Part shown: piece by piece, positions 1 to 64,000 of the stretch | How positions within the stretch are numbered: position 1 is the first letter of the stretch | Layout of the letters: each line of letters starts with the position of its first letter | From: Sternotherus odoratus | Lineage: Eukaryota > Chordata > Testudines > Kinosternidae | Reading direction: 5' to 3' | DNA length: 64,000 nucleotides | Assembly: GCA_032164245.1 (NCBI GenBank) | Contig: JAVMKO010000195.1 | Coordinates: forward strand, 124,001 to 188,000 | The notes under the pieces: model-generated | Database searches by the model: none | What the model was told of the DNA's origin: nothing | Seen by the model: only the letters and a program-made list of their open reading frames with translations | Made by a program: the position numbers and the translations under genes

Positions 1-35
1 CCATTTCCCGCCCCCCCCCAGACAGAGCTCCCGCC

Positions 36-275
36 CCTCCCCCCAGCACCCGCTGCTGGGCGAGGCTGGACTGGAGGAGCTGGGGGCTCCCCCCAGAGCC
101 AGTGCCCCCCCCCAGCGCCCCCTGCTGGGCGAGGCTGGACTGGAGGAGCTGGGGGCTCCCCCCAGAGCCAGTGCCCCCCCGAGCGCCCCCTGCTGGGCGA
201 GGCTGGACTGGAGGAGCTGGGGGCTCCCCCCACAGCCAGTGCCCCCCCAGCGCCCCCTGCTGGGCGAGGCGGGGG
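36..275. repeat. GC-rich minisatellite, ~68-bp unit
   Basis: About three and a half near-identical units of roughly 68 bp, each containing a CTGCTGGGCGAGGCTGGA core and a poly-C tract. The array lies just upstream of the first exon in the window, so it is probably intronic in that gene. Confidence 0.85.
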
Positions 276-369
276 CTGCACCCCAGCGGTGCCTGTCCCG
301 CGGATGGAGGATCTGCAGGGCAGACGTGCGCCGGTCGTGGTGACGGGTCCCCCGGTTTGTGCCCTGCAG

Positions 370-530
370 ACCCCTCGCAGCCGCCCACGGAGGAGCCGGA
401 GGCCGGGGCCCCCCACGCCTGCGACCCCGACCCCCTGGTGCTGAAGAAGCTGGACCAGGTGCTGAGCGTCCTGCAGCAGATCAGCCGCAAGCTGGACCCG
501 GCGGGCGCCCGGGCTGGGGGGGAGGCCTGA
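370..530 (+). CDS. Terminal coding exon of an unidentified gene (coiled-coil tail)
   Basis: The exon begins after a good acceptor (TGCCCTGCAG at 360-369), in phase 1, and runs to a TGA at 528-530. It encodes about 53 residues: an acidic Pro/Glu-rich stretch, then a heptad-like amphipathic helix with the motif LKKLDQVLSVLQQISRKL, then a Gly/Ala-rich end. A poly(A) signal follows 550 bp downstream, so this is the 3' end of a + strand gene that starts outside the window. I do not recognise the gene. The phase-1 acceptor is the same class used by the IgSF genes to the right, so it could be the cytoplasmic tail of another member, but nothing in the exon proves that. The ORF also reads upstream through the minisatellite, which I regard as non-coding. 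Confidence 0.6.
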
Positions 531-1100
531 GAACGGCCCCGACTCCAGGGGGCGCCCGGGCTGGGGGGGGTGATCGCGGCGCTGTGAGGGCATCTATGGG
601 GCCAGCTGGGGGGGTGGGTATGGAGAGAGCAGCAGGGGAGGGGACGAGGCAGGGAGCTGATGGAATAGGATCAGGATGGGGGGGGGGCTGATCATTGGGG
701 GAGGGGCAGGGGGCTTTGCTTGGTGCCGCCCATGGGGCAGTGGAGCAGGGGGCTGTGCACTGGGGGGGATGATGTGGGGGGCCGTGCACCCCTGTATTCA
801 CCCCCCACTTTATACAGCACAGGCCTTGGGAGGGGCCGACGCAGACAGGCTGAAATTGGGTCTCCATCACCGGGACGAGGAAGGGGGCTGTGCATTGGGG
901 GTGCTGTGCATTGGGGGTGCTGTGCATTGGGGTGCTGTGCATTGGGGTGCTGTGGGGGTGCTGTGCATTGGGGTGCTGTGAGGGCTGTGTACTGGGGGGA
1001 TGGGGAGGGAAGGGGGTTCAGCTTTAGGGTGGTCCCATTGGGTGGCTCTGGGACGCAGGTCCCAGCGTGTGAGCTGTTGTGTGAATAAAGCCACTGGTGA
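531..1100 (+). other. 3' UTR of the first gene, with a 16-17-bp tandem repeat
   Basis: Non-coding sequence between the TGA and the poly(A) signal. At about 885-990 it contains a short tandem repeat built on GTGCTGTGCATTGGGG. No other coding signature was seen. Confidence 0.55.
1084..1089 (+). terminator. Poly(A) signal AATAAA
   Basis: A canonical AATAAA followed within 40 bp by a GT-rich stretch (CTGTGTCCTTGTCTGTG). It lies 550 bp after the stop of the terminal exon. Confidence 0.65.
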
Positions 1101-1475
1101 TGCACAGTCTGTGTCCTTGTCTGTGATTTGGGGAGGGGGTGACCCCACAGCTGGGCCCCCATCCCGGCCCCACACTCTCTGTGCCTGGGGCGGTGCACAG
1201 GCCCCCCGGGAGGGGAACGGGGGCTGTCCCATCCCAGGGTGTGCAGGGCCCAGCCCCCCTCCCTGACGGGACGATGCCCTGGACGGAGGAGAGGGGGTGC
1301 CATGTCCTCTCCCCAGGGGAGAGGAGCCCAGAGCCGGGTGGGGGGTGAAAAACCCCCAGGCTGGGGTCTCCCCACTGACAGCAGGTCTGGGGCAGGGAAC
1401 CGCCCCCCATCCCTGCCTGGGATAGCCCCACACAGGTGCCACGGGAAAGGGACACAGGTGTCCTGGGGTAGCTGG

Positions 1476-2155
1476 TGTCACGGGGTCCCCGGGGAGATGG
1501 TCTGGAACCGCTCCCTAGGAAGCCAGTCAGGACTCCGGGTGAAGGGCCCCTTCTCCGTACACAGCCTGTTTCCCAGGCCAGGAGCTTCAGGGGTCCCCAC
1601 TTCCACCTTCCTGGGTCTGACCTCGGAGCATTCAGCACCTTCTGCCCCTCCGTGTGCTTCCCCCAGTGAGTGCAGGTGGGATCCTGGGGGACCCCGTGGG
1701 TCTGCACCCCAACTCCACAGTCAGACGTGACTCTCAGCCAGCCAGTAACACAGAGGTTTATTCAATGACAGGAACATGATCTAAGACAGAGCTTGTAGGT
1801 ACAGTGAACGCGACCCCTCAGCCAGATCCATTTTGGGGGGCAGTGAGCCAGACACCCCGTCTGCCCTTCATGCCATGCCCCCGCCAGCCCCAGGCTCACC
1901 CTCCAGCCCCTCCTCCCCTTTTCCTTTGTCTCTTTCCCGGCCCGGAGGTCACCTGATCCCTTTGTTCTCACCTTTACCTAACACCTGGCCGGGGAGGGGA
2001 GGCCCAGGTCATTAGTTGCCCGGAGACAGAGTGTGGCCGTTCTCTGTCATCACACTGGCCCTCTCCGGCTCGCCCCCCACCTAGATGCACAGGGGAAACT
2101 GAGGCACACACACAGTATCCAGAGGAAACCTTACGAACAGTCCCACTTCGTCACA
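1476..2155 (-). mobile_element. Solo LTR, family LTR1 (copy 1)
   Basis: Read on this strand the copy starts TGTCACGG and ends CTTCGTCACA, the reverse of the forward form TGTGACGAAG...CTCCGTGACA. It is flanked by GCTGG and CCTGG, which match at 4 of 5 bases. The internal AATAAA is read on the - strand. The family's distinctive block (GGTCTGGAACCGCTCCCTAG) is present. Confidence 0.85.
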
Positions 2156-2411
2156 CCTGGGTCTCGGCCCCACGAGGTCACCGGCTGCCCCGGGATGAAA
2201 ACAACCCAGGCAGGCGGCACCGATGTGCCTGGGGGGATGGAAGGGGACGTCCCAGCCAATCAGGGGGCTGCTGGCCACGTTCGGGGCTTATCGGGGCCCT
2301 GCCACACGGCTGGCCCTTTATCAGCACGGCCCTGGCAGGGCCGGTGTCTCCTGCCCCCATGCGCGCCCCCCGGAGATGTCTGCGGGGGCCCTGCTGGCCC
2401 TGTGAGTACGG

Positions 2412-2446
2412 GCACTGAGGCACACACAGTATTCGTATCCGTCACA
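2412..2446 (-). mobile_element. LTR1 terminal fragment
   Basis: A short match to the family's end (GAGGCACACACAGTATTC...CCGTCACA), detached from any full copy. Confidence 0.5.
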
Positions 2447-2857
2447 GGTACACACTGGAAAACATCGTCCCAACGCACATGTCAAACAATGGGGGCTGAT
2501 GCGCTGGTACCACTGGCGAGATCTTGGAATCGAAGTGGGGAGTTCTCAGAAAACACCCATTCAACGCGCAGCCGCAGTCAAGAGAGCGAACAGGACGTCG
2601 GGAGTCATTAAAATAAGGGATAGATGATAAGCCAGGAAAATCTCATCTCACCTCTAGTCCATGGGACGCCCCCATCTGAATCCCGCGTGCAGATGCGGTC
2701 GCCCCAACTCCAGACAGATCGACTGGAACTGGGAAAGGTTCAGAAAAGGGCAAAGCGAATGATCAGGGGCGTGGGACGGCTGCCGTCTGAGGAGAGATTC
2801 GTAAGACGGGGGCTGTTCAGCTCGGAAGAGAGACGACTAAGGGGGGATATAATAGAG

Positions 2858-3090
2858 CAGCGGTCGGCACGGGGACCGCAGGGTAAGTACCCTTAGCTGG
2901 CCCCGCTGCTTTATTTACCTGCTAGCTCGCCGCACACCGCTTCCTGCAGTGCCCACTGGCCGCGGTTCACCGTCCCGGTCCAATGGGGGCCGCGGGAAGC
3001 GGCGCGTGGCAAGCCGGCAGGTAAATAAAGCAGCGGGGCCAGCTAAGGGTACTTACCCTGCGGTCCCCGTGCCGACGTTGCCGACCGCTG
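2858..3090. mobile_element. Foldback hAT-like MITE, 233 bp
   Basis: Starts CAGCGGTCGGC and ends GCCGACCGCTG. The first and last ~65-75 bp are inverted repeats of each other, including a poly(A)-like TTTATTTACCTGC/GCAGGTAAATAAA pair. It is flanked by a perfect 8-bp duplication TAATAGAG (2850-2857 and 3091-3098), the size typical of hAT insertions. There is no coding capacity. Confidence 0.85.
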
Positions 3091-3111
3091 TAATAGAGGT
3101 CTATAAAATCA

Positions 3112-3753
3112 TGTCCCGGAGCGCCCGGGCGATGGTCTGGAACCGCTCCCTAGGAAGCCAGACCGGACTCCGGGGGAAGGGCCCCTTCTCCGTACACAGC
3201 CTGTTTCCCAGGCCAGGAGCTTCAGGGGTCCCCACTTCCACCTTCCTGGGTCTGACCGCGGAGCATTCAGCACCTTCTGCCCCTCCGTGTGCTTCCCCCA
3301 GCAAGCCCGCCTGGGCGGGGTCCTGGGGGAGCCCCTGGGTTCTGCACCCCAAATCCACAGTCAGACGTGACTCTCAGCCAGCCAGTAAAACAGGTTTATT
3401 CGATGACTTCTATCTGGTCTAACCCAGACCATACAGCGAGCGTGAGCCCTCAGCTGGATCCATCTTGGGGCCAGAGTGAGATAGCTCCTCTGCCTTCCCT
3501 GCCTGACTCCAGCTAGCTTTAGACTCCCCAGACCAAAACTCCCTCTCCAATTCCTTCTCCCCCCTGGCTCAGCCCGGTCAGGTGACCTCCCTTCCCCCCC
3601 TGGGGTCAAGTTACAGCTTCAGGTATGGACACCTGCAGAGAGGGGAGAGGGCATTGCCTGCTTGCTTACACTGTCAGCCCCTATTCCTTCACATAGACAC
3701 TTAAGAAATGCATGGGGAAACTGAGGCACGCACAGTATTTCTACTCCGTCACA
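3112..3753 (-). mobile_element. Solo LTR, family LTR1 (copy 2), inserted in CR1
   Basis: Begins TGTCCCGGAGCGC and ends CTCCGTCACA. CR1 sequence resumes on both sides (ATAAAATCA left, CATGAGTGG right). No clean 5-bp duplication is visible, so the junction has changed. Confidence 0.85.
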
Positions 3754-4399
3754 CATGAGTGGTGTGGGAAGTGACATAAGGAAGTGTTATTTACTCCTTC
3801 TCATAAATAACACAAGAACAAGGGCCCACCTGATAAAAGTAACAGATAGCAGGTTTAAAACAAACACAAGAAAGTGTTTTTCCACACAATGCACAGTCAA
3901 TCTGTGGAACTCCTCGCCAGGGGATGTTGTGAAGGCCAAGACTATAACGGGGTTCAAAAGGGAGTTCGATAGATTCGTGGCGGATCGGTCCATCAATGGC
4001 TATTAGCCAGGCTGGGCCGGGATGGTGTCCCTGGCCTCTGTTTGCCAGACGCTGGGAACGGGGGACAGGGGATGGGTCACTTGGTGATTCCCTGATCTGT
4101 TCATTCCCTCCGGGGCATCTGGACTGGTCACTGTCGGCAGACAGGACACGGGGCTGGATGGACCTTTGCTCTGGCCGCTCTCATGCTCCTCACACACCGT
4201 GCCCGGCTGCCAGCCGGCGTCCGCGGCTCCTGATCCCTGCCGGCTCCGGTCCCTGGGGGGTGGTGCAGGGAATGGGTCTGATTCTTCTCCCCACGGTCAT
4301 CTGTCCCCCCATGTTCCCCGATTCCCCACTGAGCCCGTCCTGGGGTGGCCTCCTGCCAAGGTGGGCAGATTTCGGGCTGCACTGAAGTCCGCTCTAGAT

Positions 4400-4615
4400 C
4401 AGTGCCAGGTGAGGGGTCCCGTGTGCCCCCCCCAGCCCTAGGCGAAGGGTTCCCATGTGCCCAGCCCCCCCCCCCCCAGCCCTGGGCGAAGGGTTCCCAT
4501 GTGCCCAGCCCCCCCCCCAGCCCTAGGCGAAGGGGTCCCATGTGCCCAGCCCCCCCCAGCCCTAGGCGAAGGGGTCCCATGTGCCCAGCCCCCCCCCCCA
4601 GTGGCACCCCCCCCC
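4400..4615. repeat. C-rich minisatellite, ~48-63-bp unit
   Basis: Four to five copies of a unit containing CCTAGGCGAAGGGGTCCCATGTGCCCAG and long poly-C runs. No gene was seen between 4200 and 4640. Confidence 0.8.
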
Positions 4616-4726
4616 CAGAGAGCGGACCCAGCCCTGCCCGGGGGTGACACGATGGCTCTGTGTTGCCCCCCCCCCCCCCCCGGCGGGACTGCGGCTGCCA
4701 GCAGCGAAGCGAGGCGCAAACTCCGG

Positions 4727-4738
4727 GTTTCGCTTTCG
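4727..4738 (-). promoter_or_regulatory. IRF/ISRE-type element in a GC-rich promoter-like block
   Basis: The + strand reads GGTTTCGCTTTC. The - strand is GAAAGCGAAACC, which fits the IRF core GAAANNGAAA exactly. It lies in a CpG-rich block (about 4670-4760) followed by a possible donor, CGGAG|GTAGGT near 4754-4756. It could be the promoter and an untranslated first exon of gene A 2.1 kb downstream, or a remnant of a lost family member. The motif is seen directly; the promoter role is inferred. Confidence 0.5.
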
Positions 4739-4899
4739 CTGCGCCTTGCACGGAGGTAGGTGGGGGGGGGGGGGGTCACAGCGCCCCCCCCGGCCAGTGA
4801 CGGGGCGAGCAGCGGGTCCGGGAGGGACTCAGTACGGGGGGGCTGGGGGGGTGTCCCTGCGCTCAGGTCCTGAGGCGCTTCTGGCTGCGCAGAAACTAG

Positions 4900-5240
4900 A
4901 GTCTGGGGCTAGAAGAGCAGAGAAACCAGCCCGGACTCCTGGGTCCCCGGCTCTGGGAGGGGGTGGGTGGGGCCTGGTGGGTAGAGCGCGGGGGGGGGGG
5001 GGAGGGCGGCGAGACTGGGAGCCAGGACGCCTGGGTTCCCGGATCTGGGAGGGGGTGGAGCCTGGTGGGTTGGGGGGGGGGGGGAAGAGAGGGGGGCGGG
5101 GCTGGGAGCCGGGACTCCTGGGTTCTATCCTCGGTCTTCCTGCGATTTGCTGCCTCCCCTTGGGCTGATCTCCCCAGCCTCAGTTTCCCCGTCTGTGCAG
5201 CGGGGAGAGCAGCACTCCCCCTATCCCACGGTGAATGAGG
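4900..5240 (+). mobile_element. tRNA/MIR-like SINE copies
   Basis: Two or three overlapping copies share GAGCCAGGACTCCTGGGTTC. A Pol III A-box-like TGGTGGGTAGAGCG and B-box-like GGGTTCTATCC are present. The last copy runs into the MIR-type tail CCTCAGTTTCCCCGTCTGTG at about 5180. Degenerate copies recur near 35.1 kb and 61.1 kb. Confidence 0.65.
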
Positions 5241-5344
5241 GGGGCCTGTCTGTCCCCTGCGGCCTGCCCTGGGGTGGGATGTGGGGCAGGCCAGTGAAAC
5301 GCAGGTACCATGAGCCAGATCCCCCCAGCACACTTCCCAGGGCA

Positions 5345-5530
5345 GGCCTGGGAGATCCTGGCGGGGCTGGGGCCAGCGGAGGGGCTCCTGGGGGTCCCGG
5401 GTGGTCTCCACGCCTGTGGGGGTGGGGGTGGGCCTGGGAGATCCTGGCGGGGCTGGGGCCGGCGGAGGGGGTTCTGGGGGTCCCGGGTGGTCTCCACGCC
5501 TGTGGGAGGTGCAGGCTGGCGAGAAGCTGC
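5345..5530. repeat. Direct repeat, two ~94-bp units
   Basis: Two near-identical blocks beginning GCCTGGGAGATCCTGGCGGG and ending in GGTCTCCACGCCTGTGGG. Confidence 0.8.
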
Positions 5531-5597
5531 GCACGTCCTTCACCTGGCTGGGTGGTGCCCTCGGCGCGGTACCTGGCACGGGCTGGCTCTGAGAGCC

Positions 5598-6400
5598 TGT
5601 GGCGAAGTGGGGGTGCTGTGTGTGTGTGCCTCAGTTTCCCCTGTGCATTTCTTGGGTGTCTATGTGAAGGGATAGGGGCTGATGCTGGAAGAAAGGAGGC
5701 AACGCCCTCCCCTCTGTGCATCCCTGGAAGCTGTAACCTGACCCCAGGTGGGGGAGGGAGGTCAGCTGAACCTGAAGGGAAGTTGAAAGGAAGCCCAGGA
5801 AAAGCAGACAAAGAGACAAAGGAGCAGGAAGTGGCTAGAGAGGGGGCTTTTGGGTCAGTCTGGGTCTGGGTCGAGCTGGGAGAGGCAGAGAAGCAAACTC
5901 GCTCTCTGGCCCGAGATGGATCCAGCTGAGGGCTCACGCTCGCTCGCTGCATGGTCTGTGTTGGACCAGATGGAAGTCATCGAATAAACCTGGGGGAGAA
6001 GCAGGAGCCCAGAATCTGGGTCTCACCTCCTGGCACCCCAGAAAGGCCTAACTGGATGGACCCTGTTTGGACTGAGAAGCTGTGAGTTGGATGGTTCCTG
6101 ACATCTCCAATAAACCGTCTATTCTGCTGGCTGGCTGAGAGTCACGTCTGACTGTGGATTTGGGGTGCAGAACCCATGGGCTCCCCCAGGACCCCGCCCA
6201 GGCGGGCTTGCTGGGGGAAGCACACGGAGGGGCAGAAGGTGCTGAATGCTCCGAGGTCAGACCCAGGAAGGTGGAAGTGGGAACCCCTGAAGCTCCTGGC
6301 CTGGGAAACAGGCTGTGTACAGAGAAGGGGCCCTTCACCCGGAGTCCGGTCTGGCTTCCTAGGGAGCGGTTCCAGACCATCGCCCGGGCGCTCCGTGACA
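5598..6400 (+). mobile_element. Solo LTR, family LTR1 (copy 3), forward orientation
   Basis: Starts TGTGGCGAAGTGGG and ends CTCCGTGACA, with a perfect 5-bp target duplication GAGCC (5593-5597 and 6401-6405). Two sense AATAAA signals lie near 5984 and 6110. This is the clearest copy for setting the ends of the family: TG...CA termini and a 5-bp duplication, as in endogenous retrovirus LTRs. No internal retroviral genes accompany it. Confidence 0.9.
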
Positions 6401-6489
6401 GAGCCCCACACGGCCGGCTCAGCAACCCCCGGGGCCCATGGCTGCCCAGCCCCTGCCCCAGCGGCGCGGGGGGGGGGGGGGGGGGGGCA

Positions 6490-6585
6490 GGGAAGGAAGG
6501 GATTTGACCCAGGTCACACAGGCTGTCGGTGGCAGAGGTGGGAACTGGACCCAGGAGTCCTGGCTCCCCGTCCCCTGCCCGACCC
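6490..6585 (-). mobile_element. MIR-like SINE fragment
   Basis: Contains the MIR-type string CCCAGGTCACACAGGCTGTC followed by GGCAGAGGTGGGAACTGGACCCAGGAGTCC. It is short and diverged. Confidence 0.5.
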
Positions 6586-6854
6586 TCCGTGGGGCTGCAG
6601 AAGGGAGGGGAGAGTGTGTGGGGCCAGGGCTGATCCCCCCACTTGGGGGGGCTGGAACCCAAAGCATCCTCGGGGCCCCGTTCAGCTGGACACCTCCAGG
6701 CTGCGAGCAGGGCTCTGTGGTTCGCACACCGGGGGGGGGGCTATTCTTAGACACACACACCTCGGCCGGGTGTATTTTAGGCAGACGGGGGAATGACCCA
6801 GCCCCCGCCCCACGGCCCCAGCGAGCAGGGGAGGCTCAGTCCAGCCTCACTACC

Positions 6855-6897
6855 ATGGCCGTGGGGATCGCACTGCTCCTGGGGCTGGGGTGTGCCG
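6855..6897 (+). CDS. Gene A exon 1: signal peptide
   Basis: ATG context ACCATGG matches Kozak. It encodes MAVGIALLLGLGCA and splits the next codon at phase 1; donor GTGAGT at 6898. Confidence 0.75.
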
Positions 6898-9800
6898 GTG
6901 AGTATGGGGGTAATCGGGGGGGGGGGGGGGGCTGCCTCTCTGGACCCCCATCTGCCCCGGGCAATGCCCGGCAGTGAGAGGTCCGGAGCCCAAACTGCAG
7001 GGGGATCATTTGGAAAATCAGCTGGTTGGGGGTCAGGCTCGAGGGGTGGGGGCAGGGACTCGGATGGGGGCCTTTCCCCTCTGGGGGGCGCCGGCTCCAA
7101 TCCCGCCCCGGGGCAGGGGGCTGGCGGGCTGTGGGGGGAAGGGGACACGGGGCCTTTCCCCTCTGGGGGGCGCCGGTTCCAATCCCGCCCCGGGGCAGGG
7201 GGCTGGCGGGCTGTGGGGGGAAGGGGACACGGGGCCTTTCCCCTCTGGGGGGCGCCGGCTCCAATCCCGCCCCGGGGCAGGGGGCTGGCGGGCTGTGGGG
7301 GGAAGGGGACACGGGGCCTTTCCCCTCTGGGGGGCGCCGGCTCCAATCCCGCCCCGGGGCAGGGGGCTGGCGGGCTGTGGGGGGAAGGGGACACGGGGCC
7401 TTTCCCCTCTGGGGGGCGCCGGCTCCAATCCCGCCCCGGGGCAGGGGGCTGGCGGGCTGTGGGGGGAAGGGGACACGGGGCCTTTCCCCTCTGGGGGGCG
7501 CCGGCTCCAATCCCGCCCCGGGGCAGGGGGCTGGCGGGCTGTGGGGGGAAGGGGACACGGGGCCTTTCCCCTCTGGGGGGCGCCGGCTCCAATCCCGCCC
7601 CGGGGCAGGGGGCTGGCGGGCTGTGGGGGGAAGGGGACACGGGGCCTTTCCCCTCTGGGGGGCGCCGGCTCCAATCCCGCCCCGGGGCAGGGGGCTGGCG
7701 GGCTGTGGGGGGAAGGGGACACGGGGCCTCCCCCCCGGACCCCGGATCTGTATTGTGCTTCCCCCCCAGCCGGCGCTTTCCCCGTCTCCACCGACTCCTC
7801 CCCGGTGACGGGGCTCCTGGGCTCCGACCTGCTCCTGAAATGCAGCTTCCCCGCGGCCCCGCGCGGAGGGGCGAGGGACCAGGCGCTGCTGGTCAGCTGG
7901 TTCTTCCAGGAGAGGAAAGTGGCGGAGCTGGACGGGATCCCCATCAGCACCCGGGTGGGCGCCGTCCTCTTCTCCCAGCAGCGGGGCCAGGCCCAGGCCT
8001 CGCTGCTCCTGCCCCGCGTCACGCTGGCCGACCAGGGCTCCTACCGCTGCTCCGTCCACTCCGGGGGGCAGCACGGGGAGGGGACGGTCCGGGTGCAAGT
8101 CGCAGGTAGGGGCGAGCACAGGGGCCTCCCTGGGTCGTATCCAGCGGCCCCGGGAGCTGGGGCCGGGTCTCTGGCAGAGCAGGGGCCCCGGCGCAGCCCC
8201 AGAGCCGCGGGGGGCCGGGCTCAGCGGCTGCCGGGGCGGGAGGTCGGCAGGGCACGGCTGGGGGGGTGGTTAGCGGGCGGGGCGGGCGCGAGTCTGCCCT
8301 GGGAGACCCCCTGCCCAGCTCTCTGGACTCCCCGTCTGTCTCCCCAGCGCTGCCGCGGGTCGAGGTGCCCAGCCCCGTGGTGCAGAGGGACGAGGACAGC
8401 GCCCTGGTGTGCTGGGTGCGGGGGTTTTACCCCCAGCCCATGTCTGTGTCCTGGCTCCGGGACGGGCGGGAGCTAAACGCCTCCTTCGTCTCTGCCGCGC
8501 GCCAGGGGGACCGGGACGGGACCTTCAGCCTGGTGACCCTCTACAGATTCACCCCCACGGCGCCGGACCTGGGGGCGCGGTTCTCCTGCCGGGCTCGGCA
8601 CCCCCTGCTGAACCAGTCCCGCCAGGCCGACTTCCGGATCGCCTTCGGGGGTGAGGCCGCCGGGTCGCCCTGCCCGGGGTGCCCCTCACTGCGGTATCAG
8701 CCCCACCACGGCCTGCCCCGTCCATTGTTCCCCTCCGTCAGTCTCAGGGGTCCGGTTCTCCGGGCTCCCAGCGGGCGCTGCTGGGGGACAGGTCCTGGGC
8801 TGCAGTTGGGAATCGCCTGTCCCGTTACCGCTCGTCCTCTCCGTCCCCACGGGACGATCCTGGGCTGGGCCGGTACGTCCCCCGTCTAGAGCGACTCGGC
8901 CCCTTCCCTCGCCCCCGTCACTCGGCCGGGCCCATCGCTCCTCCCCGAACTCCAGCCTCCCTGGTCCAGGGCCATACGCAGCCCGGGGCTGTCTCCCACC
9001 CTGGGGAATCTCCCCCTGCCCTGGGATCCGAGGGTGTCCCCAGAGCTGGGGTGGGGGGCTGGAGACCCTGGGGTCCCCTGGGGGTTGGCAGTCGCTGGGC
9101 GTGGTGGTGGGGTCGCGCGGGGGAGCAGGGAGGGCAGGTCCGGGAGGTCTCTGATCGGTGCGTCCCCGGCAGCTGGCGGCCTGGAGACGGGACTCAGGGT
9201 CGCGCTCTGGATACTACGAGCGTCACTGCTGCTGACCATGGCCACGGGGGGCTGGCTTTACTGGGACACCGGCAGCCGGCCCAGGGAGGTGAGGCTGAGT
9301 TTGCCCAGCGAGTGCCCAGCACTGGCCCCAGCATCGCTCCCCCGGCTCAGACACCCCTTCCCGGCTAACACGGATCCCCCTGGCCCTGTCTGCCCTGGGC
9401 CTGACACGTCCTCCGCTCACCCCTCGCTCCCAGGGACGGCAGGGGCTTGGGGGAGCCTGGAGCCCGTCTCGCTCCGTGCAGCCTTGTCCCGACCAGGCGC
9501 TTGTAGGGCCAGGGACTCCAGGGCGGGGCGAAGAGCTGGGACGATTCGGGGGTCCTGAGACGTTCCCAGGAAGGCACAGGAAGAACAGGGCCTGCCCCAG
9601 TGACGGGGGGCGAGGGGGGTGTCACCTCACACACAGGGAGAAGCGACCCCGAGGGGTTTGTTCATAGCCCCTTGTCCAGGGAGACCCACTGTGTTGGCGT
9701 CAGCACCTGTAACCAGCCCTAGACAGCCGAGGGGCCTGGCCCCTGAGCTGTGCCCCACGTCTCTCCCTCTGGGCTCTAACTCTCTTCTCCCCGCATGGCC

Positions 9801-9911
9801 GGTGCACAGATGGTGGAGCAGATGGTGGAGCAGGCGACGGAGCGGATCTGGGACCCCCTGCGTCAGAGGTTCCAGCGGGCTCGGGAGGCGATCTCCTCGT
9901 GGAGCAGATAG
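6855..9911 (+). CDS. Gene A: V-C1 IgSF membrane protein, NCR3LG1 (B7-H6)-like, with charged TM
   Basis: Five exons join in frame: 6855-6897, 7770-8105, 8348-8650, 9173-9288 and 9810-9911. The total is 900 nt, or 299 aa plus stop. The product has a signal peptide (about residues 1-14), an Ig V domain (15-126), an Ig C1 domain (127-227), a TM segment (about 233-255) and a 40-residue tail. Visible Ig marks are the Cys pair (LLLKCSF, GSYRCSV), the core Trp (VSWFF) and, in C1, VCWVRGFYP with SWLRDGREL and FSCRARH. The V domain end and DGTFS-type C1 strand resemble B7-H6 and tapasin-like proteins. An Arg lies inside the TM (ALWILRASLLL), as in receptors that pair with acidic signalling adaptors, and the tail has no tyrosine motif. 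The start was chosen because the first exon is a hydrophobic leader with a perfect donor. Expected location is the plasma membrane. Family assignment is inferred. Confidence 0.7.
7067..7730. repeat. 82-bp minisatellite in gene A intron 1
   Basis: Eight nearly identical copies with exact 82-bp spacing (GGGGCCTTTC begins at 7067, 7149, 7231, 7313 and so on), ending 40 bp before exon 2. It creates several long spurious ORFs. Confidence 0.95.
7770..8105 (+). CDS. Gene A exon 2: Ig V domain
   Basis: Acceptor CCCCCAG at 7769 and donor GTAGGG at 8106, phase 1-1. Contains Cys at LKCSF and YRCSV, Trp in VSWFF, and the DQGSYRC signature. Confidence 0.8.
8348..8650 (+). CDS. Gene A exon 3: Ig C1 domain
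   Basis: Acceptor CTCCCCAG and donor GTGAGG at 8651, phase 1-1, 303 nt. C1 hallmarks are CWVRGFYPQ, SWLRDG, DGTFSLVTLY and FSCRARH. One N-glycosylation sequon, NAS, is in the CD loop region and another, NQS, is near the end. Confidence 0.82.
9173..9288 (+). CDS. Gene A exon 4: transmembrane segment with Arg
   Basis: Acceptor CCCCGGCAG and donor GTGAGG at 9289. Encodes about 22 hydrophobic residues with a central Arg (WILRASLLL), closing with GGWLYWD. It ends in phase 0, unlike the phase-1 upstream exons. Confidence 0.7.
9810..9911 (+). CDS. Gene A exon 5: cytoplasmic amphipathic helix and stop
   Basis: Follows acceptor GGTGCACAG in phase 0 and ends in TAG at 9909-9911. It encodes 33 residues starting MVEQMVEQATERIWD, rich in Arg/Glu and helical, with no tyrosine. 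An alternative short reading after the acceptor near 9434 is possible, but its sequence is less protein-like. Confidence 0.6.
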   Translation: MVEQMVEQATERIWDPLRQRFQRAREAISSWSR

Positions 9912-10498
9912 GAAGATCCCACCGCTGCCTGCAACACCACGGCTTTCTGTCCCGCAGCGCTGTCCGTGCCTCCAACGCCCCCCCCTGTGCTCCGGCCTCC
10001 CGGCAGCCACGTCCAGCCCCCGGTCTGTACTGCTCCGGGGAGTGACTGAGCGGCCGGCTGCAGCAGGAGCTCTGCACCGACACAGCCGGCGTCCCCTCTG
10101 CTACCGTCACAGACTCCTGCGTGGTCGCCCCTCGCTGGGTCCGGTGCGTGGCTGGGGTGTGGTTTTCTCTCTGGTCAGCACTCAGGCCAGCAGCGAAGCC
10201 GTCTCGGCGCTCCGTATGCAGCTGTTGTTACTGGGCTGTGACCCCTCCCTGATCCCCGCAGACCCTTCTGCTGGGAGCCAGCGCTGGGGCCAGGCGTTGC
10301 CTATAGGAGCCTATAGAAGGAAAAGACCCCAAGATCGGCACTGTCCCTATAAAATCAGGACATCGGGTCCCCCTAGCTACTCCCTACCTGGCTCCTCAGG
10401 GCACCCGTTAGCCTTTGACCCATGACCTGAGCTCAGGTGATCTGCCGAACGATCCTTTATATCTTAGAACAAGGTCAGCTGCTTGTTAAATGTGTGCA

Positions 10499-10615
10499 AA
10501 TAAAACTAACCCTCCGGTGCAAATATGTCCCCAGCTTTGAGAGGCTCCTTCCTGTCCAGCTCGTTACATTTGAGAGACTCCTTCCTGTCCAGCTTGTTAA
10601 ATTTGTGCAAATAAA
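10499..10615 (+). terminator. Two poly(A) signals, gene A 3' UTR
   Basis: AATAAA occurs at 10499-10504 and again at 10610-10615, each inside a repeated block TTGTGCAAATAAAACTAA. The 3' UTR would run from 9912 to about 10630. Confidence 0.55.
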
Positions 10616-10630
10616 ACTAAGGCTGCACTG

Positions 10631-11822
10631 CAGGCAGGAGGAAGTGAAGTGAAGTGAGGTCAAAATCCCTTTGCAATGGGCTTTGCAGGGACCTGCGCCG
10701 GGGAGTAGCTGGAGACCTGGTGGCAGCGTTAGCATGGGCGTAGCGTGGGGGAGTCGGGGCCCTGCACCCCCACTTCCAGGGAGTCCCCATGACTCTCGGC
10801 CCAGGATAAACATGGGGCCGTCAATAGGACCCGGGGGTCAGGGTGGGGTTACCACACAGGCCCAACCACTATCACAGCCAACAACCTACTACTGCTGCTG
10901 CTGGGGTGAACTGCTGTCTGCAGTCTTCCCACCAATCGGGTGCTGGAGCCAATCCGGGGCCAGCTGGGTTCGTTAGGCGGCTCAGCCGCAGACTGTGGTG
11001 CGAAGGTCTGAACCGTGCACGTGTAGTCACGAGGATGGACCGTGCCGCTTGTCTGCGAGCGCAGGGGCGGGAGAACATGGTACCGTCCCAGCAAAGGCGG
11101 GAAACGCTCCGAGGTAAAATGGCTCTTGAGGTCGCCCAGTGGCGGGAAAAACCGGTTTGATCCAGTTGTGCCCAGGCCGGGATGACAGGGCACGAAGGGG
11201 GGGACAAGATGGAGTTTACAAAATGGTGGTTCAGACTCCATTTTGAACTATGGCTGTCTCCTTACACACGACCTGTTGGGTTTGACAGACACGTATTTTC
11301 ACAAGCTCTAACTACAACAAATCACACCCAGGAGAGGCCCCGGGTGCAGAGCCAGGGGACTCCCTGAGGGGCCCACGGCAGAGACGGGTGCTAAGGCTCA
11401 GAGAGGGGCAGCTCCAGGAGGCGGAGGGGCTGGACCCCCACGAAGCGCTGTCGCCCTGGAGGGGGTTCCCCCTAGGAGCTGTATAGGGCCAAGAGTGGGC
11501 TTGACCTGTGAGTCCGTGACAGCCCGTCACTCGGCCTCTCAGGTCCCCTCTGGGCAATGGGGATAATAGCGCTGCCTGCCCCACAGTGGGGCGGGGCTCA
11601 GGGTGGCGGGTCTGGGGTACCAGAGACAGCCTGTGACCGTGTCATCTACAGCCTGACTCGAACAGCCCCTCAGCAGGTGTCAGCCGGACCCAGGGGACTC
11701 CTGGGGCAGAATAACACCCCTGGGACCCAGCCTGGGGACCCAGCCTGGGGACCCAGCCTGGGACAGTGTCTGGGGACCCAGCAGGACCCCCAGAGTGCTG
11801 GGGTGGGTGGGTGGGGGGGCAG
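10631..11822. other. Intergenic region, no gene seen
   Basis: No convincing exon. Two E2F-like GGCGGGAAA strings (11096-11104 and 11141-11149) lie 45 bp apart, next to an imperfect inverted repeat around AAAATGGTGG/CTCCATTTTG (about 11218-11245). A GT dinucleotide run lies at 11843-11876, just inside the following LTR1. Confidence 0.4.
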
Positions 11823-11838
11823 CGTGATGAAGTGGAAG

Positions 11839-11880
<42 letters not shown>

Positions 11881-12510
11881 CTCGGTTTCCCCTATGCATT
11901 TCTTGAGCGTCTATGTGGAGGGAAAGGAATGTGTAGCTGATGCAAAGCAAAGCCACTGCAGGTGTTAATGGGTGAAGCTGTAACCTGACCCCAGGTGGGG
12001 GAGGGAGGTCAGGTGAATCTGTTGGAGAGAGGTCAGGTGATGCCTCCTAGTCCTGGAAAGGGACTAAGGAGAGCAGGGAGGGGCTAGAGGGGTTTTTGGG
12101 TCAGTCTGGTTTTTAGCTGGACCCAGGCAGGAGAGGGGAGAGCAGTGATCTCGCTCTCTGGCCCAAGATGGATCCAGCTGAGGGCTCACGCTCGCTGTAT
12201 GGTCTGTGATTAGAAGTCATCGAATAAACCTGTTTTACTGGCTGGCTGAGAGTCACGTCTGACTGTGGATTTGGGGTGCAGAACCCAGGGGCTCCCCCAG
12301 GACCCCGCCCAGGCGGGCTTGCTAGGGGAAGCACACGGAGGGGCAGAAGGGGCTGAATGCTCCGAGGACAGACCCAGGAAGGTGGAAGTGGGGACCCCTG
12401 AAGCTCCTGGCCTGGGAAACAGGCTGTGTACAGAGAAGGGGCCCTTCACCCGGAGTCCGGTCTGGCTTCCTAGGGAGCGGTTCAGACCATCGCCCGGGCG
12501 CTCCGTGACA
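11823..12510 (+). mobile_element. Solo LTR, family LTR1 (copy 4), upstream of gene B
   Basis: Starts CGTGATGAAGTGG (diverged from TGTGACGAAG) and ends CTCCGTGACA, with a perfect 5-bp duplication GGCAG (11818-11822 and 12511-12515). It carries a (GT)n expansion at its 5' end and lies 188 bp upstream of the gene B ATG in the same orientation. Confidence 0.9.
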
Positions 12511-12627
12511 GGCAGGGACTGTCCCAGGGAGCACGTTCGTGCCGGGCCAGGCAGGTGCGTCTGAGCCTCGCCCAGCCCTGTCCTTATCTCCTTTGCCCGT
12601 TGATCCAGCCTCTCCCCGGGATCCATG

Positions 12628-12649
12628 GAAAGCGAAAGGGAATTCGCTG
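12628..12649 (+). promoter_or_regulatory. ISRE plus adjoining NF-kappaB-like site, gene B promoter
   Basis: GAAAGCGAAAGG at 12628-12639 fits the IRF core GAAANNGAAA. It overlaps GGGAATTCGC, one base away from a NF-kappaB consensus GGGRNNYYCC-type site. It lies 60-70 bp upstream of the predicted ATG. This arrangement recalls the enhancer A plus ISRE module of MHC class I promoters. Binding is inferred. Confidence 0.55.
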
Positions 12650-12698
12650 AGGGCCCCGCCAGCCCGGACAGGACGCTGGGGGACAGAGGGCAGGGACC

Positions 12699-12747
12699 AT
12701 GGGGCTGGGGGATCTCCTGGTCCCCCTCCTCATTGTCGGGGTGGCCG
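12699..12747 (+). CDS. Gene B exon 1: signal peptide
   Basis: ACCATGG start context. Encodes MGLGDLLVPLLIVGVA, phase 1; donor GTAAGT at 12748. Confidence 0.7.
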
Positions 12748-15700
12748 GTAAGTACTGAGAGGGGGGCAGGGCAGGCCCCCCCCCCCCCCCGGCAGAGTAA
12801 AGTCCCAGGGATGGAGCCCAGGACCTGGCTCGGGCGTAGCAGGGCCCAGCTCTGCTCTGGGCCCGTGCAAACGCCTCAGAGGTGGCAGGGGGTTGTGTAC
12901 ATGGGAAAGGGGGGAAGAGACAGGCTGTGGGGAGGGGGGGACAGACCGGGGAGAGAGGGAGAGCTGCTTTCTGGCTACGGGTGCTGTGTGCGGGGGGGTC
13001 TGTCTATGGGTGCTGTGTGCAGGGGGGTCTGTCTATGGGTGCTGTGTGCAGGGGGTGGGGGTGGGTGGGTCTGTCTATGGGTGCTGTGTGCGGGGGGGTC
13101 TGTCTATGGGTGCTGTGTGCAGGGGGTGGGGGTGGGTGGGTCTGTCTATGGGTGCTGTGTGCGGGGGGGGGTCTGTCTATGGGTGCTGTGTGCAGGGGGG
13201 TCTGTCTATGGGTGCTGTGTGCAGGGGGGTCTGTCTATGGGTGCTGTGTGTGTGTGTGGGGGTGGGGGGGTCTGTCTATGGGTGCTGTGTGTGGGGGGGG
13301 TGGGGGGGTCTGTCTATGGGTGCTGTGTGCTGGAATTATCTGGGTCAGACCGACTGGGCCCGAGCTAGGACAGAAAGCAGGGGCCGGGCCAGGCTGAGCC
13401 AAGCCAAGCCGGGGAACAGAGCTGGCCAGGGTCAGATCCAGAGGGGCCGGAGCCCAGCCCGGAGAGCAGACCTGTCCTGGGAGCAGCTGCAGGAAGCGGC
13501 TCTAGCGAGGCCGGGAAGCAGCCCCCAAAGCCGGTCAGTGCTGGGGGCAGAGACACGGGAGCTGCCTGCAGAGCAGAGGTGTCCTGGGAGCAGAGCTGGA
13601 ACAGCCAGAGGGGCCAGGGCAGCAGCCGGGGGCTGGAGGCAGCAGCTGCCGTGCTGAGCAGAGTGGAGCTGAGACCGAGGGTGGAACTGGGGCTGGAGCC
13701 GTCCAGGGCCTGGGAAGGAGACCTGGGCCCTACAGGAACAGGCTGTGAACTGCCCTGACATGGCAGAGACACTGGTTGTGATGTTCCCGGCCACCCCAGA
13801 GCAGGTGCCGTGTTTCCTTCCCATTTATCCTTTTTCATTTTAAATTAATTGTTGATTCAAGAATTTCATTTGCTTTAAGTTGTATGTAATGATCAGTGGG
13901 ACAGAGAAATGCCCAGTGCAGAGGGAGCACCCCGGAGTGGGGACACCCTAGCCCCTGACCTCGGTAACCACAGCGAGGTTGGAGGTCGAGCCCCCCAGGA
14001 ATCCTGGGCCCAGCCTTGTTGGGGTCACGAGGACTCCACCAGACAGGAGAGTGGAAGGGGAGTCCTCAAGGGTAGGGAGGCCTCTGGGTAAGGGAAGAGG
14101 GAGCGAGGACTCAGATCCTTCCGCTAGCCCATTTCACTGGGGACACGCAGAAGCCGGGAAAGTTCCCCACAATAGCGGGATTATTCCCCCGCTTACCTAA
14201 CCAGAGACGGTTCAGTGGGGATGGCAGGACCCTGGGGTAGAAGCGCCCATGTGGGGAACAAACTCTAGTATCAGAGGCCCTGTCCCGTTAGCAAAGGCAG
14301 AACAAGAGCCAGGGGCTGGGGAGCTGAAACTGGACACGTGCCAGCTAGAAATGAGTCACAGGGAGGGGAGTTAATTCCTGGAACAACTCGCCATGGAGCA
14401 GAACAGATGCTCCTCTGGCGCCGGAGCCAGTGAAGTGCGATCGGGCGTCTCTCTGAGGACACAGCTGGAGCTCTGCGAGACCTCGGACTCCCTGGAGCGC
14501 TTCTCCCGCCTGGGCTGCACAATTGTCCAGATTGGCCGGGCACGAGGGGCCCTGCTGGCCATACCAGCTGGGATCCTACGGCGAGGCTGTAAACCGTCCA
14601 GAAACATTTTGTAAGGGGGGGCCCTGGATTTTCCATAGACATGACAGCACCCACAGACACCAACACCCGCCTCCCGCGAGTCAAAGCCCTTCACTCCTTT
14701 CAGTGCCTCTCCAAAGAATGACAATGTCTGATCTGAAAGGATAGCTGGTGGGTCAGCCGAGTAATGCAGGGGTCCCACCTGGGAACAGGCCTGACCGGTG
14801 GAGCTCGGAGCTCTGCCCCGGAGGCACGCTGCCTGCAGGCTTGCTTGTAGCACAGATCTCTCCCACCTGGCCTACAGGTGTATTCCTTTATCTCCCAGCA
14901 GTGGGTGATCTGCTCCCCAGGAAGGTCACATCCTGCTCTCTAATCGCTAGACTGGAGCCCTGAAGCAGGAGTGTTAATATTCCTCCCAGAATGTTTGCAT
15001 GAACAATTCAAACTCTGGCTATCCCTGTTCTCCACGTGGATGTTCAGTCCCTTTCAGAGGTAACCTCTGCTATTCCAGACTAACACGGCTACCTCTCTGA
15101 TTCTTGACAGTCCCTTTCAGAATCTTGCTACGTTCTTTGCACCAACATCTTGTTGCAGTGAGTTCCCAGTCTAATCATGCCTTGAAGTCTTGCCTTATTA
15201 TGGGAACCGGCACTGCAGGGGGACACATGGCTAACACTGGGGTAACACTTGTGTGAAAACATTCACTAGGGGTCACGGATGCTGGTCTCACTCTGCCAGG
15301 CTGGCTGAGACTGAACGTAGCTGCTTTGTTCACTGCTTTCTCTTTGGCCCTCTGGTTAATAATCATCCACACTTCAGGAGAGAGCAAAGTCTCCTGCCTC
15401 CCTGGGCTGCGGAGGACCTGCATCACTCCCCTTTTTACCCAGGGGTTGCTCACTTCCAGCAGAGCTGGGGCGGGAACCCAGGTCCTGCTGGGACAGACCC
15501 AAGTCTCTGGGTGTGATGTCTCAGTTGAACTGTGGGAATGCAGACAGGGTGGCCAGGCCTGTGAGTGTCATGTGTGGCACCTGATGCTTTGCAGCCCCAA
15601 GCAAGTAGCTAGCCCTTCATAGCAACATAAATGACCCTGTTGTCATTCAGCTCCAGAGTGAACACCACGCTGTTAGAACTGGGGTGCCTCCTCCCTCTCT

Positions 15701-18700
15701 GAGCAAGCGTTCTGAGTGCTTTGCAGAATCCTGTGTCAGTCACACTCTGGGGGAGATGTTTGGATGGTTTCCTTCATTCCTAGAAGGGCTGGAAACAGAG
15801 TCTGCAGCATGTTCCCAGCCCGCAGAGGGTCTTGCCTGAAGTCCAAGACAGTTCCCAGCTCTGCAGACCTGTGTGGTTTATTCACCCCTTTCTCTTTACA
15901 GGTGACCCACTGACGATCCACACCCTGCCCTCCTCCTCGGCTGTGCTGGGCTCTGCAGCGTTGCTGAAATGCCGGTTCAATATTGGGGGGCCGATCGATC
16001 TAGCCACGCTGCAGGTTGACTGGTATTTCTCAGATCAGGACCTGGCACGGTATGAGCGGGGGAAGGAAACATTCACTCCGGGGGTGAGCATCTCCGAGGA
16101 GGAGTTACTGATCGGGAACGCCTCCCTGGGGCTGGAGAACGTACACATGTCGAACGAGGGGCGGTATAAATGTGTGGTCCGCTACGGTGCGGAGCGACAG
16201 CAGAGTGAGACGACCCTCCGCGTCTTCGGTAAGGATGGCACAAAAGACCCCGCGTGTTCAGCCACTGGAACGGGCCGGGTGCTGGTGCAGTGGCCATGGG
16301 GCTCGGCCCCATGCAGGACGGTCACTGAGCTAACGCTGTACTCACGTTCTCTGCCTCTCGTTCCAGCGGCTCCCCAACTCTCCGTCCCCCAGAAATCTGG
16401 GGCGTTAAACGCCGCGAGCTCCTTCCCCTGCCACGTGCGGGGATTCTACCCCGGGGATGTCAACGTCACGTGGCTGAGAGACGGGCGGGTTCTGACCGAC
16501 GCCACCCGCTCTGCCCCCCAGAGGAACCCGGACGGGACCTTTAACCTCACCCTGACCTACACCTTCACCCCCACCGCCGGCGACTCCGGCAGCCTCTTCT
16601 CCTGCCACGTCAGCCACGCGGCTCTGGACCAGCCCCTGCAGGAGAGGTTCCCCCTGGACGTCACAGGTCAGTCTGGGCTGCGGGCGAGGGCAGGATCCTG
16701 GGGTCCAGGCCCCCCTTTATCGCTGACTGGGAGAGATTCACATTGTCCTTTGTCCCTCCATGCCCCCTAAGACTGACTCTGCTGGGATGGTGGGAGGGGG
16801 TGGGGGGTTGTGCTGGCACTGGGTGTGGGGCAGTGGGCACAAGGAACGACCCAGCCTGGCAGGGGTGAGTAATGGGGAGGGGCTGGAGGAGCCAATGGGC
16901 AGGAAGATCCTTGTGCAGCCAAAATACCCAGCACATTCCCCCCACTCTCCATCACAGCGTCCGCTGCCCAGGGATGGAGCCTTTGGCATGACTGAGCCTG
17001 TCTATTATGGACAGGACTGGGGGGTCCCTTGGGCCAGGCGCTGCCCAGACACAGAGGAGGACACAGTCCCTGCCCTGAGCAGCTTCCGGTCTAACCAGAG
17101 CAGACAGACCCCGGGCCGGGGAAGGGGGCAGCGCACCGTTGGGGAGTGGTAGGTAGTGAAGAGGATCGCTGGTCCCTGGTACAGAGCCAGCTGGGTCACT
17201 TGGTCAGCAGAGCACAAGCAAACAAACCGTGTGTTTAAAACGGATAAACGTAAAGACAGACAACTGGGGGCAGGACTCTGCCCTGGGCAGCGATGACTCA
17301 GTGAGAACGTGGGGGTCGTGGTGGATGATAACAATACTAAGTCATGCCATAAACACGCTGACCCCTCTTCGGGCAAGGCCAGGAGGACAGGGGAACAAAT
17401 GACCCAGCGGGTACCGGGGTAGAGCGACCACGTCACTCGTCTGCTGTGTGCTCTCTCCATGTGCCACCCCAGCTCTGCACACGGAGCTGGCTCAGCAGAT
17501 CTCCAGAGTATGACCCCAAAGACCATGTACTCGGTGCTTGGCCAGGTTGTTAACGATATCCTAGTCTAGAATCAGGGTGGTAGCCGTGTTAGTCTGGAAT
17601 AGCAGAGTTAACAAAGTCCTGTGGCACCTTAAAGACTAACTATAAAGTTTTGAAGCATGAGCTTTCGTGGGCTAATACCCACTTCGTCGGATGCAGGCAG
17701 TGGAAGTGTTCACAAACAGGCAGTTATAGAAAAGTAGGTAAGAGCCAGGTGGGAGGTGAAAAGGTTAGTCCAATTAAGCTGAGCCAGCTTGTTATCTCCG
17801 ATCAGGGAGTGTGGATTATTCTTCTAGCATTTGAATGGGGTGTGTGAACATGGAGAGACGAGAAACAATGTCTGTAATGAGCCAACCATTGTAGATCTCG
17901 GTTCAATCCCAGAGTGTGTGTGCTGAATTTGCAAATGAATTGAAGTTCTGCAGTCAGTAAAAACAAGGAGGAGTCCGTGTGGCACCTTGGAGACTGACAT
18001 TGATTTGTTAGTCTCTAAGGTGCCACAAGGACTCCTCGATCTTCTTTCTTCTGATGTGGTCAGTGAGCATTCTACACCTGGTACCAACTGATTTAAACAA
18101 ATCTTCATTTATTACCCCGTGTGACGAAGTGGGAGTACTGTGTGGAGGGCCCCTTCTCCGTACACAGCCTGTTTCCCAGGCCAGGAGCTTCAGGGGTCCC
18201 CACTTCCACCTTCCTGGGTCTGACCTCGGAGCATTCAGCACCTTCTGCCCCTCCGTGTGCTTCCCCCAGCAAGCCCGCCTGGGCGGGGTCCTGGGGGAGC
18301 CCCTGGGTTCTGCACCCCAAATCCACAGTCAAACGTGACTCTCAGCCAGCCAGTAAAACAGGTTTATTCGATGACTTCTAATCACAGACCATACAGCGAG
18401 CGTGAGCCCTCAGCTGGATCCATCTTGGGCCAGAGAGCGAGATCGCTGCTCTCCCCTCTCCTGCCTGGCTCCAGCTAAAAACCAGACTTACCCAAACCCC
18501 CTCCAGCCCCTCCCTGCTCTCCTTTGTCTGTTTCCCGGGCTAGGAGGCATCACCTGACCTCCCTCCAACAGGTTCAGCTGACCTCCCTCCCCCACTTGGG
18601 GTCAGGTTACAGCTTCACCTTGGCTTTGCTTTGCATCAGCTACACATTCCTTTCCCTCCACATAGACGCTTAAGAAATGCATAGGGGAAAGTGAGGCACA

Positions 18701-21700
18701 CACACACAGTACTCCCACTTCATCACACTCTCTGCCTGAGGAGGTTGTGAAATCTGGGACTATAACAGGGTTTAAAAGAGAACTGGATAACTTCATGGAG
18801 GTTAAGTCCATGAATGGCTATTACCCAGGATGGGTAATGAATGGTGTCCCTAGCCTCTGTCTGTCAGAGGGGGGTGATGGATGGCAGGAGAGAGATCGCT
18901 CGATCATACCTGTTAGGTTCACTCACTCCGGGGCACCTGCCATTGGCCACTGTCGGTAGACAGGATACTGGGCTGGATGGACCGTTGGTCTGAGCCAGTA
19001 TGGCCGTTCTTATGTTCTTATGTTCTTATGTCCTAGTGCCAACAACAGGAGTGGATCACGCTGGCGCCGCGATCGGGGCGACCATGGGGATCCTGGTCGC
19101 AGGGGGAGCTGCGGCTGCAATAGCCATTTACTGCTGGAGACGGAGGAGGGCACAGAAAGGTAACACGGGCCCAGTCCAGTGGCTCTGTGGCCCCAGAGGG
19201 AGCAGAGAGGCCAGGGAGGGCTGAGGGGACAGGGACACCCCAGGGGCTGTGGGGCGGTCTCTCTCTCTACCGTTGGAGGGTTTCACCCTCCTGCTCTCAG
19301 GGAGCGTCTCCCAGACCTCCCCCCACCCCGCTGATCCCCTGTGTCGCTCTGACCCCAGGCAGGGGAGCCCCCTCCTCTCTCTCCGCAGTGCTGGGGCTAG
19401 TGTGGTGTCTCCTGGGACAGGAGGTGACCCTGAGCTGTGCAATGGGGGGGACGCATCTGTGACGGGCTGTTCCTGATGGGATCCAACTGCGAGTGTCAGA
19501 TCAGGACAGATTGCTTCCAAAGGGGCAACTACAGCCCAAAGCTGGGGTTTCTTCACACTAAGGCACCAAACCAGCCAAACAGAAAAGACTTTGGTCTCAC
19601 CCCACTGGCTAACCACAAGTCACACAAGCAATTCCCTTAGACACTCCAGCTTCCCAGTATCACCACCAGCAGCCACCTGTCCTGGGGACCAATGGTCATG
19701 AAAACCAATCCCCCAAATAAAGAAAACGGTTCTCCCCAATTCCAAAGAATCAGGCCCCAGACCCAGGTCAATATACAAATCAGATCTTCCCACAAATCAC
19801 GCTGTTGCCAATCCTTTAGAATCTAAAATCTAAAGGTTTATTATGCAAGGAGAAAGGTCTAGGTGAGGGTTAAGAATGGTTAAAAGAAATCAATTACATG
19901 CAGTGATGGCAAATCTCTTGGTTCAGGCTGCATCAGAGGTAGAATGAACTGCAGGTTCAAATCCAGTCTCTGGAATTCATCCCCTCCAGGGATGGGTCAT
20001 CAATGGCAGGGCTGGGAGCAGCCTGTGGCCCCCCAGGCTCAGGGTAACCCCAGGGGCTCCGGTTCTGCCAAATGAACTGACCCCGGAAGGCCCCCCAGCG
20101 ACTCACCCTCCTGCTCAGTTTGTTTTCTAGGACGCTCAGAGTCTCCTGGATCCGAACTGAGCGAGTCCCAGGAAGGGGGAGACGCCGTTGCTGCTGCTCC
20201 AGGTCTCGGGGCTCCGGCACCGAATGGGAACAGCTCAGCCAATGCCAAGGCAGGCCTGGCTGGGCCAGGGACGGCAGGAGCTTTGGCAGAGCCGGCTGGG
20301 AAGCAGGGGACAGGTACGGCCCCCGGTGTCCCTGCAGGGGGAACGGGGGAACCAGTCCCAAACTCGGTGCTGGATACTACACAGGAGAAAGATGCCCAGA
20401 GAGAGACAGGAGGCAATGGTGAGTGTGTGTGTGGGGGTAATATGGACTGAAAGGGGGCAGAAGAAATGCCCAGGATGGCAGGAGAGAGGGGGGAACCTGG
20501 AGGGGCAGAGCAGCAGCCCCAGAGGTATAGGGAGGATGGGGCAGTGCCGGGCCAAAGAGAGCAGAGAGTCTGGGGAGGGCTGAGGGGACAGGGACAGAGC
20601 CAGGGACACCCCAGAGGTGGGGGCTGGGGGGGTCTCTCTACAGACTGATCCCCCTGCAGCAGGGCCCAGCCCCATGGCAGGTTTCACCCTCCTGCTCTCA
20701 GGGATCCGCCGTTCCCAGCCCCCAGCTCCGGCCTGACGTGTCTCCCAGACCCCCCCCCCCCCGACCCCCAGTGTGGCTCTGACCCCGTCTGTCTCGTTGT
20801 CTCTGTCTAGGTCTGTACAGTGCCGTGGAGACGCCCCCCGAGGCCCCAGCTGGGAGCAGAGACTCGACGCACGGCGAGGACACGGTGCGGATGGGGACTG
20901 ACGGGGTCAGCGGTGCCGGGGAGACGCCCCCCGAGGCCCCAGCTGGGAGCAGAGACTCGACGCACGGCGAGGACACGGTGCGGATGGGGACTGACGGGGT
21001 CAGCGGTGCCGGGGAGGGGTCCGAGCGACAGCCGCTGTTACCTGCTCAGGGCCAGGAGCCGAGCGTGACCCAGGAGCAGGACGGGGCGCGGGTCACAGGT
21101 GAGGGGCAGGAGGGGAGAGCGACTCCAAAGGGGTCACGCTATGGGGTCGGTCTCCTTCCGCTGCGTGTGCCGGTGGATCCCACGGTGGGAGGGGGGGGGG
21201 AAACTGCACAGGAGGCAGATGGGGGGAGTCACATGGGGCCAGCCGTATTCACCTGCCCCCATGGCTCACGCGTGAGTCAGGCCCCCAGAATCAGGAACCA
21301 GCTTAAACCCATTTCAGTTCCCGCAGTGGAAGCCAGGACCCTATGTCACGGAGCGCCCGGGCGAGGGTCTGAACCGCTCCCTAGGAAGCCAGACCGGACT
21401 CCGGGGGAAGGGCCCCTTCTCCGTACACAGCCTGTTTCCCAGGCCAGGAGCTTCAGGGGTCCCCACTTCCACCTTCCTGGGTCTGACCTCGGAGCATTCA
21501 GCACCTTCTGCCCCTCCGTGCGCTTCCCCCAGCAAGCCCGCCTGGGCGGGGTCCTGGGGGAGCCCATGGGTTCTGCACCCCAAATCCACAGTCAGACGTG
21601 ACTCTCAGCCAGCCAGTAAAACAGAGGTTTATTCGATGACCCCTACCTGGTCTAACACAGACCATACAGCGAGAGTGAGCCCTCAGCTGGATCCATTTTG

Positions 21701-24700
21701 GGGGCCAGAGAGCTAGGCCAGCTTGCCTGGAGCTCCCTGCCTCTTCCCTGCCTCCCTCCAGCTAGCTTCAGACCCCAAACCAAAACTCTCTCTCTCCAGC
21801 CCCTCCTCCCCCCTGGCTCAGCCAAATCAGGTGATCTCCCTCCCCCACTTGGAGTCAGATTACAGCTTCAGGTATGGACACCTGCAGAGGGGCTCTGCTT
21901 TGCATCAGCTACACATCCTTATCCCTTCACATAGACACTCAAGAAATGCATAGGGGAAACTGAGGCACCCACCCAGTATTCCTACTCCGTCACACTCCCC
22001 TATACGTCTGTTCCTGTTCCAGGCTGAGTTCCCCTCAGAGCTAGACACTGTTTCCTGATATCGAACCTAAACCTCCTGGCTGCGGACGGAGCCCATTACT
22101 GGTTGTCCTGCCGTCAGTGGCCATGGGGAACAATCGGTCACTGTCTTTAATACAGTCCCTGTCAGATGTGAAGTCTTATCAGATCTCCCCCTTGGTCACC
22201 CCTTCTCCAGACTAACCCCACCCCGGTTTTGAACTCATCCTTGCAGGGTAGGTTTTACCCCTTGGATCAGCTTTGTTCCTCTCCTCTGGATTCGCTCCAG
22301 TTTGTCCCTAAGCGCAGCACCCAGAACGGCACACAGTACTGCAGCTGGGCCCCTTCGCCGAGTGGGGCCAGGCAAGGAACTGCTGTCTCGGACATACAAC
22401 CCTCCTGATACTACACCCCAGGCTGACGTTAACCTTCATGCACCTCCCTGCTTTGGAGGGGGGACTGGAAATTCGGTGGGTCGGGGGGGCCACCAGGGGA
22501 CAGAATTACCTTTTACCACCTGTGAAAATTGGTCCAACTGTAGCCTCGCTGTGCACGTCTGACAATCACCATTGACGTGTTCAGAAGCACGTGCGAGTTT
22601 GACAGCTGAGTTCTCTGCACAGTCCACCACCCCCGAGCTCCCGGAGCGAGCTCTGGGCCCGGGCTGAGCTGGGCTTGCCCTGTGCTCTCAGTGGACGCAG
22701 GAACGGAGAACAGGGAGATTGTCTTTCTTGTGCTTTCAATGCCCCTGCCCCCATCTGGCACCCTGGCACCGTGGAGAAGCAGATCCCAGCGGGGCTGGCA
22801 TGCAGAGGGGTGAGGAGCAGTGAGGGAAGGGCTGGGCTGGGGGATAGAGACAGGAAGGACAGGCTGGGCTGGGACATGGCTGTGAGATGGGGACTCAGGG
22901 AGGCATTGGGAGACGTGAGCAGAAGCGTCTGCAACCACTAGACGACGCTCCCCTGCAGACCCTGCGATGGAACCCAAGAGTTCCGTGTCTCCCTCCGCTG
23001 TCCGCTGACTCTGGGCTGTGCCAGGGCTCAAGCACCCCGGGAGAAAATAGTGCTCAGCACCCACCAGCCACAGTGGTACTGGGGCCCCAGACCAGCTGCC
23101 AATCAGCTGTTTGGCTGCCTCCGGGGCGGGGGAGGCGGTGGAGCAGTGAGCGGCTGGCAGGAGGCGCTCAGGTGAGGTAGACGGGAGCAAGTGCCAGGCG
23201 TGCAGGGAGGGGGATCCTCGCGGGAGGGGGCAGAGGTCTCTGGGAGAGGGTGGTGCAGGGGCGGGAAGAGGCAGAGTGAGGGCGGGGCCTCGGGGGAAGA
23301 AGCAGAGTTGGGCATCAAGGCACAGTGGAGGTGGAGTGTCCACTGGGGAAAAAAGAGCCAGCGCCTGTGTCATTCCCCTGTAGTGCCTGATCCACATAGA
23401 GGATAACAGCCTACTGCTGCTGAACTGACCCCCAGCACCAGGGCAGTTGTGGCCCCGCCCCGACTCCTGACCCCTCTCCCGGGTAACCCCAGCACCCCTG
23501 AGGCGGTGGGTGTCACGGGTCATTCAGGGGAGCTCTCGCTGGGTGAGGGGGGGCCCATCAGAGGCTGCTGGGGACACGGGGCCAGGTCAGACCAGATGGT
23601 GACGGGGGGCGTGTGTCAGATCTCCAGCTGCTGTAACAGTGACGTGCAATTTCCACACGTTCTAGCCCCACCACAGACTCCCGTTCTCCGAGAGATCTCC
23701 TGGCCGCAGGTCCTGACCCCCGGGGAGTCGGTTACACTGAGCTGCCAAATATCCGGGTTCTACCCCAAGGAGCTGAGCGTGACCTGGCACCGACGGGGAA
23801 AGGGAGAGTCAAAGTTCAGGTGCTTAGACAACCCGGACACCCACCAGATTGTCACCCCAGACCCCACAGCCGCGCAGGACAGGAAGTCCTACAGCGTGAC
23901 GTCCCAGCTCCGCTTCACCCCCATGCTGCCCGAGGACGAGGGGGCAGAGTACAGGTGTTCAGTGGAACATCAAACCCTACGGGAGCCTGAAGCCAAATCC
24001 ACTGGGCCGCTGCAGCTCCGAGGTACGAGCGACGGGACCGGGCAGTGGGGTCGTTGTGGCCGAGGAGGTCTCTGCTCTCGGGCACTTGGAGGGTCCAGAC
24101 AGAGTGTGGCTTTGGGCTGAGCCTCCTCTGGGCGGTTCCTGGAACGTTTGGGGACTTGCCCGTTGGAAAGAGGGTGTCAGGTCTGGGGAGAATTGATGGG
24201 CGGGTGCAGCAGCCCCTCTGTTCAAACCTGGGTTCGGTTTTCCAATGGAGGCTGGGACTCACCCTCATGGTGTCCAGGAGGAGAACAACGTCTCCTCCCC
24301 AAACTCCCAGCCCCGGGGCTGAGGGGAGAGGAGGAATCGTCTGGGGAATGTCAGCACAATCTGGGGTCTGGTTTGGGAATGGGAACGGCACCTCTGAGAA
24401 GGTTTCACCTAAAGTCTCTGACCTCTGTTGACCCCGTTTGCTAATAGCAGCTGGGTCTGTCTCCTTCCCACACCACCATGACCAAACCCCACCGAAAACC
24501 AGCGGCAAAGGGACCGGTGAAGACATTAGCTGTAATTAAGAGAAGTGATTAATGGCCGTTCCCAGTCTTTGATCTTATGGGCACAACTGGCCCTTACCCA
24601 GGAGAGCTGCTGCTCCCCACACTGTGCGGTGGGACTGACACCACCTCATGGGGTCGGTCCCTTTTCCACCAGTGAGGCCACCCATGGTAAAGATGGCTGC

Positions 24701-27700
24701 CGTCTCCTGTTGTTTCAATGGGACTGAATCTACCGGCTGCCCTCAGGAAAGATGGCCGACCACTTGAAAAGGAGGCTGCCAGTACCAGAGATGGCCACCA
24801 TCTCCCATGGTTTCCATACAACAGGGGCCATGCTGCCCCCCCGAAGAGCCCCCCCCCCACGTGGTCCTTGGCTAGAAAACGGGGCTGGAAATTGTGAGGC
24901 GACATCTGTGCCGTGAGCCCCAGCTTGATTCTGGGGAGCAGCAGCAACTGAGGGGCCTGGGGCAGAAACGCTCCCAGCGCGGGTGCTCCGAGGAGCTGTG
25001 GCGGGCCTAGGGATCAGACGCAGCACTGGATGGGCTCCCCGCAGCGCTAAGAGGCAGGCACTGCTGGGTGGGGTTAGGGGGTAAAGACCGGCACACTGAC
25101 TCCCCCAGCACCATTAGCCTCCCCCACTGTCTGCCTCCAGCCTCTCCCCTCCCTTCCATACGCCCCCACAGCCCACTTGTGTCCCACTCCATTCCCCCGA
25201 GTGGGGGTGTGGCACAGAAAAGCCCGTAAGAACTCTACTGGTTGTGTAAAAGACAGGACGGCTGGTTACATGTGATTCCCTCCCCCGTTACCTCCCCCCC
25301 AGCATGAACCATACAAAGCGAGGAAGCACCAAGTTCTGGGGCAGCTCTGAGCCGTCCCCTGACACTCCCACAAGACGTCTCCAGGGACGGTGACAGACTC
25401 ACCCCCTCGCAGGGGAGCTCCCGGTGCCTGTACGGGGTGCACCCGGCAGCTGGGAAGAGCCAGGCTCAGCCCGGGCCGACAGACACGCACTCAAATTGCT
25501 CCAGCTAGTGCCCAACAATCGCCCTGGGGGATTCCTGGCCCAGTCCTGGGGCTTCCTCGTTCAGGTGTGTGGCGTTTAATACAAGAGCCTGGACATGGGC
25601 ATCTCGTGCGAGATCAGCTCAGCCTGTCCCTACCCGCTCCCTTTCCCAGCGACGACTCCCACGTTACAGCTCTTCGCTTCCCAGCCCTGTCACTAACACT
25701 CCTGCTGTCCCCCCCAGCCCGGGCGCAGGTGTCCGGGATCCAGGTGTTATCGCACTGGGAGCCCCGGGACAAGGTGCCGTTTGCCGTCCAGATCCAGAAC
25801 TTTTACCCCCGGGAGATTCACCGGATCCAGTGGCGCTGTGATGGAGAGAATTGGAAAAACCCTGACAGTACAAAAATCACCCAGAACCCGGATCTCACGT
25901 TCAGCGCGACAAGCGTCTGGAGAATCCCCAGTGACCAAATCACCCATCCGGAATTTACAGTCACCGTGTCCGTTCAGCAAACCCCTCAAAGCTCCCCGAT
26001 GGAGAGAAAGATCAGAGCCAGGGACACAGGTGAGGGGGGGGGTCCCTGGGGTCACACGGGGAATGAACAGGAATCGCTGCCCCCCCGCGGGGTCCCTGAG
26101 GGATGAAGGAGCTTTGGGAGCTAATATCCCTTGTCCCCCTTTCCGGCTGGAGATGCCGATGTGTCGGGCTGTAACAGTGTCACACCCAGGGGTGATTTTA
26201 TGGGGTACCAGCCCCAGTGAGGGGTCAGATCTCTCCTGTCTGAAGGGAGGGGGGAGCAGCCCCTGCCAGCCCCCATCTCCCCCTTGCGGGGCCTGTAACT
26301 GTCTCTGGATGTTTCATTCCCAGGTCTCCTGCGGCCCCCGAAGGTGTCAGAAATCTCCCAGCCCCAGTCGGTGACAGAGGGGGAGAAAATCACCCTGAGC
26401 TGCCGTGTGACGGGGTATTTCCCTGAGGCGCTGAGCGTGACCTGGCTCAGGTGGCACAGGGTGCCCAGGGAGGCTTTTCCCCTGCAGGACACTGCCAAGT
26501 ACAGAATGGACCCCGGAGCTCCCCGCACACAGGACGGGAAAAGCTTCCAGCAGGAGACGAGACTCAGCTTCACCCCCTCGGTGGAGAGAGACCGGGGGGC
26601 AGAGTTCATCTGCCGGGTGGAACACGTCGCCCTAAGGACCCCCCTGGAGAGCCGCAGCGGGGAGCTGCACGTGGTTGGTCAGTTTCTGGATATGAATTTA
26701 CATCCTTCCAGCCCCTTACTGTGTCCGTGTGTGAAGCCCCCTGGGCTGGGATCAGCTACCTTATGATCTGTACTTGAAATGTTTGGGCATCTGCACTTGC
26801 ACTTAGGCACACGGGTCAGTTCTGATGGATCTTCACACCCACTGCAAATCCAAACCCAGCCTCATCCCCTGTCTAGGTCAGCCCCTTGCTAACATGGCTG
26901 GAGTTATTGTTCTGGGCAGATATTTGGGCAGAGTGAGCACGTAGGTGAACCCCAAATGTCAGCTAGAGCCCGGTGCCCGTGTCACCCCTCGTGTGGGTCA
27001 GTGGGAGAGCAAGGACCCTATCACTGGCATGATGGGGACAGGAACCTGCTCCCAGCCAGACACACCCGCTGCAGGGTCCGTAACCCAGACTCCGTAACCA
27101 GTCCCGGCCCAGCTGGAGCTCCGTGGCCATGGGAGCGAGGAGCTGACCCAGACGGTCAGACGTTGGCTGGCCGAGGTGATGAGGCCCCACGCTGAACGGC
27201 GCGTCTCTGTGTGTCCGTCCGTCTGTAACGCGGTGACATCTGAACACACGTCCCGTCCCTTCCAAACCGGCCGGGAATGGTCTGGGAGCCCTGGTCAGGA
27301 CCCTGTTGATCTGGGGACGATCGGCACATCAAAAGAGAGGAAAAGGGGGGTGCGTGGAGCCGCGGTCCCCTGTCTGTGGGTGGCACTAGCAGCACCACAC
27401 CCCCGGCTCCTCCTCCCGATAGGGTGTGACATGCTGACCCCCACCCACGGGGAGAAATCACTGCCCCCCCTGCCGGGAGCCACGGGGCGGATGCTCAGCC
27501 AGCAGGGGCAGCTGGAGAGAGCAGGCTTCATTCCTGCCTTCCTCAGAGCCCCCTCCGGGTGGGGGACGAGAGCACCAGCCCCCCACCCCTCTCTTCCAAT
27601 CCAGGGCCCTGAGAGGTACTTTGGGGGCGGGGGGGAAGGAGAGAGAGACGCAGAGCCCCTGACACGGTGAGGAGAATGGGGAACCCCAGGGGCTCCGGTT

Positions 27701-28182
27701 CTGCCAAAGGATCTGACCCCAGGGGGCCCCTCAGCGACTCAGCCTCCCGCTCGGTTTGTTTTCTAGAAGGTGCAGATTCTGCACCAACCAAACCATCCGA
27801 GGGCACAACCAGTGACACATCGGCAGAGGAACAGGCGGGAGACAACACAGCCGACGAGGGCACAACCAGCGACCCAGCGACAAAGGAACAGGCGGGAGAC
27901 AACACAGCCGACGAGGGCACAACCAGCGACCCAGCGACAAAGGAACAGGCGGGAGACAACACAGCCGACGAGGGCACACCCAGCGACCCAGCGACAAAGG
28001 AACAGGCGGGAGACAAGACAACCGACGAGGGCACACCCAGCGACCCAGCGACAAAGGAACAGGCGGGAGACAGGACAACCGACAAGGGAGCAACCAGTGG
28101 CCTGGCCGAGGACGGCCCAGGCAGTGCTACACCAGGAAGCAAGGAGAAGGGAGCTGGTCGCCAGCCCCACTCCAGTGAATAA
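12699..28182 (+). CDS. Gene B: NCR3LG1-like IgSF protein with Ig exons beyond the TM exon
   Basis: Ten exons join in phase 1 throughout: 12699-12747, 15902-16228, 16367-16666, 19037-19159, 20131-20418, 20811-21098, 23666-24022, 25718-26029, 26324-26677 and 27767-28182. The total is 2814 nt (937 aa plus stop). Order: signal peptide (1-16), V (17-125), C1 (126-225), TM (about 236-258, followed by WRRRRAQK), two linker exons (267-458), three Ig-like exons (459-799) and a 19-residue-repeat tail (800-937). The V and C1 domains resemble B7-H6. The three late Ig exons fall on the cytoplasmic side if the whole model is one transcript. The alternative is two units: a short V-C1-TM protein ending near 21.1 kb and a separate 3' unit that has lost its own leader and TM. 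I found no leader or TM exon between 21.1 and 27.7 kb. The ISRE lies upstream and the poly(A) signal is at 28612. Confidence 0.55.
12978..13335. repeat. Minisatellite in gene B intron 1
   Basis: Ten or so copies of TCTGTCTATGGGTGCTGTGT separated by variable G-rich spacers, giving units of about 30-45 bp. Confidence 0.92.
13340..15901. other. Gene B intron 1, repeat-derived, no coding seen
   Basis: Contains a CR1-like fragment of another subfamily near 14280-14395 (AACTGGACACGTGCC...GAGTTAATTCCTGGAACAAC). There is a reversed piece of the SINE-like repeat seen at 17570 (CTATTCCAGACTAACACGGC at about 15075). The block at 13340-13990 looks like an old retroelement but I cannot name it. Confidence 0.4.
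15902..16228 (+). CDS. Gene B exon 2: Ig V domain
   Basis: Acceptor TCTCTTTACAG and donor GTAAGG, 327 nt. Cys pair LLKCRF and RYKCVV, Trp in VDWYF, and the F-strand pattern NEGRYKC. The segment FTPGVSIS followed by GNASLGLENV matches the B7-H6 V-domain layout. Confidence 0.85.
16367..16666 (+). CDS. Gene B exon 3: Ig C1 domain
   Basis: Acceptor CGTTCCAG and donor GTCAGT, 300 nt. C1 marks are FPCHVRGFYPGDV, VTWLRDGRV, DGTFNLTLTYTFTPT and FSCHVSHAAL. The closest relative in the window is the decayed exon at 31455. Confidence 0.87.
17560..17700 (+). mobile_element. SINE-like interspersed repeat
   Basis: Contains GGTAGCCGTGTTAGTCTGGA, CCTGTGGCACCTTAAAGAC and GAGCTTTCGTGGGCTAATAC, a string I associate with a common turtle interspersed element. 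Partial reversed copies occur near 15075 and 18010. Confidence 0.6.
17968..18036. repeat. Near-perfect inverted repeat (31-bp arms)
   Basis: The left arm AGGAGTCCGTGTGGCACC... (17968-17999) is complementary to ...GGTGCCACAAGGACTCCT (18006-18036), with a spacer of about 6 bp. It is made from two opposed pieces of the SINE-like repeat. Confidence 0.8.
18120..18727. mobile_element. Rearranged LTR1 (copy 5) with inverted ends
   Basis: The left end is the forward LTR1 terminus (TGTGACGAAGTGGGAGTACT), but after about 25 bp it switches to reverse-oriented LTR1 body and ends in the reversed terminus ACTCCCACTTCATCACA. The same LTR end is therefore present at both edges, inverted. Confidence 0.85.
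18728..19031 (+). mobile_element. CR1 3' end abutting the gene B TM exon
   Basis: Sense CR1 3' terminus (GTTTAAAAGAGAACTGGATAA, then GGACCGTTGGTCTGAGCCAG), closing with three TTCTTATG repeats. Only about six bases separate the terminal repeats from exon 4, so the acceptor's pyrimidine tract is CR1-derived. Confidence 0.88.
19037..19159 (+). CDS. Gene B exon 4: transmembrane segment
   Basis: Acceptor TTATGTCCTAG and donor GTAACA. Encodes a stalk (PTTGVDHAG), about 23 hydrophobic Ala/Ile/Gly residues, then the stop-transfer CWRRRRAQK. Confidence 0.8.
20131..20418 (+). CDS. Gene B exon 5: Ala/Gly/Pro-rich cytoplasmic linker
   Basis: Acceptor TTTGTTTTCTAG and donor GTGAGT, 288 nt with no stop in phase. 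Low-complexity, with an acidic start SESPGSELSESQEGGD. It lies on the cytoplasmic side of the TM. The intron just upstream (20035-20130) is clearly homologous to that before exon 10 (27670-27766). Confidence 0.65.
20811..21098 (+). CDS. Gene B exon 6: linker with duplicated 31-residue unit
   Basis: Acceptor CTCTGTCTAG and donor GTGAGG, 288 nt. It opens with LYSAVE, a YxxV tyrosine site that could be a phospho-target (not a full ITIM because the -2 residue is Gly). It then has two identical 31-residue (93-bp) units starting ETPPEAPAGSRDSTHGED. Confidence 0.65.
21344..21994 (-). mobile_element. Solo LTR, family LTR1 (copy 6)
   Basis: TGTCACGGAGCGC ... CTCCGTCACA. CCCTA precedes the element and recurs three bases after its end, a likely target duplication with small junction changes. 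Confidence 0.85.
22005..22390 (-). mobile_element. CR1 LINE fragment, antisense
   Basis: Antisense CR1 strings: CTCCTCTGGATTCGCTCCAG, then GCACCCAGAACGGCACACAG, with GGTTGTCCTGCCGTCAGTGG upstream. Confidence 0.75.
22391..23665. other. Region before the late Ig exons, no gene seen
   Basis: I looked here for a leader or TM exon that would start a separate gene and found none that is convincing. The block 23150-23300 is purine-rich (GGGCGGGG-type repeats). Confidence 0.4.
23666..24022 (+). CDS. Gene B exon 7: Ig C1-like domain beyond the TM
   Basis: Acceptor ACGTTCTAG and donor GTACGA, 357 nt, phase 1-1. C1 marks are LSCQISGFYPKEL, VTWHRRGK and EYRCSVEHQTL. Cysteine pair and Trp are intact and the frame is open. 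An extra Cys sits in the loop SKFRCLDN. Confidence 0.8.
24690..24797 (+). promoter_or_regulatory. Cluster of YY1-like AAGATGGC motifs
   Basis: AAGATGGC at 24690-24697 and 24749-24756, plus AGATGGCC near 24789. YY1 recognises AAGATGGCGGC-type sites. This could mark an internal promoter for the late exon block, but no initiator or leader exon is visible. Confidence 0.2.
25718..26029 (+). CDS. Gene B exon 8: Ig-like domain lacking the first Cys
   Basis: Acceptor CCCCCCAG and donor GTGAGG, 312 nt. It keeps the C1 outline (VQIQNFYPREIHRIQW) but has Gln where the B-strand Cys is expected, and no YxC in the F strand (FTVTVSVQQ). It is therefore Ig-fold without the disulphide, as in some intracellular Ig domains. 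Confidence 0.72.
26324..26677 (+). CDS. Gene B exon 9: Ig C1-like domain
   Basis: Acceptor CATTCCCAG and donor GTCAGT, 354 nt. LSCRVTGYFPEAL, VTWLRWHR and EFICRVEHVAL give an intact Cys pair and Trp. It is clearly paralogous to exon 7. Confidence 0.8.
26678..27766. other. Gene B intron 9, no TM exon found
   Basis: Checked for a hydrophobic exon that would place the late Ig domains outside the cell; none was seen. The last ~95 bp are homologous to the intron before exon 5. Confidence 0.45.
27767..28182 (+). CDS. Gene B exon 10: acidic 19-residue repeat tail and stop
   Basis: Acceptor TTTGTTTTCTAG, phase 1, stop TAA at 28180-28182. Encodes about five units of a 57-bp repeat (EGTTSDPATKEQAGDNTAD and variants). 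The unit keeps the frame, so copy number could vary without breaking the protein. No TM or tyrosine motif. Confidence 0.7.
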
Positions 28183-28611
28183 CGTGGCGCCAGACGCCGT
28201 GGTCAGTGCCCCACCGGCTGGGGGCCCAGAGCCCGAGGCCCATGCCACACGCAGGGGGGATGATACAGACAGGGCCACGCGGGAGGAAGAACCGGGAGCA
28301 GACGGGACAGCAGACGACGTCTCTCCAGGCAGCTCCGCGGGACAGCAGGGACCGCGCTGCCCCAGCTGACCAGGCCCTGTGGGCACAGCCGCCCTGCTGC
28401 CATCGCTCGCTTGCTCCGGTCTCCCTGTGTCTGACGCGGCTCCCTGCCCCGGGCTGAGCTGGCCACAGTAACTGAGGCTTCCTGGACTTGCTGGTATGGG
28501 GGCTGCTCGCTCGGGGGCTGGGCTGGGGGAAATGGGGGCTCAGGGCTGCCCCTCCTGGCAGCCGTCTCTGTCACACTGCCCCAGTCTGGCTGTGGGGCAT
28601 GTGCTCAGGTG

Positions 28612-28617
28612 AATAAA
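28612..28617 (+). terminator. Poly(A) signal, gene B
   Basis: AATAAA 430 bp after the stop, followed at once by GTGTCTGTCAG-rich repeats that could act as the downstream GU element. Confidence 0.65.
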
Positions 28618-28627
28618 ACCGGCACTC

Positions 28628-29078
28628 AGCGAGTCCCCGTGTCTGTCAGTCGCTGTCCCCTGGGCCGGGTGAATCCCCGTGTCCTGTCAGTCGCTGTCCC
28701 CTGGGCCGGGTGAATCCCTGTGTCCTGTCAGTCGCTGACCCCTGGGCCGGGTGAATCCCCGTGTCTGTCAGTCGCTGTCCCCTGGGCCGGGTGAATCCCC
28801 GTGTCCTGTCAGTCGCTGTCCCCTGGGCCGGGTGAATCCCCGTGTCTGTCAGTCGCTGACCCCTGGGCCGGGTGAATCCCCGTGTCCTGTCAGTCGCTGT
28901 CCCCTGGGCCGGGTGAATCCCCGTGTCTGTCAGTCGCTGTCCCCTGGGCCGGGTGAATCCCCGTGTCTGTCAGTCGCTGACCCCTGGGCCGGGTGAATCC
29001 CCGTGTCCTGTCAGTCGCTGTCCCCTGGGCCGGGTGAATCCCCGTGTCTGTCAGTCGCTGTCCCCTGGGCCGGGTGTG
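28628..29078. repeat. ~41-42-bp minisatellite at the gene B 3' end
   Basis: Ten or eleven units of GTCAGTCGCTGTCCCCTGGG plus CCGGGTGAATCCCCGTGTC, beginning about 15 bp after the AATAAA. Confidence 0.93.
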
Positions 29079-29243
29079 ACGCGCCCGCCCGTCCCACAGG
29101 CGATGGGAGCCGCGGCTGAGCAGCAGGGTCAGGAGACGTTCCTCATCACACCTTTGAGGAGACTCCAGTCTCTGCCCCGCGGGCCCTGCTCTGTCTGGGC
29201 TGGGCGGTGCTGAGGGACCGGAGCTGGGCTCTGCCCTGGGGCC

Positions 29244-30027
29244 TGTCACGGAGCGCCCGGGTGATGGTCTGGAACCGCTCCCTAGGAAGCCAGACCGGAC
29301 TCCGGGTGAAGGGCCCCTTCTCCGTACACAGCCTGTTTCCCAGGCCAGGAGCTTCAGGGGTCCCCACTTCCACCTTCCTGGGTCTGACCTCGGAGCATTC
29401 AGCACCTTCTGCCCCTCCGTGCGCTTCCCCCAGCAAGCCCGCCTGGGCGGGGTCCTGGGGGAGCCCATGGGTTCTGCACCCCAAATCCACAGTCACACGT
29501 GACTCTCAGCCAGCCAGCAGAATAGACGGTTTATTTGAGATGTCAGGAACCATCCAACTCACAGCTTCTCAGTCCAAACAGGGTCCCTCAGTCAGGCCTT
29601 TCTGGGGTGCCAGGAGGTGAGCCCCAGATTCTGGGCTCCTGCTTCTCCCCCAAGTTTATTCGATGACTTCCATCTGGTCTAACACGGACCATGCAGCGAG
29701 CGAGCGTGAGCCCTCAGCTGGATCCATCTTGGGCCAGAGAGCGAGATGGCTTCTCTCCCCTTCCCAGCTAGACCCAGACTGACTCAACCCCCTCTAGCCA
29801 CTTCCTGATCTCCTTTGTCCCTTGTCTGGTTTCCCGGGCTAGGAGACATCACCTGACCTCCCTCCAACAGGTTCAGCTGACCTCCCTTCCCCACTTGGGG
29901 TCAGGTTACAGCTTCACCTTGGCTTTGCTCTGCATCCGCTACACATTCCTTTCCCTCCACATAGACGCCCAAGAAATGCATAGGGGAAACTGAGGCACAC
30001 AACACACAGTACTCCCACTTCGTCACA
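29244..30027 (-). mobile_element. Solo LTR, family LTR1 (copy 7), long form
   Basis: TGTCACGGAGCGC ... ACTTCGTCACA, with two reversed AATAAA modules (GGTTTATTTGAG and GTTTATTCGATG). No clear target duplication. Confidence 0.87.
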
Positions 30028-30159
30028 GTCAGATCTACGTTCTCATTTGACCTGGGTCTGGGGCTTGGTCCTTTGGGGTCAGGAGAACCTTTTCTTTGGT
30101 ATGATGCTGTAAGATTCTCAGTAATCCTCACCACATCTGACAGGTGTGTCTGGAGGCCG

Positions 30160-30850
30160 GAGGCCGGGCACTTGAAGAGGACGAAAAAGTGACTCACCTT
30201 GTGCAGTAACGATGGTTCTTCGAGACGTGTCCCTGTGGATGCTCCACGTTGGGTGTCTGTGCCCCTGCACCTCTAATCGGAGACTTTTGGGAACAGTCCC
30301 CCATTGAGCCCATGCAGTGCTCCCCCCCCTCATGGTTTGCCTCCAGGCTCATTAGCACTGCAGGGGCAAAGCCCCCTCACTTCCTTCTCTACAACACAGC
30401 CCCAAAGAGAACTCCAAAGTCGAGGGGAGGAGGGCGGGTTGTGGAGCATCCACAGGGACACACGTCTGGAAGAACCATCCTCACTGCACCAGGTGAGTCT
30501 CTTCATCCTCACTGCACCAGGTGAGTCTCTTCATCCTCACTGCACCAGGTGAGTCTCTTCGTCCTCACTGCACCAGGTGAGTCTCTTCATCCTCACTGCA
30601 CCAGGTGAGTCTCTTCGTCCTCACTGCACCAGGTGAGTCTCTTCATCCTCACTGCACCAGGTGAGTCTGTTCATCGTTACTGCACCAGGTGAGTCTCTTC
30701 ATCCTCACTGCACCAGGTGAGTCACTTCATCCACACTGCACCAGGTGAGTCTCTTCATCCTCACTGCACCAGGTGAGTCACTTTTTCTTCTTCTTCGAGT
30801 GGTGTCCCTGTGGAGGCTCCACATCCGGTGACTCCGGAGCGATACCCACC
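30160..30850. mobile_element. Foldback element with internal 27-bp tandem array
   Basis: The arm at 30188-30248 (GACTCACCTTGTGCAGTAAC, ending GTCCCTGTGGATGCTCCA) is inverted at 30441-30500. Within it, about eleven copies of CACTGCACCAGGTGAGTC, 27-28 bp apart, run from 30478 to 30781. A further half-arm (GTCCCTGTGGAGGCTCCAC) follows near 30806. Confidence 0.8.
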
Positions 30851-31189
30851 ACTGGAGGCTGGGACTTCGGAGCGGAGTCTCTCTACAGAGAGCACTGTGG
30901 AGTTGAAGATGGTGGCAGCAGCCACATCTCCAGTGATGGGATGATGTTCTGCAGAAGGATGGACAGAGGCCCAAGTCGTTCATAGGGGTTAACAGCTCAT
31001 TGAACCCATTAAACAGGACCAACGTCCTCACTTATTTATACCTAACACCCCAAACCGCAGGTCCCATCCCCGCTCCGGGAGGGCAGCTCGTGGGACCTTT
31101 CCTGAAACCTCGTTCCCACCCTGTGGCCTGGATGGAGCCCCAGGACTCTTCTACCCCAGAATGACCCATCCTGCCCCACATCCTGCCGG

Positions 31190-31350
31190 GCTCTGGGGTG
31201 CTGTGCCTAGGAACGGGCGCAGGGGCTGGGTCACTTGGTGATTCCCTACTCTGTTCATTCCCTCCGGGACACCTGGCTTGGCCAGTGTCGGCAGACAGGA
31301 TACGGGACGAGATGGCCCTTTGGTCTGACCCAGTCTGGCTATTGGGGGCC
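31190..31350 (+). mobile_element. CR1 3' fragment
   Basis: CACTTGGTGATTCCCTACTC, CCAGTGTCGGCAGACAGGAT and CCTTTGGTCTGACCCAGTCT are the CR1 3' terminal region. Confidence 0.75.
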
Positions 31351-31454
31351 AGCGGGCTTTTCGCTCCTGCAGGATCCCAGGGACTCAGACCCACCGGGAC
31401 AGTTTGACTCTCGGGGCATCAGATTCAATCTCGGCCCCTCTCCCTGATTTCCAG

Positions 31455-31742
31455 CCGCTCCGAGGATCATCGTCCCCCGGCGATCGGGGATGAGACGCAC
31501 GGCGATCGCCTTCCCGTGCCGGGGTGGGGATCCTACCCCAGGGACAGCACCGTCCCGGGGCTGAGAGACGGGCGGGTTCGGACTGAATCCACATAGTCTA
31601 CCCCCGAGGGGACCCGGACAGGACCTTTCACCTCACCCCGACCTGCACCTTCACCCCACGGAGGGGGACAGAGGCAGCCTCTTCTCCTGCCGCGTCAGCC
31701 CCACGGCTCAGCCCCTGCAGGAGGGTCCCCCCGGCGGTCACA
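31455..31742 (+). pseudogene. Decayed Ig C1 exon of the A/B/C family
   Basis: An acceptor-like TTTCCAG precedes CCGCTCCGAGGATCATCGTC. The sequence then tracks gene B exon 3: TTCCCGTGCCGG, GAGAGACGGGCGGGTTC, GAGGGGACCCGGACAGGACC, CAGCCTCTTCTCCTGCCGCG and CAGCCCCTGCAGGAGG. The frame is broken by in-frame stops, indels and loss of the FYPGDV motif. It ends in GTAAGAG. No linked V or leader exon was found, so it is a relic of a further family member between genes B and C. Confidence 0.75.
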
Positions 31743-31814
31743 TGTAAGAGTCTGTGCCAGGGGGACGTTTCCTTAGGGGACCCCTCGCCCCTGACCTGTC
31801 CCTGCTCACGGGGA

Positions 31815-31935
31815 AGACGCTCCTCTGGTCACACAGTTTGTGGGGGCTGAGCCCCCAGGGCCGGAGCGGCCGGCACAGTTTGTGGGGGCTGAGCCCCCAG
31901 GGCCGGAGCGGCCGGCACAGTTTGTGGGGGCTGGA
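31815..31935. repeat. ~45-bp direct repeat
   Basis: Two and a half copies of CACAGTTTGTGGGGGCTGAG followed by CCCCCAGGGCCGGAGCGGCCGG. Confidence 0.85.
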
Positions 31936-32299
31936 TCGATGATGGGTAGCGAATACCCTGGTGCTACTGCTCTGCCATGGCCTACGTTGGTCACTGTTCG
32001 CTCTGTTCGGGCTCCAGCCAGGCCTGGGACCATGGGGCAGGCCCCTCAGCCCCCAGCCAGCCCCCCGTCTCTGCCAGCCCCCCGCACGAGCAGAAGGAGT
32101 GAGAACCTGCAGGCGCCGATCTGCCCTGCACCCCACAGGTCTCAGCCTTATCCCCAGCATCAGCGTTTATACCACAAGAGACCCCCAGCATCCTGCCCCC
32201 AAACTGCCCTTCTGCCTGCGGGGATCCGGGGCTCTTGCTGGGCCATGGGTCAGTAGCCCACGTCTCCCCCCTGCCCTACTGCTGGGATCAGGAGTGTGG

Positions 32300-33000
32300 G
32301 GGGGTGGCTCCTACCTGTGCCCCTCTCCTGCTCCTTGGGGGAACCACTACCGGTATGTAATCCTCAGCCACCAATTTCTCCCCACACATAACCCCCACCC
32401 CAGCATAAACCCCAATGTGCCCCACATATTAACTGCACCCCACACAACCCCCTCTGCCCCCAACATAACCCCATAGATAACCCAGTGTAACCTCACCTTA
32501 ACCCCAGTATGAAACCCCCATAGCCCCACATATAACCCTGACCTCATGCCCTTGTACCCTCCCCATAACCCCCACTGCCCTGCGCCCCCCCATACCCCAC
32601 ACATAACCCCTCTCCTCACCCCTGCACCCCATGTAACAGCCATATGGCTCCCTCTGTCCTCCTATTACCCACTACATGCCCCTCCCCACCCCATGTCCCC
32701 TCATGCCCCATCCCCCCCTAACAGCCCTGCAACCAACCCCCCAAACTCCTTTCACTCCTGCCCCCCCAGTCCTGCCCCCTCACAGCCTGTCCCCTGTGAA
32801 CTCCCCACCCAGCTCCCTGCCCTTCCCCGCTGACCCCCAATGACCCACTCTCCCCAAACCCCTCTGCCCCCCACTGCCCCAAGCCTCCCCCTCAGCCTCC
32901 ACCCCAAACCTTCTCCTCAGCCTAAAACCTTCCTCATCCCCAAGCGCCTCTCAGCTGCACCAAACGACCCCTCAGCCCCAAACCCATCTGTGACCCCCCC
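32300..33000. other. Pyrimidine/C-rich low-complexity tract
   Basis: Long stretch of CCCCA/CCCAT/AACCCC words with strong strand asymmetry. No gene seen. Confidence 0.6.
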
Positions 33001-33887
33001 CTTGTGGGGTGCCACTGGATGTGCTGGGGTCCCGCTGAGCCGGCCGGTCCTGCCGGCCTGGGGGGGTTTCCCTGGCTCTGGGTTGCTGTGTCCGGCTCTC
33101 ACCCCCTTCCCAGCCCACCCCCTGGCACGGCCACCCCCAGACACAGACTGGGGGGGGGGGATTCAGCTGGGGGGGCGGGGTTGTGTTTTGGCCGGGGGGC
33201 GGGGGCAGGGGAAAGGCTGCTTGGGGCGGCTCTGGGGCAGAAGGGCCGGGTCGTGGGACAGGAGGGGGCCGGGGATCGGAGAAGGGGCGGGCGAAGGGTG
33301 TCGGGTTTTGTGCCGTTAGAAAGCGGGCAGCGCTATGCCCCCCCCCCCCCCGGGCTGGGGGGTGTTTTATGTTGCCGAGCCGGTTCCAGTGAGCGGGTCG
33401 GGGAGGGGGGTCATCGCCGTGCCCGGGTTCGGTTTGTTGGCGGGTCCCTTGCACCCGGTGCGGGGGGATTCGCCGGGCCAGGCCCCCTCGGGCCTCTGCC
33501 GGTCACTGTGGGTTTGGGATTCAGTTCAGGGTCATCCCTCCGGCCGGCACCGAGCTGGGGGGGGACTGAGGGGGGCCCAGTCAGTCCCGGTGTAGGGGGG
33601 GGTCTGCCCTTGATGGGGGCCCAGACCCTGCTCTGGGGGTGTCTGGGACAGGACGGGCCCCGATCCCGGGGTCGCTGCGGGCGCGGCTGTGCCAGATACT
33701 AATCGAGGGCAGGGCAGGGCCGGGACAGCGGCTGGGCCCCGGGTCTCTCTCCCCCCACGGCTCTTCGAACACAGAGATCAACTTCCCCGAACCTCGCCCC
33801 ACGGCCTGCTTCTGCTTCCCCTCGGATGGGACGTTTCTACCCCACCCTTGGCGGGGGCCTGGTGCTGCCCCTTCTCCTGCGCTGCTT

Positions 33888-34705
33888 CCCCCGGGGGGAC
33901 CCCCAGATCCCACCCCCAGCCTGGGGCTCCCCACCCTTCCCCTGGGGGGACCCCCAGATCCCACCCCCAGCGTGGGGCTCCCCACCCTTCCCCTGGGGGG
34001 ACCCCCAGATCCCACCCCCCCAGCCTGGGGCTCCCCACCCTTCCCCTGGGGGGACCCCCAGATCCCACCCCCCCAGCCTGGGGCTCCCCACCCTTCCCCC
34101 GGGGGGACCCCCAGATCCCACCCCCCAGCCTGGGGCTACCCACCCTTCCCTGCCCCCCCCCAGCTCCCAGCCCCAGCGTGGGGCTCCCCACCCTTCCCCT
34201 GGGGGGACCCCCAGATCCCACCCCCAGCCTGGGTCTCCCCACCCTTCCCCCGGGGGGACCCCCAGATCCCACCCCCCAGCCTGGGGCTCCCCACCCTTCC
34301 CTGCCCCCCCCAGCCCCCAGCCCCAGTGTGGGGCTCCCCACCCTTCCCCCGGGGGGACCCCCAGATCCCACCCCCAGCCTGGGTCTCCCCACCCTTCCCC
34401 CGGGGGGACCCCCAGATCCCACCCCCCAGCCTGGGTGTCCCCACCCTTCCCCCAAAGGGACCCCCAGATCCCGCCCCGCAGCCTGGGGCTCCCCACCCTT
34501 CCCCCGGGGGGACCCCCCAGCCTGGGGCTCCCCACCCTTCCCTGCCCCCCCAGCCTGGGGCTCCCCACTCTTCCCTGCCCCCCCAGCCCTTCCCTGCCCC
34601 TCCCGCCCCGCAGCCTGGGGCTCCCCACCCTTCCCCCGGGGGGACCCCCCAGCTTCCCAGCCTGGGTCTCCCCACCCTTCCCCGGGGGGACCCCCCAGCC
34701 CCCCC
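33888..34705. repeat. ~50-bp minisatellite in the gene C 5' flank
   Basis: About 16 units of CCCAGCCTGGGGCTCCCCAC plus CCTTCCCCCGGGGGGACCCC, some truncated, ending about 200 bp before the gene C ATG. It accounts for the long proline/glycine-rich ORFs in all frames here. Confidence 0.95.
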
Positions 34706-34851
34706 ATTGCTCCCCTCTCCCGCCGGTTCCGCCCCGGGTCCCTGCGCGGTGGGGCGGTCGGTGGCGCTGGGAGCCCCGAGCTGTGGGTCCCGCCTCCCCC
34801 TCCGCCCCCTGCCCCTTATCTCGCCCCCCCAGCCCGGCCCCGCCCCGCCGC

Positions 34852-34863
34852 AAAAACGAAACT
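34852..34863 (+). promoter_or_regulatory. IRF-like element upstream of gene C
   Basis: AAAAACGAAACT is one base from the IRF core GAAANNGAAA. It lies about 42 bp upstream of the ATG, after a GC-box-rich block (CCCGCCCC-type). Confidence 0.45.
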
Positions 34864-34904
34864 AACCGGGACCGGGGCCGGGGCTGCACCCACCGCCCCG
34901 CACG

Positions 34905-34962
34905 ATGCCCCTCGCCGTGGCGCCCGGCCTGCTGCTCCTCCTGCTGCTGGCGAGCGGGGCCC
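34905..34962 (+). CDS. Gene C exon 1: signal peptide
   Basis: Encodes MPLAVAPGLLLLLLLASGA with donor GTGAGT at 34963, phase 1. It sits in a GC-rich promoter. Confidence 0.8.
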
Positions 34963-37900
34963 GTGAGTAGCCCCCGGACCCCCCCGGACCCCGACCCGCC
35001 CCCAGGGGCAGGAAACCCGCCCGGGGCCAGCGAGGGGAGGGTGTGTGGGGCGGGCGCAGGGTCCCGGGGCGGGCGCAGGGTCCCGCGGCGACTCGGGGCT
35101 GGGAGCCCGGACACCTGGGTTCTCTCCCGGGGGGGGGGCTGGGAGCCAGGACTCCTGGGTTCTCTCCCGGCTCTGGGAGGGGAGTGGGGGCCAGGACTCC
35201 TGGGTTCTCTCCCGGCTCTGTGAGGGGAGTGGGGGCTGGTGGGTCAGAGCAGGGGGGGCTGGGAGCCAGGACTCCTGGGTTCTTACCCCCATTGGTCCAC
35301 CCCATGGCCAGGCCTCACCACAAACCCACGTCGCGCTCCCTGTGGGTCGTTCCTGCCCCCCAACCCCCTCGCACCCATCACCAGCAACCCGCCCTGGGTC
35401 CTGGGGCTAAATCTCACACACCCCTCCGCCCCCCGGGGACCAGCTCAGGGCTGGCGCCAGGGCCCTGGGGGGCCCAGCGTGGGGCTGCGAGTGTCATGGC
35501 CACAGAGTCGGTTAACGCCGCTGGGGGGACCGAGCCCCAGTCTCCCCATTCGGAAGAAGGCGGGTCGGGCAGATGGGGTTGGCTGTGGGGTGGGGCTCAG
35601 GGTGGTGCTGACGTGGGGGTTGGCTGTGGGGTGGGGTCAGGGGGGTGCTGACGTGGGGGTCGGCTGTGGGGTGGGGGCTCGGGGGGTGCTGACGTGGGGG
35701 TCGGACATGGGACGGGGTCCTGCTCCCCACCCCACTCCAGCGGGGGAACTACTAGGGTGAGGGTGGCCCCTGAGGGGAGCCTGAAGTAGAAGACTCAGCC
35801 TGGGGGGGCACAGGACAGGAGAGGGGCTGGGCTGGGGGCACAGGGGGTGGGTGGGGCAGGAGGTTCAGGCTGGGGGCACTGGGTGGGGGGGGCCTGGGGC
35901 AGTGACCAGGGTGGGGAGATGGGCAGGGGGAACGGGGCAGTGACGAGGGTGAGGGTATTCGGGGGGGGAGGAAATGGGGCAGTGACCAGGGTGGGGGTAT
36001 TCGGGGGGGGCAGTGATGGGGGGGGTTGCCGGGCACCGTGGAAGGGCCACACCACAAGCTGCACAAACAGGAAGCCCGTCGCTTCCTCTCCCTGAGGCTC
36101 GGCGCCACCCGAACCCAGCGCCCGGCCCACGTGGGACACGAGGCTGCCAGGCCTCAGCCTGGAAACCCCCCCGGCGCTGACTGGCCCTTGCAGAGGGGAT
36201 GTGGGCTCCCGTGGGGCTGGGGGGGGGCTCAGTCCCTGGGGGGTGGAGGGGCTCCCCTCAGGTTGCCCCACCCCTGCCCCCCACGCCCCGCTGAGCGGCG
36301 AGTGACCCCCTGTCACGGAGCGCCCGGGCGATGGTCTGAACCTCTCCCTAGGAAGCCAGACCGGACTCCGGGTGAAGGGCCCCTTCTCCGTACACAGCCT
36401 GTTTCCCAGGCCAGGAGCTTCAGGGGTCCCCACTTCCACCTTCCTGGGTCTGTCCTCGGAGCATTCAGCACCTTCTGCCCCTCCGTGTGCTTCCCCCAGC
36501 AAGCCCGCCTGGGCGGGGTCCTGGGGGAGCCCATGGGTTCTGCACCCCAAATCCACAGTCAGACGTGACTCTCAGCCAGCCAGCAGAATAGACGGTTTAT
36601 TTGAGATGTCAGGAACCATCCAACTCACAGCTTCTCAGTCTCAACAGGGTCCATCCAGTTAGGCCTTTCTGGGGTGCTAGGAGGTGAGACCCAGATTCTG
36701 GGCTCCTGCTTCTCCCCCAGGTTTATTCGATGACTTTCATCTGGTCCAACACAGACCATGCAGCGATAGAGCGTGAGCCTTCCGCTGGATCCATCTCGGG
36801 ACCAAGAGGGAGAAGATGGCTTCTCTCCCCTCTCCAGCTAGACCCAGACCCAGACTGACCCAAAGCCCCCTCTCTAGCCACTTCCTGCTCCTTTGTCTCT
36901 TTGTCTGGTTTCCCGGGCTTCAGGTGTTACCTGACCTACCTCCCCCACCAGGGGTCAGGTTACAGCTTCCAGGGATGCACAGAGGGGAGGGCGTTGCCTC
37001 CTTGCTTCCAGCATCAGCCCCTATCCCTTCACATAGACACTTAAGAAATGCATAGGGGAAACTGAGGCACGCACACACAGTACTCCCACTTCGTCACACA
37101 TGTCAGGAACCATCCAACTCACAGCTTCTCAGTCTCAACAGGGCCCATCCAGTCAGGCAGGTCTTTCTGGGGTGCCAGGAGGTGAGACCCAGATTCTGGG
37201 CTCCTGCTTCTTCCCCAGGTTTATTCGATGACTTCTAATCACAGACCATACAGCGAGCGTGAGCCTTCAGCTGGATCCATCTTGGGCCAGAGAGCCAGTT
37301 GGCTTCTCTCCCCTTCCCAGCTAGACCCAGACTGACCACTCCCCCACCTCCAGTCCCTCTGTCCTTTTCTTTGTCTGGTTTCCCAGGCTTGAGGTATCAC
37401 CTGACCTCCCTCCCCCACCTGGGGTCAGGTTACAGCTTCACCCATTAACACCTGCAATGTTTGCTCTGCATCAGCTACACATTCCTTTCCCTCCACATAG
37501 ACACTCAAGAAATGCATAGGGGAAACTGAGGCACACACACACACACAGTACTCCCACTTCGTCACAACCCCGTCTGTCTGTCTGTCCGTGCAGGGGGTGC
37601 TCTGAAGGTCTCCGTCCCCACCTCCCAGATGCGGGTTGTGATGGGCTCCGACGTGTTCCTGGGCTGTCGTTTCTCCGTGGGGGGCCCCGTGGACCTCGGT
37701 CGGCTTGTGGTGCAGTGGAAGCTGGGGGACCGCGTGGTGGCCGAGTTCGATGACGTCCCGTCGTACCCCCGGGCCGGGGCCAGCATGTCCCTGGAGGGGC
37801 TGCGGGTCGGCGACGCCTCCCTGCTCCTCCCGCGGGTGGGGGGCACCGACGCCGGACTCTACACCTGCATAGTCATCGTCCCCCCGACCCGGGAGAGTCA

Positions 37901-40900
37901 GCCCGTGGAGCTGCGCGTGGAAGGTAATGGCGGGTGGGCTGGGGCGGGGGGCAGAGCCCGGAGGGGCCGTGGCTGAAGGTTTGGGACCAGAGCCCCCCCG
38001 TGGCCCCAGCACCCCGGATACATCCTGTCCCGGAGCGCCCGGGCGATGGTCTGGAACCGCTCCCTAGGAAGCCAGACCGGACTCCGGGGGAAGGGCCCCT
38101 TCTCCGTACACAGCCTGTTTCCCAGGCCAGGAGCTTCAGGGGTCCCCACTTCCACCTTCCTGGGTCTGACCTCAGAGCATTCAGCACCTTCTGCCCCTCC
38201 GTGTGCTTCCCCCAGCAAGCCCGCCTGGGCGGGGTCCTGGGGGAGCCCATGGGTTCTGCACCCCAAATCCACAGTCAGACGTGACTCTCAGCCAGCCAGC
38301 AGAATAGACGGTTTATTTGAGATGTCAGGAACCATCCAACTCACAGCTTCTCAGTCTCAACAGGGTCCCTCAGTCAGGCCTTTCTGGGGTGCCAGGAGGT
38401 GAGACCCAGATTCTGGGCTCCTGCTTCTCCCCCAGGTTTATTCGATGACTTCCATCTGGTCCAACACAGACCATGCAGTGAGCGAGCGTGAGCCCTCCGC
38501 TGGATCCATCTTGGGGCCAGAGAGCCAGATGGCTTCTCTCCCCTTCCCAGCTAGACCCAGACTGACTGACCACTCCCCCACCTCCAGTCCCTCTGTCCTT
38601 TCCTTTGTCTGGTTTCCCGGGCTTCAGGTATCACCTGACCTCTCTCCAACAGGTTCAGCTGACCTCCCTCCCCTACTTAGGGTCTGGTTACAGCTTCACC
38701 CATTAACACCTGCAGTGGTTTTGCTTTGCATCAGCTACACATTCCTTTCCCTCCACATAGACGCTCAAGAAATGCATAGGGGAAACCGAGGCACACACAC
38801 ACACAGTACTCCCACTCCCAGATCTGTGTTGGGAGGGCCTGGCCACATGGTGATCTGTGGGGGGAGGGTCCCAGCTGCATTGAGGGGTCAGCCCCACCTC
38901 CCCCGTGGGGCAACAGCTGCCCCTTCCCCATGGGCCAGCCAAGTCTCCATGGGCAGCACCACGGGATGAGGGTGGTTGGGGGGCGGAGGAGGAGGTTGGG
39001 GGGCAGAGGAAGAGGTGGGGGGGAGACGGGGGGAATGAGGGTGGTTGGGGGTAGAGGAAGAGGTTGGGGGGCAGATGGGGTGGATGAGGGTGGTTGGGGG
39101 GCAGATGGGGCAGATGAGGGTGGTTGGGGGGCAGAGGAGGGTGGTTAGGGGGAGCTGACGGGGTCTGGGCCCCATTGACTCTCCCTCCCCCTGGCAGCCC
39201 CGCCCCGTGTCTCAGTGAGGGACACCGTGGTGAGTCCCGGCGAGCTCAGCACCGTGACCTGCAGCGTGAGCAGCTTCTACCCCGGGGACGTGACCGTCTG
39301 GTGGCTGCGGGGTGACGAGGTCGTGAGGGGCCCCGAGACGCCCCCCGCCCAGCCGGACCCCCACGGCCGGTACAACGCGACCAGCGTCCTCCAGTTCCCG
39401 CCCAACCTCCCGGACGCCGACGCCACCTACTCCTGCCGCGTGAACCACGTCGCCCTGGGGGAGCCGATCCAGGAGACCTTCCGGCTGAGTGTGCTCGGTG
39501 AGTCACCCCACAGCACCCCCCACTTCTCTACATGCCCCCGCAGCACCCCCCACTGCCCATCCCCCGCCAGGACCCCCCACTGCACCCCCCTTCTCGACAC
39601 GCCCCCGCAGCACCCCCCACTGCCCATCCCCCGCCAGGACCCCCCACTGCACCCCATTCCCTGCACTGCACCCCCACTTCTCTACATGCCCCCACAGCAC
39701 CCGCCGCTTCCCATCCCCCGCCAGGACCCCCCACTGCACCCCATTCCCTGCACTGCACCCCCGCTTCTCTACATGCCCCCGCAGCACCCGCCGCTTCCCA
39801 TCCCCCGCCAGGACCCCCCACTGCACCCCCCTTCTCGACACGCCCCCGCAGCACCCCCCACTGCCCATCCCCCGCCAGGACCCCCCACTGCACCCCCCTT
39901 CTCGACACGCCCCCGCAGCACCCCCCACTGCCCATCCCCCGCCAGGACCCCCCACTGCACCCCATTCCCTGCACTGCACCCCTACTTCTCTACATGCCCC
40001 CGCAGCATCCGCCGCTTCCCATCCCCCGCCAGGACCCCCCACTGCACCCCCCTTCTCTACATGCCCCCGCAGCACCCCCCACTGCCCATCCCCCGCCAGG
40101 ACCCCCCACTGCACCCCATTCCCTGCACTGCACCCCCACTTCTCGACACGCCCCCGCAGCACCCCCCACTGCCCATCCCCCGCCAGGACCCCCCACTGCA
40201 CCCCCCTTCTCGACACGCCCCCGCAGCACCCCCCACTGCCCATCCCCCGCCAGGACCCCCCCACTGAACCCGCCTTCTCAACACGCCCCCGGAGCACCCT
40301 CCACTTCCCATCCCCCTTCTCGACACGCCCCCGCAGGACCCCCCACTGCCCATCCCCCGCCAGGACCCCCCCCACTAAAACCCCCTTCTCGACACGCCCC
40401 CGCAGCACCCCCCACTTCCCATCCCCCTTCTCGACACACCCCCGCAGCACCCGCCGCTTCCCATCCCCCGCCAGGACCCCTGTCCCGGAGCGCCCGGGCG
40501 AGGGTCTGAACCGCTCCCTGGGAAGCCAGACCGGACTCCGGGTGAAGGGCCCCTTCTCCGTACACAGCCTGTTTCCCAGGCCAGGAGCTTCAGGGGTCCC
40601 CACTTCCACCTTCCTGGGTCTGACCTCGGAGCATTCAGCACCTTCTGCCCCTCCGTGTGTGTTGTGAGGTACTTTGGAGATTGCGAGACAAGGCACACAC
40701 ATGTGGTTAAGTAAATAAAGTAGGTGAGTTTATTGGAAGGTCCCGGTCCGGGCGCTGAGGGGGCTTATCAGATCAGCGCGACCGCAGAAGGAGAACCCGG
40801 TCTCTTCGGAGCCGTAGGCCGGGGAAAAGAGTAAGGAAAGCCCCACAGATAGCCCACAGGAGTGGGCTTAAGTACACTCACACATTTACATCTCATACAT

Positions 40901-43900
40901 ACTCATGTCTCATTTGCAAGCAACAAGCTGATTGGTTACACGCTGTCCTGCCTCAGTTTCCCCATTTGGTTTCCCACGCATTCATTCTCACACAGACGGG
41001 GTAAACACTCACACAGCTGGGAACAGTGGGAACTGTTCCCAAACACACAGATAACAGCAAGGTCAATCTCAGATAATACCACCATTATGCGCTCTCCTGG
41101 AGTTGACTCAGAAGCGTAACTACACTTCCTAGAGATTGTCCATCACAATGTCTTCCGGTCCTAACATTGTGCTTCCCCCAGCAAGCCCGCCTGGGCGGGG
41201 TCCTGGGGGAGCCCATGGGTTCTGCACCCCAAATCCACAGTCAAACGTGACTCTCAGCCAGCCAGTAAAACAGGTTTATTCGATGACTTCTAATCACAGA
41301 CCATACAGCGAGCGTGAGCCCTCAGCTGGATCCATCTTGGGGCCAGAGAGCAAGATAGCTCCTCTGCCCTTTCCAGCCAGACCCAGACTGACCACTACCC
41401 CCAAAACAACTTCCTCCCTTCCAGCCCCTCCTCCCTGCATTCCTGTGTCTTTTCTTTCCCGGGCTGGAGGTATCACCTGACCTCTCTCCCCTCCTGGGGT
41501 CAGGTTACAGCTTCACCCATTAACACCTGCAGTGGCTTTGCTCTGCATCAGCTACACATTCCTTTCCCTCCACATAGACGCTCAAGAAATGCATAGGGGA
41601 AACTGAGGCACACACACACACACACACACTACTCCCACTTCGTCACAGGCTCCCCTCAGGTTGCCCCACCCCAGCCAAGTCTCCATGGGCAGCACCACGG
41701 GATGAGGGTGGTTGGGGGGCAGAGGAGGAGGTTGGGGGGCAGATGGGGCGGATGAGGGTGGCTGGGGGGCATTCCCTGCACTGCACCCCCTTCTCGATAT
41801 GCCCCTGTAGCACCCCCCACTTCCCATCCCCTGCCAGGACCCCTCACTGCACCCCATTCCCTGCACTGCACCCCCTTCTCTATATGCCCCCACAGCACTC
41901 CCCACTTCCCATCCCCCGCCAAACCCCCCCACTTATCTACATGCCTTCGTAACACCCCCAATGGCCTATTCCCTGCCTTGTTACACTCACAGGTCATGCA
42001 CAGCCGAGGGCTGTTACGAATTACACCTACAGGTCAGGCACCCGGTTCAAGGGAACCGCTCTGAATTACACCTACAGGTCACGCACCCGGTTCAAGAGAA
42101 CCGCTCTGAATTACACCTACAGGTCACACACCCGGTTCAAGAGAACCGCTCTGAATTACACCTACAGGTCACACACCCGGTTCAAGAGAACCGCTCTGAA
42201 TTACACCTACAGGTCAGGCACCCGGTTCAAGAGAACCGCTCTGAATTACACCTACAGGTCACACACCCGGTTCAAGAGAACCGCTCTGAATTACACCTAC
42301 AGGTCAGGCACCCGGTTCAAGAGAACCGCTCTGAATTACACCTACAGGTCAGGCACCCGGTTCAAGAGAACCGCTCTGAATTACACCTACAGGTCACGCA
42401 CCCGGTTCAAGAGAACCGCTCTGAATTACACCTACAGGTCAGGCACCCGGTTCAAGGGAACCGCTCTGAATTACACCTACAGGTCACGCACCCGGTTCAA
42501 GAGAACCGCTCTGAATTACACCTACAGGTCAGGCACCCGGTTCAAGAGAACCGCTCTGAATTACACCTACAGGTCACACACCCGGTTCAAGAGAACCGCT
42601 CTGAATTACACCTACAGGTCAGGCACCCGGTTCAAGAGAACCGCTCTGAATTACACCTACAGGTCACGCACCCGGTTCAAGAGAACCGCTCTGAATTACA
42701 CCTACAGGTCACGCACCCGGTTCAAGAGAACCGCTCTGAATTACACCTACAGGTCACACACCCGGTTCAAGAGAACCGCTCTGAATTACACCTACAGGTC
42801 AGGCACCCGGTTCAAGAGAACCGCTCTGAATTACACCTACAGGTCAGGCACCCGGTTCAAGAGAACCGCTCTGAATTACACCTACAGGTCAGGCACCCGG
42901 TTCAAGAGAACCGCTCTGAATTACACCTACAGGTCAGGCACCCGGTTCAAGAGAACCGCTCTGAATTACACCTACAGGTCAGGCACCCGGTTCAAGGGAA
43001 CCGCTCTGAATTACACCTACAGGTCACGCACCCGGTTCAAGAGAACCGCTCTGAATTACACCTACAGGTCACGCACCCGGTTCAAGAGAACCGCTCTGAA
43101 TTACACCTACAGGTCAGGCACCCGGTTCAAGGGAACCGCTCTGAATTACACCTACAGGTCACGCACCCGGTTCAAGAGAACCGCTCTGAATTACACCTAC
43201 AGGTCACGCACCCGGTTCAAGAGAACCGCTCTGAATTACACCTACAGGTCACGCACCCGGTTCAAGAGAACCGCTCTGAATTACACCTACAGGTCACGCA
43301 CCCGGTTCAAGAGAACCGCTCTGAATTACACCTACAGGTCACGCACCCGGTTCAAGGGAACCGCTCTGAATTACACCTACAGGTCACGCACCCGGTTCAA
43401 GGGAACCGCTCTGAATTACACCTACAGGTCAGGCACCCGGTTCAAGAGAACCGCTCTGAATTACACCTACAGGTCACGCACCCGGTTCAAGGGAACCGCT
43501 CTGAATTACACCTACAGGTCACCACCCGGTTCAAGGGAACCGCTCTGAATTACACCTACAGGTCACGCACCCGGTTCAAGGGAACCGCTCTGAATTACAC
43601 CTACAGGTCACGCACCCGGTTCAAGGGAACCGCTCTGAATTACACCTACAGGTCACGCACCCGGTTCAAGAGAACCGCTCTGAATTACACCTACAGGTCA
43701 CGCACCCGGTTCAAGGGAACCGCTCTGAATTACACCTACAGGTCACGCACCCGGTTCAAGAGAACCGCTCTGAATTACACCTACAGGTCACGCACCCGGT
43801 TCAAGGGAACCGCTCTGAATTACACCTACAGGTCAGGCACCCGGTTCAAGGGAACCGCTCTGAATTACACCTACAGGTCAGGCACCCGGTTCAAGGGAAC

Positions 43901-46900
43901 CGCTCTGAATTACACCTACAGGTCACGCACCCGGTTCAAGGGAACCGCTCTGAATTACACCTACAGGTCACCCACCCGGTTCAAGGGAACCGCTCTGAAT
44001 TACACCTACAGGTCAGGCACCCGGTTCAAGAGAACCGCTCTGAATTACACCTACAGGTCAGGCACCCGGTTCAAGGGAACCGCTCTGAATTACACCTACA
44101 GGTCAGGCACCCGGTTCAAGGGAACCGCTCTGAATTACACCTACAGGTCACGCACCCGGTTCAAGGGAACCGCTCTGAATTACACCTACAGGTCACGCAC
44201 CCGGTTCAAGAGAACCGCTCTGAATTACACCTACAGGTCACGCACCCGGTTCAAGGGAACCGCTCTGAATTACACCTACAGGTCAGGCACCCGGTTCAAG
44301 GGAACCGCTCTGAATTACACCTACAGGTCACGCACCCGGTTCAAGGGAACCGCTCTGAATTACACCTACAGGTCACGCACCCGGTTCAAGGGAACCGCTC
44401 TGAATTACACCTACAGGTCACGCACCCGGTTCAAGGGAACCGCTCTGAATTACACCTACAGGTCAGGCACCCGGTTCAAGGGAACCGCTCTGAATTACAC
44501 CTACAGGTCAGGCACCCGGTTCAAGGGAACCGCTCTGAATTACACCTACAGGTCAGGCACCCGGTTCAAGAGAACCGCTCTGAATTACACCTACAGGTCA
44601 GGCACCCGGTTCAAGAGAACCGCTCTGAATTACACCTACAGGTCAGGCACCCGGTTCAAGAGAACCGCTCTGAATTACACCTACAGGTCAGGCACCCGGT
44701 TCAAGAGAACCGCTCTGAATTACACCTACAGGTCAGGCACCCGGTTCAAGAGAACCGCTCTGAATTACACCTACAGGTCAGGCACCCGGTTCAAGGGAAC
44801 CGCTCTGAATTACACCTACAGGTCACGCACCCGGTTCAAGAGAACCGCTCTGAATTACACCTACAGGTCAGGCACCCGGTTCAAGAGAACCGCTCTGAAT
44901 TACACCTACAGGTCAGGCACCCGGTTCAAGGGAACCGCTCTGAATTACACCTACAGGTCACGCACCCGGTTCAAGAGAACCGCTCTGAATTACACCTACA
45001 GGTCACGCACCCGGTTCAAGGGAACCGCTCTGAATTACACCTACAGGTCAGGCACCCGGTTCAAGGGAACCGCTCTGAATTACACCTACAGGTCAGGCAC
45101 CCGGTTCAAGGGAACCGCTCTGAATTACACCTACAGGTCACGCACCCGGTTCAAGGGAACCGCTCTGAATTACACCTACAGGTCAGGCACCCGGTTCAAG
45201 AGAACCGCTCTGAATTACACCTACAGGTCAGGCACCCGGTTCAAGGGAACCGCTCTGAATTACACCTACAGGTCACGCACCCGGTTCAAGGGAACCGCTC
45301 TGAATTACACCTACAGGTCACGCACCCGGTTCAAGGGAACCGCTCTGAATTACACCTACAGGTCACGCACCCGGTTCAAGAGAACCGCTCTGAATTACAC
45401 CTACAGGTCACGCACCCGGTTCAAGGGAACCGCTCTGAATTACACCTACAGGTCAGGCACCCGGTTCAAGAGAACCGCTCTGAATTACACCTACAGGTCA
45501 GGCACCCGGTTCAAGGGAACCGCTCTGAATTACACCTACAGGTCACGCACCCGGTTCAAGGGAACCGCTCTGAATTACACCTACAGGTCAGGCACCCGGT
45601 TCAAGGGAACCGCTCTGAATTACACCTACAGGTCAGGCACCCGGTTCAAGGGAACCGCTCTGAATTACACCTACAGGTCACGCACCCGGTTCAAGGGAAC
45701 CGCTCTGAATTACACCTACAGGTCAGGCACCCGGTTCAAGGGAACCGCTCTGAATTACACCTACAGGTCAGGCACCCGGTTCAAGAGAACCGCTCTGAAT
45801 TACACCTACAGGTCAGGCACCCGGTTCAAGAGAACCGCTCTGAATTACACCTACAGGTCACGCACCCGGTTCAAGGGAACCGCTCTGAATTACACCTACA
45901 GGTCAGGCACCCGGTTCAAGAGAACCGCTCTGAATTACACCTACAGGTCAGGCACCCGGTTCAAGAGAACCGCTCTGAATTACACCTACAGGTCAGGCAC
46001 CCGGTTCAAGGGAACCGCTCTGAATTACACCTACAGGTCAGGCACCCGGTTCAAGAGAACCGCTCTGAATTACACCTACAGGTCACGCACCCGGTTCAAG
46101 AGAACCGCTCTGAATTACACCTACAGGTCACGCACCCGGTTCAAGAGAACCGCTCTGAATTACACCTACAGGTCACGCACCCGGTTCAAGGGAACCGCTC
46201 TGAATTACACCTACAGGTCACGCACCCGGTTCAAGGGAACCGCTCCGAATTACACCTACAGGTCAGGCACCCGGTTCAAGAGAACCGCTCTGAATTACAC
46301 CTACAGGTCAGGCACCCGGTTCAAGGGAACCGCTCTGAATTACACCTACAGGTCAGGCACCCGGTTCAAGAGAACCGCTCTGAATTACACCTACAGGTCA
46401 GGCACCCGGTTCAAGAGAACCGCTCTGAATTACACCTACAGGTCAGGCACCCGGTTCAAGGGAACCGCTCTGAATTACACCTACAGGTCAGGCACCCGGT
46501 TCAAGGGAACCGCTCTGAATTACACCTACAGGTCACGCACCCGGTTCAAGAGAACCGCTCTGAATTACACCTACAGGTCAGGCACCCGGTTCAAGAGAAC
46601 CGCTCTGAATTACACCTACAGGTCAGGCACCCGGTTCAAGGGAACCGCTCTGAATTACACCTACAGGTCAGGCACCCGGTTCAAGAGAACCGCTCTGAAT
46701 TACACCTACAGGTCACGCACCCGGTTCAAGAGAACCGCTCTGAATTACACCTACAGGTCAGGCACCCGGTTCAAGAGAACCGCTCTGAATTACACCTACA
46801 GGTCAGGCACCCGGTTCAAGAGAACCGCTCTGAATTACACCTACAGGTCAGGCACCCGGTTCAAGAGAACCGCTCTGAATTACACCTACAGGTCAGGCAC

Positions 46901-49900
46901 CCGGTTCAAGGGAACCGCTCTGAATTACACCTACAGGTCACGCACCCGGTTCAAGGGAACCGCTCTGAATTACACCTACAGGTCACGCACCCGGTTCAAG
47001 GGAACCGCTCTGAATTACACCTACAGGTCAGGCACCCGGTTCAAGGGAACCGCTCTGAATTACACCTACAGGTCACGCACCCGGTTCAAGGGAACCGCTC
47101 TGAATTACACCTACAGGTCACGCACCCGGTTCAAGAGAACCGCTCTGAATTACACCTACAGGTCACGCACCCGGTTCAAGAGAGCCGCTCTGAATTACAC
47201 CTACAGGTCACGCACCCGGTTCAAGAGAACCGCTCTGAATTACACCTACAGGTCACGCACCCGGTTCAAGAGAACCGCTCTGAATTACACCTACAGGTCA
47301 CGCACCCGGTTCAAGAGAACCGCTCTGAATTACACCTACAGGTCACGCACCCGGTTCAAGAGAACCGCTCTGAATTACACCTACAGGTCACGCACCCGGT
47401 TCAAGAGAACCGCTCTGAATTACACCTACAGGTCACGCACCCGGTTCAAGAGAACCGCTCTGAATTACACCTACAGGTCACGCACCCGGTTCAAGAGAAC
47501 CGCTCTGAATTACACCTACAGGTCACGCACCCGGTTCAAGAGAACCGCTCTGAATTACACCTACAGGTCACGCACCCGGTTCAAGAGAACCGCTCTGAAT
47601 TACACCTACAGGTCACGCACCCGGTTCAAGAGAACCGCTCTGAATTACACCTACAGGTCACGCACCCGGTTCAAGAGAACCGCTCTGAATTACACCTACA
47701 GGTCACGCACCCGGTTCAAGAGAACCGCTCTGAATTACACCTACAGGTCACGCACCCGGTTCAAGAGAACCGCTCTGAATTACACCTACAGGTCACGCAC
47801 CCGGTTCAAGGGAACCGCTCTGAATTACACCTACAGGTCACGCACCCGGTTCAAGGGAACCGCTCTGAATTACACCTACAGGTCACGCACCCGGTTCAAG
47901 AGAACCGCTCTGAATTACACCTACAGGTCACGCACCCGGTTCAAGAGAACCGCTCTGAATTACACCTACAGGTCACGCACCCGGTTCAAGAGAACCGCTC
48001 TGAATTACACCTACAGGTCACGCACCCGGTTCAAGAGAACCGCTCTGAATTACACCTACAGGTCACGCACCCGGTTCAAGAGAACCGCTCTGAATTACAC
48101 CTACAGGTCAGGCACCCGGTTCAAGGGAACCGCTCTGAATTACACCTACAGGTCAGGCACCCGGTTCAAGGGAACCGCTCTGAATTACACCTACAGGTCA
48201 CCCACCCGGTTCAAGGGAACCGCTCTGAATTACACCTACAGGTCACGCACCCGGTTCAAGGGAACCGCTCTGAATTACACCTACAGGTCACGCACCCGGT
48301 TCAAGGGAACCGCTCTGAATTACACCTACAGGTCACGCACCCGGTTCAAGGGAACCGCTCTGAATTACACCTACAGGTCACGCACCCGGTTCAAGAGAAC
48401 CGCTCTGAATTACACCTACAGGTCACGCACCCGGTTCAAGAGAACCGCTCTGAATTACACCTACAGGTCACGCACCCGGTTCAAGAGAACCGCTCTGAAT
48501 TACACCTACAGGTCACGCACCCGGTTCAAGAGAACCGCTCTGAATTACACCTACAGGTCACGCACCCGGTTCAAGAGAACCGCTCTGAATTACACCTACA
48601 GGTCACGCACCCGGTTCAAGAGAACCGCTCTGAATTACACCTACAGGTCACGCACCCGGTTCAAGAGAACCGCTCTGAATTACACCTACAGGTCACGCAC
48701 CCGGTTCAAGGGAACCGCTCTGAATTACACCTACAGGTCACGCATCCGGTTCAAGAGAACCGCTCTTAATTACACCTACAGGTCAGGCACCCGGTTCAAG
48801 GGAACCGCTCTGAATTACACCTACAGGTCAGGCACCCGGTTCAAGGGAACCGCTCTGAATTACACCTACAGGTCACGCACCCGGTTCAAGGGAACCGCTC
48901 TGAATTACACCTACAGGTCAGGCACCCGGTTCAAGAGAACCGCTCTGAATTACACCTACAGGTCAGGCACCCGGTTCAAGAGAACCGCTCTGAATTACAC
49001 CTACAGGTCACGCACCCGGTTCAAGGGAACCGCTCTGAATTACACCTACAGGTCACGCACCCGGTTCAAGAGAACCGCTCTGAATTACACCTACAGGTCA
49101 CGCACCCGGTTCAAGGGAACCGCTCTGAATTACACCTACAGGTCAGGCACCCGGTTCAAGAGAACCGCTCTGAATTACACCTACAGGTCACGTACAGCTC
49201 GAAAACTGCTGCGAATGACGCCTATAGGCCACGCAGCTCGAGAACTGTTACGAATTACACCCCCCAGTCACGCAGAGTTCGAGTCTAGGCTGAGGCACAG
49301 GAATTAAGCCGAAATAAATGCAGAGATGCCAAGTTTATTACACAGCTGTGTGGTACTCCCTGCTAGCAAGGAAGGACCCTGAATACAGACAAAGAATAGA
49401 TCATCTACTTCGGCTCGTGATCACAGGCTGATGCAGACCTTATCTAGTCCTAGCAGTTTCAAGGCTTCCCCTTTCTTTGTTTGGTCACCAGCAGTTTCAA
49501 GTATCCTCTAGAGGCCCCCCCCCCCCCCTTCTCTGGTATGTGCTGTGTTGGCCTTTTTGATAAGGGCCGAGAGGAACTTCAAAATGGAGTTACACGAGCT
49601 AACTTTCTTTAACAGCCTGAACCCCCCGCTGCACCCCATCACCCCACTGCACCCTCACTTCTCTACACGCCAGCCACAGCACCCTGCCAATGGCCCATCC
49701 CCCGCCAGAGCCCCCCACTGCATCCCATTCCCTCCGCTGCACCCCCACTTCTCTACATGCCTCCATAGCACCCCCACTGCTCATCTGCTGCCAGAGTCCC
49801 ACCCCCCCCACAGAACCCTACCCCCTGCACCCACCCCATATCCCTGAAGCACCCCATCCTCCCCACAGCAGTGCCCACTCCCTTGCCAGAGCCCTGTCCC

Positions 49901-52900
49901 CAGTGCAGCTCCCCCCTCCCCGTACAGCACCCCATTCCCACGCAGCCCCCCTCACTGAGCTCCCACTGCCCCCAAGGGCCCCCTTCCTGCTGCCTGGACC
50001 CCACAGGTGTCTGTTCCCCTGCTGTTACCTAGAGTGACCCCCACCATGCTTCCATCTGGGGGCCCAGCCCATGGGGAGGGGGATGTCTGACCACCTGGGG
50101 ATTCTCCCTAGTGTCCTGGTGAGCAAAGAGTGTTTTGAGGAACTGAGAACGCAGAGACCATACTGGGGAGGGCGGGGGGTCGGTTATTTATGGATAATAC
50201 GGGGGAGTTATTTATAGATGATACCGGAGGCGGGGCTGGTTATTTATAGATCATACTGGGGGTGGTTATTAAGAACATAATAAGAACATAAGAACATAAG
50301 AACGGCCATACTGGGTCAGACCAAAGGTCCATCTAGCCCAGCATCCTGTCTACCGACAGTGGCCAGTGCCAGGTGCCCCGGAGTGAGTGAACCTAACAGG
50401 TATGATCGAGCGATCTCTCTCCTGCCATCCATCACCCCCCTCTGACAGACAGAGGCTAGGGACACCATTCATTACCCATCCCGGCTAATAGCCATTTATG
50501 GACTTAGCCTCCATGAATTTATCCAGCTCTCTTTTAAACCCCGTTATAGTCCTAGCCTTCACAGCCTCCTCAGGTAAGGAGTTCCACAGGTTGACTGTGC
50601 GCTGTGTGAAGAAGAACTTCCTTTTATTTGTTTTAAACCTGCTGCACGCCAATTTCATTGAATGGCCCCTAGTTCTTCTATTTTGGGAACAAGTAAATAA
50701 CTTTTCCTTATTCACTTCCTCCACTCCACTCATAATTTTATATACCTCTATCATATCCCCCCTTAGTCTCCTCTTTTCCAAGCTAAAAAGTCCTAGCCTC
50801 CTTAATCTCTCTTCATATGGGACCCGTTCCAAACCCCTAATCATTTTAGTTGCCCTTCTCTGAACCTTTTCTAGTGCCAGTATATCCTTTTTGAGATGAG
50901 GAGACCACATTTGTACGCAGTATTCAAGATGTGGGCGCACCATGGATTTGTATAAGGGCAATAAGATATTCTCCGACTTATTCTCTATCCCTTTTTTAAT
51001 GATTCCCAACATCCTGTTTGCTTTTTTGACTGCCGCTGCACAATGCGTGGATGCCTTCAGAGAACTATCCACAATGACTCCCAGGTCTTTTTCCTGATTG
51101 GTTGTAGCTAAATTAGCCCCCATCATATTGTATGTATAGTTGGGGTTATTTTTTCCAATGTGCATTACTTTACATTTATCCACATTAAATTTCATTTGCC
51201 ATTTTGTTGCCCAATCACTTAGTTTAGTGAGATCTTTTTGAAGTTCTTCACAGTCTGCTTTGGTCCTTACTACTTTGAGCAGTTTAGTATCATCTGCAAA
51301 CTTTGCCACATCACTGTTTACCCCTTCCTCCAAATCATTTATAAATAAGTTGAATAGGATCGGCCCCAGGACTGACCCTTGGGGAACACCACTAGTTACC
51401 CCTCTCCATTCTGAAAAAGTTCCATTTATCCCTACCCTTTGTTCCCTGTCTTTTAACCAGTTTTCAATCCATGATAAGATCTTCCCTCTTATCCCATGGC
51501 AGCTTAATTTACGTAAGAGCCTTTGGTGAGGGACCTTGTCAAAGGCTTTCTGGAAATCTAAGTACACTATGTCCACCGGATCCCCCTTGTCCACATGTTT
51601 GCTGACCCCTTCAAAGAACTCTAATAGATTAGTAAGACACGATTTCCCTTTGCAGAAACCATGTTGACTTTTGCCCAACAATTTATGCTCTTCTATGTGT
51701 CTGACAATTTTATTCTTTACTATTGTTTCAACTAATTTTCCCGGTACGGACGTTAGACTGACTGGTCTGTAATTGCCAGGATCACCTCTAGAGCCCTTTT
51801 TAAATATTGGCGTTACATTAGCTATCTTCCAGTCACTGGGCACAGTAGCCGATTTAAAGGATAGGTTACAAACCCTCGTTAATAGTGCCGCAATTTCACA
51901 TTTGAGTTCTTTCAGAACTCTTGGGTGAATGCCATCTGGTCCCGGTGACTTGTTACAGTTAAGTTTATCAATGAGTTCCAGAACCTCCTCTACTGATACT
52001 TCAATTTGTGACAATACCTCAGATTCGTCACCTACAAAAGACAGCTCAGGTTTAGGAATCTCCCTAACGTCCTCAGCCGTGAAGACTGAAGCAAAGAATT
52101 CATTTAGTTTCTCTGCAATTACTCTGTCATCTTTAAGTGCTCCTTTTGTATCTCTGTCATCCAGGGGCCCCACTGGTTGTTTAGCAGGCTTCCTGCTTCT
52201 GACATATTTAAAAAACATTTTGTTATTACCTTTTGAGTTTTTGGCTAGCTGCTCTTCAAACTCCATTTTAGCTTTTCTTATTACATTCTTACACTTTATT
52301 TGGCAGTGCTTATGCTCCTTTCTATTTATAGATCATACTGGGGGGGTTATTTATAGATCATACTGGGGGGGTTATTTATGGCATAGGGGAGACTGATGAG
52401 GATCTTCAGAATCGGGTGCAGAGTGGCCGGTTGTGCAATTCTCTGTGAGTGGATTTGCACCTGTTGGTACACTCAGAGACACACACTGCTACCATCCAGA
52501 GACACCCGGACAAAGATCAACGTCCCAACAGGACCTACATGGAGAGACGATTTTATTTCCATTAAATATTTATGGCTATTTTGCAGGGGAAGGGGGCAGG
52601 GGATGAGGTAGGGAGAAGGGGAAGGACCCACGGGCTCTGGGGGGGTTCGCTGGGGGCAGCGCATGGAGGGGCTGAATGCTCCGAGGTCGGACCCGGGAAG
52701 GTGGAAGAAGCTCCTAGCCTTGGAAACAGGCTGTGTATGGAGAGGGGATGCTCCCCCCCCGGAGTCCTGCCTGGCGCCATGGGGAGCAGCGCCAGACCAT
52801 GGCTCCGGGGGCTCCGCTACCTGGTTGATCCCCCCACCTGCCTCCAGGCCTCCGCATCGCTCCGCCTGTGCTGCCCCCTTCCCCCGCATTGGTCCTTCGC

Positions 52901-54671
52901 CGCTCCCCGGACGGTGTTCAGATGACCAGCCTCCCTTCAGAGCCAGCCCAGGGCGGGGTGGGGGGAGCAGCCGGCTCCGTCTCTCTCTGGTTTGGGAGCT
53001 CGGGCTCCGTCCTGGGATCCGAACACGGAGCCGGGTCCCGCGGCGGCCGCGCGGCAGGTGTCTGGTGATGTTCAGCGGCTCAGGGCGTGGGCCGGGAGCG
53101 GAGCAGTAACGTCCTCTCTCTCCCCGGCAGACCCCCTGGTGCCCCCGGCATGGCCGTGGGTGTTGGGGATCATCACAGGGATCATCGCGGGGATCCTGAT
53201 CGCGCCGCTCGTCTGGCTCGTGTACTGGTGCTGTTCCAGAAGCAGTAAGTGGGCCTGGGCCCCATCCCTGAGGGGTCCCCCCCCCCCAGCTTCACACTCC
53301 CCATCCCCCGTGACCTCCTCCCTCCGGCTCGTGCCCTTCCCCTCCCCGACCCCATCCCCTCCCCTCTGCCCGCAGTGTCTCCGATCCGTGTCTGGAAGTG
53401 TTTTCCGGAGGGCAGGGTGACCGCGCTGTGCTGTGAGGTGCAGGGGCGGCTCTCCGACGGAGACACCCTGACCTGGGCGAGGCAGGGCCAGGGGAAGAAG
53501 CGGGGGCCCGGGGAGCTGAGCGCGCTCATGCCGAAGCCGGAGCAGTACCACGTGGAGACGTGGCGGCTCCCACGCCGGCTGGGCAGGCAGCGGCTCACGT
53601 CTATCCTGACCTTCCCCACCCCGAGCGTCGACGAGACTTTCACCTGCACGTTCCGCACGCAGGAGAAACACGTCACAGTCCCCGGGGTGCCGGCAGGTGA
53701 GTGGGGCAGGGACCGGGGGAGAGGGGTTGGGGGGGGGGGGGGGTCACAGATCAGGGCTGCGGGAGCAGGAGGCTGTGGGGTGCCGGGCCACATTGGGGTG
53801 CCGTGGGGAGACAAGGAGATGTGAGGGGGAGGGGAAGGGGGTTCTGTGGGATATGGGGCGCAGTGGGTTTTGTGGGGTTCCTGGGCGATGCTCTGGAACT
53901 GCTCCCCCCCAGGGTCGGCCAGGACTGGGGGGGAGCCTGCGTGCAAAACAGTAAGACTCACATACACCATAACGGGAAAATCCCCACTTCCTTCCGGGGG
54001 GGGGGGGGGGTTAGGGGGAGGGATATGGGGCACAGGAGGAGAAGGGGATGGGGGTTCTGCAGGATATGGCATGCAGGGCGGGTTCGGGGTATATGGGGCA
54101 CAGTGGGGAGGGATATGGGGCACAGGAGGAGAAGGGGATGGGGGTTCTGCAGGATATGGCATGCAGGGCGGGTTCGGGGTATATGGGGCACAGTGGGGAG
54201 GGATATGGGGCAAAGCCAGAGGAGAAGGGGATGGGGGTTCTGCAGGATATGGCATGCAGGGCGGGTTCGGGGTATATGGGGCACAGTGGGGAGGGATATG
54301 GGGCACAGGAGGAGAAGGGGATGGGGGTTCTGCAGGATATGGCATGCAGGGCGGGTTCGGGGTATATGGGGCACAGTGGGGAGGGATATGGGGCAAAGCC
54401 GGAGGAGAAGGGGATGGGGGTTCTGCAGGATATGGCATGCAGGGCGGGTTCGGGGTATATGGGGCACAGTGGGGAGGGATATGGGGCACAGGATTCAGGA
54501 GGAGGGGAGGGGTGCAGGGTGTATGGGGTGCAGCAGTGGGGGTTATAGGGCTCAGGAGGAAGGGATGGGCTCTGTGTGCTCTCAGCTCCGTGGCCCCCAG
54601 CCCCCCAGGAGGTGTCTCTGACTCCCCCACCCCTTCCAGTCTCGCCGGACTCGGTTCTCAGCTCCCTGTGA
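34905..54671 (+). CDS. Gene C: NCR3LG1-like IgSF protein with an Ig exon beyond the TM exon
   Basis: Six exons, all phase 1: 34905-34962, 37594-37923, 39198-39497, 53131-53244, 53376-53696 and 54640-54671. They total 1155 nt, giving 384 aa plus stop. Order: signal peptide (1-19), V (20-129), C1 (130-229), TM (about 236-260), Ig-like (268-374) and a ten-residue end. V marks are FLGCRF, VQWKLGD, GDASLLLPRV and GLYTCIV; the GDASLxLP string and what follows match the B7-H6 V domain. C1 marks are VTCSVSSFYPGDV, VWWLRGD and YSCRVNHVAL. The third intron is 13.6 kb and holds the giant 45-bp satellite. As in gene B, an Ig-type exon follows the TM exon. No clear poly(A) signal was found after the stop. 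Expected to sit in the plasma membrane as a ligand or receptor for lymphoid cells; function inferred. Confidence 0.65.
35080..35290. repeat. SINE-derived tandem repeat
   Basis: Four copies of GGAGCCAGGACTCCTGGGTTC plus TCTCCCGGCTCTG, the same SINE 3' half as at 4.9-5.1 kb. Confidence 0.75.
35560..36020. repeat. Low-order G-rich repeats in gene C intron 1
   Basis: Units of GGTGCTGACGTGGGGGTCGGCTGTGGGGTGGGG (three, 35590-35705), then GGGGCAGTGACCAGGGTGGG (three, 35900-36015). No exon seen. Confidence 0.75.
36311..37566 (-). mobile_element. Solo LTR, family LTR1 (copy 8), internally duplicated
   Basis: TGTCACGGAGCGC ... ACTTCGTCACA, with a perfect 5-bp duplication ACCCC (36306-36310 and 37567-37571). 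About 460 bp of its own body is repeated from 37098. It ends 27 bp before exon 2 of gene C, so the intron's branch region must be LTR-derived. Confidence 0.92.
37594..37923 (+). CDS. Gene C exon 2: Ig V domain
   Basis: Acceptor CTGTCCGTGCAG and donor GTAATG, 330 nt. Cys pair FLGCRF and LYTCIV, Trp in VQWKL, and the DAGLYTC signature. Confidence 0.85.
38026..38817 (-). mobile_element. Solo LTR, family LTR1 (copy 9), right end cut
   Basis: Starts TGTCCCGGAGCGC. The terminus stops at AGTACTCCCAC, before the final TTCGTCACA. Confidence 0.87.
38930..39150. repeat. Short tandem repeat in gene C intron 2
   Basis: Units of GGATGAGGGTGGTTGGGGGGCAG. The block starting AAGTCTCCATGGGCAGCACC is copied at 41675-41765, showing a local duplication that skipped exon 3. 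Confidence 0.8.
39198..39497 (+). CDS. Gene C exon 3: Ig C1 domain
   Basis: Acceptor CCTGGCAG and donor GTGAGT, 300 nt. VTCSVSSFYPGDV, VWWLRGD, YNATSVLQF and YSCRVNHVAL. One NAT sequon. Confidence 0.87.
39505..40480. repeat. ~65-75-bp minisatellite in gene C intron 3
   Basis: Units of CCCCGCAGCACCCCCCACTG, CCCATCCCCCGCCAGGACCC and CTTCTCGACACG or CTTCTCTACATG variants. Remnants continue at 41770-41975 and 49615-49960, so the following elements were inserted into one larger array. Confidence 0.93.
40481..41647 (-). mobile_element. LTR1 (copy 10) interrupted by LTR2
   Basis: TGTCCCGGAGCGC to 40659, then resumes at TTGTGCTTCCCCCAGC (41167) and ends ACTTCGTCACA at 41647. Confidence 0.88.
40660..41166 (-). 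mobile_element. Solo LTR, family LTR2, nested in LTR1
   Basis: 507 bp, TGTTGTGAGG ... GGTCCTAACA, the reverse of the copy at 57058. Flanked by GTGTG and TTGTG (4 of 5 match). Shared strings include AACCACACTT/GTTTATTGG and CTCTCCTGGAGTTGACTCAG. Confidence 0.88.
41979..49614. mobile_element. Probable giant solo LTR (LTR3) carrying the 45-bp satellite
   Basis: Begins TGTTACACTCACAGGTC and ends AACTTTCTTTAACA, with TG...CA termini and a matching GCCT on each side (41975-41978 and 49615-49618). The same minisatellite flanks it left and right. The right part carries AATAAA (49313-49318) and a reversed AATAAA (49334-49339). The tandem array fills its left and central part. Confidence 0.6.
42012..49190 (+). 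repeat. 45-bp satellite, about 160 tandem copies
   Basis: Unit: CGGTTCAAGAGAACCG, then CTCTGAATTACACCTAC, then AGGTCACGCACC. Period is exactly 45 bp with one 44-bp unit near 43519. Variation is confined mainly to two sites: CACGC/CAGGC/CACAC after AGGT and AAGAGA/AAGGGA in the loop. Each unit has a perfect 6-bp stem, CGGTTC-N4-GAACCG, and one AGGTCA hexamer. Diverged units close the array on both edges. Confidence 0.98.
49619..50270. other. Gene C intron 3, C-rich minisatellite remnant
   Basis: Continues the intron minisatellite (ACTGCACCCTCACTTCTCTA), then a short ATTTATAGATxATACxGGGG repeat (50170-50270) that is also present right of the CR1 (52322-52380). No gene. Confidence 0.6.
50271..52321 (-). 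mobile_element. CR1 LINE, long, 5'-truncated
   Basis: The 3' end on the - strand carries GTTCTTATGTTCTTAT repeats at 50271-50300. It sits within a short ATTTATAGATCATACTGGGG repeat that flanks both sides. It contains the reverse transcriptase ORF below. Confidence 0.95.
50485..52266 (-). CDS. CR1 ORF2 C-terminal part: reverse transcriptase
   Basis: 593 codons open on the - strand. Ordered RT motifs: NKSPGPDGIHPRVLKEL (block 1), NYRPVSLTSVPGKLVE (block 2), VDIVYLDFQKAFDKVPH (block A), GVPQGSVLGPILFNLF (block B), KFADDTKLL (catalytic FADD, block C), then the thumb region. The endonuclease domain is missing, as in most truncated CR1 copies. It is absent from the mature gene C message because it is intronic and antisense. 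The lack of stops implies recent insertion. Confidence 0.92.
   Translation of the reverse strand: MEFEEQLAKNSKGNNKMFFKYVRSRKPAKQPVGPLDDRDTKGALKDDRVIAEKLNEFFASVFTAEDVREIPKPELSFVGDESEVLSQIEVSVEEVLELIDKLNCNKSPGPDGIHPRVLKELKCEIAALLTRVCNLSFKSATVPSDWKIANVTPIFKKGSRGDPGNYRPVSLTSVPGKLVETIVKNKIVRHIEEHKLLGKSQHGFCKGKSCLTNLLEFFEGVSKHVDKGDPVDIVYLDFQKAFDKVPHQRLLRKLSCHGIRGKILSWIENWLKDREQRVGINGTFSEWRGVTSGVPQGSVLGPILFNLFINDLEEGVNSDVAKFADDTKLLKVVRTKADCEELQKDLTKLSDWATKWQMKFNVDKCKVMHIGKNNPNYTYNMMGANLATTNQEKDLGVIVDSSLKASTHCAAAVKKANRMLGIIKKGIENKSENILLPLYKSMVRPHLEYCVQMWSPHLKKDILALEKVQRRATKMIRGLERVPYEERLRRLGLFSLEKRRLRGDMIEVYKIMSGVEEVNKEKLFTCSQNRRTRGHSMKLACSRFKTNKRKFFFTQRTVNLWNSLPEEAVKARTITGFKRELDKFMEAKSINGY
52640..52810 (+). 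mobile_element. Diverged LTR1-related fragment
   Basis: GGGGCTGAATGCTCCGAGGTC, GGAAACAGGCTGTGTATGGAG and CGCCAGACCATGG align with the forward LTR1 body but with many changes and deletions. It is an older copy. Confidence 0.6.
53131..53244 (+). CDS. Gene C exon 4: transmembrane segment
   Basis: Acceptor TCCCCGGCAG and donor GTAAGT, 114 nt. It encodes a Pro-rich stalk (PLVPPAW), about 24 hydrophobic residues rich in Ile/Leu/Gly, and the stop-transfer YWCCSRS. Confidence 0.82.
53376..53696 (+). CDS. Gene C exon 5: Ig-like domain beyond the TM
   Basis: Acceptor CTGCCCGCAG and donor GTGAGT, 321 nt, phase 1-1. ALCCEVQG, LTWARQG and FTCTFRTQ give the Cys-Trp-Cys core of a C1-type fold. Arg-rich central part (RLPRRLGRQR). 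Confidence 0.75.
54010..54500. repeat. 90/93-bp minisatellite in gene C intron 5
   Basis: Five units with GATATGGCATGCAGGGCGGG. Units alternate 90 and 93 bp owing to an AGCCxGA insertion in every second copy, a higher-order pattern. Confidence 0.95.
54640..54671 (+). CDS. Gene C exon 6: last ten codons and stop
   Basis: Acceptor CCCCTTCCAG, phase 1, reads VSPDSVLSSL then TGA at 54669-54671. It is short, so alternatives cannot be ruled out, but it restores the frame with a clean acceptor. Confidence 0.5.
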
Positions 54672-55207
54672 CACCGGAGCAGCGCAGACCGTCCCCAGCG
54701 GAGCCCGTCGGCATGAGGACCGGGCCGCAGGCTCCACGCTGACAAACTCCCCCAGGGACGGACCAGCGGCTAGAAAACTCCAGCACCCGGGGGAGACGCT
54801 TTCGCCAAGCACTTAACCTCCATGGAAATCCAGAAGGGGACAGGAGGGGGGGATCGTTTGGGGGGGCTCCAGGGGCAGAGGGTACCAGGTGTCCAGTCAG
54901 TGGCACAGCGGGGTTAAGGCGGGATCCCTGCCCAGCTCTGCTTGGCTCCTGGGAGGCGACCAGCATCTCTCCGGCTCCTAGGCGCAGGGGCGGCCAGACA
55001 GTTGTGGGGGTGGGCCGAACACAGAGGCCCCTGGCCCCTCTGTCTAGGAGCCGGACATACTGGCCCCTCCTGGGAGCTGTCCAAGGTAAGCGCCTCCTGG
55101 CTGGAGCCCGCTCCCCACGCCCCCTCCTGCACCTCAACCCCCTGCCCCAGCCCAGAGCCCCCTCCCACATCCAAACCCCCTTCTAGGGCCCGCACCCCGC
55201 TGCTCAT
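54672..55207 (+). other. Gene C 3' UTR / flank
   Basis: No AATAAA was found in the first 500 bp. No other exon seen. Confidence 0.35.
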
Positions 55208-56235
55208 AGATGTATGACATTACTGGAATATGGTTTTGCTACACATGCCATGTAACATCTCTGTGAAGGTAACGATCCACTGGGTCTGTTCATCCTATTG
55301 GTATGTACGTGTCTGGTTTGTATTCAGAGTTATGAATATTGGCTGTGTGCTTGGTTGGTTGGTTGTGGACTTTGGAAAGCAGCTGAACAGCTCTGAGAAA
55401 AAACTATTCTCAGTGAATCCCAATTGAGAACCAATCAAGCAAACAATGGACTTTGTAGACGCCCGTCCACACCCGAGCTTCCTCAGGGACGCGGCCTGGC
55501 TGGTGATGAGCAGAGTCTGGTTCAAACCTGTGACTCTGGGACTCCATTTTACAAGTGGACTCTGCATAGGAAGGAGGAGGGGCTCCCCACCCACAAGAGG
55601 AATCTATATAGACCCTGGAGAGAACTGAAGGAAACTGGAACAGAGGACTGTGACTGCAGGTGATTGCTGGACCCAGACTAACAGGGAGTTTGGCCTGAAA
55701 GAAGGAATTCACTGCAACATCGGAGGGTGAGGCTTTTTATTGTATCAGTGTTAGATTTGCGTGTTCTGTTTTATGTTATTTGGTAATTCACTTTGTTCTG
55801 TCTGTTACTACGTGGAACCACTTCAATCCTATTTCCTGTCTTTATTAAAATCACTTTTTACTTATTAGTTAACTTGGAGTACGCGTTGGTACCGGGGGGG
55901 GGGGGGGGGGCAAACAGCTGTGCATCTCTCTCTATCATTGTTGTAGAGGGCGAACAATCTATGAGTTTGCCCGGTATAAGCTTTATGCAGAGCAAAACAA
56001 ATTTTATTCCGGGTTTGCCCCATTGGGAGTTGAGCATCTGAGTGCCAGAGGTAAGGATACCTCCTGCCTGTTTCCAGGAAAGCCCACAGCTGTTAGGGAA
56101 CGTGGCTCAGACCGGGCAGGGTACTGAGGTCCTAAGCTGTTGGGGCAGGAAAACTGAGGCAGGAGTAGCCTTAGCACATCAGGTGGCAGCTCCTAAGGGG
56201 TTTCTGGGATCTCAACCCGTCACACTGGCATGTGA
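55208..56235. mobile_element. Unclassified retroelement-like repeat
   Basis: AT-richer than its surroundings, starting TGTATGACATTACTGG and closing near AACCCGTCACA. TG...CA ends and an interspersed-repeat look suggest an LTR, but no target duplication is visible. Confidence 0.35.
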
Positions 56236-56487
56236 GGGGTCCTGGGAAAGGTTCTGATTGACTGAATGGGATTGTCCCGTGTGTAGACAGGTATCACTGC
56301 TGTAGTGAAGTTGGGGGGTTCTCTCTGCACCTCTCACAAAGGTGTTGGCACCTGCGGCACGCCCGCTAGGCAGGGTGCAGCTAGACTAGACTGCTGGCTG
56401 GGAAGGGCCATTGGGGGGAACAATGGGACTTGCAAAATGCTAATCTCCTGCCGGGGAGCCGGGGATGCTGCAGACCGACTCCGAGGC

Positions 56488-56598
56488 CTTGTCTACACTG
56501 GCACTTTGCAGCGCTGCGACTTTCTCCCCCAGGGGCCTGAAAAAACACCCCGCTGAGCACGGCAGGTTTCAGCGCTGTACCGTGCTGGTGTAGACAGA
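56488..56598. mobile_element. Small foldback (MITE-like) element
   Basis: CCTTGTCTACACTGGC at the left and GTGCTGGTGTAGACAGAG at the right are inverted. An internal pair, GCAGCGCTG and CAGCGCTG, extends the hairpin. Confidence 0.65.
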
Positions 56599-57057
56599 GC
56601 GCCGGGAGATGCACTCCCAGGACTGGGGCACTTCCCCTGCTGGGCGTGGGTTTTTCACAGAGCCCTTAGTGACAAAGCCTGGACTAAGGAGAAGGCCTGA
56701 GCCCCGCGGGGCTGGGTCCATCAAGAATCGCAGCAATCTGCCAAAAATAACGTTCCGGATGAGAATTTGCTGCTTGCCACCAGTGTCTTTCGTCTCCTCA
56801 GCTCGGATGGGGTGTTTGTTTCCCTTGCTGGGTGATCTGCCTGGATCTGTTTGCTAGCCCTTATCCTCACTTCAGATCCATCCTCTGGATTTAACGAACA
56901 GGTTTTGCTTTTGCGTCAAGCCAGTGGGTGGAAATGAGGGCTTAGGGCAGATAGCCGCGCGTATCCCTCCCCACACTGAGGGAGGGGCAACTTTCAAGGC
57001 GCTTGCGCTGGGTAGTTCTCTGGGCCGCGCAAGGGGGTCTAATTGGGGGTTTATGCT

Positions 57058-57568
57058 TGTTAGGACCGGAAGACATTGTAACGGGCAATCTCTAGGAAGT
57101 GCAATTACGCTTCTGAGTCAACTCCAGGAGAGTGCATAATGGTGGTATTATCTGAGAATGACCTTGCTGTTATCTGTGTGTTTGGGAACCAGTTCCCAGC
57201 TGCATGAGTGTTTACCCCGTCGGTGTGAGAATGAATGCGTGGGAAACCAAATGGGGAAACTAAGGCAGGACTGCGTAACCAACAAGTGTGTAACCAATCA
57301 GTTTGTTGCTTGCTATTAATGAGATGAGTATGTATGAGATGCAAATGAGCATGGGTATATCTGTGCTGACACACCTCTTTGGGTTGGGCTTCCTCTTTGG
57401 GCACTCTGAACACCGCCCGAGCGGGTCAGTCATCTTGTATTGCGGCCGTGCTGGCAGATAAGCCCCCCAGCACGAAATGCCGCCCCCTCCAATAAACTCA
57501 CCACTTTCCAACTAGCCACCTGTGTGAGGCCTCGTTTCTCCCAGCAACGAGATAAGCCCCCTGCAACA
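57058..57568 (+). mobile_element. Solo LTR, family LTR2 (forward)
   Basis: 511 bp, TGTTAGGACCGG ... CCCCCTGCAACA with a perfect 5-bp duplication ATGCT (57053-57057 and 57569-57573). AATAAA near 57491 within CTCCAATAAACTCACC. Confidence 0.92.
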
Positions 57569-57573
57569 ATGCT

Positions 57574-59302
57574 CTAGCGTGGGGTGTGTGCGCTTGAGTC
57601 CTTACCCGATCTCAGCACCGGGGTATATGACTGCCACTAGGTGTGTGCTGGAAGGTTTGGGGGGTTCAGGGGTACCCCAGTTCCAAGTGGCACTCCGAGG
57701 GGAACCCGTCACACCCAGATCCCTGAGATGGGGCCCAGCTGGTGCTGCCCTGTCCCATCTCCTAGGCGTTTGCTGTACATGGTTCACCTGTGGAACTGGC
57801 AGCTGCAGGAGGTGGCTGGGGCCTGCCCCCACAACACCACTCAGGATGGAACTGTGACTGTGCTGGCCCCACCCAGCATCGCAGGCAGGAGACCCCCGGG
57901 GTGGGGGCTGCTTTGAGCTGGCTCCCCCCATCCCCCGATAACCCGGGGGTGCTGCGGAGGAGGAGCCTGCAGTTGCAGGGGGAGGGGTCTCTGGCTGGGT
58001 TAATGGCAGGCCAGGTTTCTGGGGGTGAAGATCCTGCTGGCGGGGCCTGGCTCTGCAGACATCCTGGGGGGATCGGGGCCCCAGGGGGTGTCGTGCAGGA
58101 GGCATTGGTACCTGCTGGGGCGTCTCAGCCCAGCTCGGGGACTCGGGGTGAACTCGCAGCCGTGGGGCTGGCCCCACGCTCCGGCCGCTCCTCATGGAGT
58201 GTCCTGCACGGAGCGGCCCCCGCAGAGCCAGAGATGCCCCCCCAGGGGCACTGCGAGCGGGGCCCGTTCAGCTGTGTCCAGCAGAGCCCGAGAACGGGAC
58301 CCCCACCCCCAGCAGCACCCCAGGGACTGGCTGGGGGAGGGAAAGAGGAAGTGGGGGGAGGAGGGGCAGGGACAGCAGGCGACTGATGGGCGGATCCAGC
58401 CCTCGCTGGGGCCGGAAATGATTTTTGGACAGTTTCTGCAGCGAAGAGCAAGGTTTATTTTGTAGCATTTGCTCCAGGTTCACCAACCAGAACGTTCGCA
58501 GGGCGGCTGTCAGGGGCTCCCGGGCTCTCGGCGGCCCCCGGGGACCCCCCTTGGGTGTGACACAGCCCTGGTGAGGGTTGTTCTCTCGCTCTGGGGTCGG
58601 GTCCCTCTGATTCTGGCAATGCCTGTCTGCACCGTGGGGCCCCTCGGGGGGCCCCTCGGGGGGCCCCCTCGCTCTGGACCTCCGGAAACCCCAACCCCAG
58701 GGGGAGCGACATCCCACCCTCCGATCGCCACTCTGCAGCGACTCCCACCGGGGGAGCACGGGAGGGTTATTGAACATCAGAACCCAGCTCAGGCAGCTCT
58801 CGGGATCCTCGGACCTGGCCAGTCTCAGCCCCCACGAGCTGGGTCTGTCCCTGTCCCTATGGGTCCGGCTGCTCCTTGTCCCCAGCCCACTCCCCTGCTC
58901 CCAGCCAAGCCCCCTGTATTCCCTCCCCAGTCCTCTTGTCTTCGGTCCCAGGTAAACAGGCCCCTCTCTCCCCCACTTTGCTCCCCTCGGTCTGGAACGG
59001 GCTGGTCAGGTCAGCGGGGTCCTCTCTCCTCAACCCCGCACTGGCCAGAACCAGCTGACTGCCAAACTCAGGGGCAGGGGGGGGCTCATGGTCAAGAGGT
59101 CACCAGTTGCTGGGTCCCCCATGTCCAGGCTGTTGTCCAGGGGCCTGGCTCGTAGGCAAGGTCACACCTGGTCCTCTGCAACAACAAGCCCTTCCCACCA
59201 CCTCAGTAAACACACAGCACCCAGGGAAACTGAGGCACACACCGTGTTCATGCCAAGCACTAAGAAAACTCCCCACTTTGCCAGAGGATCGGCAAAGGCC
59301 AT

Positions 59303-59356
<54 letters not shown>

Positions 59357-59740
59357 CAATAATTAGTTAATGACAGTAGCTGCTGAGCTTGATAAAGCAT
59401 GAAAACACAAACCGCCACTGTCCCGCGAGAGCAGACACAGAGACGAGAGCCTCACATCAGACTCGGGGGTTCGCAAGCAGCATTTTCCTACTTTGCCTGT
59501 CTGCAAACCGCAATGAGCGTCCCTGGGAGCAGTGCCTGGTGAGGCCTGAGCCCCTGCTAGCCCGGTGAGAGATCTCACCTCTCCACGTGCAGCGCCCGGC
59601 GCGAAGGGGAACAGATGTTGGGCACCCCTAGGAAAGGGATAATGGGACAGAACCTATCCCAGGGCCTCTCTAGACATCCACGGTCCCCCCACCCCTCGGC
59701 GGATCTGGACACCCCCCCCCCCCCCCCCCAACAGCGAGAC
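57574..59740. other. Intergenic region left of NFATC2IP
   Basis: No supported exon. A reversed AATAAA (GGTTTATTTTGTAG near 58451) might mark the 3' end of a - strand transcript, but no coding exon was recognised to its right. The direct repeat GGGGCCCCTCGGGG occurs at 58637-58665. Confidence 0.35.
59305..59358. repeat. (TG)n(GA)n microsatellite
   Basis: About 17 TG units followed by about eight GA units. Confidence 0.95.
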
Positions 59741-59790
59741 TGGAACTGGGAAAGGTTCGGAGGGGCAATAAAAAGGAGGAGGGGTAAGGA
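59740..59790 (+). mobile_element. Short CR1 fragment
   Basis: GACTGGAACTGGGAAAGGTTC, the same CR1 segment as at 2721-2740, then GGGGCAATAAAAAGGA. Confidence 0.65.
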
Positions 59791-59812
59791 CCAGCGGCAG
59801 CCACACCTGGGA

Positions 59813-60040
59813 ACTACAACTCCCAGCAGCCCCTGCGCCTTTGGGGGGGGGGGTGCCAGGCCCTCCTGAGAAGTACAACTCCCAGCAGCCCCTGCGCCTT
59901 TGGGGGGGGTGCTGACCACCACCTGAGAACTACAACTCCCAGCAGTCTCTGCGCCTTGGGGGTGCCCCCCGAGAACTACAACTCCCAGCAGCCCTTGCGC
60001 CTTTGCGGATGCTGACCTGAGAACTACAACTCCCAGCGGC
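59813..60040 (+). promoter_or_regulatory. Five tandem ZNF143/THAP11-type motifs, NFATC2IP promoter
   Basis: ACTACAACTCCCAGCAGC at 59813-59830, with copies at 59872, 59929, 59975 and 60023, each followed by CCCYTGCGCC. The known ZNF143 (Staf) site is ACTACAANTCCCAGNNNGC. The sites lie 135-365 bp upstream of the ATG at intervals of 46-59 bp, all in the same direction. Confidence 0.75.
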
Positions 60041-60101
60041 CCCTGCGCCGAGGGGAGGTGGAGCCGCCAGGTCTGTCGTCACAGAGCCTCTGGAGCCCTG
60101 G

Positions 60102-60147
60102 CCAATAGCAGGGCAGGGCGGGGCTGAGTGGGAGGGTCTAAGCCAAT
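60102..60147 (+). promoter_or_regulatory. Two CCAAT boxes
   Basis: GGCCAATAGC (60101) and AGCCAATGGG (60141), about 40 bp apart and 30-75 bp before the ATG. This is a typical NF-Y pair in a TATA-less promoter. Confidence 0.6.
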
Positions 60148-60175
60148 GGGTGGGAGCGACCTGGGAGCGCGCGCC

Positions 60176-60187
60176 ATGGCGGAGCAG
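60176..60187 (+). CDS. NFATC2IP: NFATC2IP exon 1
   Basis: ATGGCGGAGCAG with donor GTGAGT at 60188, phase 0. Start context GCGCCATGG is strong. Confidence 0.75.
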
Positions 60188-61451
60188 GTGAGTGGCGCGG
60201 GGTCACGGGGGGTCTTTGGGGGGTGGCGGGGCGGTCTGGGGGGCGGGGCTATGGGGTAGTTTTGGGGCGGGGTCTCTTGGCTGTGTGGGGGGGTCTCTGG
60301 ACGGGGGGGGCAGTGGAGAGTATGGGGGGAGGTGGGGGGTGTGGAGGGTCTAATGGGGTGGTTGGGGTCTCTGGACAGTGGGGAGGTTTCTGGGGGGCGG
60401 GGTCTCTTGGCTGTGTGGGGGGGTCTCTGGGTGGGGCTGTGGAGGGTCTATGGGGTGGGGCTGTGGGGTAGTTTCTGGGTGGTAGGGGAGGGGCGGGGTC
60501 TCTTGGCTGTGTGGGGGGGTCTCTGGGCACTGGAGGGTCTGGGGGGTGGGTGAGGCAGTGGGGTTGTCTCTGGGTGGGGCTATGGGGTTGTCTCTGGGTG
60601 GGATGGGGGGTATTTGCTATATGGGGGGTCCCTGTGTGGGGTGTCTCGGGACAGTGGGGGGCTCTGGGGTGTGTGTGAGGCGGTGGGGGGAGGGTGTCTC
60701 TGTCTTGGTGCAGGGGTGAGGGGGCCACTGGGCAGGTGGGGGGACCCCCTTGGGGCTGTACTGGTGGAATCACAGGATAGGACCCAGGAGTCCTGCCCCC
60801 TAACCTGGCTCTCCTGTTCCCATCTAGGTTGGCCCGGCCCCACCCCCAATCTATGTGGGGGGCAGCAGCAGCAGCAGTGACAGCGAGGGGGAGCTTGTGA
60901 GACCCCCGAGGGGGGCAGCCAGGCAGCCACGCCCCAAGCGCCGGCGCGTTCTGTGCAGCACGGAGATCCCCGCAGTGCCTGTCTACTCGAACAAGGTACC
61001 AGGGACCCAGGCGTCCGAGCACCCCCCTCCGCCCCCCAGCTGTAACTACCAGACCCCTCCGGAGCTGGGGAGAGAGCCCAGGAGTCCGGGTTCATGGCTC
61101 CCCCCCCTCCCGTTCTAACCCACCAGACCCCTCTCCCCTCCCAGAGCTGGGGATAGAACCCAGGAGTCCGGGTTCATGGCTCGCCCCCCCTCCCCCCGTT
61201 CTAACCCACCAGACCCCTCTCCCCTCCCAGAGCTGGGGAGAGAACCCAGGAGTCCAAGCTCCCAGCCCCCCCGCCTCCCCCCACATGCTCACCCCTCTTG
61301 TGCCCATCCTGTGGCTCGGTGCCCCTATGGGGGTGCCCATGCAGCAGGGCCCTGTGGGTAATGTGCCCCCTTCCTCTTCAGGTGAACAGCAGCTTTCAGC
61401 TGTGCCCTGTGGACCTGCACCCAGAGGTGCCCGCCCTGCGGTGGCAGGCAG
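60176..61451 (+). CDS. NFATC2IP: NFATC2IP (NIP45), first three exons, partial
   Basis: Exons 60176-60187, 60828-60995 and 61382-61451 encode the first 83 residues; the gene continues beyond the window. The product is a SUMO-like-domain nuclear protein that binds NFAT and modulates Th2 cytokine transcription and SUMO pathways. What shows it: MAEQ start, a serine/acidic block (SSSSSDSEGE), a basic cluster (PKRRRV) and the conserved string IPAVPVYSNKV followed by SSFQLCPVDL. These match the human protein's SDSEGE, RRRRR and VPVYSGKVKSS-LRLIPDDL regions in order. The SUMO-like domains lie in later exons. In human this gene lies next to CD19 and SPNS1; here its upstream neighbours are the A-C IgSF genes. 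Intron 3 holds an LTR1 and CR1 sequence. The promoter has ZNF143 and CCAAT motifs. Confidence 0.82.
60200..60720. repeat. G-rich minisatellite in NFATC2IP intron 1
   Basis: Repeated GGGGTCTCTTGGCTGTGTGG and GGGGGTCTCTGGG blocks, irregular spacing. Strong G-skew, potentially quadruplex-forming. Confidence 0.8.
60828..60995 (+). CDS. NFATC2IP: NFATC2IP exon 2
   Basis: Acceptor TTCCCATCTAG and donor GTACCA, 168 nt, phase 0-0. Carries the Ser/acidic and basic clusters and PVYSNK. Confidence 0.85.
60998..61290 (-). repeat. SINE-derived repeats in NFATC2IP intron 2
   Basis: Three copies of GAGCTGGGGAGAGAACCCAG and AGGAGTCCGGGTTCATGGCT with CCACCAGACCCCTC, the reversed SINE seen at 4.9 kb. Confidence 0.7.
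61382..61451 (+). CDS. NFATC2IP: NFATC2IP exon 3
   Basis: Acceptor TTCCTCTTCAG and donor GTAAGG, 70 nt, ends in phase 1. Encodes VNSSFQLCPVDLHPEVP and a few more residues. Confidence 0.8.
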
Positions 61452-61659
61452 GTAAGGAGGGTGCTAGGACAGGAGTGGGAGTGCGGGGGGGGGTGACTTT
61501 GGGAAGGTGGGGGGGGGCTATGTATGTGAGGGAGGGGGCAGCAGGGGTATGTCTGGGGGGCTGTGTTGGGCCGGGCTGTGGTTGGAGTCCCCCGTGGGTG
61601 GGTTTTGCCCCCACTGCTCCCCTTGGGAGGCTGCTCCAGAACCTCACCCCTCTGATGGT

Positions 61660-61797
61660 TAGAAACCCTCAACGAATTTCAGGTCTAAACCTGTCGGTGG
61701 CCAGTTTATAGCCACGTGTTCTGGGTCCATAACTTGTATCCCAGGGGGGGAGAGGAGTTATTTCTCCCTCTGATGTATGTAGACAGAGCGATCCTGT
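61660..61797 (-). mobile_element. CR1 fragment, antisense
   Basis: GCCAGTTTATAGCCACGTGT then GTTATTTCTCCCTCTGATGT are antisense CR1; interrupted by LTR1. Confidence 0.7.
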
Positions 61798-62556
61798 TGT
61801 CCCGGAGCGCCCGGGCGATGGTCTGGAACCGCTCCCTAGGGAGCCAGACCGGACTCCGGGTGAAGGGCCCCTTCTCTGTACACAGCCTGTTTCCCAGGCC
61901 AGGAGCTTCAGGGGTCCCCACTTCCACCTTCCTGGGTCTGACCTCGGAGCATTCAGCACCTTCTGCCCCTCCGTGTGCTTCCCCCAGCAAGCCCGCCTAG
62001 GCGGGGTCCTGGGGGAGCCCATGGGTTCTGCACCCCAAATCCACAGTCAGACGTGACTCTCAGCCAGCCAGCAGAATAGACGGTTTATTTGAGATGTCAG
62101 GAACCATCCAACTCACAGCTTCTCAGTCCAAACAGGGTCCCTCAGTCAGGTCTTTCTGGGGTGCTAGGAGGTGAGACCCAGATTCTGGGCTCCTGCTTCT
62201 CCCCCAGGTTTATTCGATGACTTTCATCTGGTCCAACACAGACCATGCAGCGAGCGAGCGTGAGCCCTCCGCTGGATCCATCTTGGGGCCAGAGAGCGAG
62301 ATGGCTTCTCTCCCCTTCCCAGCTAGACCCAGACTGACCCAACCCCCTCTAGCCCCTCCCTGCTCTCCTTTGTCTCTCTTCCCAGGCTAGGTATCATCTG
62401 ACCTCCCTCCATCACCTGGGGTCAGATTACAGCATCAGGGATGCACCTGGAGAGGGGAGGGGTTCCCTCCTTGCTTCCAGGGTCAGTCCCTACTCCTTAA
62501 GAAATGCGTAGGGGAAACCGAGGCACACACACACACAGTACTCCCACTTCGTCACA
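61798..62556 (-). mobile_element. Solo LTR, family LTR1 (copy 11), in CR1
   Basis: TGTCCCGGAGCGC ... ACTTCGTCACA with a perfect 5-bp duplication CCTGT (61793-61797 and 62557-62561). Confidence 0.93.
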
Positions 62557-63261
62557 CCTGTCTCCTCAGCCTGCGTGTGGTCAGGGTAAACCAGCCACAC
62601 TCGGAGTCCCCTCTCATAAGGGAGGTTTTCCCTTCCTCGGATCCTCCCAGCAGCTCTTCTGCGCCTGTTCCAGTTTGAATCCATCTTCCCTACGTATGGG
62701 AGACCAGAACACGGGAACGGGGGGCAGGGTCTGGATCACTGGATGGTCACCTGCTCTGTTCATTCCCTCCGGGGCACCTGGCACTGGTCACCGTCAGAGG
62801 ACAGGACACTGGCCTGGATGGACCGTTGCTCTGCCCCAGTCTGGCCGTTCCTGTGTTCTCACACACTACTCCAGAGGAGTCTCACCAGTGCCTCGTATAA
62901 TGGTACTGACCCCTCCCTCTCCCGCATGCACCCTAGGACTGTGTTCACTGTTTTCCTGCCTGCATCACCCCGACGGCTCCTAGTCCGCCTGTGATCGGCC
63001 CGTACCCCCCGGTCTGTCTCCTCAGCTCTCACTTCCAACCGATACGGCCCCAGCTTAGAGCAGGAATTCCTGTTTTGGGTGCCTCCGGGCCTGACCTTGC
63101 ACGATAAAATATCATCCCGTCTCTAGGATTCCAGTTCACAAGGTCACCCAGGTCTCTTTGTAGGCTATTCCGGCCCTTCTCCAACACCGCCCCACTTTGT
63201 TTCATCCCCACATTTCATTAGCAGGCGCCCACCTTCTGTGCCGAGCTCAGGAATAAAGATT
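62557..63261 (-). mobile_element. CR1 antisense sequence with a nested sense CR1 end
   Basis: Antisense CR1 runs on both sides (GAGACCAGAACACGGG and CCCAGGTCTCTTTGTAGGCT). Between about 62712 and 62860 a sense CR1 3' end is inserted (CCGGGGCACCTGGCACTGGT, GGCCTGGATGGACCGTTGCT). Confidence 0.75.
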
Positions 63262-63819
63262 AGGGATGTCGGGCGATTAAAAAAATTAATCACAATTAAA
63301 AAATACCTATATGCAAATACCTGCCAGGCTAGCTACAAAAGTGCCATCCAAATGCCTGTGCTCCCTTTCTGGGGACATTGTAACTAAGAAGCAGGCAGCA
63401 GTATCTCCTGTAATTGTAAACACACTTGCTTCTCTTGGCGATTGGCTGAACAAGAAGTAGGACTGAGTGGACTTGTAGGCTCTAAAGTTTTACAGTTTTG
63501 TTTGTCAGTGCAGTTATGTAACAATCTACAGTTGTTCAAGTTGCACCTTTGCAACAAGGAGATCACACTACAGGACTTGAATGAGTGAATTGAAAAATAC
63601 TATTTCCTTTGGTCATTTTTACAGTGCAAACATTAAAAAATACTATACACTTTGATTTCAAGTACATACAGAGTTTAGGAAAATGTAGAAAAACATCCAA
63701 AATATTGAATACATTTCAATTGAAATATTCTATTCTTTAACAATGTGATAAAACTGTGATTAAGCAGGATGAAATTTTGAGTTAATTGCGTGAGTTAACT
63801 GTGATTAATCGACAGCCCT
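63262..63819. mobile_element. AT-rich nonautonomous DNA transposon in CR1
   Basis: Ends AGGGATGTCGGGCGATTAA and TTAATCGACAGCCCT are inverted. The element is bounded by TTA/TAA, consistent with a TA-type duplication. It is about 558 bp, AT-rich, with no ORF of note. CR1 resumes at 63820. Confidence 0.75.
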
Positions 63820-64000
63820 AATAAAAATGTTAAATAAGGTTGGTACCAAGATGGACCCCTGAGGAACTCCACTCGTAACCCCCCTCCACCCTGAGAGTTC
63901 CCCTTCCAGTGTGACCCCTCATCATCTCCCCTTTACCCAGTTCCTTACCCACCTCCCAGTTCTCACATTAATCCCCCTCTTCTCCAGTGTCTGGAATAGT
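63820..64000 (-). mobile_element. CR1 antisense, continues past the window
   Basis: TAAATAAGGTTGGTACCAAG, CCCCTGAGGAACTCCACTCG parallel the stretch at 51340-51400. Confidence 0.75.

What the first reader, a model, noticed from the sequence alone, without database searches (positions are those of the whole stretch)
19037..28182. Gene B: three Ig-type exons lie downstream of the TM exon
After a clear TM and stop-transfer (WRRRRAQK) the same phase-1 chain continues through two low-complexity exons, three Ig-like exons and a repeat tail, with every exon open. If it is one transcript, the protein has Ig domains in the cytoplasm. That is very unusual for a lymphoid IgSF receptor. One of them (exon 8) has lost its disulphide cysteines, which would suit a reducing compartment.
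Basis: partly seen in the sequence, partly recalled or inferred. Interest (0 to 1): 0.88.

Follow-up and report, generated by a model that had tools for sequence, protein, structure and literature searches.

The report
Immune receptor with cytosolic Ig domains
A turtle-like genome window holds ten open, frame-compatible exons that would encode one cell-surface immune receptor with three antibody-type (Ig) domains predicted to sit inside the cell; predicted proteins from sharks, fish, frogs and crocodilians share this layout, and the inner domains likely act as an internal binding module, which would be a new way to build an immune receptor.

Summary
Ten exons (12699-28182) join in phase 1 into a 937-codon open chain: leader, V, C1, TM, two low-complexity exons, three C1-set exons and a repeat tail. 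It is not a local oddity. Of 246 proteins examined (245 database hits plus this one), 153 have V, one TM and 1-11 Ig domains after it, from shark and chimaera to turtles. The same post-TM domains are fused to pyrin domains in frogs (18 proteins) and to a TRIM core in bichir and reedfish (7); in a domain tree their nearest relatives are post-TM domains. A Mauremys model matches gene B through its tail. Gene C in this window and a paralogue on the same contig have an Ig exon 131 and 163 bp after TM. The two-gene reading is therefore unlikely; a cytosolic location is well supported but inferred. The mechanism (a cytosolic binding module used like B30.2 in butyrophilins) is inference. Against: no transcript was seen; two neighbouring paralogues lack the Ig array; some models skip the TM; some models look like fused neighbours. 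Ten literature searches found no description, but two relevant papers could not be read.

The parts
12699..12747 (+). Leader exon of gene B, MGLGDLLVPLLIVGVA
   Evidence: found again by the leader scan
15902..16228 (+). V-set exon (ectodomain)
   Evidence: Pfam V-set 2.1e-10; junctions
16367..16666 (+). C1-set exon (ectodomain, Ca)
   Evidence: Pfam C1-set 4.2e-18; B7-H6 among the best solved matches by sequence; fold of the Chelonia relative likewise
19037..19159 (+). Transmembrane exon with WRRRRAQK stop-transfer
   Evidence: 75-78% identical to Chelonia and Mauremys over 40 residues
19359..19462 (+). Relic of the first post-TM Ig exon (D1), ends in a stop; begins 199 bp after the TM exon; not used in the model
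   Evidence: 78-81% over 32 residues to P0001 and P0016; D1 profile 27 bits; ends read
20131..20418 (+). Low-complexity exon cyt1; inclusion unverified
   Evidence: open, GT/AG; no match in the ten relatives
20811..21098 (+). Low-complexity exon cyt2 with 93-bp repeat, YSAV and ERQPLL (dileucine-type) motifs; resembles a stretch of the D1 Ig exon
   Evidence: weak D1 profile match 14.5 bits
22959..23008 (+). Possible alternative terminal exon (DPAMEPKSSVSPSAVR stop); no second copy found on the contig
   Evidence: read; no paralogous match
23666..24022 (+). Post-TM Ig exon C1b
   Evidence: C1-set 1e-13; 78% to Mauremys P0007
25718..26029 (+). Post-TM Ig exon C1c without the canonical cysteine pair
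   Evidence: C1-set 1e-4; 62% to P0007; seven-strand fold in the model of the Chelonia relative
26324..26677 (+). Post-TM Ig exon C1d
   Evidence: C1-set 4.3e-10; 65% to P0007
27767..28182 (+). Repeat tail exon with stop codon
   Evidence: 62% to the C-terminus of P0007
28612..28617 (+). AATAAA, the first one after 19716
37590..37922 (+). Gene C V exon (approximate ends)
39179..39502 (+). Gene C C1 exon (approximate ends)
53131..53244 (+). Gene C TM exon
   Evidence: letters
53376..53696 (+). Gene C post-TM Ig-type exon, 131 bp after its TM exon
   Evidence: 56% to Gopherus P0051 residues 308-423; weak Ig profile match 22 bits; no Pfam match at E 0.1; letters

Best explanation
Ten open, phase-matched exons at 12699-28182 would encode one single-pass receptor with a B7-H6-like V-C1 ectodomain, followed after the TM by three C1-type Ig domains that are predicted to lie in the cytosol and likely act there as a binding module, much as B30.2 does behind the TM of butyrophilins. 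Shown: the open chain, the canonical junctions, the same order in many predicted relatives, and the same Ig modules on predicted pyrin and TRIM proteins. Inferred: that one transcript spans all exons, that the C-terminal side is cytosolic, and that ligand or endosomal signals (YSAV, ERQPLL) are coupled to partner binding by the inner Ig array. Untested guess: the array binds a variable cytosolic partner through the loop between strands C and D, or pairs with Ig arrays of related proteins. Likelihood: one gene with cytosolic Ig about 0.85; the B30.2-like role about 0.4.
For: Open 10-exon chain, no polyA signal between 19716 and 28612, no V match between TM and C1b. 153 of 246 proteins have V..TM..Ig; the first post-TM Ig starts within 60 residues of the TM in 143 of 153. 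Mauremys P0007 matches V, C1, TM, cyt2, C1b, C1c, C1d and tail. Gene C and paralogue B2: Ig exon 131 and 163 bp after TM. Frog pyrin and bichir TRIM fusions; the nearest relatives of their Ig domains are post-TM domains. Net charge of 15 residues after the TM +3.6, before it -1.0; higher after in 137 of 153. Sequons, observed/shuffled: before TM 515/219; after TM 491/378; pyrin/TRIM Ig 52/43; turtles after TM 2/8.3. Cysteines per domain 2.06 before, 2.87 after, 3.44 in pyrin/TRIM proteins. No stops in 6 paralogous post-TM exon copies; for three of them a neutral simulation gives none in 3%. Residue variability of turtle Cc: 1.29 bits in the C-D loop, 0.46 elsewhere; ectodomain Ca 0.80 and 0.84.
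Against: No transcript or topology data. Neighbouring paralogues g3 and g4 have V-C1-TM-cyt2 and a long low-complexity tail with no Ig exon found before the next gene, so the array is dispensable. Twelve V-bearing models lack a detected TM (one of them, P0065, shows one). Some models look like fused neighbours (P0001, P0073, P0116, P0206). Frog post-TM domains are not poor in sequons (390 against 288 expected). Ka/Ks of post-TM copies is 0.61-2.48, weak evidence of constraint. The loop signal is small: six single-pair Cd tests give p 0.01-1.0 and are not independent; in Cc the loop excess is silent as well as amino-acid changing (pN/pS 0.59), and the ectodomain loop has pN/pS 2.8 on 8 changes. 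ITIM-like motifs outside Ig domains in 2 of 153, so no known signalling route is visible.
Confidence: 0.62

Rival explanations
1. Two adjacent genes: a V-C1-TM receptor ending near 21-23 kb, and a separate downstream gene made of C1b-C1d and the tail.
For: Paralogues g3 and g4 show that V-C1-TM-cyt2 can stand alone. The intron is a mosaic: 21098-21343 matches the sequence after cyt2 in g3 and g4 (90-92%), 23419-23666 matches the sequence before Cb in B2 (98%). A Mauremys model (P0006) starts with read-through just before C1b, and 22959-23008 could be a terminal exon. Fused models seem to occur.
Against: No polyA signal 19716-28612; no V domain between TM and C1b and no leader-like exon, by a scan of limited sensitivity; Mauremys P0007 carries both halves; TM-to-Ig introns of 131 and 163 bp in gene C and B2; the layout recurs in ten vertebrate groups. 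Even a separate start without leader would leave the Ig domains cytosolic.
Confidence: 0.1
2. The Ig exons serve a secreted isoform: the TM exon (also phase 1) is skipped, so V-C1-C1b-C1d is exported.
For: Twelve of 246 models have V but no detected TM, among them Caretta P0015 with cyt2 joined to Cb and alligator P0017 and P0018 with Ca joined to Cd; P0065 does show a TM.
Against: 153 models keep the TM. Turtle post-TM domains are poor in sequons (2 against 8.3 expected) and the Cc class has lost its cysteine pair. Pyrin and TRIM fusions mostly have no export signal: 1 of 25 has a hydrophobic N-terminus.
Confidence: 0.1
3. An internal promoter also makes a soluble, leaderless cytosolic protein of C1b-C1d plus tail beside the full receptor (compatible with the best explanation).
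For: Mauremys P0006 begins MVTGGVCQ; the window is open from the same ATG at 23596 and 83% identical over 143 residues. Frog and bichir proteins made of such modules without TM are predicted.
Against: The stretch is the acceptor region of the exon, so the start may be an annotation artefact; no promoter evidence was sought.
Confidence: 0.25
4. Gene B is a decaying chimera of no function.
For: D1 is a relic; the mosaic intron suggests recombination between g3/g4-like and B2-like genes; Ka/Ks is near or above 1 in several copies.
Against: All ten exons open; a counterpart in Mauremys with the same tail; no stops in the 11 paralogous exon copies compared.
Confidence: 0.1

Closest known systems
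B7-H6 (NCR3LG1) and the PD-L1/B7 type of V-C1 ectodomain
   Same: Ectodomain V-C1: in the model of the Chelonia relative the best solved two-domain receptor matches are B7-H6 (TM-score 0.84-0.85 by target length); B7-H6 is among the best sequence matches of the window's ectodomain
   Different: B7-H6 has no Ig domain after its TM (recalled)
Butyrophilins (V-C-TM-B30.2), TRIM-B30.2 and pyrin proteins
   Same: Parallel layout: one module found behind a receptor TM, behind RING/B-box/coiled-coil, and behind a pyrin domain; the B30.2 side of the comparison is recalled
   Different: The module here is a tandem C1-set array; no B30.2/SPRY match in the post-TM Ig and tail exons (cyt1 and cyt2 were not scanned)
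SIRP family
   Same: V and C1 domains; databases name some relatives SIRP-like; sequence similarity of the post-TM Ig domains to SIRP chains
   Different: No ITIM-like motif in gene B or turtle relatives; Ig domains after the TM
UrIg, a non-rearranging shark V-C1 molecule
   Same: V followed by C1 domains; matched by sequence and fold
   Different: Described as a non-rearranging Ig-like gene of the elasmobranch MHC (passages of PMC10751288); no post-TM Ig mentioned in the passages read; the primary paper was not held
AjNLR-new of sea cucumber
   Same: A membrane immune receptor with an intracellular Ig domain (abstract and section list of PMC13133943)
   Different: Extracellular NACHT, echinoderm; no relationship tested

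Membership tests
B7-H6-like V-C1 receptors | V-set followed by C1-set ectodomain with leader and TM | tested here: met
   fold on the Chelonia relative
B7-H6-like V-C1 receptors | Tail without folded Ig domains (recalled) | tested here: not met
   three C1-set domains after the TM
Butyrophilin | B30.2/SPRY domain after the TM | tested here: not met
   Pfam scan of the three post-TM Ig exons and the tail exon gives Ig models or nothing; cyt1 and cyt2 not scanned
Butyrophilin | Module after TM shared with TRIM and pyrin proteins | tested here: met
   for the C1 array in frog and bichir relatives, not in this genome
SIRP | ITIMs in the tail (SIRPA) or short tail (SIRPB), recalled | tested here: not met
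V-C1-TM-cytosolic-C1 family seen here | V, C1, one TM, then at least one Ig domain in one chain | tested here: met
   gene B model and 152 of 245 hits
V-C1-TM-cytosolic-C1 family seen here | One mRNA and cytosolic topology | not testable with these tools
   no transcript or protein data

The most novel reading that the evidence does not exclude
Jawed vertebrates carry an undescribed class of immune receptor in which antibody-type C1 domains work in the cytosol: a tandem C1 array serves as an interchangeable intracellular recognition module, placed behind a B7-H6-like receptor (sharks to turtles), a pyrin domain (frogs) or a TRIM ligase core (bichirs), as a counterpart of B30.2, with a diversifying C-D loop as its binding face.
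Probability: 0.4. Interest if true: 0.95.

Novelty: new variant of a known kind. Interest (0 to 1): 0.85.

Why it matters
C1-set Ig domains are the signature of antigen receptors and MHC and are thought of as extracellular (recalled). A family that keeps arrays of them behind the membrane, and swaps them onto pyrin and TRIM cores, would mean vertebrates have used the antibody fold as an intracellular immune module. It would give a testable link between surface recognition and inflammasome or ubiquitin pathways, in groups whose genes are now mostly annotated as uncharacterized or SIRP-like.

Tried and rejected
Alternative terminal exon at 22959-23008: open to a stop, but no paralogous match on the contig stretch searched. 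Leader search in 21099-23665: none, but the scan also found none for genes A and C. ITIM search: none in turtles. Ka/Ks as proof of constraint: inconclusive. Loop diversification: suggestive; the Cb segment was wrongly placed and was corrected, where Cb shows little, crocodilian Cd little (1.49 against 1.36 bits), and Cc has an excess of silent changes too. Sequon depletion: clear in turtles, not in frogs. Literature: ten searches gave no description of such a family; this covers only the open-licence library, and one search listed 10 of 572 papers, mostly unrelated uses of the word. Fu et al. 2019 (J Immunol 202:1992) and Flajnik et al. 2023 (UrIg) are not held and were not read; they are known to me here only from the reference list of PMC10751288 and could contain prior art. 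A genome-wide count of Cc, Cb and V exons in the own genome could not be made because the tool did not complete.

Full report
The observation. Reading 17001-29000 and joining the exons confirms the chain. Upstream exons that the finding left out complete the gene: leader 12699-12747, V 15902-16228, C1 16367-16666. Ten exons, all with GT/AG and phase 1, give 937 codons and a stop at 28180-28182. Pfam calls C1-set in all three post-TM Ig exons. The middle one has no canonical cysteine pair. The first AATAAA or ATTAAA after 19716 is at 28612.

Relatives. The search with residues 460-900 (only the 7991 candidates sharing most words were scored) gave 72 proteins from turtles, crocodilians, frogs, a salamander, lungfish and bichirs. 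Two further searches, from a frog hit (134 hits, 120 listed) and a bichir hit (107 hits), brought the total to 245 different proteins; no bird or mammal is among the names listed. My profiles, built from five Ig types plus pyrin and TRIM cores, were run on all 245 and the window protein. Result: 153 of 246 have V, exactly one detected TM and at least one Ig after it (14 turtle, 16 crocodilian, 94 frog, 16 bichir or reedfish, 7 teleost, one each of lungfish, coelacanth, chimaera, shark and lizard, and the window). The number of Ig domains after the TM runs from 1 to 11. The rest: 20 without V but with TM between Ig domains, 2 with TM and later Ig only, 12 with V but no detected TM (P0065 among them shows one), 29 with neither, 5 with several TM, 18 with pyrin, 7 with TRIM. 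Group names were assigned by me from the organism names. These are predicted proteins, not sequenced transcripts.

Pyrin and TRIM. Pfam confirms PYRIN plus C1-set in P0057 and P0061, and RING, B-box, TRIM coiled coil plus three C1-set stretches in P0064, P0070 and P0072. Pyrin and RBCC cores are cytosolic by established knowledge. In the domain tree (96 rows, 120 columns, about half of the inner branches unresolved) frog pyrin-linked Ig domains group with frog post-TM domains, and bichir TRIM-linked ones with bichir post-TM domains; no ectodomain C1 falls inside these groups, though two bichir ectodomain C1 lie just outside the Cc group. Three pyrin models also contain V (P0073, P0116, P0206) and, like P0001, may be fused neighbours.

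Topology signals. Mean net charge of 15 residues is -0.95 before and +3.57 after the TM (higher after in 137 of 153, lower in 10, equal in 6). N-glycosylation sequons are 2.35 times the shuffled expectation before the TM (353 domains), 1.30 times after (797 domains) and 1.2 times in the pyrin and TRIM proteins (90 domains); turtles 3.4 and 0.24 times, crocodilians 3.3 and 0.51, frogs 2.2 and 1.35, bichirs 1.7 and 1.4, teleosts 3.5 and 1.7. So the post-TM domains as a whole behave like the cytosolic control, but depletion is seen only in the reptiles. Of domains longer than 70 residues, both most-shared cysteine columns are kept in 95% of V and 93% of ectodomain C1, and after the TM in 87% of Cb, 85% of Cd, 68% of 31 Ca-like, but 7% of Cc; in pyrin and TRIM proteins 100% of Cb, 88% of Cd and 0% of Cc. 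So only the Cc type has lost the pair.

One gene or two. The first Ig after the TM begins within 60 residues in 143 of 153 proteins; gene B (204 residues) is one of ten exceptions. A likely reason is visible: a relic of that first Ig exon (D1) lies at about 19359-19462 and ends in a stop, and the cyt2 exon resembles part of D1 (14.5 bits; the shared stretch around GTDGVSGAGEG..QPLL is seen by comparing). Gene C in this window has its TM exon at 53131-53244 and an Ig-type exon at 53376-53696; the latter is recognised by its relative P0051 and weakly by my profiles, not by Pfam. Mauremys P0007 aligns to V, C1, TM, cyt2, C1b (78%), C1c (62%), C1d (65%) and the tail (62%), with a long linker of its own before C1b. 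Caretta P0015 joins cyt2 directly to Cb, as in the window model, but skips the TM.

The contig. The window is C195:124001-188000 of a 1.76-Gb genome. In 244 kb of it a paralogue B2 on the minus strand reads V, C1, C1, TM, D1, Cc, Cd, Cc, Cd, Cd, Cb between about 298.0 and 286.9 kb, with 163 bp between TM and D1; D1 of B2 is interrupted by an insertion that looks like a SINE. Paralogues g3 and g4 (318.6-311.7 and 331.2-327.3 kb) have V-C1-TM-cyt2 and a long low-complexity tail, and my profiles found no Ig exon after it. The 21098-23666 intron of gene B matches g3 and g4 at its start and B2 at its end, so gene B may have arisen by recombination between the two kinds.

Selection. Gene B against B2 copies: Ka/Ks 0.61-2.48 in six post-TM comparisons and, against B2, g3 and g4, 0.62-1.78 in five ectodomain ones; no stop in any of the 11 copies. 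For Cb, one Cc and one Cd, a neutral simulation with the same number of changes gives a mean of 3.5 stops and none in 3%. Amino-acid changes gather in the C-D loop of Cc and Cd but not of the ectodomain C1. In Cd the loop has only amino-acid-changing differences, but the six single comparisons give p 0.01 to 1.0 and share branches; in Cc the loop also has many silent changes (pN/pS 0.59), and the ectodomain loop shows 7 amino-acid-changing to 1 silent. In frogs the contrast with the ectodomain is small (loop/rest 1.30-1.70 against 1.32).

Structure. An AlphaFold2 model of Chelonia P0013 (36 rows; mean pLDDT 72, pTM 0.43) shows confident V and C1, a TM helix at 235-262, a disordered linker, and three folded Ig domains (mostly 72-93 per ten-residue block, one loop of Cb under 50) including the cysteine-free one. 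The window's own protein was not folded. Foldseek's lowest E-values are multi-Ig chains (B-cell receptor, titin); the best two-domain receptor matches of the ectodomain are B7-H6.

How it likely works. Shown: an open chain and its recurrence. Inferred: a receptor that binds a B7-like partner outside, carries trafficking-type motifs (QPLL in 13 of 20 turtle or window proteins, in P0002, P0003, P0004 and P0011 within the D1 Ig region), and uses the inner C1 array to bind a cytosolic partner. The parallel with B30.2 rests on shared company (receptor TM, pyrin, TRIM), not on shared fold.

Known work. Ten literature searches found no account; the nearest is a sea-cucumber membrane NLR with an intracellular Ig domain (abstract and section list seen). 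Passages of PMC10751288 were read. Two closely relevant papers could not be read, so the claim of novelty is provisional.

Noticed in passing
window 42018-49192: A 45-bp minisatellite of about 160 copies at 98% match lies between the C1 and TM exons of gene C.
   Followed up: no
window 7805-9912: Gene A: V and C1 exons, a TM-like exon near 9171 and a short tail; no Ig exon after it was found.
   Followed up: partly
window 31454-31742: A stray C1 exon, 77% identical in DNA to the ectodomain C1 of gene B, looks like a leftover copy.
   Followed up: no
window 20131-20418 and 27767-28182: The cyt1 and tail exons have nearly the same acceptor region, as if one low-complexity cassette had been duplicated (read).
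   Followed up: partly
C195:274131-331185 (L017-L023): An inverted cluster of gene A-, B- and g3/g4-like paralogues about 86 kb downstream of the window's end.
   Followed up: partly
L019, C195 about 294.2 kb: The D1 Ig exon of paralogue B2 is split by an insertion resembling a SINE with splice-like ends.
   Followed up: no
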